Part shown: positions 1 through 64,000 of the stretch, piece after piece
Layout of the letters: each line of letters starts with the position of its first letter
Numbering within the stretch: position 1 is the stretch's first letter
From: Acholoe squamosa
Lineage: Eukaryota; Annelida; Polychaeta; Phyllodocida; Polynoidae
Length of the DNA: 64,000 nt
Reading direction: 5' to 3'
NCBI GenBank assembly: GCA_949317995.1
Contig: OX439050.1
Span: forward strand, 54,375,777 to 54,439,776
Notes under the pieces: generated by a model
Told to the model about the DNA's origin: nothing
What the model saw: the letters and a program-made list of their open reading frames with translations, nothing else
Databases searched by the model: none
Program-made: the position numbers and the translations under genes

Positions 1-10
1 CCATTGGTTG

Positions 11-177
11 TTATGATGCACCAATGAAGTGCTGGTGAGACTGCTTGCCAGGGCTTCATTGGAGCATCATACAGACCCTACAGGGTGTGTTGGTACATAA
101 ATTCGCAGAGGGTTTGTATGATGCTCCAGTCAAGTGCTGGCGAGCAGTCTCACAAGTACTTCATTGGTGCATCATGA
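11..177. repeat. Long imperfect inverted repeat (hairpin)
   Basis: The left arm (about 11-79) is the reverse complement of the right arm (about 110-177) at roughly 85-90% by eye, around a loop of about 30 bases. Both arms carry the motif gatgcaccaatgaagt or its complement and a second block, ggagcatcatac. The structure could be a foldback element or an old inverted duplication. It sits directly beside the inverted-repeat element starting at 183. No coding content is evident. Confidence 0.8.
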
Positions 178-182
178 TGGCC

Positions 183-641
183 AATACCCAAGTCCCGAGT
201 TACCATGCTCCCACTGTAAACGGTCAGTTGGGGTGCAGTCTATGGTCCCAGGGAGGGTATGGAGTAGAGACCGGCTGGAGGGGGTGATGAGCTCCCTGAC
301 AGCTGACCGCAGGGAGGGGCCTGGTCCTGGGTAGCCAGGGATTGGACTGAATGTAGGTCAGTCTGTCTACTTAAATGTACATAATTATTTCCTATGCTTC
401 TATTTATTGAAAATCCTAATTAATTCAACCAATGAAGGAGAGTTGTATGTCAGTTATGCTGAAAACGTTTCATCCACAAATACAAAGAAGTTCATAGTTT
501 GAAAAACTACTTCCTGTCCAGCTAATGTTTTAACTATAGGCCTGCTGAGAAGTGTACCCTCCTTAGGGTCTTAGAGAGCGACCCCTGCAGGTGGCTGGTG
601 GCGAAACCGGCCTTCGCAGCCTAACTCGGGACTTGGGTATT
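183..641. mobile_element. Putative non-autonomous DNA transposon with 20-bp terminal inverted repeats
   Basis: Positions 183-202 (aatacccaagtcccgagtta) are the exact reverse complement of 622-641. The 459-bp span has no transposase-like frame. I see no convincing target-site duplication, so the superfamily cannot be assigned. The perfect arms argue for a fairly recent MITE-type element, but a chance or foldback origin is not excluded. Confidence 0.5.
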
Positions 642-1375
642 CCCATGCTGCATGAATGCATCAGCGGTCCTTAAAGGGTTACGAAATACAGGTTATGTTA
701 TCTCCACCGAGCTGCGTCATCTTCTCTCTAAATGTTGTGTATCATGTGTGCCATAGATTGATATTTAGATGCTTAATGAGTGTTTGATTTGTAAATGGAT
801 AGCCTGAAAATCAATTTACCTAGGCCTGTATCCTGAGATTTAGAAAAAAATAACAGGGGCGCCTCTATCCCCCACTTAGGGGCAAAGGCCGCGCACCAAT
901 ACTGACCAAGAAAGTCTGTGATAATTACACTTGATTTTTTTCTTCTGACTGTGATATTGTAATTGGAGACTTAGTTATGTCATTATATACGATTGTATTC
1001 TATGAAATGTGAAATAGTCTTGCCATCAACAAAATTAATATGATTACCTATATTAAGCCCATCTAGTCTCAACATGCAGCATTTGCAACAAACCATCTGT
1101 GATATGATATAAGTGTGGTATGTAACATCAGCCACGCTGAGATACCATCCTCACCTGTTTGGTCAATTGTATTTGATAATATTTTTAAGTTGGTACAACC
1201 GACGGGCTCTCAGTATACTAGTATAAATGACAAATACAGGGTGCATCGGCGCATATACACTTGTTTGTGTTACTGTATTTCTATTACTCGAACAATGAAT
1301 GTACCAACAATATTTGATACTGTGATAATTATTGGACCAAATAGAGTTAAATTGTTTCAAGAAATGCACAATTTC

Positions 1376-1458
1376 GACCTACAGTAACGTGCCCTACCTA
1401 CAATTTTTACCTACAGTAACTTACCGACCTACAGTAACGCCCCCTACCTCATCGGGGT
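1376..1458 (+). repeat. Three short direct repeats around acctacagtaac
   Basis: The motif acctacagtaac occurs three times in about 65 bases, each followed by a c-rich block (gccctacc or ccccctacc). It is followed by a pyrimidine-rich tract with a run of about 13 C at roughly 1488-1500. It looks like the degenerate end of a repeat family. No gene is visible from 642 to 1977. Confidence 0.6.
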
Positions 1459-1977
1459 TGAAAAACGTTGCCCCCTAGTTCCCCTCAAATCCCCCCCCCC
1501 TCAATCTCTAATCGATTTAGGAAACATTGAAGTAGGAGGGCAAGACCATAGCTGTTGTCAGCCGGCCACGCTTTTCGCCATCTTGGTATAGTTTGCTTGA
1601 TTTGAGTCCATTGTGTTCAAATCTAACATGTACTCTTCACAGATGCAATATTGAGTTGTATGTTTTATGGGCAAACTTAGCCTATATCCAGGCTAGTTTT
1701 TCAGCTATTTATGGTGATGTTGTTTCCAATTGTGTGATGAGTTAGAACAGGGCAAATATGACAGGATCAGCACAGCGTGTCTGACACAGTGATGTCATCA
1801 TAAATACACCAATGGGCTTCAATGTATGTGACAGAGACTGCCAGGTATAGGCTCATGTTGCTAAATATACATTGTCATGAAGATATCTGTAACAGGTTTA
1901 CCCGAAATATAATGGATGTAGCCAGGGTGAACAAAATCATGGGACTTTGTGAAATAGATGAACCGAGACTCATTTAC

Positions 1978-2016
<39 letters not shown>
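1978..2016 (+). repeat. (CAT)13 microsatellite
   Basis: Thirteen uninterrupted CAT triplets. In one frame they read as a run of histidines inside a 93-codon open frame (1822-2103), but that frame has no family signature or conserved context, so I do not call it a gene. Confidence 0.97.
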
Positions 2017-2017
<1 letters not shown>

Positions 2018-2429
2018 TGTCCGAACCATCAACTCACCAGGAGGTGCTCTCTTTGCTCAAATTATGCAAACGAGGTGAAGCAGGCAAAATGAGTGGAGCT
2101 TAAAGTGAAATTGGAGGAACCATTAACAAAGGGTCAAAATTAAAACATAATGAGAGTAATAGAAAACGCCTTTTCAGTTTGCTTCTATTTCAACAATTGA
2201 GTTTCTTTCAGCAAACACCTTTTAATAAAACATGCAGAAGACTTTACAATTATCAAAAGCAAGATTTGTACTTGGACTATTACTGGAACAGATCTATAGA
2301 CAGGAACAAAGTCTTGGGTGTGGATGAAAGTGTTGAAAAGGAGAGGGACTTGAATATTCCTGGGATTGGTACGAACATTCCCACAGCAATGCACACACCA
2401 AAGGCTCATCAGCCTTTATATTCTGCCTG

Positions 2430-3290
2430 CGGTGATCCACTGACTGTGGGTTTTGGTGGAGAACACAGGTGTTTTGATGCCAGCTACACAGTGATTTGAT
2501 TGCAGCAAACAGCCAACCGGCTGCTGACTGATAGGGTGAACGTGGTAGGTTCTCAAGGAGCTACAAAGAAATTAGCAAAGTAGCTTCTGTTCCGACCCTT
2601 GCAGAATGGATTCTTTGTTTGATTTATGAACTGTTGCACTTCGTGTTCCACAGGACATGGGTTCAGTGTTATATATGTTCATTTTTCTAGACTGAAGAAT
2701 GTATGTTTTAAAGGTTAGACTCACTAATTCTGAACTAATTCCTGTAGTCTCATAACAGTTCTACCAAACCCTATGTAATGAGTCTATAGATAGTGCCAGT
2801 CATGCATAGCAGTAGTATGTTGCCTGCCGGCTAAAACTATTGTTGCCAACAAAGGTATTCATGGATGTCATTTCCCATTATTGCACAGTCTACGGCTGAC
2901 TGGACATGGCACTGATTTGTTGTTGCTGTTTTTTTCTGATGAGACCTTTTAAGAGGTGATCCATAAAATTGGACCAGTATTTCATCCTTTATTCCCATAT
3001 CATGAGAAAAAAATTCTTTTTAAAAGAATGTACACGATTCCATGTTATTACACATCAAATGCATTAGGCTATTAGATCATTATCAATGAGGAATGTAATG
3101 GAAAGTTGATCTCCCAAAAGTCCGAACCAAGAGGGATACCCCTGCCTTTTAGCAGACTTCAGTTGACCAAAGAAGATTCTGTTTTTGGTCTGAGTTTAAG
3201 ATGCCATCGGGCATTTGCAACAGCATTAAAGCATAAATTTTCCCCTCAACTTGGCTACTTTCAACAGGAACTCTACTTCTTGTTAGGGTA
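2430..3290 (+). repeat. Diverged third copy of sequence in the D1/D2 duplication
   Basis: Blocks here match, in the same order, parts of 24.88-25.6 kb and 50.17-50.96 kb. Examples are cactgactgtg followed by a gccagctacacag-like block near 2440-2490, and ccttttagc followed by cagttga and ttctgtttttg near 3140-3190. Divergence is high, so this is either an older segmental copy or a long interspersed repeat. No protein signature is present. Confidence 0.45.
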
Positions 3291-4207
3291 GTCTACACCT
3301 AAGTTGGCCGCTCTTGTTGCTTGGTACCTTAAGCTGACCACACCTTCAGAAGGTAATTTTCCTTTGTCATGGGTATGGTTGTCTGTGCTCTTCATCATTT
3401 AATTTTAAAATGAGATAGAGACGATTATAGCCTTTCTATGTTCTATCTGAATGTAGTTGGCCCATGGTGAAATATGCTAAATAACAAGAATTTATGGTCT
3501 TAGCAGAATTAGCTGATTATATATGAGTTATACAACCCAAGAGGTTTTAGGTTACTGGGATACCAAGATGTTCAACATTTGTATCAATGTACATGTTCCT
3601 GTAAATGTACTGGCTAACCCTGTTTGGAATAAGGAGTAGATTACCAATGGCCATCTCTATTAACAATAAATCCATAATGGTCTGTGTTGAAAATTCAATT
3701 AATCTAACTTTTCATCAGCCTTGATCCTTTTATAGTAGTCTAACATATTACAAATAGTGCATTTCTCCCCTTGGCTTTGCCTAGCCAACTCCCCAAATAC
3801 CAGTGCCTCTATGTCCTTAAAGGGATCGCTCACAGGAAATGGTATTGGCTCGAGTGGCCCACAATTCTACACCACTACAATTGGCATGGTGGCAAAGGCC
3901 TGGATAAGTGGTGGGGGCTGACAGATGGAGCTATACTCTGTCACCTACTCCTGTGCCCTGAGGTGTAGTCATCGATTTTAAGAGGGCCATATTCCTAGCG
4001 TTTATAGAAGAGTCACTTTGCATTTAAGGGGGACAGAGTTTACGCGTGTTTTTTTTTTCAATTTAAAAAGCATTGTATCCTAACACACATTCAGGGCCTG
4101 TGTTTAATAAAGACCCATCACACACCCAGACCAGTATGGTAGCTTCATCGAAAGCTTTGCACGGAAAATTAAACTAACACACTCAAAGCAAGTGACCAAG
4201 TGGTGAA
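3291..4207. other. Stretch with no recognised feature
   Basis: AT-rich sequence with short open frames only (up to about 65 codons). I see no splice-bounded exon, RNA gene or clear repeat. Confidence 0.5.
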
Positions 4208-4388
4208 CATGGTAAGGAAAATGTCGGCAGAATCCTTGTCCCAAAGTTGCCAGAGATCCGTTGTTATTTTCACAGGGATTCATTGTACCACCACACTGCC
4301 ACCTGTGGCTTCTTGTAAAAACCACACTGGGTAATTGCAATGATTTATTGTTGAGTTTTATGAGGATATCTGGTACATTCACAGTGTG
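4208..4388 (-). mobile_element. MITE family N, copy 1 (minus orientation)
   Basis: On the minus strand this begins near cactgtgaatgtaccag. It contains the family's internal blocks: a ccacaggtggcagtg-like block, tctctggcaac, and a gacattttcc-like end. The same order is seen at 9113, 18781, 26017 and 35755. The family consensus is about 210 bp with CACTGTAAAAA-type inverted ends and no coding capacity. This copy is degenerate at its ends. Confidence 0.7.
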
Positions 4389-5849
4389 TAGAGGTGATGG
4401 GGGTATGCTGATCCATTTTGGACATATATAGCTGATGCTTCGAGGTGCTCCCTGACTTTTAAAGTGACAGGGTCATCACACTAAATTGTCCTCAGCTATT
4501 CAGAGAACCCTCGGGAAAAAGGAGTGCAGAGAGACAATCATACTAATATATTTTGCCGGTTTTGCCCTAAGCATGTATTAGATATTAGCCCAGAGGTAAT
4601 ACCCAATCCCATTAATTACAGCTACATGAATAGATGTTATTCAGAATCATTGTTAGACTTACCTTTAATGTTGATGCTCTGCAGTTATTATTTAACTGGG
4701 TGTATTTTCTTTACCAGTCTTAGTCTTCCCACCCGGACAATAGTATGGAAAAAAATTATTTGATGTGTTATAACGACATTTGATTGAGAATAATCGTCGC
4801 TTCATTACCATCAGATGACAACGATTCTGAGCAGACCCCCTCTAGCCTTCGCTTTAGACAAGAACATACCCGTATTAGAGCATAGTGTTGTATAAATATA
4901 CAACACTATAATGTCATATTGAGGTATTTAGCTGACTTTGGATGTTTGTAGCAGCCTACTTTATGCTCATAGTGTTTAGCATTCCTAGCCTTGCCACAGG
5001 TTGTGTTACAGTCGTAAGGTCTGTTAATAGCGCTCAATCGTGATCGGCCTAGTTCCTGTGAGATACACGTGCATGCTGACATCAGCGACTTCCGGACCTG
5101 ATCTCGCAACCACATGTCTTCCAAGCATGTCATTTAGTTTGGATGTATGGTATCTAGGTGAATAATGGGGTTCCAAGAAGAGGTCTGTCATGGCTGCGCA
5201 CACAGCATTAACAAGAAACCTCGCTGTTAACTGAGGTGATACTATGGTGCAATGTGTCAGAGCAACTCAGGACTGAGAGGAGCAGCTCAATTTTTTTTTG
5301 TGTCCTATAAAATAGGCATTTATTGTAACTGCACATTGGGGTTTTCTGTTACAATATGAAGACAGGATATACAAGATTGGATACATTTGTTTCCTGGAAT
5401 AGATAAAAAAACTGTTTCACAAAAAGCATATTGGCATCATGTTGGTATGTCTGTAATTCCAGTAAATTACTATATAGCATATCCAATGGTGTTTCTATGG
5501 GTTTACAAAGCTTGTGTTTGTGTATGATTTCAAGAAATCTCTAGTACAATATAATTCTAATCACATATAGAGTCATTTCAATTTACCTGACTGCCACTTT
5601 AAGAACATTTCTATAAACAATATGAACAGGGATGAAATTATTTACATTTGATGATAATGAACAGGTTAACATATGTTTCGCTCTAAATGGTAATGTATGA
5701 GGTACTGATGGATCACTCTTCATCTCTTTTGGACTAATAATCACAGTTTTGTGTGGGGCATGAATTAGTAACATTACAATATTCAGCTTTGAAGAGCAAA
5801 GACTCATTAAGTCTTTAATCGGAAGTAAGTTTACTGCCTTCTAGTTCTC
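4389..5849. other. Stretch with no gene; contains one perfect hairpin
   Basis: Only short open frames. The sole structured element I see is the 12-bp inverted repeat at 4882-4909. Confidence 0.5.
4882..4909. repeat. Perfect 12-bp inverted repeat with 4-nt loop
   Basis: atagtgttgtat, loop aaat, then the exact reverse complement. There is no T-rich tract of the kind expected at a bacterial terminator, and the context is eukaryotic, so no function is assigned. Confidence 0.85.
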
Positions 5850-6294
5850 ATCTATTGCATATATTTCTCCTTCATACCTTTCATATCTGTACCACTTCGC
5901 TTTTTGATCTCTTTTTTGAATTTTTCCTTCACTGATATATACTTGACCTCACATGGTAATTCGTTCCACAATTTTATACGTCTATAAAGTGGACGTTTTT
6001 CTGAATGATTGAAGCCTATACCGCCTTTCAAAGAAAACTATCTTATTATCCTGTCTTGTCCTCCTGTCTGTATGAGTATACAATTCCTCTAAGACTATTT
6101 TCTGTATCTGAGCCTTCCTATACATTGATGAAGTGAACAGCTCCTTTCTCCATGCCTCCGGCGTTGGTACTTCAAATCTGGCATGCATCCCTACAATAGT
6201 TTCATGTCTCTTTTTCACCTTAAGACAGATTCTTAATCCCTGGTTTTGTATTATTTGTAACCTTGCAATATCTGCTTCATTAGCACAGTGAACA
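5850..6294 (-). pseudogene. LINE ORF2 C-terminal domain fragment (Jockey/CR1/L2-like)
   Basis: On the minus strand one continuous frame reads EADIARLQIIQNQGLRICL (near 6285-6225), then the region between reverse transcriptase and the ORF end. A frame change near 5980 leads into KLWNELPCEVK and EKFKKEIKK. These are the usual closing blocks of non-LTR ORF2 proteins (LQ..QN.alR followed by WN.LP..vr....fkk.lk). It continues the fragment at 7173-7490: the two are one element split by the composite repeat inserted between them. The downstream 3' end was not delimited. The protein cannot be functional, given the split and the frameshift. Family assignment rests on motif recognition only. Confidence 0.85.
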
Positions 6295-6347
6295 AGTAAT
6301 CAATGGATAATTCATGACACAAGTCATGAATTATCCATTGACTACTT
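6295..6347. repeat. Near-perfect 24-25 bp hairpin at the composite-element boundary
   Basis: 6301-6318 (caatggataattcatgac) is the exact reverse complement of 6323-6340 around a 4-nt loop. Pairing extends outward to 6294/6347 with one mismatch. It lies at the left edge of the composite repeat. The related copy at 52556 has only a degenerate version, so the hairpin may be element sequence or part of the junction. Confidence 0.85.
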
Positions 6348-6700
6348 ATTTTATACCACGAAACCAATAAATAATCAATAGAATACCAATAAATTCAAGT
6401 TGAAAACAAATATTATTCCCCCTCCCCGGGACTGGAAGCCAGCCATAGTGTGTGTACAGGTACATACACCTCGTCGCCCAGCAGCGGACAGCGATAGCGC
6501 GTGTCTTGGCTCGGCTTGGCAGCTGCACATGGCTAAAAATAGTGTTTGTACACAATGGGTACACACACCTCGGCGCCCGGCTAGGCTTGGCTTGCTTTGA
6601 ATGCGTCTCGCAGTTATGTTTGTGTACAATACAATACAATGTACGATACATACACCTCATCGCCCGGCAGCGGACAGCGACAGCGCACACGGCGAAAAAA

Positions 6701-6777
6701 GATGCGCCCGGACCGGGACTCGACCCGCGTACCTCTAACGGCTGAGCGCAATGTGCTAACCACTAGACCACCGCGTC
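6701..6777 (-). other. tRNA-like promoter relic (Glu/His-like A box)
   Basis: The minus strand reads GACGCGGTGGTCTAGTGG, TTAGCA, and later GGGTCGAGTCCCGG, which match the A and B box regions of a tRNA with a TGGTCTAGTGGTTAG-type D arm. Acceptor pairing is only partial and the anticodon arm does not fold cleanly, so this is a SINE-type head rather than a working tRNA. The same unit is at 60185-60261. Confidence 0.65.
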
Positions 6778-6910
6778 TCCTCCTTCAGGGGCCGTCTCGG
6801 CTTGGCTATGTTTGAATGCGTCCCGCGGTTATGGTAGCTGACAGCCCGCAGTCGTCGCCTTCCCGGGCTTTGTATCATATCCAGACGTGGTTCGAACCAA
6901 GCATTTCTGG

Positions 6911-7172
6911 TCAGTCCCTGTGGCGCAATACATAGGGAGTTGGATTTGGGATGTGAGACTGAAGGTTCGAGCCCTGCCCTGGCCTTAAAAATTTTGTGGG
7001 TTTTAACATGTAACATATGACTTGTAAGGACATGAGAGGCGTGCAGGTTATCCATGGATAACCGCACGCCTTACAAAATTGATGTTACAGCCTACAGGGT
7101 GTGCAATATCGACAGGTATGTGCATGGAAATATCCAGCAAAAAGCACTGAGCAACCCAGAAATCGTGGTATA
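6911..7172 (+). mobile_element. tRNA-Arg-like SINE, copy S1
   Basis: The head has CCTGTGGCGCAATACATAG (A-box region, as in TGGCGCAATGGATAG-type arginine tRNAs) and GGTTCGAGCC (B box). The body carries ttgtgggttttaacatg, a palindromic stem (18-bp palindrome at 7046-7063 flanked by aggcgtgc/gcacgcct), a gtgtgcaatatcgacagg block, and ends near aaatcgtggtataa. Two other copies share this order (52961-53243, 60376-60678). Transcription by RNA polymerase III is inferred from the boxes. Confidence 0.8.
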
Positions 7173-7490
7173 ATCAGTGATAGTCAAATATGGGGAGTAT
7201 ACACTGTTTGTAGATAGATATGCTAGCTTTCTCCGTTAGAAGATGTCTAATTTTTGCAAGCTTAAAAATAGAGGCTGCGGCCTTTCTTACAGTGTCATTT
7301 AAGAAGGAGGCCATAGTGAGTTTACTATCAATGATGACCCCTAGATATGTGTATTTGTTTACAACTCTAAGTTTCTGTCCATTTATATTTACATCTAGAT
7401 TTTTAGGCCTATAAGATGGGGAACAAATGTCATGGAGACAAAATGAAATCAGTAACCTTTTGTAATCGAAAACACAAACATATTAGGATT
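7173..7490 (-). pseudogene. LINE reverse transcriptase thumb fragment
   Basis: The minus strand, translated directly, gives INGQKLRVVNKYTYLGVIID, then a helical stretch, RHLLTEKAS and SIYKQCILPIFDY. YLGVIID followed by a K-rich helix and IYKQ.ilP.fDY is the post-catalytic thumb region of Jockey/CR1/L2-type reverse transcriptases. Upstream, after a frame change, a DYKRLL-like stretch continues it. The frame stops right after FDYH, where the composite repeat begins; coding resumes at 6294. The catalytic palm is missing, so this is a 5'-truncated, disrupted copy. Confidence 0.85.
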
Positions 7491-9112
7491 CAATAATTAA
7501 GATCATTTCCCTGCATTTGTGTCTTCTTCAACATACACCTATTCCATTTTCCTTAAAGGTCAGGGATTGATCTAACATGTCTAAGTGGATTGTTGGTTGT
7601 CGGAGCCAAAACACTGAAATGCCAAGACGAAGTAAACTCCACGATATGCCCTAATATTGCCACCACTTCTGGCAGCTCATAAAACCTACTGACTATACGG
7701 AAGTATGTGTCTTATTGTTCTACGTGAGCTACAACAGTGACAGAAATCAGCGAAACCACATGGTGCTTCAACCACTACTTGTAGATAATCTTGTAACAGA
7801 ATAAGTCTTATGACACTGTATACATGTATTCTATGCCATGGTTATGGTATGTATTCAAATATATTTATAAGCCTCAGTGACTTAGTGCTTCTAGATGCTA
7901 GGCGGGGAACAAAGAGGTATGACTAGGGGCAGGGAGCAGGAGATGCGTGGTGACTGTGGTAGAGAGCAGATATAGAGGAACAGGGTGACAGCAGTAGTGG
8001 ATACTTCTAGGAGGGAGCAGCTCACAGAGTGGGCAGGGAGCAGCTCATAGCGGGGTGCTTGCTGTATAGTGCTGTATAGTCCTCGGGCTTATACACCATG
8101 TACACACAACAGGAGGACTACTACCACTAACCCACAAATTAAACTTTCAAGAGCCAAGAACCTGGTATTCTGGGACTTCTTTCATTAACGAATACTGTTA
8201 ATTAACCCCCCCCCCCCACAATCTCTGCTTAATTCATCTTTCATATTTCCAAGGGAATTGACATTGATCCCACGCACAGGTTAATTTACATTCTTAAAAT
8301 TTATACAGGAGTAATTAAATATATATAATAATGAACAAAAGCCACATCAACTCAGCCTTCCTTCTTAGCAGTTGTGACTTAACTTGAAAACCGGGGTAAT
8401 ACAAAAGAACAGGTATAAACTATGGTAGTCTTAGATGCTTGTACCTGCCAAACTAATTGCAACCGGCATAATGACGCAGGAGAATTTCTGAATTAATTGA
8501 GGAAATTATATAATCAGTTACTTCTTTAAGAAGACTATTAATAATAACCCTTTGTCTCGCATATGCTGTAGCTTTAAAACATTATTCAAGATCAAAGTGT
8601 CTGTCAGGGAACACAATCATGATGCTTAACCCAGAGATAATTCTAAACCGATGGCATATTAATTAAAGTCTGAAAGCATGAAGGCTTAAATCCATAATTG
8701 AGGAAAGTGATGAAAGTGAGCAGGGGGTGATTAAGGTTTCTTTTAACTTGCCTTTTCTGAGGAATTAAATACAATTTCAGTGGTCCTCAGTGGCGGGGCA
8801 TGCAGTAAATGAGGAGCAATAATTCCTGAACATTTGGAGAATATTCTTGGTGAGGGATGTTTCTCTAAGCTCCCTAGGAATAAGCCTGTAGAACTTTTAA
8901 GAACTAAATCTACAGATGTCTATCATTCAATTGGTCAAGGGCAGGGTCATTCTGAAGTGTTATTGCATGCCATGAGCGCGGGCTCGATAAAGAATTCATG
9001 AAAGCACTACCAGAGAAAGAGATTTTTGCATGCTGTCCCTGCTTTATCATCATATAACTATAGGTCTATATATATATGATAGTGAGCAGTATACATGCAT
9101 TCTGTAGACATT
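7491..9112. other. Stretch with no gene
   Basis: No protein or RNA signature. There is a mildly repetitive purine-rich patch near 7900-8050 (gggagcagctca occurs twice) and a C-rich run near 8206-8217. Confidence 0.5.
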
Positions 9113-9325
9113 CACTGTAAAAAATAAATAACTGTTCAGTTTACCAGCGATCCTTGCAAAATTGAACAGTGAACCACAGCGATTGAATAACTGTGAACCA
9201 TGGTAGCTTTTACAAGAAGCCCCAGGTGGCAGTGCAGTGGTACAAGGAATCTCTGTGAAAATAATAACGGGTCTCTGGCAATTCATGGATGCTGTTGTTA
9301 TTTGAACAACATTTTTTTTACAGTG
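9113..9325 (+). mobile_element. MITE family N, copy 2
   Basis: Starts cactgtaaaaaataa and ends ttttttttacagtg, giving short inverted ends. Internal blocks gaacagtgaaccac, aggtggcagtgcagtgg and tctctggcaa occur in the order shared by the other copies. No coding capacity. Confidence 0.8.
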
Positions 9326-9334
9326 TATGATGAT

Positions 9335-9520
9335 GCCCTGTGGCACTATGTGCATTATACCAGTGAGTGCCATTTCCCCGCCTTGCCTGCCTCCTTTTAC
9401 TGACGATGACTGTGTTTGTGTGTAGACCACAGCTGTTTTTGAAGCCACCTACACAGGTCCTTTGATGGCTCCTCAAGGCTGATGGCGTAAATGTCAGATG
9501 TCCTACACTGTAAAAAGTAA
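9335..9520 (+). repeat. Interspersed repeat R, copy 1
   Basis: Contains gcactatgtgcat, ttttgaagccacctacacag and tttgatgg blocks, shared in the same order with 24.80-25.03, 32.33-32.57 and 50.08-50.31 kb. Unit length is about 200-250 bp and there is no coding potential. It is adjacent to two family N MITEs. Confidence 0.65.
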
Positions 9521-9590
9521 CTGTTAAATCTAGCGTGGATTCTCGTAAAACTGAGCAGTGAACCACCATAATAGTTTTACAGTGAACCAG
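9505..9590 (+). mobile_element. MITE family N, copy 3 (internally shortened)
   Basis: Starts cactgtaaaaagtaactg, has actgagcagtgaaccacc, and ends ttttacagtg. It retains the first third of the family and lacks the aggtggcag and tctctggcaa blocks. Confidence 0.65.
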
Positions 9591-10740
9591 TGATAGCCAT
9601 TACTTAAATCCCTCTCTAAAGAAGGGTCCCTTTCTTTGTTTATACAGGAGGTGTATCATATTTCACAGGGTGAGGGCAAATAAAGTAAATTCCCTTTCAT
9701 GAATTTCCTTTTTTTCTTTACTTCCTAAGAACAGATCAATGCATGGAATGTCCACACCATTAGCATCTCATCGCCTTCTTTAAAAACAATCATCGCATGA
9801 AAAAGGCCTCTTTTAAAAGCTCAAAGACATGTCTATAGGTGGGGTAATAAAACATTGGGGCTTTTACTAGGTGCCATGTTAATGCTACCCCCTAAGCGAA
9901 AACAAAATCGGCATGACATTCAGCATGAAATATGCCAATTCATACCAGTGATATATATACAGAGCTCCCACCTACATGATTTTCAGGTATCTGTAATTGT
10001 TGTGCTTTTATGTCAGACTACTATATCTACAGAAATTTGCTTATAAAAGGCAATAAGCCTGTTAAACAGGCGTTTTTTATAGATTCCACTTCTAGCTGTA
10101 CCTGTATTCGTCAATGTCCTCTTTCATTGTTGTACGACCCTCAATGTCTTAGTATGGATTAGTAAATCAATATAACTCTATCAAAGCAGCCCACCTACCT
10201 TATAGTTTCTTATAATAGTCATAGTTTGTTGGAACACTATTAGAATCAATAGAGTGGCATGTACTGGACCCTAGTATAATGAGTAAGTGTATATATCAGA
10301 GGTATAGTATGGAAATGAGAATTTTCCATTAGACCTAGGTGATGATTTTCACATTTACTAAAGGAATTCTATGATGACTTAAGACACAGTCAATCCGCTC
10401 CTAAAACCATCCATGCATGAGGAAGTAAGTAAAACTAGACTTGTTTCTGAGATAGAGAGATGACAACACATTTATTGAAGTCCAACACACTCCCTATTAT
10501 AATATTATGATGAAGAATGAACTGATCGAATTATTCCCTAGTGCCTTGCCTTATGTGACTATGGTTGTAAATGTATTCAGTGTGTTGACAAAGGAGTAAG
10601 AATGCCTTGTGGTGCTATGCAATTCAAAGGACAGAGTCCTTTTCCTGTCTGTGCCCTGTCTGTCTGTCTGTCTCACTCTAGTACTCCGCCTGTTTAAATG
10701 TGGCCTAGACCACGTCAACTGAAAGGATGGATGCATGGAC
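9591..10740. other. Stretch with no gene
   Basis: AT-rich, with a short (CTGT)n patch near 10657-10670. Only short open frames. Confidence 0.5.
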
Positions 10741-11302
10741 CTGGAAGGCATTTCTCAAGACAGTACGACTGAACACAGCCACTACGATTTCCATCCCATA
10801 AAAGTTAATGTAGGTGATCGTAGGTAATGCACTCCGACTACTCTGTACGATCAGCACTTAATGCAGTATTTGCATATGGTTTAGTAGGGCTGTTGTTTCA
10901 TTAGGGAGTGATCATTTTTTTAGCAACAGGGGGGCTGGTGGGTTTGAGGGGGGGTCAGAATTTTTTCAACCCCTCTGATGGGGGGGGTCAAAAAAATTCC
11001 AACTGTTTTCAGTGGAAAACCCAGCGCGTTATTATACTTTAAAAGGCCACGTTTGCGTGCGATTTTTTATCCCTTATGGGGGGTCAAAAAAATTTCACCA
11101 CCTCAAGAGGGGGGTTGGAAATTTTTTCTCGCGCCCGCACACAAACCCACCAGACCCCCTGTGTCCCCCCTGTTGTTAAAAAATGATCAGTCCCTTAGTA
11201 CCCAGTAAATTTATGCAGGGTTGTATACAGTGGCATTAGACTGAGGGAAGCCACTACGATTTGAAGGGGTCTAGTCGTGCCATCGTGAGAAATGCCTTCC
11301 AG
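10741..11302 (+). mobile_element. MITE family M, copy 1, carrying a nested MITE
   Basis: The left end ctggaaggcatttctca and the right end tgagaaatgccttccag are inverted repeats of about 30 bp overall, continuing into gtacgact and agtcgtgcc. Internal blocks (actctgtacgatcagcac, gtagggc) match copies at 16394, 26698 and 40797. Without the nested 291-bp element it would be about 270 bp, like the other copies. Confidence 0.85.
10904..11194. mobile_element. Nested Harbinger-type MITE (291 bp, TTA duplication)
   Basis: Inverted ends run from gggagtgatcatttttt into agcaacagggggg on the left, and gggactgatcatttttt into aacaacagggggg in reverse complement on the right. Flanks are tta at 10901-10903 and 11195-11197. 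A 3-bp TWA duplication and ends beginning GGG are typical of PIF/Harbinger elements. The inside has several ggggggtcaaaaaa-type runs in both directions, so the whole element can fold on itself. The interior also gives a spurious 76-codon open frame. Confidence 0.85.
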
Positions 11303-11771
11303 CTTCAGAGATCTAAAGACGTGGTAACAAAGGAAGAAATGAGCCCTTGATAGATATTTTGGATAGCATTGCAAACCACTGATTCTCTCCTAACAAAAAC
11401 AATCATTACTTCCTATGTCCCTGGCTCTCCGTCCATTATATGCGAGGTATGTTTCTTTATTGTATCAAATATGTCATACATTGTAGATCAATTACGTCAA
11501 TATACCATTACAATAAGTTTTATCACAATAAAACGTGCAGGCCTCAGTTTGCACTGGTGTCAGTGCCTGAAGACGCTGAATATGTTTTGTCTGTAAGATA
11601 TAGAGTAGTTGGTAAATATTGACATGGGTTATAAATTATACTAAACTATATTCTTTTTGACCCAAACACTACAGGCATGTTTAATAGAATATGGTATATT
11701 ATTTTAATAATATAACAGTAAACAGAGATACAATGAATCCAGGAGAGGACTACAAATAAACATACTGGAAA
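11303..11771. other. Stretch with no gene
   Basis: AT-rich. I see no repeats or coding signatures. Confidence 0.45.
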
Positions 11772-12200
11772 TTATTCTTTAATAATTGTGAGCAGGTCAG
11801 CTTTTGTACGCTTTTTGAACTTTGCTTTATCCCTGATAACTCTGATTTCCCCAGGCAAATGTTTCCAATAAATGGCCGCCGCATACTTTTTCGTAACTAA
11901 CAAATTTTGCTGTGATGATTTTTGGAGTTGCCGGGAGCATAGCGACCGTAGTAACTCCTTTGTGTTTTCGGTTTCATCCCTGGCCGCTTCCATTATGCCT
12001 ATGACATGACTAGTGATGTCACAAAACTCCCCTCGACGGCTGTCAAAATCTTTTATACGCCCCCCGCCAGAGGTGCAGAGAATTTTCGCGCCCCTCTTTG
12101 GGGCTTGGATCACGGATAGGAGTGGCAACTCCTATCCGTGGTCCTTGCCACATTTTTCCTGTTAGAGTAGGCTCTGCACTCTGACGCGTTACCCTTAGCG
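11772..12200 (-). pseudogene. LINE ORF2 C-terminal end
   Basis: A frame ending at 11772 reads LLVTKKYAAAIYWKHLPGEI, then FKKRTKADLLTII, the usual closing block of these ORF2 proteins (a WN.LP..iR...fKk.lk type pattern). A change of frame near 12128 joins it to a segment that reads into the (TA)n array. The element ends in this frame with no gene downstream on the minus strand. Confidence 0.8.
12111..12140. repeat. Perfect 13-bp hairpin in the LINE 3' coding region
   Basis: cacggataggagt, loop ggca, then the exact reverse complement actcctatccgtg. The related relic near 51410 keeps only the inner part (agtggcaact followed by cctatccc), so pairing is not conserved. Confidence 0.85.

Positions 12201-12202
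<2 letters not shown>

Positions 12203-12265
<63 letters not shown>
12203..12265. repeat. (TA)n array, about 31 units
   Basis: Uninterrupted ta dinucleotides inside the LINE C-terminal coding region. On the minus strand they read as alternating Ile-Tyr, joined in one frame to flanking LINE-like residues. Confidence 0.98.
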
Positions 12266-12269
<4 letters not shown>

Positions 12270-12380
12270 CTCATCTTGTGACATTTTAAAAGAGTAATCA
12301 CGTAAGTGTGCCTCCCTTCTATATTTTAAATATGGAATATTAGTCCTCTTGTGGATATCAAGGGTGGGAGTTAAGATTGG

Positions 12381-12671
12381 TTATTTTAAACAGGAGATAC
12401 ACTGACCTTGTAAAATATGCAACTCTTTTAACATGGTTTCGTTTCCATGGGTACATACATCCCCTTGGTCAAAAAGAGGCAAAATATGCGTCTTGTATTT
12501 TAATAGAAAAATATCTTGTGGGAGGAAGTCCACTGTCTGTCTCAACTGGTAGGCCCTAAAAGCTACTCTCTTAATAATACTATTAATGTGGGCAGTATAA
12601 TTTAACTCTTTGTCTAGGGTGATACCAAGGTATTTGTAAAAGGGTACTTGAGTTAATACTGTATTGTTCAT
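12381..12671 (-). pseudogene. LINE reverse transcriptase thumb segment
   Basis: A 96-codon frame reads VPFYKYLGITLDKELNYTAH, a helical stretch, KYKTHILPLFDQGDV and a LHILQGQCISCLK block. These match the YLGi.lD, IlPlfdYgd and LQ..qn..ir blocks that follow the catalytic domain in non-LTR elements. FDQGD, where FDYGD is usual, marks decay. It follows the RT frame after a short gap and frame change. Confidence 0.88.
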
Positions 12672-12689
12672 TGAAAAAATAGTATGTTT

Positions 12690-13623
12690 ATCAAGTTACT
12701 TGTTTTGTTTTGAATGAGAAAATCATAGTTTTTGTCTTTTTTACATTAAAATAGAGCTTATTTGCTAGACACCATGTGGAGAACTTCTGTAGTTCAGGCT
12801 GGAGGATAGCTTCCGCCATCTCTACTGTTTTTGCTGAGGTATATATAACTGTACCATCAGCATACATGTATACATTAGTATCTTTTAGTGCATCCACTAG
12901 GTCATTTATGTATACCAAAAACAGCAACGGCCCCAAGACCGATCCTTGGGGCACTCCACATGAAGATAGGGATTGTTCTGAAAGTATATTGTTAATTTTT
13001 TTTTTTTTTTAAACCTATTGGATAATTTCGGAAAAAGTCTAAGATTTTTCCAGAGATGCCTAATTTTTGTAATTTTTCCAATCTATTAAATGATTTACGG
13101 TATCAAAGGCTTTTTGCATATCTACAAACACTGCTACTGTGGTTAGTCCTGAATTTCTATCCCTTAATATGTCATTGGTAAATTTGGAAACTGCATCGAG
13201 AGTTGACAAGCCTGGGAGGTACCCTCCTTGGTTTTTTGTTAACAGATTGTTTTGCTGAAGGTGATCTAGGACTTTTGCATGGACTACTTTCTCTAATAAT
13301 TTTGAAGGAAGGGGAAGAACAGTGATAGACCTATAATTTGTCACAAGTGTTGGGTCTCCTCCTTTGGGGAGGGGTGTAACCGTTCCACTTTTCCAATCAG
13401 TGGGGATCTCAGAGGTGGCAATTATTTTCCTCATAATAGCTATTAACTGTTGAGGACAAGTTTTAAAGGCTGTTTTTAAAATTTTTGTTTGTATATACTG
13501 CATGCCTGAAGGTTTCAAGATATTAATATCATTTATAAATTTCATTAGGTCTACTATTGAGGTATCTATATCCTCCAATTTTGTCTGACTTATGGGACCA
13601 TTGTAAAACCATGGGGCATACAT
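12690..13623 (-). pseudogene. LINE reverse transcriptase domain, catalytic Asp lost
   Basis: Finger motifs GTVTPLPKGGDP, NYRSITVLPLPSKLLEKVVH and a QGGYLPGLST block lead to palm motif A (AVFVDMQKAFDTVNH). A frame change near 13090 leads to KLQKLGISGKILDFF. A run of A residues (minus strand, near 13000-13012) and stops precede motif B (VPQGSVLGPLLFLVYIND). Motif C reads YADGTVIY where YADDT is expected, so one catalytic aspartate is replaced by glycine. The enzyme cannot be active. The family knowledge is general to non-LTR reverse transcriptases. Confidence 0.92.
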
Positions 13624-13689
13624 AGTTGCTGCTTACTGGTTGCCAATATTTCCAAAAAAGTCATTTATGTAGTTTGAAGTGTTTTCAAA

Positions 13690-14105
13690 TGCTACCTCAT
13701 CATCTCCATCTATTAATCGTACATCTGATTCTTTTTTGTTTACCCTATAATTTGATGTAATACAGCCTAAAACGTCTTGCTGTTTTTCCTATTGGCTTCA
13801 CATTCACATTTCATATGGGCTTGCTTTGCCAATGACATTTCTTTATTTACATCATTTCTTGCCCTTGTGCTCCTATCCAAGCTCTCTTTAGTGTTATCTC
13901 TCTTGGTCTACTTCCTCAGCTTATCTGTCTCTATAATACGTTCTAGCATATCATGTGTTATCCACTCATATAGTTTTTTCCTAACCTTCATGTCTTTAAT
14001 GGGACAGTGTGTGTCTGGGAACATTCTGATATGATCTATAAAGTAGTTCCAGCATACAACCGGGTCATGTGATTTATCTATTACAGACCACTCAGTGTCC
14101 TGCAA
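13690..14105 (-). pseudogene. LINE ORF2 endonuclease-RT linker
   Basis: A 65-codon frame includes CWNYFIDHIRMFPDTHCPIK and KVRKKLYEWITHDMLERI, the usual W..f......hcPik...v......WiT.e......rd.l.. block that links the endonuclease to the RT in CR1/Jockey-type elements. Decayed helical sequence follows toward 13690, in other frames. Confidence 0.8.
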
Positions 14106-14151
14106 ATACGCAATAAATACATTTTCATTATATTGCCTATAGGTTCGTCCT

Positions 14152-14700
14152 CTAAAAGATTACAATTGGTCTTTTTATGTATACTTTCCTTCTAATATAC
14201 ACCAATTCATGATCAGAAATATTCTCATCAGATACCCCCGCCGCCATGATATTCTCTGAATTTGTGAACATTAAATCTAAAGAGGTTGGGGCACCTTCGG
14301 GGGGATATCTTGTTGGTTCATTTATCCATTTTTTTGTACCCAGGCTTTGCATAGTTACCAATAATAGCCTCTTGTCATCTGTATCACCAGGGTATTGATA
14401 TTCATATCCCCCATGATGTATACCTCCAGCCACCTTCCCGACAATAATATGTTCCACCATATCTAAAATTCTACAGAATTCCTCTACTGTACCATCAGGT
14501 GGTTGGTACACATTGACTACATCATAATTCCTTATAAGCTGGTTTTGTATAATCACCAATATCATTTGAACTCTCATTTAGGTCCTTAAAAAACACTCAG
14601 AATATTTAATTCCCTCTTTTAGGTAGATACATAAACCTCCTCCCCTATTATTCTTTCCATTGGCTCATATCTCTCGGGGAACCCGCCCCCTCCCATGCTC
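14152..14700 (-). pseudogene. LINE apurinic-like endonuclease domain
   Basis: The minus strand gives RGGGLCIYLKEGIKYSE near 14660-14600, then after a frame change VVNVYQPPDGTVEEFCRIL, a GDTDDK-like block, INEPTRYPPEGAPTSLDLMF and VSDENISDHELVYI. These are the gGGv.iY, vvYRPP, T....stLDl.f and SDH motifs of the EEP-fold endonuclease. SDH is retained. The N-terminal metal-binding block is not cleanly visible; a 63-codon frame at 14718-14909 is a possible decayed continuation. Confidence 0.88.
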
Positions 14701-14910
14701 TATCATGACGTACACAATTATACTTTGTTATTAACATGTCTAGGTCTGTAGCAACTAACCATGTTTCTGAGTGTTAATATGTCGTAGTATGAATCTGTAA
14801 ACATTGGAAATATGGTATGCCTCATTTTTACTGCAATACTACCATAATTTATATGGTAAAATTGGAAACCCTTGCTGCGGTCTATAACCTCTACATCACC
14901 GAGTGTCAAA

Positions 14911-15589
14911 TTGGGTGATCATAAAACATTTCAGTGTAAGCCTGGATATCAGCATACCTGCATACTGACCTGTGTAAGCACTAGCTAGGTATAGGCCATC
15001 ATCGTAACTATAGGTACCTACTGGTTAGAACCTTAGCTACCTGGCATTTACCTGATATTTGTCATCAAATAAGAGACAAGCAACACTAGCAATCACGACT
15101 GATTTCCTTTACCTAAGTAGACACTGGTCAAATTCGTCTACCTCTCTAGATGTTGCTAGGCCAAGACCAATAGCCAGGCCAGCACACTCACAAGGGTCCA
15201 AGGTGGGATTCTTCTGGACCCTCTGGGCTGGCCTTGACGTAGGCTCAAGCTGGTTAATGTCTGAGCTGCCAGATGGGGCCCAAGTGGGCTTAGCCCACAA
15301 ACTTTTTTTCACTATAAGCAATAGCTACTGTTCCCCTCCTTTCATTGCATTTTAGTTGGCAATATACCAAAATATGTGCATTGGCATTATCCATGAACTT
15401 GGCAATATACCAAAATATGTCTATCAATACCATTCTACTTGAAAATAAAAGATATAAAAGCATAAAAAGCTATCATTTAGTTCACATTCTACAGTAGGCT
15501 TAGGTCTCCACCTAGAACAGTGAGGACCTTACGCGACTAGAACAATCGACCTTTGGATATTGGGTCCAATGCTCGTCCAACTGAACCTT
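14911..15589. other. Stretch with no gene
   Basis: Only short open frames. There is a GC-richer patch at about 15170-15300 with ggcccaagtgggcttagccc, a self-complementary motif that may come from a foldback repeat. Confidence 0.45.
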
Positions 15590-16393
15590 CTAGATCCCTC
15601 TCCATAAAAAACAGTACATGAAATTCCATGGATGTGTGTGTGTGTTTTTGTCCTAAGGGTTCCATTTTTTACCCTCTCATCTCACTGTTAAGTCATATCT
15701 TTTTAAGGGCCATTTTACACCATGATGGTAGTAAAAAGATATTGGAAGTATGTTAGGACAGACGGTTGTAAAGGCAATAGTCTTGAAGAATTCTTCGAAT
15801 CATTTCCCATGGGGTGGCCTGAAGAGTTGGTTTGGCACTTGATGTTTTAAAGGTATATAGTGCAACACCTGCCTAGGGTGACTAGATGGCTCTCTCAGTG
15901 CCATGAGGTGTCATTGCATGCGGCATAGGTAGGCACATAGATAGAACTGTGTGGTAGTGCATGTAGTTCATACCTTTTTGCTATTTCAGGTAAGGATCAA
16001 TAACGTGTTCATTACACCTGCCTCCCTCATGGATGGGAAATACCACACCCACTACTTCTGAATGAAATATGTTTAGACATAGTGTGGTATTCTGCTTTCA
16101 ATACCATCTACTTGATAGTGTACAAATATTATGCACTAAATGGCATAGGTCATGGTTCTCACCACCATCTTTTACTTAGCCCTTTGTGTTCTTGCACCGT
16201 GCCTGTCTATCTGTCTGTAAAACAACAGATTATGTAAATGTTAATACAATGAGTGGCTTAGAAAATGACTTGGTGGAAGACTGTACCTTGAAAAAGAACG
16301 CTTATGCGTATTGTTATCTTAACACATGTTTCAGGCGCAGCTTTGATTATGAGGCCACATGTAGGTGAAAAGTCAGGGGTCTTATATTTGGCA

Positions 16394-16661
16394 TGGAGAG
16401 CATTTCTCAAGATGGTACAACGAGACACAACCAGCATGACTTAAAACCCTCAAAATCAGAGTGGGTGGTCATAGGTAACACATTACGACTACTCTGTATG
16501 ATCAGCACTTAAGGCAGTAATTACATAGTGTTCGGTAGGGCAGTCGTGCCAGTGCAATTATTAGCGACCACTAGATACAGGGCTGTAATGCCATTTAACT
16601 GAGGGATCTCACCATGACTTGAAGGGGGTCTAGTCGTACCATCTTGAGAAATGCCTTCCAG
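16394..16661 (+). mobile_element. MITE family M, copy 2 (D1-specific)
   Basis: Left end tggagagcatttctcaagat and right end atcttgagaaatgccttcca are inverted repeats. Internal actctgtatgatcagcac and gtagggcagtcgtg match the family. In D2 (about 49810-49835) the flanks tttggcc and agagtaaaatagaaatc are almost adjacent, so D2 shows the empty site. Confidence 0.88.
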
Positions 16662-18780
16662 AAGAGGAGATAAAGTAAAATAGAAATCTGTTCTGAGGAG
16701 GATATCAAGGAAAGGCTAGTAGGCGTGTGGGAATTCTAAATGGCATTGTGATTATGTTAAGTTATAGGAAGGTTTAGCAATCACTACGTACTTTACCTAT
16801 AACTCATTTAACACAGATGGCCCAGTGCTGTAGGTATGATGCACGTCTACATTATATTGCTCACACAGTGGTACTAGTAGCTAAACCTCCCTATTATAAG
16901 TCCTTTCGTTACATGCCACTTTCCTCGAAAAAACTCTGGAAATCATCCTGGCCATCCTTGATAGCTGCAATTGGCCATACTAGAGAGGATATCAGTATCT
17001 TCATGTTGCTAGATGTTCCTTGCCTCTTATCTTAATACTTAAGGAGAGAGCAGATGATATGAGATGCCGGGGGTAGAATTATCCAGAGACAGCTAAATGG
17101 AGGAGGGAAATCAGTGGGGAAATGGATTGTCCTTGTTCTGTCTCACCACTTTAATGAAGAGGGGTCCCAAAATAAAGAGTGCAGCACAGAATTTTTTAGC
17201 TACCCATAGGTTTCCGAATCATGCCGATACAAAATTTGACCTTCACTACTGTAGACAAAAAAGGAAAGAACATCCGGTGCCATCAGGAGCAAAGTTTGAT
17301 GTGATTAATATCCAGCCTCCTGCACCCTGGGACCTTGACTGGCGGCAGGCTCAAGCTCATGAGTTTGCAACAAATGAAAGTGGAAAATTCATAAAAAAAA
17401 AAAAAAAAATGTCTTTTCTTATCATTTCTTGATTGCAATGGAAAATATACGTCTTCAGGACCATGCACATAAAATTTCATCATATAGTTATGAATATTTC
17501 TTGGAAAACCATTATCATGAAAATACCTTGTAAAATCATGGCTTTTCCTCATTGCCCTTAAATTGGTATATTTTCAAATAAAAAGGTTCATTGCTAAGCA
17601 ACCATTTGGAATACAACAAAATGAATATTGATTCCTTGGTATCGATTTAGGGGTGGGGGGTAGGTCACCTTAAACTGGGTGATTATCATGGAAGCTAGGG
17701 CCTACCATCTATCAAATTTTCCTGTGCTCCATATGGCCTCATGACCCCATATGACCCCATATGGTGTAACGGACGTTCAACAGACGTCCTTAACATGGTC
17801 GTTTTGTGACATTGACTTTAAATTTCTGTACAAATGGTAAAAGTACATATTTTTAGATCCAAAAAGTGGCAATTTACATCTATGAAAAAAAAATCCAATC
17901 ATCCTAACTAACTCACGGTCATGTATTATATCACCCTATATTTTTAAATAATTTTCAAATAAAAAAAAATACCAAATAATTATTTTATTTGAATTCTCAT
18001 AGTTTTTTTCTTGAAAACAATGAAAAATGATAAAATGTGACAAAAATATAATAATGACACCTTTGGGAGGGTTGAACATCCAATTTTGTTGGGCATACAG
18101 TAATGCATTGCAACTGTACTTATTTCTTATAATTTTTGGATGATGAAGTCACCATTCCTACTTTGTGACATTGCATGATATATGATCTGTGGCAGTTCTA
18201 TGAGCTTCACCCGGCAGTCTGATATGTAGGCTTTGCTCCACACTCTACTCAGTACCCCCCCCAACCCTCCGTTACCCCTCAGTATTGCCTTACTAGTGTA
18301 TTTAATTTCACTTTATGTCCAACATAGACTGTGACATCTATTGATGCCGACGGGCAATAACCAACAACTGGGAAAATTAAAGTTCACTATAAGACCTCGA
18401 CACTTAGGTTGAGGCTGAATTGATATAGTGAGAAATTGTAGGGCATGTGCAAAACCTTTGATATAGCAGTATTGATCATGCACTGATAGGACCTTGAGGA
18501 CTCAGGATGATGAAAGAGTATCGTGAAAGAATCATTAAAGATAATAGGCACAGGTAGCAGAGGCACCTTTAGTAAAGCCTCGTACCTTTATACAAATATT
18601 GATCTCTACGATATTTATGGTATCATAGTCTGTCTTTGACTGGACCATTATATGGGAAACAACAGCATGTATATGGCGAATCTCCCATACAGGTCTACAG
18701 TGTTATTTTGTACCAATTAGTTGTTGGTTTGGGACAATGGCCGGCCTGTCATGCATATTGAGAAACGCCTATACATATAT
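16662..18780. other. Stretch with no gene
   Basis: The first part (to about 16950) belongs to D1 homology. The rest is AT-rich, with a run of A at about 17393-17408 and the repeated motif gaccccatatg near 17740-17760. No coding signature. Confidence 0.5.
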
Positions 18781-18969
18781 TACTGTAAAAAAAGAATGTT
18801 GTCAAAATAATGGCGGAATCCTCGTCCCAAACTTGCCAGAGATCTGTCAATAATTTCAGAGAGTCCTTGTACCACTGTACTGCCATCTGGGGCTTCTGTT
18901 CAAATCTATACTAGTTTCCTGTGCAATATGATTGGTGGTTCACTGTATGATCCCTGGTAGATTTACAGA
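18781..18969 (-). mobile_element. MITE family N, copy 4 (minus orientation)
   Basis: Starts tactgtaaaaaaagaatg on the plus strand. The minus strand carries the family blocks gaaccaccaatc, cagatggcagtacagtgg and tctctggcaag in the family order. It ends near gatttacag. No coding capacity. Confidence 0.78.
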
Positions 18970-20037
18970 CCTTTTGGATATGCTCCTGTGTAGGCACTCA
19001 ATGACATTCTAAACATTAAATACAAATTGTGACAAGGGTTTATATAAATAATGAAGGACTAGGGGGGACTGCACAATATTAAATTAGTGTTGTCATTTGG
19101 TAATTATTTGTGATTCTACACTTGTATAAGTAGACTATATATTCTTGATCTTGGCTCCGCTTTCATGATATTCCATTTCTACCAACATCTGGCACACTCT
19201 AAAAAATAACATTTAGAATTCAAAATGTCTAAACCCCCAATAGATAAGATTTATACCAATTGACAGAGGAAACAGTGTAGGAATTGATAAGACCAACTGA
19301 AACACATGATCTTTTTGTCCACTCTATCATTACATTTGTGCCCTATACATAAAGAATTATGATTTAAATTAGCTGTGCTATTTTACAAAAAAATATGATG
19401 TTAGCAACAGTCCTTCACCCCCATTAGATGATGGGCTCTCATAGCCGCTGCTACACTTGAACAACATTCTGCAGGAACTGTCCTTTGTAACAATGTACAT
19501 AGAGTGTAGTGGAAAATGTCATGAGACTGAAACACCAATTATAGAACCTTCTTAGGCACTGAGGGGCAAGAGGACCTATACTCATATATCAAATTATCAT
19601 GTCTCTTTATATATTCCCGTAGCCTTTAGCTTATCCTGACGTTACTCTGTCCTAATAGTAAGACCTTTTCTAGATATTGAGGCTATCATATCTGACAATA
19701 AGATGTATGTGTATTATCTGTGTGAATGTCCACAGACATGAATGGTAATGATAGAGGCAAAAAACACCTATATGTGGCATTTGACATGACATACATTTTC
19801 CATTATTTAATTGTTTTCAGTCATCATTTCATAGTTATCATAAATATTTGTGCTATCTATTGCATGAATTCTGTAACCTGTAGTTAAAGCCATATTAATG
19901 ATAAATTAAACTAAAATACCCCAGGCACTAAGACCCACAATCAAAGCCTACAGTCTATCTCTAGTAGAAAACGTAAACTTAGTAGTACAGATGCATCACA
20001 TATAGAGGCACTGTATGAATTGTCAGAGGGGAGGCCC
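18970..20037. other. Stretch with no gene; weak similarity to 31.2-31.6 kb
   Basis: Blocks such as cccattagatgatg and atatctgaca.taag at about 19425 and 19692 resemble the D1 block at 31215-31480 and its D2 counterpart, suggesting a further, older copy. No protein signature. Confidence 0.4.
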
Positions 20038-20349
20038 TTAACACCAAAAAGGACCTGCCCAGAGACAAGGATCCCTACAGTCCCAAATACGTGTAGCATA
20101 CCGAAGGATGATTATAAATATGAACATAAAATCCTTTATAGATCGGCTGGATGATAAAAACACTCCCAGCACTGACTCTAATAATGTATGTGGAAGAATG
20201 CGCCCACTGATGCCAACGCCGCCACACGGGCTGCAGCAAAAGGGTGGTGGTTCAAAAACCAGTTGAAAGCATGTCATGTATATGGATGGGCTGCTGGCAT
20301 CGCAGAGCATCCACAATGGCAGAAATAAGCAAGTGTATTTCGTAAGAAG

Positions 20350-20670
20350 GTGATAGAACTGAGAACACAGTGTGCCACTAACATCATGAAATTGTCCAAA
20401 CTATATCTTGATCAGTGTAAATCTAACTATACTGATCTAAAGCAGGAGCACCTCCAATCAGTCAGTAATTTATGTCTTAAATCACAGTCAGAAGAAGAGG
20501 CTGCCAAAAACCTGTCCATTGTAGAGGAGTATGTACAGAAGGCGCAGAAAGTAGAGAGGCAGATATGAGATAAACAAACTCCGCAGGCCAGTGCCAGAAG
20601 ACTATCTGGACCCGGTCAGAGGGGTGTACAGAGTTAGAAAGCTAGAGAATGAATATGGGGCTCAGAAAGC

Positions 20671-20705
<35 letters not shown>

Positions 20706-21060
20706 AAGAGGCTAAAACAAAGGCTGAGGCCGAAAAAAACAAGCAATTCTGGGTACTGCCAGACTGGAACCCCCTCAAGAGGAGGATTTCAGGCGCCCCT
20801 CCTACCAGCCCCGCGGAGGCAGGAGGGGTGGGAGATGAATGGGGAGAGGGTACTCAAGGCAGGACCTTGACCCCAAGGATCCACGAAACCGGTGAGGCAC
20901 GTACTAGATACCATTATTGAAGAGTCCCATTCTGTACTAGAGAATGAGAAATTATCTCTCATACAAACAGAGATCGTAATAGTAGAAGAAGCAAAAGTCG
21001 CTGAACCAAACAAAAAAGTCAATGTATGTTGTACCTGTGGTCAGAGAAAAACTTTGAACT
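20350..21060 (+). pseudogene. Penelope-like element N-terminal region
   Basis: A 72-codon frame (20350-20568) is rich in Lys, Glu, Gln and Leu and looks like a coiled coil. After a stop and frame change it reads into a run of lysines encoded by 30 consecutive A, then a Pro-rich stretch with FWVLPDWNPLKRR. Further on, CCTCGQRKTLNC shows a CxxC pair. I do not recognise a family; its place upstream of the RT suggests the N-terminal part of the element's protein. Confidence 0.5.
20672..20701 (+). repeat. A30 homopolymer inside the Penelope-like coding region
   Basis: Thirty consecutive A between cagaaagcc and gagcaagaggc. The flanking frame stays open through it on two registers. It could be an expanded lysine codon run or an inserted A-rich tail. 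Confidence 0.95.
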
Positions 21061-21276
21061 GTTGACAGAGTGTTTGTGTCCTTGATTCAATAAAAAAACG
21101 AAAAAAACAGGCTGCAGTACAGCAGCCAAGAAATGTAGTAGAAAACAAAATATCATAGATCAAAATAGACCGAAAGAATCAAGTGTGGTAAATCTTAGCA
21201 AAAGAAGCTTACAGAAGATGAATCCAATCTCTTAGAAAAATGGCTGAATTTCTATCCAACACAGAAATCCAACCCT

Positions 21277-22720
21277 GTGACTAAAAGGGAAGACTTGGAT
21301 AGGTTTCATAGAACCTTAAGATTAAAACAACTTTTCTTAAAAGAGTATGAAGGAGGCAGTTGTCCCAATCAGCCAAAAATAACTAACCTATTAGATGCCC
21401 CCTTCAGCAAGGCTGAACTGGAACAGAAATTGAAATCCAAATCAGGGTGGAACCCACCTCCAGGCTCAGCCAACCTGGAGGGGTTCATCACCTGCAATGA
21501 AATTCAACTGTCAAAAAAGGACTATGATGTAAATCTTAGACCAAACATAACGAAATGCCAAAAGAAAGCCCTTAAGGACCTATCCAAAGACAATGAAATC
21601 ATTAGAAAATAAGCAGACAAAAAGGGAGCCACAGTACTCACGAATACAGCAGATTATGTCAAAGAAGTAAACAGGCAATTGAGAGATGAAACCACATATT
21701 TCCCAACACAAAGAGATCTAACTTCCACAATAAATGAGCAAATAAACCACAAGGTTGAGAAGATGTTAGAAAATAGAGAAATCACCTCAAGAATGACAGG
21801 GGCCATCAGAACAGACAATCCAAAAACACCACACATCTACCTCCTTCCAATGATACACAAGGAAATAACCCCACCAGCAGGAAGACCAGTTGTGTCAGCA
21901 AACAATTGTGCCACAGAAAAGCCTTCAGCCTTTGTGGACGATTTTCTGAAACCAATTGTCCCAAAGGCATATGTGAAGGACACAAATGACTTCATTTGTA
22001 AAATAAAGGATCATGAGGCCATAACAGAAAACACAATAATAGGTACATTAGATGCAGGTTTCTTGTACACAAACATTCCCAATTATGAGGGCAATACGTG
22101 AGTGCTTAAAAAAGAATCAGTTCAATGGAAAGACCTACCTTCAAATACAAGGAACTGCAATGGGGACGAAATTAGCCCCATCATATGCAAACCTCTTTAT
22201 GGAGAAGGTAGAATTGGAGTTGATAGAAAAACAAGATCTGAAGCCTGCCACCGGGTGGAGATATATTGATGATATATTCTTCACCTGGGAGCATGGAGAG
22301 GAAGAACTAGAAAAATGGTACAACTCTCTGAATGAAGGACACCCCACAATAAAATTCACAATGGAGAAGACAAAGGAGGAGACACGAAAGTGGACACGAA
22401 AGTTAGGAAAGAAGGGGACAGACTCTATACTGACCTCTATGTGAAACCTACAGACTGCAACACATATCTGAACACGAATCAGCACACCCGCCTGGCACAA
22501 AGAAAAGTCTCCCGTACTCCCAAATCAGGAGACTATTGAGAATCTGTGAGAGGGAGGAGGACTTTGAAGAACACATGGAGAAAGAACTTGAGGAATTTAG
22601 GTAAAAAGGGATACCCGGAACACCTCTTACAGGAATGTGTAAACAAAGTGAAAACAATGAACAGGGAAGACCTGCTAGCCGGAAAAGTTAAGATAAAAAG
22701 ATGAAAAACCAAACACCTAC
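21277..22720 (+). pseudogene. Penelope-like reverse transcriptase
   Basis: The N-terminal region (21277-21612) ends at a TAA at 21610-21612; the same frame continues as ADKKGATVLTNTADY, a Penelope-type block. Further motifs are PHIYLLPMIHKE, GRPVVSANNCATE and catalytic block A, GTLDAGFLYTNIPNYEG. A frame change and apparent loss of some tens of residues lead to YLQIQGTAMGTKLAPSYANL and then RYIDDIFFTWEHG, with both catalytic aspartates kept. Decayed frames follow with TDLYVKPTDCNTYL and RRLLRICEREEDFEEH. The order and the YIDDIF core are those of Penelope-like enzymes. This copy is inactive. Confidence 0.92.
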
Positions 22721-23056
22721 CAGAGGCATAGGAAGCAAATCTTCATTGGGGGAGCCCAGCGGGGGCCCTACTTTGAATTGTAGCCTCAAGCACACTAGCG
22801 CCTATACATACCTCTATAAAATTTGCATCAAAAAGTAATTTTTGATGGATTTTAGATCTGATTTGAGGTTCAGGCCCTCATTTTCCCTATCCCATTACTA
22901 TATCAATCTAATTTGAAATGCAAAGTTTTAGCTTCTTGTTTAATTTATTATAAATTCTTGGCAAATTTTGGGGGGAGCCCAGACATACCCAGGCCCCACC
23001 TCCTTTGTGATTGGGGGGCCTAGGCCCCCCTGCCCCCCCCTTTTCCTACGTCCCTG
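22721..23056. mobile_element. 336-bp DNA transposon inserted in the Penelope-like element
   Basis: Ends cagaggcataggaag and, in reverse complement, cagggacgtaggaaa. Flanks are cctac at 22716-22720 and 23057-23061, a 5-bp target duplication. Removing the insert restores the reading TYLITVYNPENN, a conserved Penelope-type block, which confirms the borders. Internal G/C runs (ggggggcctaggccccc) form a hairpin. The CAG ends resemble hAT-type elements, but a 5-bp duplication is not the usual 8, so the superfamily stays open. Confidence 0.9.
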
Positions 23057-23771
23057 CCTACCTAATAACTGTCTACAACCCTGAAAACAACATTTTGGAG
23101 GAAGTTGTAGACGGGAACAGGACATTTTCGGCAGTGACAACAGAGGAGATTCACAAAGAAAAATACAAAAGGTGTTATAAAAGGTCAAAAAATCTAAAAG
23201 ATCACCTGGTTAGGGCAAGAACAGACTACCACCCAGATAGGGACGAGAAGATCAGGCAACAGAGACAAAGGAAGAGGGAACAAAACCTAGGGAGAAACAG
23301 CTGTGATACTCCCAATTGCAAATATTGCAAAATGATAAATATTACAGGACACATGAAGGGACACTGTTCTGGACATAAACATGAAGCAAGATGGAATGTC
23401 ACATGCAAGAGTTCTAACCTCATCTACTGTATCAGCTGCAAGAAATGTGGCAAAAAGTATGTGGGACAGAACTACAGGAGATTAGGGAGAGACTGGAGGA
23501 ACATATAGGGAGAGCCTATCGACATAAATATGGTAGAAGGAGAAGCAGAGGAGGCAAGAAAGAGGAGAGAAATGAAGTACCTCTCCACTTTGGGAGCAAG
23601 GATCACAATATTGAGGAGAACATGGAAGTTCATATGCTGGACTTTGTAGAAGTACATCCAGAAAGCCAAAGAGCCTTAGAATTAAGGCTCCATATTGAAT
23701 ACAGATGGATCCATAGGATCCACAGTCAAACACCACAAGGATTGAATACAATGAATCACAAGTATGGATGA
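23057..23771 (+). pseudogene. Penelope-like GIY-YIG endonuclease domain
   Basis: The frame reads TYLITVYNPENN, a basic stretch, then a Cys/His cluster (CDTPNCKYCKM, GHCSGHKHEARWNVTCKSS) and LIYCISCKKCGKKYVGQ, the IY.I.C..C...YVG core of Penelope GIY-YIG domains. A frameshift near 23490 leads to a second frame with ERLEEHIGRAYRHK, VPLHFGSKDHN and LRLHIEYRWIHRIHSQTP, whose glutamate fits the catalytic Glu position, then GLN before the stop. Such domains nick DNA for target-primed reverse transcription. The domain is nearly complete but split across frames. Confidence 0.92.
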
Positions 23772-23775
23772 AACT

Positions 23776-24799
23776 AGCCCAATGCAATGTCAGAAAAGTT
23801 TTGGCTGATTGTGCTTATTGTCTTATGACATAATGCACGCTCAACAAAATAGGTCTCATAAAAATGAGCTATATCAGGGCTGGGAGTAATGCATCATGAT
23901 TAGAGAACTACAGGCCGCCCCAAACAATGGCATGCTGCTTTATTGATAGCCACACTGACTGTGGCAAGTCTAGGCCAATGAACCATGAAGGGGCAAACCC
24001 CTTCTATTAATAGTCTGAGGGAACTCTGACTGCCCATGCACCTACATTTACACCTGATGAGATCTATGATCAAAACCGGAACCCAAAGAGAAAAAATCGC
24101 TTACATGATTTCATGGAAAAATCATGGAGGCACTCGCATATTTTTGTGTACCCTTTTGGGATACACATAGGATTTTTATTGGATATGGTCCAATGAGAGG
24201 ATCCAAGAACCAATGCTGCCACCCCCACCAGGGGAAAAGCCCCAGATAATCCAATCAGGGCACAACATTGCCCTTCACTTCCAATCACAGGAAGTAAGTG
24301 ATGCAAGAGTACACAGTGCAGGCCCCTATATAAGCAGCATTCCAAGTCAGGGAAGGCCTTTTTGGACTCCGGTTGTGGTAACGTTCATGCAACGTCATAC
24401 ACCATTGGATATTAATGATAAAAATTGACCATGTATTACTTCCAGTCTCACTCTTCCTTTCTGAGAGATGAAAAAAATGTCAAAACCTGTGATTCCCTTG
24501 GCTCCATTAGGGAAGGGACAACTTCTGGCTTCCATTTGTCACGGTTCCCAAACTCATTTCCTGGAAACTTTCCACTTTACATATTACATGTTAGAGTTAC
24601 ACCAGATGAGATACAGAACAATCCTACTCCTGCAACCATGCAATGTATGTTAGATGAAATGAGTTATGAAACTAAGAAGGAGTAAATTAAGACACTAGTA
24701 GCAAATATTGAAATAGATTTGAAATCAGAAACAGTCACTCACTGTATAACGTCATTTCCCTTTTTAAATATCAAACATCTATGATATTGAGTTCACATC
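23776..24799. other. 3' flank of the Penelope-like element; no gene
   Basis: May include the element's 3' untranslated region, for example tataagcagc near 24328, which looks like a promoter-type motif. The 86-codon frame at 24425-24685 has no recognisable features. Confidence 0.4.
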
Positions 24800-25030
24800 T
24801 CATGTACAGTATATGTTTATCCTAGTGTGAAAACTCCTTCGCAGCACTATGTACTTCACAAGCAAGTGTCATTTTCCTGCCACATCCACTGAATCCTGTC
24901 TCTGACTCAGGTATACAGCTTGGTGTGAAGCCATCTACACAGCCTTTTGATAGAGCCTAGAGGGCTGCAGACTAAAAGGGTGGATGTGTTAGGATTCTAA
25001 AGGAGCTGTCAGTCCTGTGGCCACTAGCTT
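24800..25030 (+). repeat. Interspersed repeat R, copy 2
   Basis: Contains gcactatgtacttcacaagc, cctgccacatccactga, gaagccatctacacagcc and agcctagagggct. Shared with 9335, 32330 and 50080. Here it forms part of the D1 homology block. Confidence 0.75.
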
Positions 25031-26016
25031 CTCGAAGGTTAACCCTTCTGATAAAATAGCCACTGTCAGGTCTGTTTAGAAGATGAATACCTTTATAATT
25101 ATTATTAAAGCTACTACCAACAGAAGTGTCTGGTATAGGTTCTCTCATGTTTGTAAACATACATATAAATGCATTATGTTTATCTCATTAATCTTAACCA
25201 CTCACTGGAGATATGTTTCAGCACCATTTCACTAACAGAATAAGGGTCAATGACCAGAGAATCAAGAATAAGTCATTTATTTGTTAAAGGCTTTTGGTTT
25301 GCACATTCAGTCTTATTAATCCAACAATCTGTGGAGTAATAGTTTCTGCCATTGGTTCTGTTTCATATGTTTGCGGATATTGAGAATACAAATTATTGGC
25401 ATTAACTGAAAACAGATCGCTCCAGTTCCCCGTATTTGCTGAAAGGGTTAGTGAGGTGCCTTGTTCACTTACGGAAATGTCCAATCCAAATCAACTGGGA
25501 GACTCCCACCTTTTAGCTCACTGCAGTTGAACAAAATTAATGTGGTTCTGTTTTTAGACTGTGTTTTAGGAACCATTTGGGATTGGAACAGCCTCTGGGC
25601 TTTTTATCTCTGTGCATGACCCTCTTCAGATGGCATGAGCTCCCCATGTTGATCAAGTGGTATCTCATCATCCACAGCTCAATTCTTTTGTCTGTTGTGT
25701 TGGCACTTTGATTTTGGTTAATTCTTATTAATGCAATAGGCCATTCCCATGAGGGGAGAGATTTGCAAGAATATTATTGTGTTTTGGGGACATCATCCAC
25801 CTTTGATCGCTACAAAGCCATGTCACTCATGATAGATGTTTTGCTTACAAATAATGTCCTTTGCATCCAGATGTAAGGCGTCGTGCAGTTTGCACTCTGT
25901 GCAAAAGGAACACTTTTACATGGTCCGGTCATGAATTTATTCCCTCAGCAGCAGCTGCCCATAGCCACCATGATCTGCTGTCTTTATACAGCTGTCAACC
26001 ACTAACCTACAGTCTG

Positions 26017-26203
26017 CACTGTAAAAGACAACTGTTGAATAAACCAGTGATCCCTGTAAAACTGAACAGTCAACCACTCTAATTGTATTGCAGTGAACCA
26101 GAGTGGCAGTACGGTTGTATAAGGAATCTCTGTGAAAATAACGACAGATCTCTGGCAACTTTAGGAGATATTTCACCATTATTTTGACAACATTTCTTTG
26201 TAG
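26017..26203 (+). mobile_element. MITE family N, copy 5
   Basis: Starts cactgtaaaagacaactg, with gaacagtcaaccac, gagtggcagtacggtt, tctctggcaact and tattttgacaacatttct in order. The end is degenerate. It lies in D1 and has no counterpart at the collinear D2 position. Confidence 0.8.
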
Positions 26204-26697
26204 AGCCTGCATCCTCTTACCATGTACATGTACCACGATATGTTTTCATTGACTGACCATAGCCTGCAGCAACTGAGGCTGGCAGGAAAGTGACAAGAAA
26301 AGGAGATATATATCATCTGTATACAATATGTGACATGTCCTAGGAAAAGGCACCTCATCATCAATACAGGGTCCATGAAGCTTCCTTTACCAGCTAGCAC
26401 ATGTCACACGTACTGTGCAAAGAATTATTACTAATGAAGAAATATCACATCCACTTGACTCCTTCAAATAAACCTTTGAATGAAGATAAAATAATTGTAC
26501 TCAAATAACATGATAGCTATGTATGTGGAAAGGCAACATTTCAGCCTTATCTGTATGTTTCCTATCTGTCAGTGTCTTGGACCTTCAGTACAAAGGGGAT
26601 ATTTCCTATTGTAGTTCCCTACTATATCAAGACAATAGAGGCTACATCGTTCCCTATTGTGTCCTCATTATCGCATTTTAGCAGCTGTTGGCACAAA

Positions 26698-26970
26698 GCT
26701 GGAGGCCATTTCTTAAGGCGCTACGACCGCACACAGTTACTATGATTAAACACCCCAAACTTAGGGTCAGCAATCATAGGTAGTGCTCCACAACTGTTCT
26801 GTACAATCAGTACTTATGTAGTTATTACATAGTGTTTGATAGGGCAGTCATAGTGCTGCGGGCAATACATGATCAATCCTTTTGGGCTGTAATGTCACTA
26901 AGTTAATGGTTTCCACTACAACTTCATGGTGAGCAGCCGTAGCGTGTTAAGAAATGGCCTCCTAGTTTGG
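26698..26970 (+). mobile_element. MITE family M, copy 3 (D1-specific)
   Basis: Left end ctggaggccatttcttaagg and right end gttaagaaatggcctcctag are inverted. The internal actgttctgtacaatcag and gatagggcagtc blocks match the family. D2 near 51783-51800 reads cacaaggctggtttggctg with no insert, showing the empty site and suggesting a 3-4 bp duplication (ctgg/ctag). Confidence 0.9.
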
Positions 26971-27419
26971 CTGGGTTGTATAACAACTTCTGTAAACTAT
27001 GATTAATCTGTCCTCTGATGCAGATATATCTGTGTTAGGGAGCGATCACCTTTACGGTGCCAGTGGTGGGGGTTAATTCCTCTTTGAAGATATAGTAATG
27101 TGATAATAAGATAATATACCCTATATTCCAATAAAGCGCCTTCAGATTGGACGATTGTCGTATCCTGTAACTGTTTTCTTACACATATTATGGGTAAAGA
27201 ATAAAGAGATTAAAGTTCAAATGAAGTCATGTTTATCAAAGAACCAATTGTCAATGGCATGACTAGGGTTCTAAATCTTACTGTATTTTTGAAGTCGTTT
27301 ATTGGGCAAGAAAAATATACAAGAAATGTATGTGTTTTACCTAGCTTACCTATATCTATGTTGTGTTGTACACAAAAGACCATGTCTTTCCATGTACACC
27401 TGCAACCTCTTACATACTA

Positions 27420-28700
27420 TTTTTTCTTATAATGTACCAGTTATAGGAAGTAAACTTATAGGCCTAAGATCACCTACATCCATAGAGGTGGCCTTCTTTG
27501 GTAAAGGAATAACAGTGGCCAATTTCCAATCATCAGGAAAGATGTATTTAGACATCTATTGTATAAGGCAAAGAATATATCTGGAACGGCAAACATGGCA
27601 TCCTTTGTCACAAAAGATTTACAATGTAATATAGCAGATGGTTTCTTAATATTAATGGCTTTGACTAGTTTGATAAAGTCAATATATGATATGTCATACA
27701 ACAGGTTTGTATTATGAGCCAGTGTGCCATAAAGCGCAGTGTGATTCTCATGTCCATCACCAGGTGGCAGCGCTTTAGCTAGTTTCTTGCCCATGCCTGT
27801 AAAAAAAGCTATTGATATATTCTGCACATTCTTCCGGGGGGATTATAACATTTGTTGTATTATTTCTCAACTTAATAAGGGATGCGCATGTTCTATTGGG
27901 TAACATTTTTTTTAATTGCCTCCCAATATTTAGCAGGGTCGTCTTTTCCATATTCTAGCAGATTAATCATTTCTCTCTTTTTTTTTATTCAAGATTTCAG
28001 CTTGTAGCCTATGTTTATAGAAATTGGCTATTCGCCAGTCATCATCTAACATGGTATTTTTAGCAGTTCTATAGAGGCTATCACATAGTCTCATGGTGTA
28101 TATTCTGCAATAACAATGGTACGTATTGGAAACAAGGTATCTAGAACTCCTGTAACAGCTTTAAAAATATCTCTCCACATATCATTTGGATTGACTTGTA
28201 ATAATACATCTTCCCAATCATAGTTAACCAGCATGTTTTTCAAGGTTAGAAAATCATATGTTCTATACGTCCTAGCGTTTACTCGCGTCTTCTTTAATTT
28301 ATGTCTCTCACATTTAATAACCAGATATATAGGGCTGTTGTCAGAAATATAAAAAATCCAGATTCCCATAGTTGGCAGCATTATGGACATTGGTATAAAA
28401 ATGATCTAACAATGTGCCCGGTTTAGGGCGTGTAACCACACTGATCAACTGAAAGATATTATTGTCTATGCAGAAATCGTCCACCTTGGAATCATCTACA
28501 TATTTTTTACTAAATAAATCAACACTGAAATCACTCATGAATTTTAATTTTCTAATTCTTGTGATATTAGATCTGATTTCACTGAGTTTTGTATAAATAA
28601 CTTTAAGGTCTTTACTGGCAGATGGCCTGTAACAAACAAATATTTTATATTTTGTGACATTGATTTAAACATCAACACATAGTATTTCATATTTTTCATC
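27420..28700 (-). pseudogene. LINE ORF2 fragment: endonuclease to start of RT
   Basis: On the minus strand: VCYRPSASKDLKVIYTKL and SDFSVDLFSK (vYRPP and GDFN blocks, the latter altered), VVTRPKPGTLLDHFYTNVHN, then after a frame change YISDNSPIYLVIKCE (SDH changed to SDN). Next come TYRTYDFLTLKNML and a linker, AINIKKPSAIL, and finally FPDDWKLATVIPLPKK and LRPISLLPITGTL of the RT fingers. The element stops there, before the palm. It is absent from D2. It is the same family as 30175-30750, in opposite orientation. Confidence 0.88.
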
Positions 28701-30174
28701 TATAAAGGATGACTAAATCAGAGGAGACAATGTAGTGATCTCTCAAGTATAGCATTAGGCCGCCAACTATTTTAATCTAAAGGTATCAACCCTTTTCTTA
28801 TACATGGATCTAGTGTTTGTACATATTATTCTTGTATAATGTCCACTTTACATGCTATGCCTCTATGCATATAGCACATATGGGATATGCTTTAGGGCAG
28901 TATTCTATTTCTATTCACTTGTCATCTGTTGATAGAAGTGATAACTGTTGCTGAAAGTGTGCTTTCTCTCACTACCAATGTCACCTTGTGCAGGGGAAAC
29001 ATGCACACCCCAGTACATTAGGCTCTGTGAAGTGCACAAAGGCACAATCCTTTATGACAGACATAGTTATACATTCTCCATTAATTTTGTAGAACAGTGA
29101 AAGTGACTTTGAACAACATGAAATGTATAATAAATGCAAACTACCTTTACACTGAGAGTGTGCTAGCCTATGTTATCCAAATGGGGACATTTTATCTGGA
29201 TAGCCAATCGTGTAGACTCACCTGCAAAATATAGAGAGAACATTTTAAATAAATTCATCAAATCAGATATAAAAAAAATCTCTAGAGAAATGAGGATATA
29301 AGAATATTATCATGCCCATAGGGAATGTTACATCCATTTGATAACAGCCACCACAATTATAAAACGTTTTATCTCATTGACCGGCAGGTTTTTGTTCTTT
29401 TCTTTGCTTAGGCTTTACTTCTACCATTATCTGGTAGTGCTATTGATAATTGACAGTCTGGCAGTGCACATATTGGCTGGAAGCTGGTCTGGAGCTGGTT
29501 CTGGCGACATGCACTGATAAGAACTGACAACATGGGACCAGCATGTCCCTGGAAGTGGGTGTTACCCAGGGACAAGGTACCAGTCATGGTGTGTCGTATC
29601 AGTGGGGTTTACCTCAAATAGCAAAATTCAAAATGGTGGACCCACAGGACATCCATACTAAGCCATATACAACATAAGCAATTGGGTTAAACACATTCTA
29701 CCCATTAAACACATTCTGCCTGTATAATGGCAGGATTATTAAGGTATGACAAACAATAGGAAATGTTTGCATGGCCATTGGATAGTTTTTTCGGAGACCA
29801 TGTTCAATTGATCAGTGTCGATTCATACAACACTCTCCAGTATAGGAGAAATTAACTTTGTGCTGTCACATGCATTGGGACGTCCACACCACCTTCTGTA
29901 TGATTTACTTTGGAACTGTTTCAACATGATTGGGTGCATATATATATCTGACATTATATCTTATATTGAATTAACTGGCAGGTTCTAATTGGTCATTAAT
30001 CCCATAGATAAGTGTTGGCCCCAGGAGACTGGGTGTTATTTAAATCAAGTTAATTTCTAGAAGTGAATTTCTTATTAGCTCACAAAGCCAGTACAGCCAT
30101 TTCTACATTCTGGACTGTATAGTCACAAATGAAACCTAACCAAAACCTGAACTAGCGACCAAATTTTTTTTTTT

Positions 30175-30750
30175 TTCAGATCTTGTGGTTGACATAGAAA
30201 TTAAAGTTAATAAGTACAAGGTATGTTATCGACCACCCGATAAACATGTAAGAAAGCTATATATGATATATCAAAAATACTTAGCAAAAATGTAACAAAA
30301 AATAGAAAGGTTATATATTTTGGTGACTCTCTTTGATAAGATAGATGTTGTGGCCTCAAGTGTAGACGAATTTTGTGCTGACTGTAATGTCTTCCAGCTT
30401 TTATTTAAGGTTACACACCTGGTTTCTGGCACATTACTTGATCACATTTACACTAATGCCCATAATTTTGCATTGTCAGGACTGATAGATTTTTATTTTG
30501 CTGATCATATTCCTGTTTATATGATCCTAAAATGTGAAAGGAATAGAATTAAGAAAAATATGTGTTTATGCCAGAATATCTAGGAACTATGATTTTCTCA
30601 CTCTGATGAATCACCTCTTAAGTCATAATTGGGAAGAAGTTTTGCTGTATGACGATCCCAACATCCTATGGAACAAATTAATGGAAGTCTTAACTGAGAT
30701 TCTTGTGTCCATTGAGATATTTTCTGTAAATATCTATGCATAGAGTTTTT
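30175..30750 (+). pseudogene. LINE endonuclease fragment
   Basis: Plus-strand frames read YKVCYRPPDKHVRKLYMIYQ, then VDEFCADCNVFQLLFKVTH, SGTLLDHIYTNAHN, FADHIPVYMILKCERNRIKK (ADH in place of SDH), then NYDFLTLMNHLLSHNWEEVL of the linker. The shared TLLDH.YTN.HN and KCER blocks tie it to the minus-strand fragment at 27.4-28.7 kb. Stops and a frame change near 30560 break it. It is absent from D2 and no RT palm follows. Confidence 0.87.
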
Positions 30751-32329
30751 AACATCAATATAATTAGGGGATGTTATACGTAGTGCTCTATAAAGAGCTA
30801 TTGAAAAGTGGAACCAGCTTAAACCTATGTATATATTAATAGATGTTTTCTGCACTTTTAAATCTAGCATTAAGAAAGACTATCCTGAATGCTTCATGTA
30901 AAGGCCAATGTTAAATGATACTTTTTATTCAATATTTCATCTTCATCTCATCTCATCTACCCTCCCTCAACCGCCCCCTGATTTGTATAAGCATGTGATA
31001 TTTACTTTAGGTTACTAAATTTGCCTAAAACGAACATTCCAACAACTGGAGGTCGTCATTTGATATTTATTATTCACTTGATTGTTCTATTACACCCTTC
31101 AGTATGAAATGTAAAGTGACCTAGCTTAAATACCTTAATGCAAGGTTGCTAGGAGAGGGACAATTTCTTTGTTATTGTTCTTCTAGACCCAATAAAACAC
31201 TTTAAAAAAACAACCCATTAGATGATGAGTTTCTAGCCTCAGCATCCCCCCTCCTCCCTTTATTTAAGTAATGAATCCTCCTGTAGAAACTCTAATTTGT
31301 AGCATGTGTGCAGACAAACAACTTAAATGTCATGAATCTGAAGCAGTAATACGTGTCTTATATTCCAGGAAATGGCAGCCACTAGCAATCATGGCTACCT
31401 GCTTATGTCTGTAATTATCCTGTCACTGTGTGTTACTAATAGGATGATATCTATGGATGTCATTATATCTGACAGAAAGCTAGATGTTAGCTGCATGAAC
31501 ATCCCCAAGCAAAAGGACTAGACCAGTAATATGAATATAGCAATGCTGTATCAGCGGTAGACGGCATCATTGAATGCAGGAAAAGACAGATAAAATATGG
31601 GGTGGGGGGGGCGGGGACTAAGATTAGCATCAAAATTCATAATATAATGCCAATTGTATGTACACACCTATCATAGTTCTCATGGCATGAATCCTTCACT
31701 GTAACGTCTTAAGGGGTCTGACCTCACAGGAGAGGCAATGCCTGGTATGACAGTGAAGGGCAATACATATTGATGTTGAAAATGTTCCTTGCTGGTACCT
31801 TTTAGGGGATATTACTCCTAGCATTATATAGCTTTTGCACATAAGCTAAAGAGAGCACTAAGTAGGTGCCCTCTCTGCTTTCTGCTTGAGTAGCTATCAT
31901 CTTCATCGAAAGGTACTTGTACCTGACTGACATGAGCACTTCTGTGCACCACACAAAAAAGTCAGGACTGAAAAGAAAGTGACTACTGCAGGTGAGGCAC
32001 TTCTTATGTAAAACTTCCCTTTTCCCTATATCCAACACCCTACAGGAAAGGTGAAACAAAAATTCTATTCATTAGACTCCTCAGACCCCCTAAACCTCTG
32101 TGTATAGGGCATGGCCTATAGGCTATGTGGGACACTACGGTGATAACTATAAACTTTAGACATATCAATATTATCCATTTTCACATTTAAATATGAGCAC
32201 AATAGTGGGTCCTATTTCTCTAGATATTGCTACAAAATTGCATGCTAGATTTCCTGAAGCTCCTTCTTATCAAGCCCCTTCCTGCTACCCACCCCCTCCT
32301 TTAAAACATGCCTCTATGTTATTAACCCT

Positions 32330-32570
32330 CCATCTCATGTACAGTGTGTCTATATTGGTGTGAAAACCCCGTACAGCACTATGTACTTCACAGCCAAGCC
32401 TCCTTTTCCTGCCAACATTCATCGACTGTTTCTCTGACTGAAGTATACAGCTGGTCTTGAAGCCACCTACACAGCCCTTTGATGGAGCCTAGAGGGCTAC
32501 ATACTAAAAGGGTAGACGTTTTGGTGTTCTACTGGAGGAAGAGAAGATGAAATCAGTCACTATGGTCACT
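32330..32570 (+). repeat. Interspersed repeat R, copy 3
   Basis: Contains gcactatgtacttcacagcc, ttgaagccacctacacagcc and ggagcctagagggct, as in the other copies. It sits in the part of D1 (32.29-37.27 kb) missing from D2, so it arrived or was retained independently of the main duplication. Confidence 0.75.
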
Positions 32571-32658
32571 ATAGTTTCCAAACAGTTGACCCTTTTGAAT
32601 ATAACCAAAAGAATCCTTTCGTATGTATCATCAGATGAAAATCTCATCTATTTTCATC

Positions 32659-32679
32659 TGCTCTCTCTCTCTCTTTCCC

Positions 32680-32765
<86 letters not shown>

Positions 32766-32774
32766 TCTCTCTCT
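32659..32774. repeat. (TC)n array, about 115 bp
   Basis: Nearly pure ct dinucleotides with a few gt/cc interruptions. It heads the first copy of the duplicated 1.2-kb block. Confidence 0.97.
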
Positions 32775-33486
32775 CAGCGGTTGACATTTAGGTACATTAG
32801 ATATACATCTGTTGCTGGAGGCTATGTGGACAAGTCATTAGTAAATGAATGGCAAAGGGCTTGGACTTGGACAATGGATACAACTTGAAGATGTTGAAAC
32901 TTAAACTTCCTGTTGAGGGACAATAATTATGATGATATCAAACTCTGCAAAGATATTGGGAGTTGTCAGAAAGAAAATGGTTTCTTCTGTCGAAAATCAA
33001 TATGCATTTGTAGTATGCTTATTTTTTGAGGTGTGTGCCAGACATTTTCAAATGTGTTTTTTTTTCTTAAGTACTCCTATACACCTATCCTCCACAAGTA
33101 GACATACTGGCTGATATAGCTATATAGGTTATTCATGGCATGTCCATTACTGTCACATACTAGAGCTAATCCTTAAAGTATGTCACACCATTTAGGCCTT
33201 TTTGAATACCCCTCCCCACCCCATCATAGAAATGCATAGTCACCATGGACACCCCACCCCACTCCCGCCAGTGTGACATACTTTACGGCCCTTACACACA
33301 ACACCTATGCAGTACATAACATGTGAGGGAGCAGCTGCAAATGGGCCGCTCCTTTTGATGATACTTCATCTTTTTACATCAGTCGCCTGGCTCAACCGCA
33401 TGGCAGAAAGAGCTCTAGAGATGAGAAAATGCTGCATGGTATGGGTATAGACCCCTGAAATCGACTGAGTGACTTGGAGCCATTTC

Positions 33487-33949
33487 CTAAAATCAACATG
33501 TGACATGGAGCTTAGTGACAAGGAGATGGATAAGTGGACTAGTGACATGAGACAAGGCCTCATCTTAAAATCAACCTGTCACATGAAGCCTACTGACAAG
33601 GACATGGAGAAGTGGACTAGTGACATGAGACAAGGCCTCATCTTAAAATCAACATGTGACATGGAGCTTAGTGACAAGGACATGGAGAAGTTGACTAGTG
33701 ACATGAGACAAGGCCTCATCTTAAAATCAACATGTGACATGGAGCTTAGGGACAAGTACATGGAGAAGTGGACGAGTGAAATGAGACAAGGCCTCATCTT
33801 GAAATCAACATGTGACATGGAGCTTAGTGACAAGGACATGGAGAAGTGGACTAGTGACATGAGACAAGGCCTCATTTTAAAATTAGCCTGTCACATGGAG
33901 CCTACTGACAAGGACATGGAGAAGTGGACTAGTGACATGAGACAAGTCC

Positions 33950-33952
<3 letters not shown>
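33487..33952 (+). repeat. 78-bp minisatellite, about six units
   Basis: The unit contains aaatcaacatgtgacatgg, cttagtgacaaggacatgg and actagtgacatgagac. Two alternating variants occur (cttagtgac versus cctactgac). Because 78 is a multiple of three and the unit lacks stops, both strands give long open frames (33469-34104 plus; 33579-33875 minus). I regard these as by-products of the repeat. Confidence 0.95.

Positions 33953-33990
<38 letters not shown>
33953..33990. repeat. (TC)n array, second copy
   Basis: About 19 ct units separating the first minisatellite from the second block. Shorter than the first-copy array. Confidence 0.95.
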
Positions 33991-33994
<4 letters not shown>

Positions 33995-34697
33995 GGTTGA
34001 CAATTAGGTACATTAGATATACATCTGTTGCTGGAGGCTATGTGGACAAGTCATTAGTAAATGAATGGCAAAGGGCTTGGACTTGGAGAATGGATACAAC
34101 TTGAAGAGGTTGAAACTTAAACTTCCTGTTGAGGGACAATATGATGATATCAAACTCTGCAAAGATATTGGGAGTTGTCAGAAAGAAAATGGTTTCTTCT
34201 GTCGAAAATCAATATGCATTTGTAGTATGCTTATTTTTTGAGGTATGTGCCAGACATTTTCAAATGTGTTTTTTTTTCTTAAGTACTCCATACACCTATC
34301 CCCCACAAGTAGACATACTGGCTGATATAGCCATATAGGTTATTCATGGCATGTCCATTACTGTCACATACTAGGGCTGATCCTTAAAGTATGTCACACC
34401 ATTTAGGCCTTTTTGAATACCCCTCCCCACCCCATCATAGAAATGCATAGGCGCCATGGACACCCCACCCCACTCCCGCCGGTGTGACATACTTTACGGC
34501 CCTTACACACAACACCTATGCAGTACATAACATGTGAGGGAGCAGCTGCAAATGGGCCGCTCCTTTTGATGATACTTTGTCTTTTTACATCAGTTGCCTG
34601 GCTCAACCGCATGGCAGAAAGAGCTCTAGAGATGAGAAAATGCTGCATGGTATGGGTATAGACCCCTGAAATCGACTGAGTGACTTGGAGCCATTTC

Positions 34698-34912
34698 CTA
34701 AAATCAACATGTGACATGGAGCTTAGTGACAAGGACATGGATAAGTGGACTAGTGACATGAGACAAGGCCTCATCTTGAAATTAACCTGTCACATGGAGC
34801 CTACTGACAAGGACATAGAGAAGTGAACTAGTGACATGAGACAAGGCCTCATCTTAAAATCAACATGTGACATGGAGCTTAGTGACAAGGACATGGAGAA
34901 TTGGACTAGTGG
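34698..34912 (+). repeat. 78-bp minisatellite, second array (just under three units)
   Basis: Same unit as at 33487, ending in actagtggg. It has one in-unit stop (gagaagtgaact) absent from the first array. Confidence 0.93.
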
Positions 34913-35189
34913 GAAAATGCAAATCTAATGACATATGACATAGCCTTTTCTGTCAACCCTTTTGCAATCATCCCTCTCCATGCCAGCACACATGCAATAT
35001 ACTATACTCAAGATCAGCATTATCAGATAACATATTCCCTTGGTGTATCTTCTTTGTTCCCTTTAGTCTATCATGTGGAAGAATACAGACTCGATCTGTA
35101 TTGCATTCACTTAAGGTGGCTGGCTCACTTGGACACCAGGGGTCTCTGTGTTACATTGATTTTATGGATAGACGAAATGTGCAAAATAG

Positions 35190-35270
35190 AGGTAGGCTTG
35201 GCATGGACTTGAACCCAGGATCTTCTGTGAGTGAGGCAAAGACATTACACATGAACCATGGGGGCTGCTG
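35190..35270 (-). mobile_element. tRNA-like SINE head (minus strand)
   Basis: The minus strand reads CATGGTTCATGTGTAATG, TTGCCTCACTCACAGAAGAT and CTGGGTTCAAGTCCATGCC. GGTTCAAGTCC is a good B box; the A box is weak. The tail of the element was not delimited. This is a different family from the Arg-like SINE. Confidence 0.55.
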
Positions 35271-35754
35271 CTGTATATGGCCAATAGAAAAAGATTATAT
35301 AATCTATTCTAACCATATCCTTACATCTATTATTTCAATCATCAAAAATATTAGAAATATGCCTGGGACCATATGTCAATATCGTATCTACTGCAAAGAT
35401 ATGCTTAATATCTAAGTGCTGAAGAAGTTATAACAAAATCTAATTACTTAAGTAAATGAATCTAAGGATTTATGTGACAAATCACTATATGATCCTATAT
35501 AGGGTTGAATCTTCTCTATCTCAAAAGAATGCATGGGACCCCCCTATTATTTTTGCACATATGAAAAGTACAAATTATTTTGAAACTTTAGTGAGAATAT
35601 GGCGAAAATCTAATTACTTTGACTCTATCCCCGCCAGCCACCTTAAACAAACTGTTATATGTGTCCATGAATAGAGCTGCAATGCGCCATTGTATGGAAG
35701 CAGTAAGGCATACATGCTTTGCCACTGTGCCATCATATCGAAGTCTTCAGGCAC

Positions 35755-35968
35755 AATGTAAAAATATGTCGTCAAAATTACGATGGAATCCTTGTCCCCA
35801 GGTTGCCAGAGATCCATCATTATTTTTACAGACATTCCTTGTACTACCATACTGCCACCTGGGTCTTCTTGTACAAACTACACAGGTTCACTGCAATACA
35901 ATTATGGTGGTTGACTGTTCAGTTTTATGAGGATCACTGGTAGAGTCAGCAGTTATTTTTACAGTGCA
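35755..35968 (-). mobile_element. MITE family N, copy 6 (minus orientation)
   Basis: The right end ttatttttacagtgcatg is the family start in reverse complement. Internal blocks (gaacagtcaaccacc, aggtggcagtatggtag, tctctggcaacc on the minus strand) are in the family order. It is the least damaged copy together with 9113 and gives small spurious frames on both strands. Confidence 0.82.
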
Positions 35969-36487
35969 TGACAGTGTCTTTTCTGTTTCTCCTTTTCCCC
36001 CAAGCTGATTACACCTTCTGTAAACAATGATAAATTGCACTTTTACTTATACATAAAGACATAGTTATGGATGTGGCGACTGCTGAGGGGAATTGTATTG
36101 GTGGGGGAAGCTCTGGGTAAAAGAAGGTAGTCCTTTTTTAGCAGATCAGGCACTGGGTGCACTAGAGAAACAGGCTGCTTATAATCATTAATTGGAACTC
36201 TGGTATTGATAAAACGCATTGTGATTATCATTCTTACTTTTTCTTTCCTGTAGGAGCACCTGTAGACTGCATTTACAACAACATATTGCTGCAGCAATGC
36301 ATACACTGTAGCCTTGTCTGCAACAAGGTGCTGCAAGCTTTTACCATATCACAGTAACCCCTTAGCTCACGCTAACTTGTCACTATCCCTATCCCCATTC
36401 CCAACCCTGGCCACATCAACCCTATCCCTATCGCTAAAGATAACCGGCGAACACCCTGCATACATTTAACTTATATAGAAAATATTG

Positions 36488-36598
36488 GCACAGGTTAAGT
36501 ATATGGGGGGACACCTAGGGGGGATTTCCTAAGGGGGAGAATTCCGAGGGAGGGGAAACTTCCGGGCGAGGGGGGGGCGGTATTCCAGGAGGGAAACG
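36488..36598 (+). repeat. G-rich tract of imperfect gggg/ttcc units
   Basis: Repeated runs of four to eight G separated by short ttcc- or attcc-containing spacers. It follows a patch of ccctatccc-type repeats near 36385-36435. A G-quadruplex is possible on the plus strand but is not shown. Confidence 0.7.
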
Positions 36599-36997
36599 TC
36601 CTTACACCATGATCCTCACATATGTAATTTATGTCATATATACACTAGAATAATTTGTGAAATTGCCTTTTCGAGACCCGAAATGAAATCCTCTAATCAC
36701 TAATACTCTCATAGAGCTATACTCAAAAAGAGGATGGTGCCCTTTGACACCATGACCTGGGCTCTGGGAACCTCCCATTCTACTCTCCTCTATCAAGAAA
36801 TGGAACTGCCATATATAAACTAAAGCTCAACGAGGGAACTTGGCAATAGGGACCAAGGAAAATCAATAGGCATGACCAGTATCCTGAAAAAAGACGATGC
36901 TGTAGAACATAGCTAAATCAAATATATAAGGGCCATGCCAAATGGGGTGGCAGCACGATAGTGGTGCGCTGTAAGAGATAGGATGGGTCAGTCATCT

Positions 36998-37181
36998 GTG
37001 AGTGAGTGAGTAATAGATGTTTAACGCCATTTCGAGAGCTAAGGTCATATTCATGGCGAGAACTACATTACACAATTTCACAGAGAAATGTGTCAGTGCC
37101 CACGCATATGTGCACCACACACATCCTGAGGGGATAGGAAAGAGGAGAAACAGACCCTTTTAAGTGGGCTAGGGAAGCCCG
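36998..37181 (-). mobile_element. SINE-like element E, copy 1 (184 bp, 10-bp target duplication)
   Basis: Flanked by tcagtcatct at 36988-36997 and 37182-37191. The plus strand begins gtgagtgagtgagtaatag and contains tttaacgccat, aaggtcatattcatggcg and gcaccacacacatcc. The minus strand would end in a tcactcactcac tail, like LINE-type microsatellite tails, so I read it as minus. No A/B boxes are clear. It is related to 55176-55365 at about 90%. Confidence 0.88.
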
Positions 37182-38112
37182 TCAGTCATCTTTCATTTAC
37201 CGATGGATTGAAGAACCCTGGAATTGAGTCCTCTGCAGATATGGCCTATTACCCCAATTGGTATCATATCATTAATTTGTACATTATGTTTTGAGATCTA
37301 GGGACCATTCTAATAGTTAATTTTTAGCACAACATTTTGAGATGTAGGAACATTTAGGAGATATAGGACATTTCTGTGCGTTTTGGGCATAAATATTTGA
37401 GGTCTAGGGATTTTTCTATATGTTTGGGGCAGGCACCACATTTTGAAAGCTTGGAAGAATGAAAATAATTTATGACCTAGGGACCCCAGATATAAATCCT
37501 ATACTACAATAGGTAACCTTTTAATACATTGGGATTTGACCCTTAAATGAATAACTATGGGACATGGGCATTTCGATAGACAGGGGGTTTATACAACTGC
37601 ACTTTTCACCAAGTTCCACATTTCATCACAAAGCACACATTGCATGGGAATTTCACACAGGCAGTCATTGCACCATTGGACATGACTTTGGTGTACAAAG
37701 AAAGTGATGTCAATACTGTTTTGATTGAAGCTTTGAGGAAATAAATGATTTGGCCGTAATAAATGAAGGTTGACATTACAATAAAGAAATAGTGACACTC
37801 AAAGGTTTCTACAAGGATTTTCAATAGGATGTAGTGAAATGATTCTTAACCTTGCAGCATCTGATTGAGTTATGATGGGCAACAGTGGTAAAGTTTACGA
37901 TGGCGATCAGAAAGAAATCTTCATAGATTTGCACACAATTTACTTTTGCTATTGATATCAGTTTCTAGTCAAGGAATCACTTGAAATGATAGATGCATTG
38001 CCCTCCATGAGTCATTTCTTTTTCTATAGATAATTCCTCTGTACATCTCGAAATATTACTATTACGTTTTCACACACACACACAAAAAGCAAAAGTCTAT
38101 AATATTATGCCA

Positions 38113-38113
<1 letters not shown>

Positions 38114-38161
<48 letters not shown>
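38114..38161. repeat. (AT)n array, 24 units
   Basis: Uninterrupted. At the same place units B and C have only about four to five units. Confidence 0.97.
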
Positions 38162-38163
<2 letters not shown>

Positions 38164-40796
38164 GTTCTTTTTTTAAGAGTTGTCATTTAAAAGCTCTAAA
38201 ACACCCAATAAAAAGCAAAAGGTTTTTAAACATGACAGTATATCTGTTTTTAAGGATTGTCATTTGTAAACCCTGAATCACCCAACTTTTAATATTGCAC
38301 TACATTATTCTGTTCACCAGTCTCTCCATGTCAGCATCCATATTGACCTACCCATACTAACGTATAACCCTGCATATAAGCTGTAGCATATAGACCAATT
38401 CATGCCTCTGGGGTGGCTTATAGCATCTCCAAGAATTCAGGGTATGGCTTATACACAGAGCTTTTGTTACATAGAAAAAAAGGAAGGAATGGGGACCATT
38501 TTAGTCTTCTGGAGCAGCTTATAGCAAACCCCTGAACCCAGGGTGTGGCTTATATGCAGGTGTGGCTTCTATGCTACACTTTACGGTACCCTAATCGGAA
38601 TATTGCATCAATTTCTATTGCTGATTAGATTGGGAGCAGACATGCAATGTCACAATACCTTCACGGGAAGAGATTAATGAAAGGGAACGGTGGGAAGGAA
38701 TAAAATCAATCATCCCAAGATTCTTAGGTAAAAATGCAGTATTATAGAAAAACCAATCCAATGCATTTTTATGCAAGGCCTTTGATGTGAACGGCACCTA
38801 ATGCAGAGTCCATGTTGTGCCATTGATAGGGTAGGATGGGTGAGGGGGGGATCAGATGTGTACTCCGAAAGTCCTATTAGGCATGGTCTATATGTTTACA
38901 CACAGTCAGTTTTACAGAAGAAATAGTGCAAAGTCATAATATGTACATTACACAAACCTAAAAGTGCACACCTTAGATGCATTTCCAAGTCTTACCCTAG
39001 GATAATCTAGTTTCACTTAATGTCTATGCAGAGTCTGGCTCTTTGAATTTGTTTTTTTTACATTGCTTTTTAATTCCTGTGATGAGGATTAATCCGTTTA
39101 AACCTACAGTCAGTTGAACAAATCATTCAACATATATATGTGCCCAGTAAACCATCAACTTGTTCATGAATCAATGATCAGCCATCAGGTGGAACAAATC
39201 CTTTCACCTCCTTTAGCTAGCTCTTTAACTTCTAAAGTACAAAGTGTGAGATTAATGTCAAGCTTTTGTTAGGTACACTTGCTTTACACTGCACAGGTAA
39301 CCATCTCATTTGTCTGTTCCAATTTGCTTTGTACATGTCATTTGGTCAGTCATTTAATAACTCATCTCGATGTTCCTTTAAAGGGGGAGCCTAAGGGGGG
39401 GGGGGCATTCTCATTTTCCATACTCCATAATGAATTATGATTATTTGTGGTTCGGTCAAAGAATTGAGCATAAAGGCATTTGGATATAAGAAACATGAGA
39501 AACCTTCCAGTTTCTTTTTATTCTTAACCTTTATGCGGTTTATGTCCATATAGATTCAGTCCAAAATAATTTGCTCTTTTCTCAATTTACAACCGATATT
39601 GATTTCCAATATTTATTTATGTGGTGGATGAAATGCCTCTCTGAGTTGACATTTACTTGTTCTGTAGACCATCAAAATCAATACAATCGACCAAGCACAA
39701 CAATTCGTGTCATGTATTTTTATTCCACATTCTTCATAATGGTGCTCTTTTGTTAAGACCTGTACTATTGTATTGACAAGACCGTGTCCGTGTTCCATTG
39801 GGTGCACATTGCCGATCCAGATAGATACAGTCTGTGGTACGTGATGCTAAGCAGAGGACATTCTGAGAACTTTGAAATCAATTTATGTATTAAGGCACTT
39901 TAGAAACTCTTTTCATCTTCATTTGGAAACACATTGACTCCTAATTTCAGTTAAATGTTAAATGAAATTCTGCACTTCCAAGCTTCCCATCAATGAATGC
40001 AGAGATTCCTGCTTTCACCTTATTGTTAAATAGATAGGCCGAGCTGTCTCTGCAGAACACATTTACCACGTTTCCTCTGCTACATCCAAATGTGGATCAA
40101 TCCATTGTATCAAAGGGTATTCATGAATCCTCTGCGGCTGTGTGCTTGATCCATCTTATCTCATTAGTTCTTCCTGCATAAATAAAAAAGTGTCTGTTGG
40201 GCACTAATCCTACACCATGTGTAAGCCCCAAAATTCAAAAAGGAAATCTAGGTCAATATCCAAATTTGCATATACTTTCTTGATATGTTCAACATATACA
40301 GAAGAGATTTGTCTATGTTGCCATTTTTTAAGCTAAGACGCCATAAAAAGGTCAAGTGACTAGGGCATCGAATATGAGCACATCATATTTCATGGGGGGG
40401 GGGAATAAAATACGGAGGCTGCTCGTTAAACCTATGAAGGTGCCGTATCTACTATGAATTATAGATACATTTAATTATAACAAAGGCAGTCGCACTTGCA
40501 CATGTGTACCAGTCAGGAAGCTCGTCTACATTGGGTTTCAATACTGATACCGGGGTGTCCATATCGACCTGCAAACACTAATGGAAATTTTGTGTCAACT
40601 TCAGTTAGTGGTTACATGGGGGCCAGACATGCAAAGTCACAGTACCTCACAGTGCCGTCCCACGCAACATTGGGAAGAGCTGATGGTAAAAGAAAATCAA
40701 TTATACCCAGATTCCTCAATAGAGAAGCGAGATCATTTCTCAAAAGGTACCGTAGGTATTGTAATTGGATGAAAATTGGATGATTGAACGTTATTC

Positions 40797-40975
40797 AGCA
40801 GGTCATTTCTTAAGGAACTACGACTGCACACAGGCACTAAGATTTAAAACCCCACAACTTGGTGTCAGTAATTATAGGTAGTCCCCTAGGACTGTTCTTA
40901 GCATTTATGTAGATAGTGTTTGGTAGGGCACTGTAGTGCTGTAGATGCATCAGTGACATTCATGATCTCTCACAA
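40797..40975 (+). mobile_element. MITE family M, copy 4 (right end missing)
   Basis: Starts gcaggtcatttcttaagga, then actacgactgcacacagg and gtttggtagggcac as in other copies. No inverted right end is found before the sequence departs from the family. Confidence 0.75.
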
Positions 40976-41147
40976 ACAGTTTTTTTTTTCATATTTGAAA
41001 ATGTAATTAGGTGTCAATAGAAGGTGAATGCTGCGGAATGCAACAGATATTATTGATACTTACCTAATTGTGAACAGCCTAATCAATTGGATGTATGTCA
41101 TTAGGTTTATATGCAGCTTTTTTCTGTTTCTTAAATGTGACTTGAAT

Positions 41148-41224
41148 CACTTCAGTGTTTAGGTGTTTGACATAAGTGTTTAACAGCTAAACACTTAAAC
41201 ACTTCAAGTGTTTAGGTGTTTAAA
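41148..41224. repeat. Cluster of overlapping palindromes at the unit A breakpoint
   Basis: Several aagtgttta and taaacactt motifs alternate. The stretch around 41191-41224 forms a near-perfect inverted repeat of about 17-bp arms, next to a second hairpin (aagtgttta, agc-type loop, taaacactt). The cluster ends exactly where the sequence missing from units B and C ends. Confidence 0.85.
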
Positions 41225-42716
41225 TGCTGGTGTTGAGAAAATTTTGTGTGTATTTTTAAACACCTTCTTTACATTGTAAACTCATACTGTCAAAGAACCT
41301 TGTGAATTTTCCTGTTTTGTAACAGCTAATAACATGACATGACAATTTTGTTGTCATCTTGTTTTGCAATCATCTTATTTGACATGGATTTTCCCAACTC
41401 AATCATAAAAGTTACTATTCTAATGCCAAATGACAGTGGATACATTATTGTACATACGCTGTGTTTGTTGAATGAAAAGTGGTATGATTTTTGTATGTCA
41501 TAGATCTTGAATTTACATCCAGACATAATACCATTGTATATTGTCATTGAGCACTTTAAGCGGCAATGTGAGCATCCAACTCCTCACTACTATAAGTACA
41601 GCTGTCAGACTAGCATCGACTATGCCCCACACTGAATTACGCCCACTTGTGAATCTCTTTTCAAATCAACTGCAGCTGCGATTCTATATGTAAATTGCTG
41701 CTTTCACATCCTACCAACTGTGAGAATTGCATCATTTCAAGCACATTAATTCTAGAGATCATGGAAACCATGCAAACTATTGAAAAGCTTCCACTGCTGT
41801 GGATTTAATACCCTTCCATCGTGTCCCAGATAAAATGGCCAATTTGAATTTCCCCTGCTTCAGTTAGAGAGGCAGAGGTGTGATTATCATTCCAGAGGGT
41901 GTGTTGTGCATTTGGCAGGCTGCTTGATTTCAACCTAATCTAGGGTGACTTTTACACGGGTACCTTCGTTCCAATTCACAACTCAACCCCACACACACCT
42001 GATCTTACCTCAGTGTAGGCAGCTATAAACTAGAACTAATCCTTTTATCTAACACCCAAAACCATATTGTGTGTCAAGATTCCTTTTATCTCAGCTATCC
42101 TAGGGGTTTGGTTGTCTCACAGAATTCTACAATATTGCAGGGTCCATTCCACAAGATTAACCTACCATATATATTATAATATGGTATATTGTACACACCC
42201 AAAATTAGAGTCGCCAGGGTCTTCTAACTGAGCCACATGAAATAAATGACAGGGTTTGCCTTATCTATTTCAAATGCTGCTCCCTTTGAAGACCTCAATC
42301 TCTCATCAGTGTACTCCATGCTAAACTAATTGACCTAGACTGGCTCCCCATATCAGGCTCCTCGGAAATAGCCTCTGGTTCTACTGATAGCCTCTTCTAC
42401 CAGCTATCAAACAAATCTGTCATAAAGAGGATCCATTGGCCCATGTATTGCATAGGACAGTACCCAGCAGATATTGAAACCATAGTGTGGTACCCAGCTG
42501 TCGTAACATCTTGCGAAATTATATTCTGAGCTGGGATCACTTGAATTTAATAATAATATGACCCATACACATTACATGTAATATTATTGCCATTATATAT
42601 AATCAGAAGTTATTTACAATCAATGCTATATATCCTTTGGCTCAAAAATGTTGTCTGCTTCCCTTCTTCATCTGTCTGTGAGTGTGAAAGTCTACATACG
42701 TGCCTCTTTACAAAAG

Positions 42717-45670
42717 GTAACCTTTTAATACATTGGGATTTGACCCTAAATGAATAACTATGGGACATGGGCATTTCGATAGACAGGGGGTTTATACAAC
42801 TGCACTTTTCACCAAGTTCCACATTTCATCACAAAGCACACATTGCATGGGAATTTCACACAGGCAATCATTGCACCATTGGACATGACTTTGGTGTACA
42901 AAGAAAATGATGTCAATACTGTTTTGATTGAAGCTTTGAAGAAATAAATGATTTGGCCGTAATGAATGAAGGTTGACATTACAATAAAGAAATAGTGGCA
43001 CTCAAAGGTTTCTACAAGGATTTTCAATAGGATGTAGTGAAATGATTCTTAACCTTGCAGCATCTGATTGAGTTTTGATGGGCAACAGTGGTAAAGTTTA
43101 CGATGGCGATCAGAAAGAAATCTTCATAGATTTGCACACAATTTACTTTTGCTATTTATGTCAGTTTCTAGTCAAGGAATCACTTGAAATGATAGATGCA
43201 TTGCCCTCCATGAGTCATTTCTTTTTCTATAGACAATTCCTCTGTACATCTCGAAAATATTACTATTACGTTTTCACAAACACACACACACATAAAGCAA
43301 AAGTCTATAGTATTATGCCAGTATATATATTATGTTCTTTTTTTTAAGAGTTGTCATTTTAAAGCTCTAAAACGCCCAATTTCTGGTATTACGCTACATC
43401 TGTTCACCGGCCTCTTCATGACAGCATTCATACAAATATTACTATGATGTTTTCGCACAATAAAAAGCAAAAGGTTTTTAAACATAACAGTATATCTGTT
43501 TTTAAGAATTGTCATTTGTAAACCCTGAATCACCCAACTTTTAGTATTACACTACATCTGTTCACCAGTCTCTCCATGTCAGCATCCATATTGACCTACC
43601 CATACTAACGTATAACCCTATATATAAGCTGTAGCGTGTAGACCAATTCATGCCTCTGGGGTGGCTTATAGCATCTCCAAGAATTCAGGGTATGGCTTAT
43701 ACACAGAGCTTTTGTTACAAAGAAAAAAAGGAAGGAATGGGGACCATTTCAGTCTTCTGGAGCAGCTTATAGCAAACCCCTGAACCCAGGGTGTGGCTTA
43801 TATGCAGGTGTGGCTTCTATGCTACACTTTACGGTACCCTAATCGGAATATTGCATCAATTTCTATTACTGATTAGATTGGGAGCAGACATGCAATGTCA
43901 CAATACCTTCACAGGAAGAGATTAATGAAAGGGAACGGTGGGAAGGAATAAAATCAATTATCCCAAGATTCTTAGGTAAAAAAGCAGTATTATAGAAAAA
44001 CCAATCCAATGCATTTTTATGCAAGGCCTTTGATGTAAACGGCACCTAATGCAGAGTCCATGTTGTGCCGTTGATAGGGTAGGATGGATGAGGGGGGATC
44101 AGATGTGTACTCCGAAAGTCCTATTAGGCATGGTCTATATGTTTACACACAGTCAGTTTTACAGAAGAAATATTGCAAAGTCATAATATGTACATTACAC
44201 AAACTGGTGTTGAGTGTTGAGTGCTGGTGTTGAGAAAATTTTGTGTGTATTTTTAAACACCTTCTTTACATTGTAAACTCATACTGTCAAAGAACCTTGT
44301 GAATTTTCCTGTTTTGTAACAGCTAATAACATGACATGACAATTTTGTTGTCATCTTGTTTTGCAATCATCTTATTTGACATGGATTTTCCCAACTCAAT
44401 CATAAAAGTTACTATTCTAATGCCAAATGACAGTGGATACATTATTGTACATACGCTGTGTTTGTTGAATGAAAAGTGGTATAATTTTTGTCTGTCATAG
44501 ATCTTGAATTTACATCCAGACATAATACCATTGTATATTGTCATTGAGCACTTTAAGCGGCAATGTGAGCATCCAACTCCTCACTACTATAAGTACAGCT
44601 GTCAGACTAGCATTGACTATGCCCCACACTGAATTACGCCCACTTGTGAATCTCTTTTCAAATCAACTGCAGCTGCGATTCTATATGTAAATTGCTGCTT
44701 TCACATCCTACCAACTGTGAGAATTGCATCATTTCAAGCACATTAATTCTAGAGATCATGGAAACCATGCAAACTATTGAAAAGCTTCCACTGCTGTGGA
44801 TTTAATACCCTTCCATCGTGTCCCAGATAAAATGGCCAATTTGAATTTCCTCTGCTTCAGTTAGAGAGGCAGACTGCTTGATTTCAACCTAATCTAGGGT
44901 GACTTTTACACGGGTACCTTCGTTCCAATTCACAACTCAACCCCACACACACCTGATCTTACCTCAGTGTAGGCAGCTATAAACTAGAACTAATCCTTTT
45001 ATCTAACACCCAAAACCATATTGTGTGTCAAGATTCCTTTTATCTCAGCTATCCTAGGGGTTTGGTTGTCTCACAGAATTCTACAATATTGCAGGGTCCA
45101 TTCCACAAGATTAACCTACCATATATATTATAATATGGTATATTGTACACACCCAAAATTAGAGTCGCCAGGGTCTTCTAACTGAGCCACATGAAATAAA
45201 TGACAGGGTTTGCCTTATCTATTTCAAATGCTGCTCCCTTTGAAGACCTCAATCTCTCATCAGTGTACTCCATGCTAAACTAATTGACCTAGACTGGCTC
45301 CCCATATCAGGCTCCTCGGAAATAGCCTCTGGTTCTACTGATAGCCTCTTCTACCAGCTATCAAACAAATCTGTCATAAAGAGGATCCATTGGCCCATGT
45401 ATTGCATAGGACAGTACCCAGCAGATATTGAAACCATAGTGTGGTACCCAGCTGTCGTAACATCTTGCGAAATTATATTCTGAGCTGGGATCCCTTGAAT
45501 TTAATAATAATATGACCCATACACATTACATGTAATATTATTGCCATTATATATAATCAGAAGTTATTTACAATCAATGCTATATATCCTTTGGCTCAAA
45601 AATGTTGTCTGCTTCCCTTCTTCATCTGTCTGTGAGTGTGAAAGTCTACATACATGCCTCTTTACAAAAG
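42717..45670 (+). repeat. Tandem array unit B (2954 bp)
   Basis: Matches unit A except for loss of 38958-41224, replaced by 17 bases (44205-44221, tggtgttgagtgttgag) that partly copy the adjacent tgctggtgttgag. There is also loss of 43 bp between two ggcag motifs (A position about 41876). It directly follows A head to tail with no spacer. Confidence 0.95.
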
Positions 45671-48617
45671 GTAACCTTTTAATACATTGGGATTTGACCC
45701 TAAATGAATAACTATGGGACATGGGCATTTCGATAGACAGGGGGTTTATACAACTGCACTTTTCACCAAGTTCCACATTTCATCACAAAGCACACATTGC
45801 ATGGGAATTTCACACAGGCAATCATTGCACCATTGGACATGACTTTGGTGTACAAAGAAAATGATGTCAATACTGTTTTGATTGAAGCTTTGAAGAAATA
45901 AATGATTTGGCCGTAATGAATGAAGGTTGACATTACAATAAAGAAATAGTGGCACTCAAAGGTTTCTACAAGGATTTTCAATAGGATGTAGTGAAATGAT
46001 TCTTAACCTTGCAGCATCTGATTGAGTTTTGATGGGCAACAGTGGTAAAGTTTACGATGGCGATCAGAAAGAAATCTTCATAGATTTGCACACAATTTAC
46101 TTTTGCTATTTATGTCAGTTTCTAGTCAAGGAATCACTTGAAATGATAGATGCATTGCCCTCCATGAGTCATTTCTTTTTCTATAGACAATTCCTCTGTA
46201 CATCTCGAAAATATTACTATTACGTTTTCACAAACACACACACACATAAAGCAAAAGTCTATAGTATTATGCCAGTATATATATTATGTTCTTTTTTTTA
46301 AGAGTTGTCATTTTAAAGCTCTAAAACGCCCAATTTCTGGTATTACGCTACATCTGTTCACCGGCCTCTTCATGACAGCATTCATACAAATATTACTATG
46401 ATGTTTTCGCACAATAAAAAGCAAAAGGTTTTTAAACATAACAGTATATCTGTTTTTAAGAATTGTCATTTGTAAACCCTGAATCACCCAACTTTTAGTA
46501 TTACACTACATCTGTTCACCAGTCTCTCCATGTCAGCATCCATATTGACCTACCCATACTAACGTATAACCCTATATATAAGCTGTAGCGTGTAGACCAA
46601 TTCATGCCTCTGGGGTGGCTTATAGCATCTCCAAGAATTCAGGGTATGGCTTATACACAGAGCTTTTGTTACAAAGAAAAAAAGGAAGGAATGGGGACCA
46701 TTTCAGTCTTCTGGAGCAGCTTATAGCAAACCCCTGAACCCAGGGTGTGGCTTATATGCAGGTGTGGCTTCTATGCTACACTTTACGGTACCCTAATCGG
46801 AATATTGCATCAATTTCTATTACTGATTAGATTGGGAGCAGACATGCAATGTCACAATACCTTCACAGGAAGAGATTAATGAAAGGGAACGGTGGGAAGG
46901 AATAAAATCAATTATCCCAAGATTCTTAGGTAAAAAAGCAGTATTATAGAAAAACCAATCCAATGCATTTTTATGCAAGGCCTTTGATGTAAACGGCACC
47001 TAATGCAGAGTCCATGTTGTGCCGTTGATAGGGTAGGATGGATGAGGGGGGATCAGATGTGTACTCCGAAAGTCCTATTAGGCATGGTCTATATGTTTAC
47101 ACACAGTCAGTTTTACAGAAGAAATATTGCAAAGTCATAATATGTACATTACACAAACTGGTGTTGAGTGTTGAGTGCTGGTGTTGAGAAAATTTTGTGT
47201 GTATTTTTAAACACCTTCTTTACATTGTAAACTCATACTGTCAAAGAACCTTGTGAATTTTCCTGTTTTGTAACAGCTAATAACATGACATGACAATTTT
47301 GTTGTCATCTTGTTTTGCAATCATCTTATTTGACATGGATTTTCCCAACTCAATCATAAAAGTTACTATTCTAATGCCAAATGACAGTGGATACATTATT
47401 GTACATACGCTGTGTTTGTTGAATGAAAAGTGGTATAATTTTTGTCTGTCATAGATCTTGAATTTACATCCAGACATAATACCATTGTATATTGTCATTG
47501 AGCACTTTAAGCGGCAATGTGAGCATCCAACTCCTCACTACTATAAGTACAGCTGTCAGACTAGCATTGACTATGCCCCACACTGAATTACGCCCACTTG
47601 TGAATCTCTTTTCAAATCAACTGCAGCTGCGATTCTATATGTAAATTGCTGCTTTCACATCCTACCAACTGTGAGAATTGCATCATTTCAAGCACATTAA
47701 TTCTAGAGATCATGGAAACCATGCAAACTATTGAAAAGCTTCCACTGCTGTGGATTTAATACCCTTCCATCGTGTCCCAGATAAAATGGCCAATTTGAAT
47801 TTCCTCTGCTTCAGTTAGAGAGGCAGACTGCTTGATTTCAACCTAATCTAGGGTGACTTTTACACGGGTACCTTCGTTCCAATTCACAACTCAACCCCAC
47901 ACACACCTCATCTTACCTCAGTGTAGGCAGCTATAAACTAGAACTAATCCTTTTATCTAACACCCAAAACCATATTGTGTGTCAAGATTCCTTTTATCTC
48001 AGCTATCCTAGGGGTTTGGTTGTCTCACAGAATTCTACAATATTGCAGGGTCCATTCCACAAGATTAACCTACCATATATTATAATATGGTATATTGTAC
48101 ACACCCAAAATTAGAGTCGCCAGGGTCTTCTAACTGAGCCGCATGAAATAAATGACAGGGTTTGCCTTATCTATTTCAAATGCTGCTCCCTTTGAAGACC
48201 TCATTCTCTCATCAGTGTACTCCATGCTAAACTAATTGACCTAGACTGGCTCCCCATATCAGGCTCCTCGGAAATAGCCTCTGGTTCTACTGATAGCCTC
48301 TTCTACCAGCTATCAAACAAATCTGTCATAAAGAGGATCCATTGGCCCATGTATTGCATAGGACAGTACCCAGCAGACATTGAAACCATAGTGTGGTACC
48401 CAGCTGTCGTAACATCTTGCGAAATTATATTCTGAGCTGGGATCACTTGAATTTAATAATAATATGACCCATACACATTTCATGTAGTATTATTGCCATT
48501 ATATATAATCAGAAGTTATTTACAATCAATGCTATATATCCTTTGGCTCAAAAATGTCGTCTGCTTCCCTTCTTCATCTGTCTCTGAGTGTGAAAGTCTA
48601 CATACGTGCCTCTTTAC
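45671..48617 (+). repeat. Tandem array unit C
   Basis: Differs from B at only scattered positions by eye, for example acacctcatc versus acacctgatc and a 2-bp deletion in tatatatta. It shares both B-type deletions, so B and C come from one shortened ancestor. It ends at gtgcctctttac, where unrelated sequence begins. Confidence 0.95.
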
Positions 48618-48619
48618 TC

Positions 48620-48765
48620 CCGGCCCTTATTTGAGACAGGCACTTATTTGAATACTGTTTTTAGTGCTTAAGATTGATTTTGATACCCCTGTACCCACGG
48701 CGTTTATTCGAGGCTGGCGCTGATTTGAGACCCCGGTGCTAAAACAGGCCAGTACGGTAATTGAA
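48620..48765. repeat. Relic of a repeat with tttattcgagg/tatttgag motifs
   Basis: Contains cggcccttatttgagac, ggcgtttattcgaggc and ctgatttgagacccc, ending near cagtacggtaat. Repeats of this style are known from many invertebrate genomes (my recollection, not searched). It borders the end of unit C. Confidence 0.5.
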
Positions 48766-48951
48766 CTACAATAAGGCTGCTCAGAGATAGCCTTGTTACT
48801 GTCACATTTTCTGGTATGAACCATATGCTTTAAGAGAGACAAGTTCATTGTCATTCAGGTGATTACTAGTCCCATCATATGGGGCTGGGTAATACTGTAT
48901 CCTTTAGGATGCCTCTCCACAAATTCAGGTATATGGAATCCCATGTACGTG

Positions 48952-49078
48952 TGTGTTTTATTGTTTGGTTTTTGTGGGTTTTTTTGTTGTTGTTGTTTGT
49001 TTTTGTTTTGTTTTTTGTTTGTTTGCTGTTGATTTTTGTGCTTTTTTTATGCTTTTTTTTTTTTGGGGGGGGGGGGGT
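48952..49078 (+). repeat. T/G low-complexity tract ending in T13 G13
   Basis: gttt and gttg repeats grading into runs of T, then a run of about 13 T followed by about 13 G. It replaces a shorter (TG)n/T-rich stretch at the same place in D1 (about 15630-15650). Confidence 0.9.
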
Positions 49079-50079
49079 GCCCTGAAGGGTCTACCTTTAA
49101 TGCAAACAGCTCACTGCTGAATTATATAAGAATTTATCTCTGAGGGCCATGTTTTGGGATGTTGTGAAAAGGTATTGGTAGTATGTACAGACAGGGGATT
49201 GTAAAGTTGTGAGTCATTTACCCATTGCCTTGGGATCAAGTCTCATGGGGAGGCCTGAAGAGTTGGGTTCACACTTGATTTTATTAAGATATAGTGCAAC
49301 ACCTGCCTGGGGTGACTACATGGCTCTCTGAGTGCCATGAGGTGTCAGCACTGTATAGTTATGCTCAGAGACCTGTGTGATAGTATTTCAGATTTCTTTA
49401 TACTCTCAGGGAAGGATCAATAATGTTTTCATTACACCTGTCATCCTTATGGATTGGAAATACCACACCCACTACCTGTGAAATATATTCAGGCATAGTG
49501 TGGTATTCGGTTTTCAATCCCATCTACTTGATAGGGTACAGAAAGAAATATTATGCCCCAAATGTCATAAGTCATGGTTCTCACCTCCATCCTTTTCTTA
49601 GCCCTCCATGTGTTTGCTCCCTGCCTGTTTATCTGTCTGTAGTGAATGAAGATATATGTGAATGTTAATACAGTAAGTGGCTTAGAAAATGACTTGCAGG
49701 AAGACTGAACCTTTAAAGGCCTGTATGTGTATGCCTATTGCAATCATTTCTCTTTTCTCTGTAGTCAAAAGCTAAATAAGCTCTTGACTGCTTTTTTATG
49801 TTTTAAATTTGGCCAGACTGGGTGATAGAGTAAAATAGAAATCGGTTTCCAGGAAGATAGCAAGGAGAGGCTAGTAGGCGTGTAGGATATTCCAAATGGT
49901 ACTGTGATTGTGATAAGTATGAAATGTCCCCTTTCTCAAGAAAACTCTGGAAATCACCTACTTGAACAAAGGTTCATATTGTGGCCTTCCTTAATAACTA
50001 CTAAACAAATTAAGACAGATACACAGATACAGTCCCTCACTGCATGATGTCATTTCCCTTTATAAACATCGAACATCTA

Positions 50080-50310
50080 TGCTATTGAGTTCACATCTCA
50101 TATAGGTCCTACAGTATGTTTATCCTAGTGTGAGAACCCCCTAAAGCACTATGTACTTCACAAGCAAGCATCCTTCTCCTGCCACATCCACTGACTGTGT
50201 CTCTGACTCGGGTATATACAGGTGGTTTTGAAGCCACCTACACAGCCTTTGATGAAGCCTAGAGGGTTATTGACTAAAAGGTAGAGTGTGTTAGGGTTCT
50301 GAAGGAGCTG
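50080..50310 (+). repeat. Interspersed repeat R, copy 4
   Basis: Contains gcactatgtacttcacaagc, cctgccacatccactga, ttgaagccacctacacagcc and agcctagagggtt. It is part of D2 and corresponds to 24.80-25.03 kb. Confidence 0.75.
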
Positions 50311-51284
50311 TTGGAGAGGACAAAATCAGTCCTGTGGCCACTAGTTCCCCAACGTTAACCCTTCTGATAAAAGAGCCATTGTCAAGTGTGTTTAGATGTT
50401 GATATCTTAATATATAATTATTAAAACTACTACCAACAGCAGTGTCTGGTACATGTCCTCTCATGTTTATGAACATCAATATAATGTGCATTAAGGCATT
50501 ACTTTCTTTTCTCATTATTTTTTATATATTCACTGAAGATACGCAAGTGTGTTGTGCTGTTTCAGCCCATCAGCTCACAAAACAAATAAGGTTCAATTAC
50601 CAGAGAATCAAGAATTTGTTGTTTAAATGCTCTCAGTTGACAAACTTGATGTTGTTCATAAGTAGGGTAGTCAAAACTCCATACTTTATTGCAATAACAA
50701 AATGCCATTGAGTTCTGCAGGCCAATAGTTTATGCCATTGGCAGGGTTTCATATGTTTGGTAGCATTGAAAGTACTCGGTATTAGCTGAAAATAAATTGC
50801 TCCAGTTCCCCTTTATATTATTGCTGAAAGGGTTAGTGAGGTGCCTTGTTCACTTACGGAAATGTCCAATCCAAATCAACTGGGAGACTCCCACCTTTTA
50901 GCTCACTGCAGTTGAACAAACATGGTTCTGTTTATAGACTTTGTTTTAGGAACCATGCATGCACTCCTTCAGATGGCATGAGCTCGCCATGTTGAACAAG
51001 TGATATCTCATCAGCAACAGTGCATTGGTTGTGTTTCTGTTCGCACTTTCATTTTGGTAAATTCTTATGAATACAATAGCCCATTCCCATGAGGGGAGAG
51101 ATTTAAAAGAGAACATCTCCAATATCATCCACCTGTGATTAAGAAATGCACTGCAAGAATCTGGGATTCTCTATTTGTTGGTGTATGTATACATTGTGAG
51201 GATCTGCCATTTTTGAGCATTGAATTCAGCCGTGTGATGTGTTATGAATATGAGACATAATATTGTTGTTTGGAGTTGTGTGCC

Positions 51285-51475
51285 GCGTAGCGGCCAAGAG
51301 CGCAGTGACAGTAGCAACTTCATTATGTTTTCGGTTTGTCAGTGATGTCACGGTCACCCTGTGACGCAATTTGTGACGTCATACATCGGCCATGACGTCA
51401 CACATCGGCTGCAGAGTGGCAACTCCTATCCCTGGTATTTGCCACAATTTTTCTTGTTTTACACACGTCACATGT
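51285..51475 (-). pseudogene. Small relic of a LINE 3' coding region
   Basis: The plus-strand blocks gtgttttcggttt-like, cagtgatgtcac, gcagagtggcaactcctatcc and cttgccacatttttc-like match 11940-12165 of the minus-strand LINE in order. The reading is too decayed for a convincing translation. It is absent from D1 at the collinear point. Confidence 0.6.
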
Positions 51476-52166
51476 ACTAGCTGCAGTATGTGCAGAAAAT
51501 TATTACTAATGAACAAATATACCACTGCCTGGACTCCTTCAAATAAAGCTTTAAATGAAGATTAAATAATTGAACTCAAATAACATGATAGCTATATGCA
51601 TATAAAAAACAACATACTTGTCAGCATTATCTGTACATATCCTATTTGTCGATGCCTTAGAACTTTATCAGAAAGGGGACATTTCCTATTGTAGTGCTCT
51701 GCTTTATTAAGACAATAGAGCCTACATCGTTCCCTACTGTGTCATGTCTTAGCAGCTATCGTGTCTTAGCAGCTATAGACACAAGGCTGGTTTGGCTGAA
51801 TAGTCTGACAACTTCTGTAACCCATGATTAATCTCCCCTCTGATGAACATAGTTCTGTGTTAACTAGCTAGGGAGTGATACGTTTTAAAGTGCCACTTGT
51901 GGATGTGTTTGGGGAAGATAATACACATTTTATTCCAATAAAGCAGCTGTAGATTAGAGCTTTGTCATGTCCCGCAACTGTATTAATACAAATATATGCA
52001 AAGAATAAAGAGACTGGGGTAAAAATGAAGTCAGGTGTAGGTTAGTGCATGTATGTCCTATCAAAGAAGTGATAGTCAATGGCATGACTACAATTCTAAA
52101 TATCACTATATATATAATGACTACTTTACTGTCTATGCCTCTGTAGTGGTCAGTGAAAACGTCTCT

Positions 52167-52236
52167 GGAGACACCGGGATTCAAACCCGGGTCTCTCGCT
52201 TGCAAGTCGAGTGCTCTACCACTGAGCTACATCCCC
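52167..52236 (-). tRNA. tRNA-Ala(TGC)-like gene or pseudogene
   Basis: The minus strand folds as a cloverleaf: acceptor GGGGATG with TGTCTCC (three G-U type pairs), D arm GCTC/GAGC, anticodon stem CTCGA/GCGAG (last pair mismatched), loop CTTGCAA with anticodon TGC, four-base variable loop, and T arm CCGGG/CCCGG with loop TTTGAAT. A and B boxes (TAGCTCAGTGGTAGAG, GGTTTGAATCC) are good. There is no clear TTTT terminator at once downstream. The weak acceptor stem and single copy among repeats leave a SINE head or pseudogene possible. Confidence 0.7.
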
Positions 52237-52555
52237 TGGCCTGACATACCCTGTCACCAACACGGCCCCACTGACATTTCCACCTTCCAACTACCCTGGA
52301 TCGGTATGGTATACATAGGGGGAGTGACACAACCAAGTGAACAGTCCCTCTGAAGGCTCTGCGCACCCGACGGGGGAACGAACCCCTACACCTCTATGCA
52401 TTTAGCACTTTACGGGGCATGCTTCAGGACAGTATTCTACTTCTGTTGATAGAAGAGATAACTGTTGACAGTGTGCTTTCTCTCACTGCCCATGTCACAT
52501 TGTGTATGTACATATTAGGTAACAATTAATTCGCCCCCTCGTTGCAGGTTATTGT

Positions 52556-53243
52556 TGGATATCAGTCACAAGTCATGACATTTCCATTAACTACTTATTT
52601 TATTACACGACTAATCAATAGATAATCAATAGAAAATCAATAAATATAATTTGAAAACAAAAATCGTTCCCCTCCACTGGGCCTGCCATAGTGTGTGTAC
52701 ATACATCATTTGGTCTGAATGCGTCCCGCAGTCATTGCAGTTATAGGAGCAGCAGCAGTAGTGCTGGGAAGGGGTTGGCGAGAATGCATATCCTAGTGTT
52801 AAGGCCTGGTCAATTTGCCACTTAGTAAGGAGGTTTAGGTAGTAGACAGTACTAATACAATCTCAGGTGTATAAACAGGGAAATATGGTATGTAGCTATG
52901 GGACAGGCAGCTCTGACCACTGTGGTGTAATCTTAACTTAACTCTACTGCTGCTATTCTCGTCAGTCCCTGTGGCACACTGCATAGGGAGTTGGATTTGG
53001 GATCAGGAGACTACAGGTTTGACCCCTACCCGGGCAATAAAAATTTTGTGGGTTTTAACATGTAATATATGACATGTAAGATGTACATATTATCCATGGA
53101 TAACCCCACTGGGTGCCTGTTATCCTTGGATAACCCCACACCTTACAAAAGTCATAATGCATGCATCATGCCATGCAATATCGACAGGTATATGCATGAG
53201 AATATCCAGGAAAAGCACTCAGAATCACAGATATTGTGTAATT
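52556..53243 (+). mobile_element. Composite tRNA-derived element, copy S2 (D2-specific)
   Basis: The left segment (acaagtcatgacattt, ctacttattttattacacga, aatcaatag repeats, ttgaaaacaaa) and the right Arg-like SINE (52961-53243) match S1. The middle (about 52700-52960) is unlike S1 and S3 and has no tRNA-like minus-strand box. D1 near 28990-29030 lacks it: ttgtgcagggg and ctgtgaagtgc are close together there, so left segment and SINE appear to have arrived together. Confidence 0.72.
52961..53243 (+). mobile_element. tRNA-Arg-like SINE, copy S2
   Basis: Head gtccctgtggcacactgcat, B-box-like aggtttgaccc (weaker than S1), body ttgtgggttttaacatg, two ggataacccca motifs with attatccatggat palindromes, and gcaatatcgacaggtat. 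The most diverged of the three copies. Confidence 0.75.
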
Positions 53244-54068
53244 TAAGTTCTGTGAAGTGCACAAAGGCACAATCCTTTATGACAGCAATGGTTATACATT
53301 TTCATTTTGTAGAACAGTGGAAGTGACTTTGGACAACATGAAATGTATAGAAAAATGCAAACTACCTTTACACTGAGAATATGCTAGTCTGTGTTTTGTC
53401 CAAATCAAGACATTTTATCTGGATATCCAATCATGTAGACTCACCTGCAAAATATAAAGAGAACATTTTAAATAAATTCATCAAATCAGATATGAAAAAG
53501 AAAACTCTAGAGAAATAAGGATATAATGATATCATAATGCCCATATGGAATGTTACATGCATCTAATAACAGCCATCACAATTATAAAACATTTTATCTC
53601 ATTGACCTTCAGGTTTTTGTTCTTTCCTTTGCTTAGGCTTTACTTCTACCATTATCTGGTAGTGCTATTGATGACAATTGACAGTCTGGCAGTGCACATA
53701 TTGGCTGGAAGCCGGTCTGGAGCTGGTTCTGGTGAATTGCACTGATAAGAACTAACAACATGGGACCAGCATGTCCCTGGAAGTGGGTGTTACCCAGGGA
53801 CAAGGTACCAGTCATGGTGTGTCGTATCAGTGGGGTTTACCTCAAATAGCAAAATTCAAAATGGTGGACCCACAGGACATCCATACTAAGCCATATACAA
53901 CATAAGCAATTGGGTTAAACACATTCTACCCATTAAACACATTCTGCCCGCATAATGGCAGGGTTATTAAGGTATGACAAACAATAGGAAATGTTTGCAT
54001 GGCCATTGGGTAGTACAGAGACCATGTTCCATTGATCAGTGTTGATTCATACAACACTCTCCAGTATA

Positions 54069-54471
54069 CGGGACTAGCACATTGCTAGTTTTAAGAAAAC
54101 CAGCCAGGTGGCTAACCTTCAACTGCTACTAGATAAGCATATTATAAATCTAATACTTTAAATACAAGAGAAATACAACTTTAAGATGTAGATAAGAGAT
54201 GACATGTCACCCACATTGAGTACACCCATCATTGTCTCATTATTAAGCTAATCCTCTCCCCTCACACCTGAAACAATAGGGAGGTACTTAGGGTGGTTAA
54301 GATATGGGCAGGGTGCAGCTTATCTCCCCTATCAGTCTTATCAATGGCCATTGTTTTGTGGTGGATGAGGGTCAAGATAAGAAATTACCCAGAATTCCCT
54401 GACAGAATCCAAGATGGCGTTGGGGCTAAAAACAAAGATGGCGACCTCCATAGAGGGATAGCTATGTGCCC
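54069..54471. mobile_element. 403-bp insertion flanked by TATA (D2-specific)
   Basis: Flanked by tata at 54065-54068 and 54472-54475. The collinear D1 site reads cagtataggagaaatt (29839 on) with a single tata. Ends cgggactagc and, in reverse complement, gggcacatagc are only weakly alike. It contains two aagatggcg motifs. No coding capacity. Confidence 0.8.
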
Positions 54472-55175
54472 TATAGGAGAAATTGACTTTGAGCTGTCCA
54501 CATCCATTGGGACGTCCACACCACCTTCTGTATGATTTACTTTGGAACTGTTTCAACATGATTGGGTGCATATATATATCTGACATTATATCTTATATTG
54601 AATTAACTGGCAGGTTCTAATTGGTCATTAATCTCATAGATAAATGTTGGCCCCAGGAGACTGGGTGTTATTTAAATCAAGTTAATTTCTAGAAGCAAAT
54701 TTCTCATTAGCTCACAAAGACAGTACAGCCATTTCTATATTCTGGCCTGTATACTCACAAATGAAACTACCATACTCACAAATGAAACTCCAGACATGTG
54801 TCTTAAAAGAATGTCGATGTGTTTCAGCTGTGCTATTTCTATGTAAAGCAGTCTTAGTAGTGGATATCAAGCCCCATTAGATGATGAGTTCCCAAACTCA
54901 GCACCTCCCCTCTCCCCTGTCACTCTGTGTTACTAATAGGATGATACCTATGGATGTCATTATCAAACAGAAAGCTATGTGCCATCTGCATGAAAGTCCC
55001 CAAGTATTAGGACTAGGCCAGTAATATGAATATAGAAATGCTGTATCATTGGAAGACTGCATCATTGAATGCAGTCCTGAAAGCACACATAGAATCAGGG
55101 ATGGGGGGCTCAATAAGCATCAGAATCCCTAATATAATGCCAACAGTATACACACCTTTCATAGTGCTCACTTCA

Positions 55176-55365
55176 TGAATCCTTCCCGGCTTTCCTATCC
55201 CACTGAAAAGGGTCTATATCGCCTCTTTCCCATCCACTGGGATGTGTGTGGTGCACATATGCGAGGGCACTGACACATTTCTTTGTGAAATTGTGTAATG
55301 TAGTTCTCACCATGAATATGACCTTAGCTGTCAAAATGGCGTTAAACATCTATTACTCACTCACT
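55176..55365 (+). mobile_element. SINE-like element E, copy 2 (190 bp, perfect 12-bp target duplication)
   Basis: Flanked by catgaatccttc at 55164-55175 and 55366-55377. D1 has the single-copy empty site at 31686-31697. The plus strand starts ccggctttcctatccc, contains ctgggatgtgtgtggtgcac and ggcgttaaacatctatta, and ends in ctcactcact, a TCAC-type tail. The variable 10-12 bp duplications fit LINE-driven insertion. Confidence 0.93.
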
Positions 55366-57815
55366 CATGAATCCTTCACTGTAACTTCTAAAGGGGTCGG
55401 ACCTCATACAAGAGGCAATGCCTGGTATGTAGGGCAATACATATTGATGCTGAAAACTGTCCTTGCTGGTAGTTTTTAGGAGAGGGGATATTACTCCCAG
55501 CGTGGAATAGGTCTGGGAGTGCAGGAGGAAATAAGCTCAAGAGAGCACTAAGTAGGTACCCTCTCAAGTCACGCTCTGCTTCACCATTACTTACATTCTC
55601 ATCACATTACCCCTGAAAAGCCACCTGCCTTGTTTAAAAATAGTGTGTATTAGAAAAGCAAGTACTTTACTGTATGACTTCCTTTCTAGTGCTCTTGTTA
55701 TGAGTAGCCATCATCTTCATTGAAAGGTACTTGCACCTGACTGACATGAGCACTTCTGTGCAACACATAAAAAAGTCAGGACTGAAAATACTGTGGCAGG
55801 TGAGGCACTTCCCAAGCAAAACTTCCTTTTCTCCTATGTGCAACACACTCCAGGGAAGATGTCACAAATATTCTATTCACTAGGCTCCATTAGGAAATGA
55901 ACTACTTCTGATTCCTGTTTGCATTACTGTGATCAAAATTACTTATACCGTAGAACCCCATGTGGAGTACGCAGACGTCTAGAGTTTGTGGGTTTGTGCC
56001 CCGACACTTTTTCAACACTTAAAAGCTATGTGTAGCTTCGACCTCTTTGGAACCCCTAAGACCTAATAAATCTTTGTGTATAAGGTACAGTTTGTGAGCA
56101 GGTTACTATGGGTATGAACAAGGAACTGTAGACATGTATCCATATCATCTATTTTCATAATGAAATATGAGCAAAATAGTGGGTTCTATTTCTCTAGAAT
56201 AATATTGCTACAAGATTGCATGCTAGATTTCCTGAAGCTCCTTCCAATTAAGCCCCTTCCTGCTACCCATCATAATCATTAACTAGTATAATTATGTCTT
56301 GAGATCTAGGGACCATTCTCTTTAGTTAATTTTGAGCACAACATTTTGAGATTTACACTGCAGAAATGGTGTTTAGGTTTTAAATTTGTTTAGGTCTAAA
56401 ATAAATGCGGGCCTACTGGAGCTTTCTGATACCCAGTGTACCTGTACACTGATCAGGGTGTATTTCACAATGGTTCAATCAACAGTTAGTACTCATTCAG
56501 AATGCCTTTGGAGAATTTGGAGAATCATATCCAAGCAGCATTTTGTGTACTAGGCCAGGGTCTTACTATTATATTTTTCCGGCCATGGCTATCTTCACCA
56601 CAGAGCACTGAGAAGTGTAATTTATAAGCACTACTAAAATTGTATTAGGCCTGATCTATATGTTTAGGCTTCATCAGGTGTACAAGAAAAATAGTAAAAA
56701 GTCACAATACATACACGATACAAACCTGAAAGTGGTCACCTTAGAAGTTAGATGAATTTCCCAGTCTAACCCTTCCCTAAACCTGTTTAGTCTCACTTAA
56801 TGTCAATGTAGTAGTGGAAGGCAGATTCTGGCTCTTTGTTTGTTTTTCAAATTATTTGGCCATATTGGGCCATTGTCAGGAAACTAAAAACCTTGAATCG
56901 GGGGGTTTTACTTTGCTATTTTAGCTGCCGCGGTGAGGATTTAGCTATTTTATACCTACAGTCAGTTCGACAATGTATGCCCACCAAACCATATACTTGA
57001 TCACAAATTAATGAAGGTAGCCATCAGGTGGAACAAATCTTTTCATCTCTTTTACCCGCCCTCCTAAGTCCAAAGTGTAAGATTAATGTTGTGCTTTTGT
57101 TAGGTACACTTGATTTACACTGCATAAGGAACCATCTTGTTTGTCTGTTCCCATTTACTTTGTACATTTAGTCAGTCATTTAATACCTTTTCTCCACCTA
57201 TGCATTGTCTTGTTCTGCACTCCATCATGAATTATGATCATTTGCGATTTGTGCAAAGAATTAAGCGTAAAGGAATTTGGATATAAGACACATGAGAAAC
57301 CATTCAGAGTTTCCTTTTACTGTTTTCCTTTATGCGGTCTGTTTCCATATAAATTCACTCTGAAATCATTTGTTCAGTATACAAACAATACTGGTTTAAA
57401 ATATGTATTTATGTGTTTGATGTGATACCCCTCTCTGAGAAGACTTTTACTTGTTCTGCAGACCATTATAATCATTTATACAATTGACCAGGCACATGAA
57501 TTCTTGTCATGTTGTTTTTTTATTTCACATTTTCATAATGGTGCTCTAGAATTAAGAAATGCACTGCTGTGTTAACAAGACTGTGTCCATGTTCTAACAC
57601 AAGAAGCCCATTTCCATCAGCTGCACATTGCCTTTCCAGATAGATAGTCCTTGGTATGTGACAGTAAACAGAGAACATTGTGGGAACTTTGAAATAAATT
57701 TATTTGTTAAGGCACTTTAGAAACTCTTTGCATCTTCATTTGAAACCCGTTGAATCCTAGTTTCAGTTAAATGTTCAAATCCAACACTCCAGAATTTGAC
57801 TCTCAAGCTTCCCGT

Positions 57816-59014
57816 TCTTTTAAGTGTTCAAATGCTATGAGACGTGAAAGGAAACATTGAGCATAAACATAACAGCTTTCCCTCCAAGGAGTAGCAGTCA
57901 TGCAATCTGTTGTTAGCAGTTGTACTAGATGAATGATGATGTACGAGAGAATTTGTAAGAGCTTGGTACCAACGTCAGTAAGTGCTATTTGTCTATAGTT
58001 ATGCCTAACTAATAGCCGTACTAATTAAAATGGTTTATGAGTTCTATGAGTCTTCCGCTGGGTAATCTTCATGACAATAAAGCCTTTCTTTTGAAAAAAA
58101 TTCAATTTGATAAGACTTTCTTTGCTTTTCATTCCATTTTTTTTCAAAATATTAACAAAGGGGAATATTTCAAAAGATATATACCGTCAACTTGATGTAT
58201 AAAAAGATTTTGCTGAATAAAGGAAGAGAAATGTTTCAATAGAACTACTGTGAACACCCACTTAATCCATAATTAACCCAACAACTGTAATCTCCTCTTT
58301 TCAATTAGGAAGATATTTCACATCACCATAATCATGGATTTTCATTTTAACTTGGACATGTTCCATAACAGGCTGAGAAATAACTCATTAACAGCAAAGA
58401 AACAAATAGACAACAAATAGTACATTGAGCTAAAATCTTACAAAGGACATTATATCCACTGACTCCTGTTGGAAATTGATAAAAGGAGGGTATTTTTGAG
58501 TTGCCTGCTACAGCACTGCCTCAACAAGTATTGTAATATAGTATCGGCCATACACAATCACCAGACCTGATAACCCTTCTACTTGAGTTGACCTATCAGC
58601 CCATTTGAACCACACAAGACAAGCAGCTAAACCTCGTATATAAACCTCTAGACCTCTAGTATGGTGTTTAACCCAATGTTTATGAGTCCATAGATCCTAT
58701 TCTCTCCCTGTGATTTTATATGAAATACTGTGATTATTTTTTGAACCACAAGGGGCAGCACAAAACATCAAGCTGTTGTAGACTCTTCATCAACATCCAG
58801 CGAAGAACCAGAATTAGAATAGTGTCTAATATGATACCCAGATGACAGTCTGATGACCAACCATATATTGAAACTACAAACTGTGAGTTAAGAACTCTAC
58901 TTACTTACCAACTACTGGTTACCTGGAAACCTACATTGTGTGCTATGCTTGCAAAGAGTTTGTTTGAAACATGTAATTATGTATGTCATTCACTGATAAA
59001 TGCTGGTGCCTGGC

Positions 59015-59018
<4 letters not shown>
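57816..59018. other. Stretch with no gene
   Basis: AT-rich, past the end of D2 homology. No repeats or coding signature found. Confidence 0.45.

Positions 59019-59060
<42 letters not shown>
59019..59060. repeat. (TA)n array, about 21 units
   Basis: Uninterrupted ta dinucleotides. They give an Ile-Tyr run in a spurious 82-codon frame. Confidence 0.97.
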
Positions 59061-59064
<4 letters not shown>

Positions 59065-59854
59065 GGTAATTTCAGATTTAGGGGTCTCAACTTTCGCTAC
59101 TTATGTCACAGTGCTGCAGAAAATCTCCCAGGGCAAATTAACAAAATTAGAAGTTACAGATCGATAGCAGACACTGTGATCTAAAAGTGTTTTTTTTTTT
59201 AATTAACGAATTTGGATGATTTTTAGTGGTTTTACCCCTAAAAGATCACTAAAAACTACACTTTTCACAATGTCACACACAGGTTTTTCATGTAGGATCT
59301 AGTAAAATTCAATGCACACTAAGGTTGAGAGTCTAGCATCTATCTCTATTATTCATATTAGGCTATCAGGTGAGTCAGACAAAATTATAGTGGATAGGGA
59401 TGAAGGCATAATTTGTGATTTATGAGGGTTATTATACATATCTCTAAATTTATGGCAATGTAAGATCCGGCAAAATGGCCATAACTTCTTTGGTTTAAGT
59501 GCAAAATGCTTCTAATTTCACCAGTAATCTGGCCAGTATGAACCCTCTACCTATACTGAATATCAAAAACCTCCCCCAATTGCTCTGCTGTATATAGTAC
59601 ATTATGAGGCTGAAAATATGGTGTGGACTATGCACTTGCCAGATCTTACACAAAAAAGGTCTTCAGTAAATGCTGCAGAGGAAAATAATGGTGTAACTTT
59701 GATACTAAACTATGAAGGGATAGGCAGGTGGAAGGAAAGAGTAAGGGATATAAAGGGGGTGATGAGTAAGGAGGGATAGGCAGAGTGCCTGAAGAATAGC
59801 TACACAGTATTGAGCCTGTGGATTTCCTGCCCCTCCTACTTTTTGTTTGTATAC
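59061..59854. other. Stretch with no gene
   Basis: AT-rich. The motif taagatccggcaaaatgg (59461 on) partly recurs as cagatcttacac near 59640, but no ordered repeat was confirmed. Confidence 0.4.
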
Positions 59855-59924
59855 AAATAAATTCAAGTTGAAAACAAAAATTATTCCCCCTCCCGGGACT
59901 CGATGCCAGCCAAAACGATCGGTA

Positions 59925-60345
59925 CATACACCTCCTCGCCCGGCAGCGGAGAGCGGCAGGCCTGGTCTCGGTTAGGCTTGGCAGCGGCACACGGTGAAGA
60001 AAAGATGCTTCTCGCGGTTATGTTTGTGTATAAAATACACCTCTTCGCCCGGCAGCGGACAGCGGCAGCGGCACACGGCGAAAAAAGATTTCAATGCGTC
60101 TCGCTGTTATGTTTGTGTATAATACACCTCCTCGCCTGGCAGCAGACAGCGGCAGCGCACACGGCAGCGCACACGGCGAAAAAAGATGTGTCTCGGCCGG
60201 GATTCGATCCGCGGACCCCTCACGGCTGAGCGCGACGTGCTAACCGCTAGACCACCGCGTCTCCTCTTCTCGCGGTTATGTTTGTGTATAATAGCCCTCC
60301 TCTCCCGGCAGCGGACAGCGACAGCGCACACGGCTTCGTATCATA
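59925..60345 (+). repeat. GC-rich minisatellite, about 85-90 bp units
   Basis: About four units with tctcgcggttatgtttgtg, tacacctcctcgcccggcag, cggacagcggcag and cacggcgaaaaaagatg. The tRNA-like box interrupts the last two. S1 has two diverged units (about 6463-6700). Confidence 0.85.
60185..60261 (-). other. tRNA-like promoter relic, second copy
   Basis: The minus strand has TGGTCTAGCGGTTAGCACG (A box) and GGATCGAATCCCGG (B box). CTCA-GCCG-TGAG forms a small stem. Acceptor pairing is poor. The same unit is at 6701-6777, with about 80% identity by eye. Confidence 0.65.
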
Positions 60346-60375
60346 GGAAGACCTGGTTCTAACCGAGCGTATCTC

Positions 60376-60678
60376 GTCAGTCCCTGTGGCGCAATGCATA
60401 GGGAGTTGGATTAGGGATCTGAGACTGTAGGTTCAAGCCCTGCCCTGGCCTGGAAGATTTCGTGGGTTTTAATATGTGACATGTGACATGTGACATGGGA
60501 GAGGCGTGCGGTTATCCTGGATAACCCCATGCCTTACCTGGATAACCGCACGCCTTACCTGGATAACCGCACGCCTTCCAAGATTGATGTTACAGCCTAT
60601 AGGGTGTGCAATATCGACAGATATGTGGATGGGAATAGACCCCAAAAAGCACTGTGTAACCCACAAATCGTGGTATAA
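60376..60678 (+). mobile_element. tRNA-Arg-like SINE, copy S3
   Basis: Head CCCTGTGGCGCAATGCATAG and GGTTCAAGCCC (A and B boxes), gtgggttttaatatgtg, three tandem acctggataaccgcacgcc-type units where S1 has one palindromic stem, then gtgtgcaatatcgacag and the end aaatcgtggtataa. It has the cleanest promoter boxes of the three copies. Confidence 0.82.
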
Positions 60679-61179
60679 CTAAGTATAAGCCCATCATATA
60701 GCTAAGCATAATTAAGTGCTCCTCAAAGGGTCAATTCCAAAATAATTCAATAAAACATTTAAGCCTCATTTAGCACTAAGTTTGGACCTTATCAGAGAAT
60801 TTATTTTGGGTTTATGGTTTATTTTCCTTGTTGCTGTGCACTTACCTTCTTGTAAATCCCTTAATCTATTTGAAAAAGACCTATTGTGCGCTTGTTTGTG
60901 CTTAATTTTCTTTTTCCCTTCGCTTGAATATTGATAATTGATGTGACTCATATAGATACATTGGATTTATTTTGTTTGTACCCGGTATATGTTATCAGTG
61001 TTTTTTGTTTTTTTTTGTGTTTGATCCGTCCATTACTAACATTGTTCAGAACATGCCTATGTTGTGTGGCGTGTGCTCACTTATTTATAGTTCGAGAGTG
61101 CTCTTGACTTGCTGCCCTATAATTTTTTTAGCGCTCGGGTCTCCCCCTTTACACTTACTAACCTGCCATGTTATATGTA
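60679..61179. other. Stretch between SINE and LINE; possible LINE 5' region
   Basis: No ORF1-like protein recognised. A T-rich patch lies near 61000-61017. Confidence 0.4.
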
Positions 61180-61206
61180 GGATATAATTATGTATATACA
61201 TTAAAC

Positions 61207-61975
61207 ATGGGCATTGTCAGTTATGATACACTGAGGACAATGAAAGGCCTAAAAGTGCTTATCATAAACACACAAAGTTTAAATGATAAAATCAGTCGGT
61301 TGAGACAAACTAACCATGGCTGTGATTATGTATGTATCAGTGAAACTTGGCTTGATAAGCGCAACTTATGGCAAAATGTGTCGCTACCCGGTATGAAAAT
61401 GTTTAGTCTTGATAGGCCAAATGCACAACGTAAAAGTGCTGGAGTGGCCTGCTATGTCGCTGATAGGTTTGTTGATCAGACCATTAGTATTACTTCAATG
61501 TACAAACACCTGACATTGAATGTATTGGGCTCCTAACAATATTTCCGCGACAAAAGTACGGTATTGTCTTGAGTGTGTACAGGCCCCCTCGTGGTAATGT
61601 AAAGAACTGTTATGACAAACTACGTGATATCATCAGATCACCAGAGGCTAGGAGGCGTGGGATTTGGATCCTGGGGGACTTAAATGTAATACTAAACTAA
61701 GGCAGTCGAGAAAATTCAGAATTCTTACATCTTTTCTAAGGAGAAATAAATTAAAATATCTAAACACCAAGGCCACCCACTTCCACCCTCAGGGCAGGTC
61801 TACATTAGATCATGTTTATACTAATTCCACCCACGTCTCTGCCAATAGGACTATCTTAGATATGTTCGGTGATCATTGCCCCGTGTTTGTTACAAAAAAT
61901 AAACAGAAGAAAAATAGTAGTCTGAAGTGTAAAACAAGTCAGTATAAGTGGTCCCAGCTACAGAAACTACAGTAG
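61207..61975 (+). pseudogene. LINE endonuclease domain
   Basis: LKVLIINTQSLNDKISRLRQ opens the domain, then VCISETWLDKRN (catalytic Glu) and a KSAGVACYVADRF block. After a frame change near 61535: VYRPPRGNV and WILGDLNV (GDFN block). After another near 61690: GRSTLDHVYTNST and FGDHCPVFV (SDH altered to GDH). The order is that of EEP-fold non-LTR endonucleases. The copy is inactive. Confidence 0.9.
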
Positions 61976-62239
61976 CGAAACGGCAAAACTGCATACAAGT
62001 GGCCACCTGTGGGACCCAGGAGGACATGATAGACCGCCTGAGCCTTCTGTTATATATGACGCCATGGAGAAGTATGTAATAGATTTTTTAGATACTACTT
62101 GTCCAATGAGGTCATTCACTATCCCAGATACCAAAGTAAAGGGTTTTGATATGGTGGTCCTTGATCTGATTCTAGGAAAGAACCGTCTTCTCCGTCGCAG
62201 GTCTCAAGGGTGATGCAGTCAATCCCTACCTAGCACAAG

Positions 62240-62952
62240 TCTGTGACCTAGATAAAGTTATAAAAAATAAAATTGATGCAAATGTTAGAAAGGATATTGT
62301 ATCTGACCTTGATAGATTGGCAAATGACCCAAGGCAGTTCTGGAAAAAATTTAACATTAACTGGAAAGGTGAAACTTCGGACAGTGCAGTAGCGTTGATT
62401 GATGAGAATGCAGATAGAATATAAGAGGGCCCAAATGTGGCTGACTTTTTCAACTCATACTATACCCAAGCTGTCCTCTGTCATAGGGATAGTGACTTGG
62501 GTAGATTTGGCCGGCAGCTAAATCAGGCCGATTTGTTTGAGTTAGTCCCTGTTAATTTGGATGAGGCCATCAAATTAATAAAAGTTCAAGACCTCTATAG
62601 CTCGAGAAATCGGGGTAGTTACTCAGTCATAGCCTTCCTCGATCTGAGGAAGGCCTTTGACACGGTCGATCACTCGTTACTATTGTCTGAACTTTGTTTT
62701 CTGGGTGTCTCTGACACAACGGCTGACTGGTTCACCTCATATTTGTCAGACCAACCACAGTGCTGCAGAGCGAATAATGTAACATCCTGCCTGAGCATCA
62801 TCAAATGTGGAGTCCCACAGGGATCGGTGCTCGGGCCACTGCTTTTCTTGATTTATATTAATTCAGTGCATACACAAATCAGAAACTGTAAATATTTGCT
62901 TTATGCTGATGACCTTGTAATCTATACTCATGGTACTAACTCGGCTGCATGA
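62240..62952 (+). pseudogene. LINE linker and reverse transcriptase with internal deletion
   Basis: The linker reads NDPRQFWKKFNINW, then after a frame change VADFFNSYYTQAV and DEAIKLIKVQDLYSSRNRGS. In related elements about 100 residues of finger motifs (ksSG.D, P.pK, yRPis, nqfGF) lie between IKLI and the helix before motif A; here they are absent and the frame stays open. Palm motifs follow intact: AFLDLRKAFDTVDHS (A), GVPQGSVLGPLLFLIYIN (B) and YADDLVIY (C, both Asp kept). A frame change near 62940 ends it. Confidence 0.9.
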
Positions 62953-63641
62953 TGACCTTAGTAGGATTGCAAAATGGTGTGCCCGTTTTAAGTTAACAGT
63001 GAATGTTGAGAAACCTAAAATTATGTGGTCTTATGGTGAAAGAAATGTACCAGACTTAGATGGTTGTGTTGTATTCTTAAATGGTGAAGCGCTTGAAACT
63101 GTGAATAACTTCTGATACTTGGGGGTGGTTTTAGATAACTTCCTTGATTTTACAGGGTTCTTCTTGAAAAAGAAGCAGTCTGTGCTAAATAAATTGTACC
63201 ATCTACAGAAGGTACGAAAACTACTGAATGCTGAAACATCACTGAAAATCTATAAGCAAATGATACTCCCATACTTTGATTATGGGGACATTTTTGTTGG
63301 AGCAATTTCCAAACGTGCCATAAAGTACCTGCAGACTGTGCAAAACAATTGCATCCGATGCTGTCTTGGCATTAAAAAACCCTGTAGACATGAGCAGAGT
63401 TGAACTCCACCAAAATAGCAGATGTTCCTTCCTCTACCGCAGGAGAGGGAGGTCGCTTGTATGTCTCCTCTATAAGCTAGTGCAGGATGAGAACAATGTA
63501 ATCCATTCAGGATGTGCTCTTAGGAGCAATCTAAAAATAAAGTTGAAGGTTGAGAGGTCGCAGTGTGCAATTGCTATAAAAGTCCCTTACACAGGGCAAA
63601 TAAGCTATGGATTCAACTACAGCCTCAAACCCAAAGAGTGA
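62930..63641 (+). pseudogene. LINE RT thumb and C-terminal region
   Basis: One frame reads LSRIAKWCARFKLTVNVEKP up to a TGA at 63113-63115 that splits NNF from YLGVVLDN, a block normally continuous. Next: KVRKLLNAETSLKIYKQMIL, YFDYGDIFVGAI and LQTVQNNCIRCCLG. A frame change near 63380 leads to VELHQNSRCSFLYRRRGR, ending SYGFNYSLKPKE. Confidence 0.88.
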
Positions 63642-64000
63642 TTAATATTGATGTATTTAGTTCACTCTTATATATGGATATGTTAAATTATGACTAGCAG
63701 TTGTTGCCCCCTAGACCGGTATATCAACCCAGAACCATGTCTGTGATGGATGCATTTTGTATAATATTTGTTATGTATACGCGGCCTTGAATATATTGTC
63801 ATGATCTGTATTTGCTATATAATTTGGTCGTACTGAGGAACTTATTGTATTAATATGATTCTTGACCAATAAAACCTTTTTCAACAACAACAATGTTTAT
63901 CAAACTACAACCCACCCTTTGGTCCTTCTCCAATGCCACTATCAAGTGGCTTGCATTCTATTACTTCCAGTTCTGAGTTTAATCAATATTGAAAATATAA

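Follow-up and report, generated by a model that had tools for sequence, protein, structure and literature searches.

A tandem triplication in the polychaete Acholoe squamosa with a mosaic middle copy and a flank-copied filler at a shared deletion

Three head-to-tail copies of one unit lie side by side in the window, by which we mean the whole 64,000-nucleotide stretch of Acholoe squamosa DNA analysed here (contig OX439050.1), and the middle copy joins the left part of one neighbour to the right part of the other. The pattern of differences among the copies suggests that a crossover between a long and a short copy made this hybrid, after a tandem duplication and a deletion closed with a short filler; we give this whole history a probability of about 0.72.

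Self-comparison of the window placed the three direct copies, all on the forward strand, like the other parts of the array and the older paralogue below, at 37508–42711 (unit A, the long copy, 5,204 bp), 42712–45665 (unit B, the short mosaic copy with a C-like left and an A-like right part, 2,954 bp) and 45666–48617 (unit C, a short copy, 2,952 bp). Unit A matched B and C over 37505–38209 and 38206–38957, and 41208–45665 matched 44207–48617. The starts of B and C are 2,954 bp apart, and the extra length sits in A. Because the matches run for kilobases at 97–100% identity, the triplication is not due to chance. The direct order of the copies, their spacing and their identity agree, bearing out the tandem triplication proposed by an earlier sequence-only reading. 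The unit start of 37512 given there was wrong; the unit begins at 37508, directly after a 3-bp TAC microhomology common to the left flank (37505–37507) and the A/B join (42709–42711). The same TAC stands at the B/C join (45663–45665), and the two joins have the same sequence except at 45654, where B has a private substitution. The sequence comes from a chromosome-scale assembly (1.48 Gb in 63 contigs), and the 264 kb examined contained no N.

Three-way alignment and self-comparison showed that 2,267 bp of A (38958–41224) are absent from B and C, precisely at the coordinates noted earlier. The alignment also showed that 81 bp of B (43381–43461), shared with C, are absent from A between 38209 and 38210, and that 43 bp of A (41877–41919) are absent from B and C. 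The older paralogue described below agrees with A in 41 of the 43 columns of this last gap, indicating that the 43 bp were lost by B/C. Microhomology was expected at every junction, and this expectation failed: it was found as TAC (3 bp) at the unit joins and as CAAT (4 bp) at the 81-bp loss in A, against a baseline of 6.1% of random pairs with at least 3 bp and 2.0% with at least 4 bp. The ends of the 43-bp loss have no exact microhomology, GGCAG being one mismatch away, and none was found for a simple join of the ends of the 2,267-bp loss.

Judged from the sequences at its two breakpoints, the short form carried by B and C is the derived state. At the left breakpoint, an older paralogue of about 70% identity (56609–57791), which served as an in-window outgroup, aligns with 38841–39974 and crosses 38957/38958 without a break. 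The right breakpoint cuts a 139-nt remnant (41140–41278), recognised by a family search, of a dispersed hairpin-rich repeat, and B and C retain just the last 54 nt of it. The full-length repeat, which we take on our own reading to be a MITE, is about 306 bp long and ends in TACACTGTAAAAA and TTTTTACAGTGTA. A search of the assembly for this repeat gave 1,316 first-look candidates, 40 of which were scored. The form that A has before TGCTGGTGTTGAG was present, with small variants, in 31 of 31 sampled copies (29 loci), although these were the best matches to A and by themselves form a biased sample. Thus, the unbroken paralogue on the left and the family form of the repeat in A on the right both mark the short form as derived, and on these two grounds an insertion in A in place of a deletion in B/C was rejected. 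As for a transposon insertion in A, the paralogue runs past the left end and no matching bases were found at the two ends. The sequence-only reading had named an ancestral short form as the outgroup state that would speak against it, and the paralogue instead carries the long form at the left breakpoint.

At the place of the missing 2,267 bp, B carries a 17-nt filler (44205–44221), and the alignment places the same 17 nt in C at 47159–47175. The putative template, read from the sequence and evaluated by shuffling, is TGGTGTTGAG at 41228–41237 of A. The filler consists of TGGTGTTGAG followed by TGTTGAG, a second, partial copy corresponding to 41231–41237; TGC and then the template itself come next. 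When the filler was compared with the 30-nt right flank, its longest match of 10 nt was reached by 54 of 20,000 shuffles, and its full coverage by words of at least 6 nt was equalled by only 3 of 20,000, which upholds the proposal that adjacent bases were copied twice in part (10 nt + 7 nt). When the comparison was widened to two 99-nt flanks and both strands, these figures weakened to 207 and 81 of 20,000 shuffles, respectively. Among 17-mers drawn from the window as a control, 90 reached a 10-nt match and 6 reached full coverage in 200,000 draws, a number that includes the draws starting at 37–49 kb, which were skipped and not separately counted. A search of the 1.48-Gb assembly for the 30-nt junction pattern, allowing up to 2 mismatches, hit B and C and nothing else, and the reversed-pattern control gave 0 hits. 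A variant of the dispersed repeat was considered as the origin of the filler and rejected, the junction pattern being confined to B and C and carried by 0 of the 31 sampled repeat copies.

An end-joining reading of this junction is plausible, and polymerase theta would be the likeliest enzyme. Inserts templated in trans are described for polymerase theta end joining in the excerpts of PMC5730883, and those of PMC11724358 treat templated insertions as an indicator of that pathway. The junction had been called a signature of polymerase theta or of template switching; a flank-copied insert at a junction unique to the locus agrees with this, whereas the scar does not single out an enzyme, since template switching at a replication fork would leave an identical one. 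Only one base (C) precedes both filler and template, so that the match at the supposed priming site is 1 base. An origin from classical end joining at staggered ends or from fork template switching, with no part for polymerase theta, is a possible but less probable source of the 17 nt. In its favour, the excerpts of PMC5730883 state that cNHEJ tandem duplications can resemble templated inserts, and hairpins at 41150–41223 could stall a fork; against it, the copy and the template lie three bases apart (TGC) and a second, shorter copy follows, as in repeated copying rather than in one exact tandem duplication. We consider it very improbable that, instead of a filler, the 17 nt represent diverged remains of 41207–41224 of the repeat. 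BLAST does extend the A/B alignment to 41208, and both stretches have GTGTT words, but 471 of 5,000 shuffles score as well, A's form is present in each of the 31 repeat copies sampled, and A and B are so alike in the adjoining right arm (only about 0.3–0.5% difference) that a cluster of at least five changes within 17 bp would presumably be exceptional.

The deleted end next to the right breakpoint contains the two hairpins just mentioned (41150–41223). The 45-nt segment at 41180 had the lowest folding energy among 2,400 such segments in 37–49 kb, and in a scan of the whole window the segment at 41181 ranked 15th of 12,790. The end of a hairpin arm lies 3 nt from the right breakpoint, a proximity spotted post hoc that carries no probability. 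We regard it as doubtful that the deletion started at these hairpins of the dispersed GTGTTTA/TAAACAC repeat. If it did, copies of this large family may be recurrent break sites with flank-copied deletion scars genome-wide, and together would offer a natural record of error-prone end joining in an animal so far unstudied.

The mosaic structure of B was evident from the three-way alignment. All differences that separate A from B and C (A-versus-BC) lie left of A41920, and all that separate C from A and B (C-versus-AB) lie at or right of A42001. Between them is an ancestry switch interval of 81 bp that is identical in the three copies (A 41920–42000; B 44874–44954; C 47828–47908). We counted 42 A-versus-BC events. 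The left arm contributes 30 substitutions (including 37510 beside the join) and 5 indels, the right arm 4 substitutions plus the 43-bp gap, and the A38103–38205 region and the 2.27-kb loss were each scored as one event. The C-versus-AB events numbered 9 (8 substitutions and one 2-bp indel), and the B-private substitutions at 45493 and 45654 were set aside. The two classes stand in perfect order, with a chance of 6.6e-10; for the right arm alone (5 versus 9 events), the chance of a clean order is 1.0e-3. The C-versus-AB events occur 9 times in 711 bp versus 0 in 2,243 (P 2.6e-6), and the A-versus-BC substitutions 34 times in 2,079 bp versus 0 in 711 (P 7.7e-5).

Outgroup states gave the direction of change at some of these sites. 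Derived states are common to B and C at 38926, 41486, 41617 and 41854 and in the 43-bp loss, and common to A and B at 42298; C alone carries the derived state at 42001 and 42472, as A alone does at 41495. Two overlapping alignments gave opposite polarity for site 42235, which was dropped, as were four apparent sites at 38841–38844 that reflected a one-base alignment offset. Clearly polarised support for shared A–B ancestry on the right thus consists of one site, 42298. The statement that B and C are almost identical was accurate for their first 2,243 bp, which have 0 differences, and not for the last 711 bp, which hold 10 substitutions and one 2-bp indel. In contrast to this, the right part of B differs from that of A at only 2 of 710 sites.

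These features correspond to what unequal crossing-over leaves behind: the switch falls inside 81 identical bases at corresponding positions, the middle copy is recombinant (42 versus 9 events, with derived states on both sides and one clear A–B site), and the joins at both boundaries are equal apart from the B-private 45654. Unequal crossing-over between long and short copies is therefore the most likely last step. Speaking against it, the switch does not fall in either of the longest identical stretches between A and C (261 and 236 bp).

In the proposed history, a unit of about 5.2 kb would have been duplicated in tandem at the TAC microhomology, so that two long copies, U1 and U2, lay side by side. 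Once these had diverged somewhat, mutagenic end joining would have removed from U2 the 2,267 bp that separate 38957 and 41225; in this event the left end was perhaps extended on the right end as template, copying TGGTGTTGAG, slipping back and copying TGTTGAG before joining. Much later, U1 and U2 may have misaligned between sister chromatids or near-identical homologues, and a crossover in the 81-bp identical stretch of the right arm would have added the hybrid, with B composed of the left of U2 and the right of U1. If the second join arose by homologous exchange, it should repeat the first. The identity of the left parts of B and C (0 of 2,243) and the near identity of the right parts of B and A (2 of 710) imply that the exchanging partners were nearly identical, either sister chromatids or like homologues. 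Duplication first and deletion second is the simplest order. The sequence-only reading had proposed duplication, deletion and then duplication of the shortened copy; its deletion step is in keeping with the derived short form, but its last step is not supported in that form, since B is a mosaic.

The mosaic also affects dating. Across the 2,953 bases compared, only 2 substitutions are younger than the exchange, and 8 of the 10 B/C substitutions are older than it, so that the suggested count of B/C differences would overdate the last step about fivefold. Copies A and C differ at 30 of 1,346 sites in the left arm (2.2%) and at 12 of 1,444 in the right arm (0.83%; P 0.0028). This divergence in both arms indicates that the first duplication is much older than the exchange. 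The inequality between the arms is not predicted by one duplication at a constant rate; the right arm may have undergone an earlier exchange.

Other origins of the array were weighed against this history. It is unlikely, though not negligibly so, that the genome holds only A and C and that an extra turn of a repeat loop during assembly printed B as the left of C plus the right of A. The match of B to C on the left over 2,243 bp, and to A on the right with only 2 of 710 sites differing, is what such a loop would give. The B-private substitutions at 45493 and 45654 speak against it; the chromosome-scale assembly with its gap-free 264 kb and the limited A–C identity of just 81 bp at the switch also count against it, none of these points being decisive. 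About equally unlikely is that the deletion came first, as a polymorphic short allele, and that the array was built by joining a long and a short allele. The A–C divergence of 0.8–2.2% lies within the allelic diversity of marine invertebrates and would fit. This origin requires an exchange between homologues at a 3-bp microhomology, a kind of event usually less common than those confined to one chromatid or its sister, and it leaves the mosaic of B unchanged.

Still less probable is a duplication of the entire shortened U2 with later conversion, by A, of the right end of B. The identical left 2.2 kb of B and C would be explained, but two events are invoked where a single crossover suffices, and because the second join equals the first, homologous exchange is still required. 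If C had merely mutated after such a duplication, the excess of its changes at the right end would be very unlikely (P 2.6e-6, as above). We therefore retain the crossover between long and short copies as the favoured origin of B, and consider the third copy probably real beyond this assembly.

The DNA of the array is apparently non-coding. The units contain three ORFs of at least 90 aa (100, 91 and 91 aa), and a Pfam scan of unit ORFs, with the C copy of the 91-aa ORF left out, gave 0 matches in 5. With no recognised domain in these five and no ORF longer than 100 aa, no function is proposed for the unit beyond its history. The array is surrounded by at least three older tandem blocks that start near 15.7, 49.2 and 67.4 kb, and matches of 70–86% link 15.7–48 kb, 49.2–66.2 kb and the block starting at 67.4 kb with one another. 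The second older block, to which the paralogue 56609–57791 belongs, holds one copy of the unit (counterparts of 38841–39974 and 41290–42507), with about 6 kb between the halves; the older copy of the right arm lies there at 63979–65663, just beyond the window. A search of the assembly with 38841–39140 hit the three units alone and did not pick up the 70% paralogue, showing that such genome searches are blind to old copies here.

Several other features of the region were recorded. Part of A (38339–38512) has matches at many genomic sites, among them arrays with a period of about 100 bp on contigs C14, C7 and C12. The segments 29018–30135 and 53243–54767 share 1.1 kb at 92–96% between old blocks that otherwise agree at 70–80%, with stops in six frames; the second is about 400 bp longer, near 54069–54471, and the high identity may reflect either recent conversion or constraint. 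Between 25401–25530 and 50781–50915, about 80 bp are identical within 73% blocks, and this stretch could be a minus-strand 48-nt exon between CTGCAG and GTAAGT, the candidate splice sites being placed by eye. A further young tandem duplication (97%) lies at 32735–33700/33951–34911; it opens with a CT run and closes with a 78-bp minisatellite. Fragments of non-LTR-type reverse transcriptase are located at 12691–13632 (minus strand) and 62425–62952 (plus strand), Pfam RVT_1 being matched by 3 of 10 ORFs scanned. The ORFs at 21199–23771 presumably belong to a Penelope-type element, which they resemble to our eye; no Pfam match was found among the three scanned. A roughly 180-bp dispersed repeat containing GAGTGAGTGAG occurs at 36998–37181 and 55188–55367, about 90% identical between these copies and present several times in the 264 kb examined.

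The array is a well-resolved new instance of known, ordinary processes. Duplication at microhomology, deletion with a flank-copied filler and homologous exchange would each be recorded separately within a single 11-kb stretch. An in-window outgroup supplies the direction of change, the order of events can be followed unusually well, and the locus can serve as a teaching case. It also carries a warning: where the middle copy is a mosaic, a count of differences taken from the closest pair of copies puts a date on the wrong event.

The closest parallels come from three known systems. With respect to segmental tandem duplication with copy-specific deletions, the locus is similar in being surrounded by older duplicated blocks at 70–86%, and differs in that a young triplication is nested within them. 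The filler junction resembles polymerase theta-mediated end joining, as portrayed in the excerpts of PMC5730883 and PMC11724358, in combining a deletion with a short direct-orientation insert whose template flanks the opposite end, with more than one round of copying. It differs in having one matching base (C) at the supposed priming site, where microhomology of 2 or more bp is typical, and it is a single scar, inherited by two copies and known from its sequence alone. In the maize q-gamma-27 locus, the excerpts of PMC6904753 report that a tandem duplication became a triplication by unequal crossing-over, with alleles from Sab to Rabb. There as here, two tandem copies would have become three by a misaligned exchange, with copy types in the ratio of one to two. 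The maize event involves a gene and was seen in pedigrees, whereas the present one is deduced from one assembly, and here the point of exchange is mapped to 81 bp of the middle copy.
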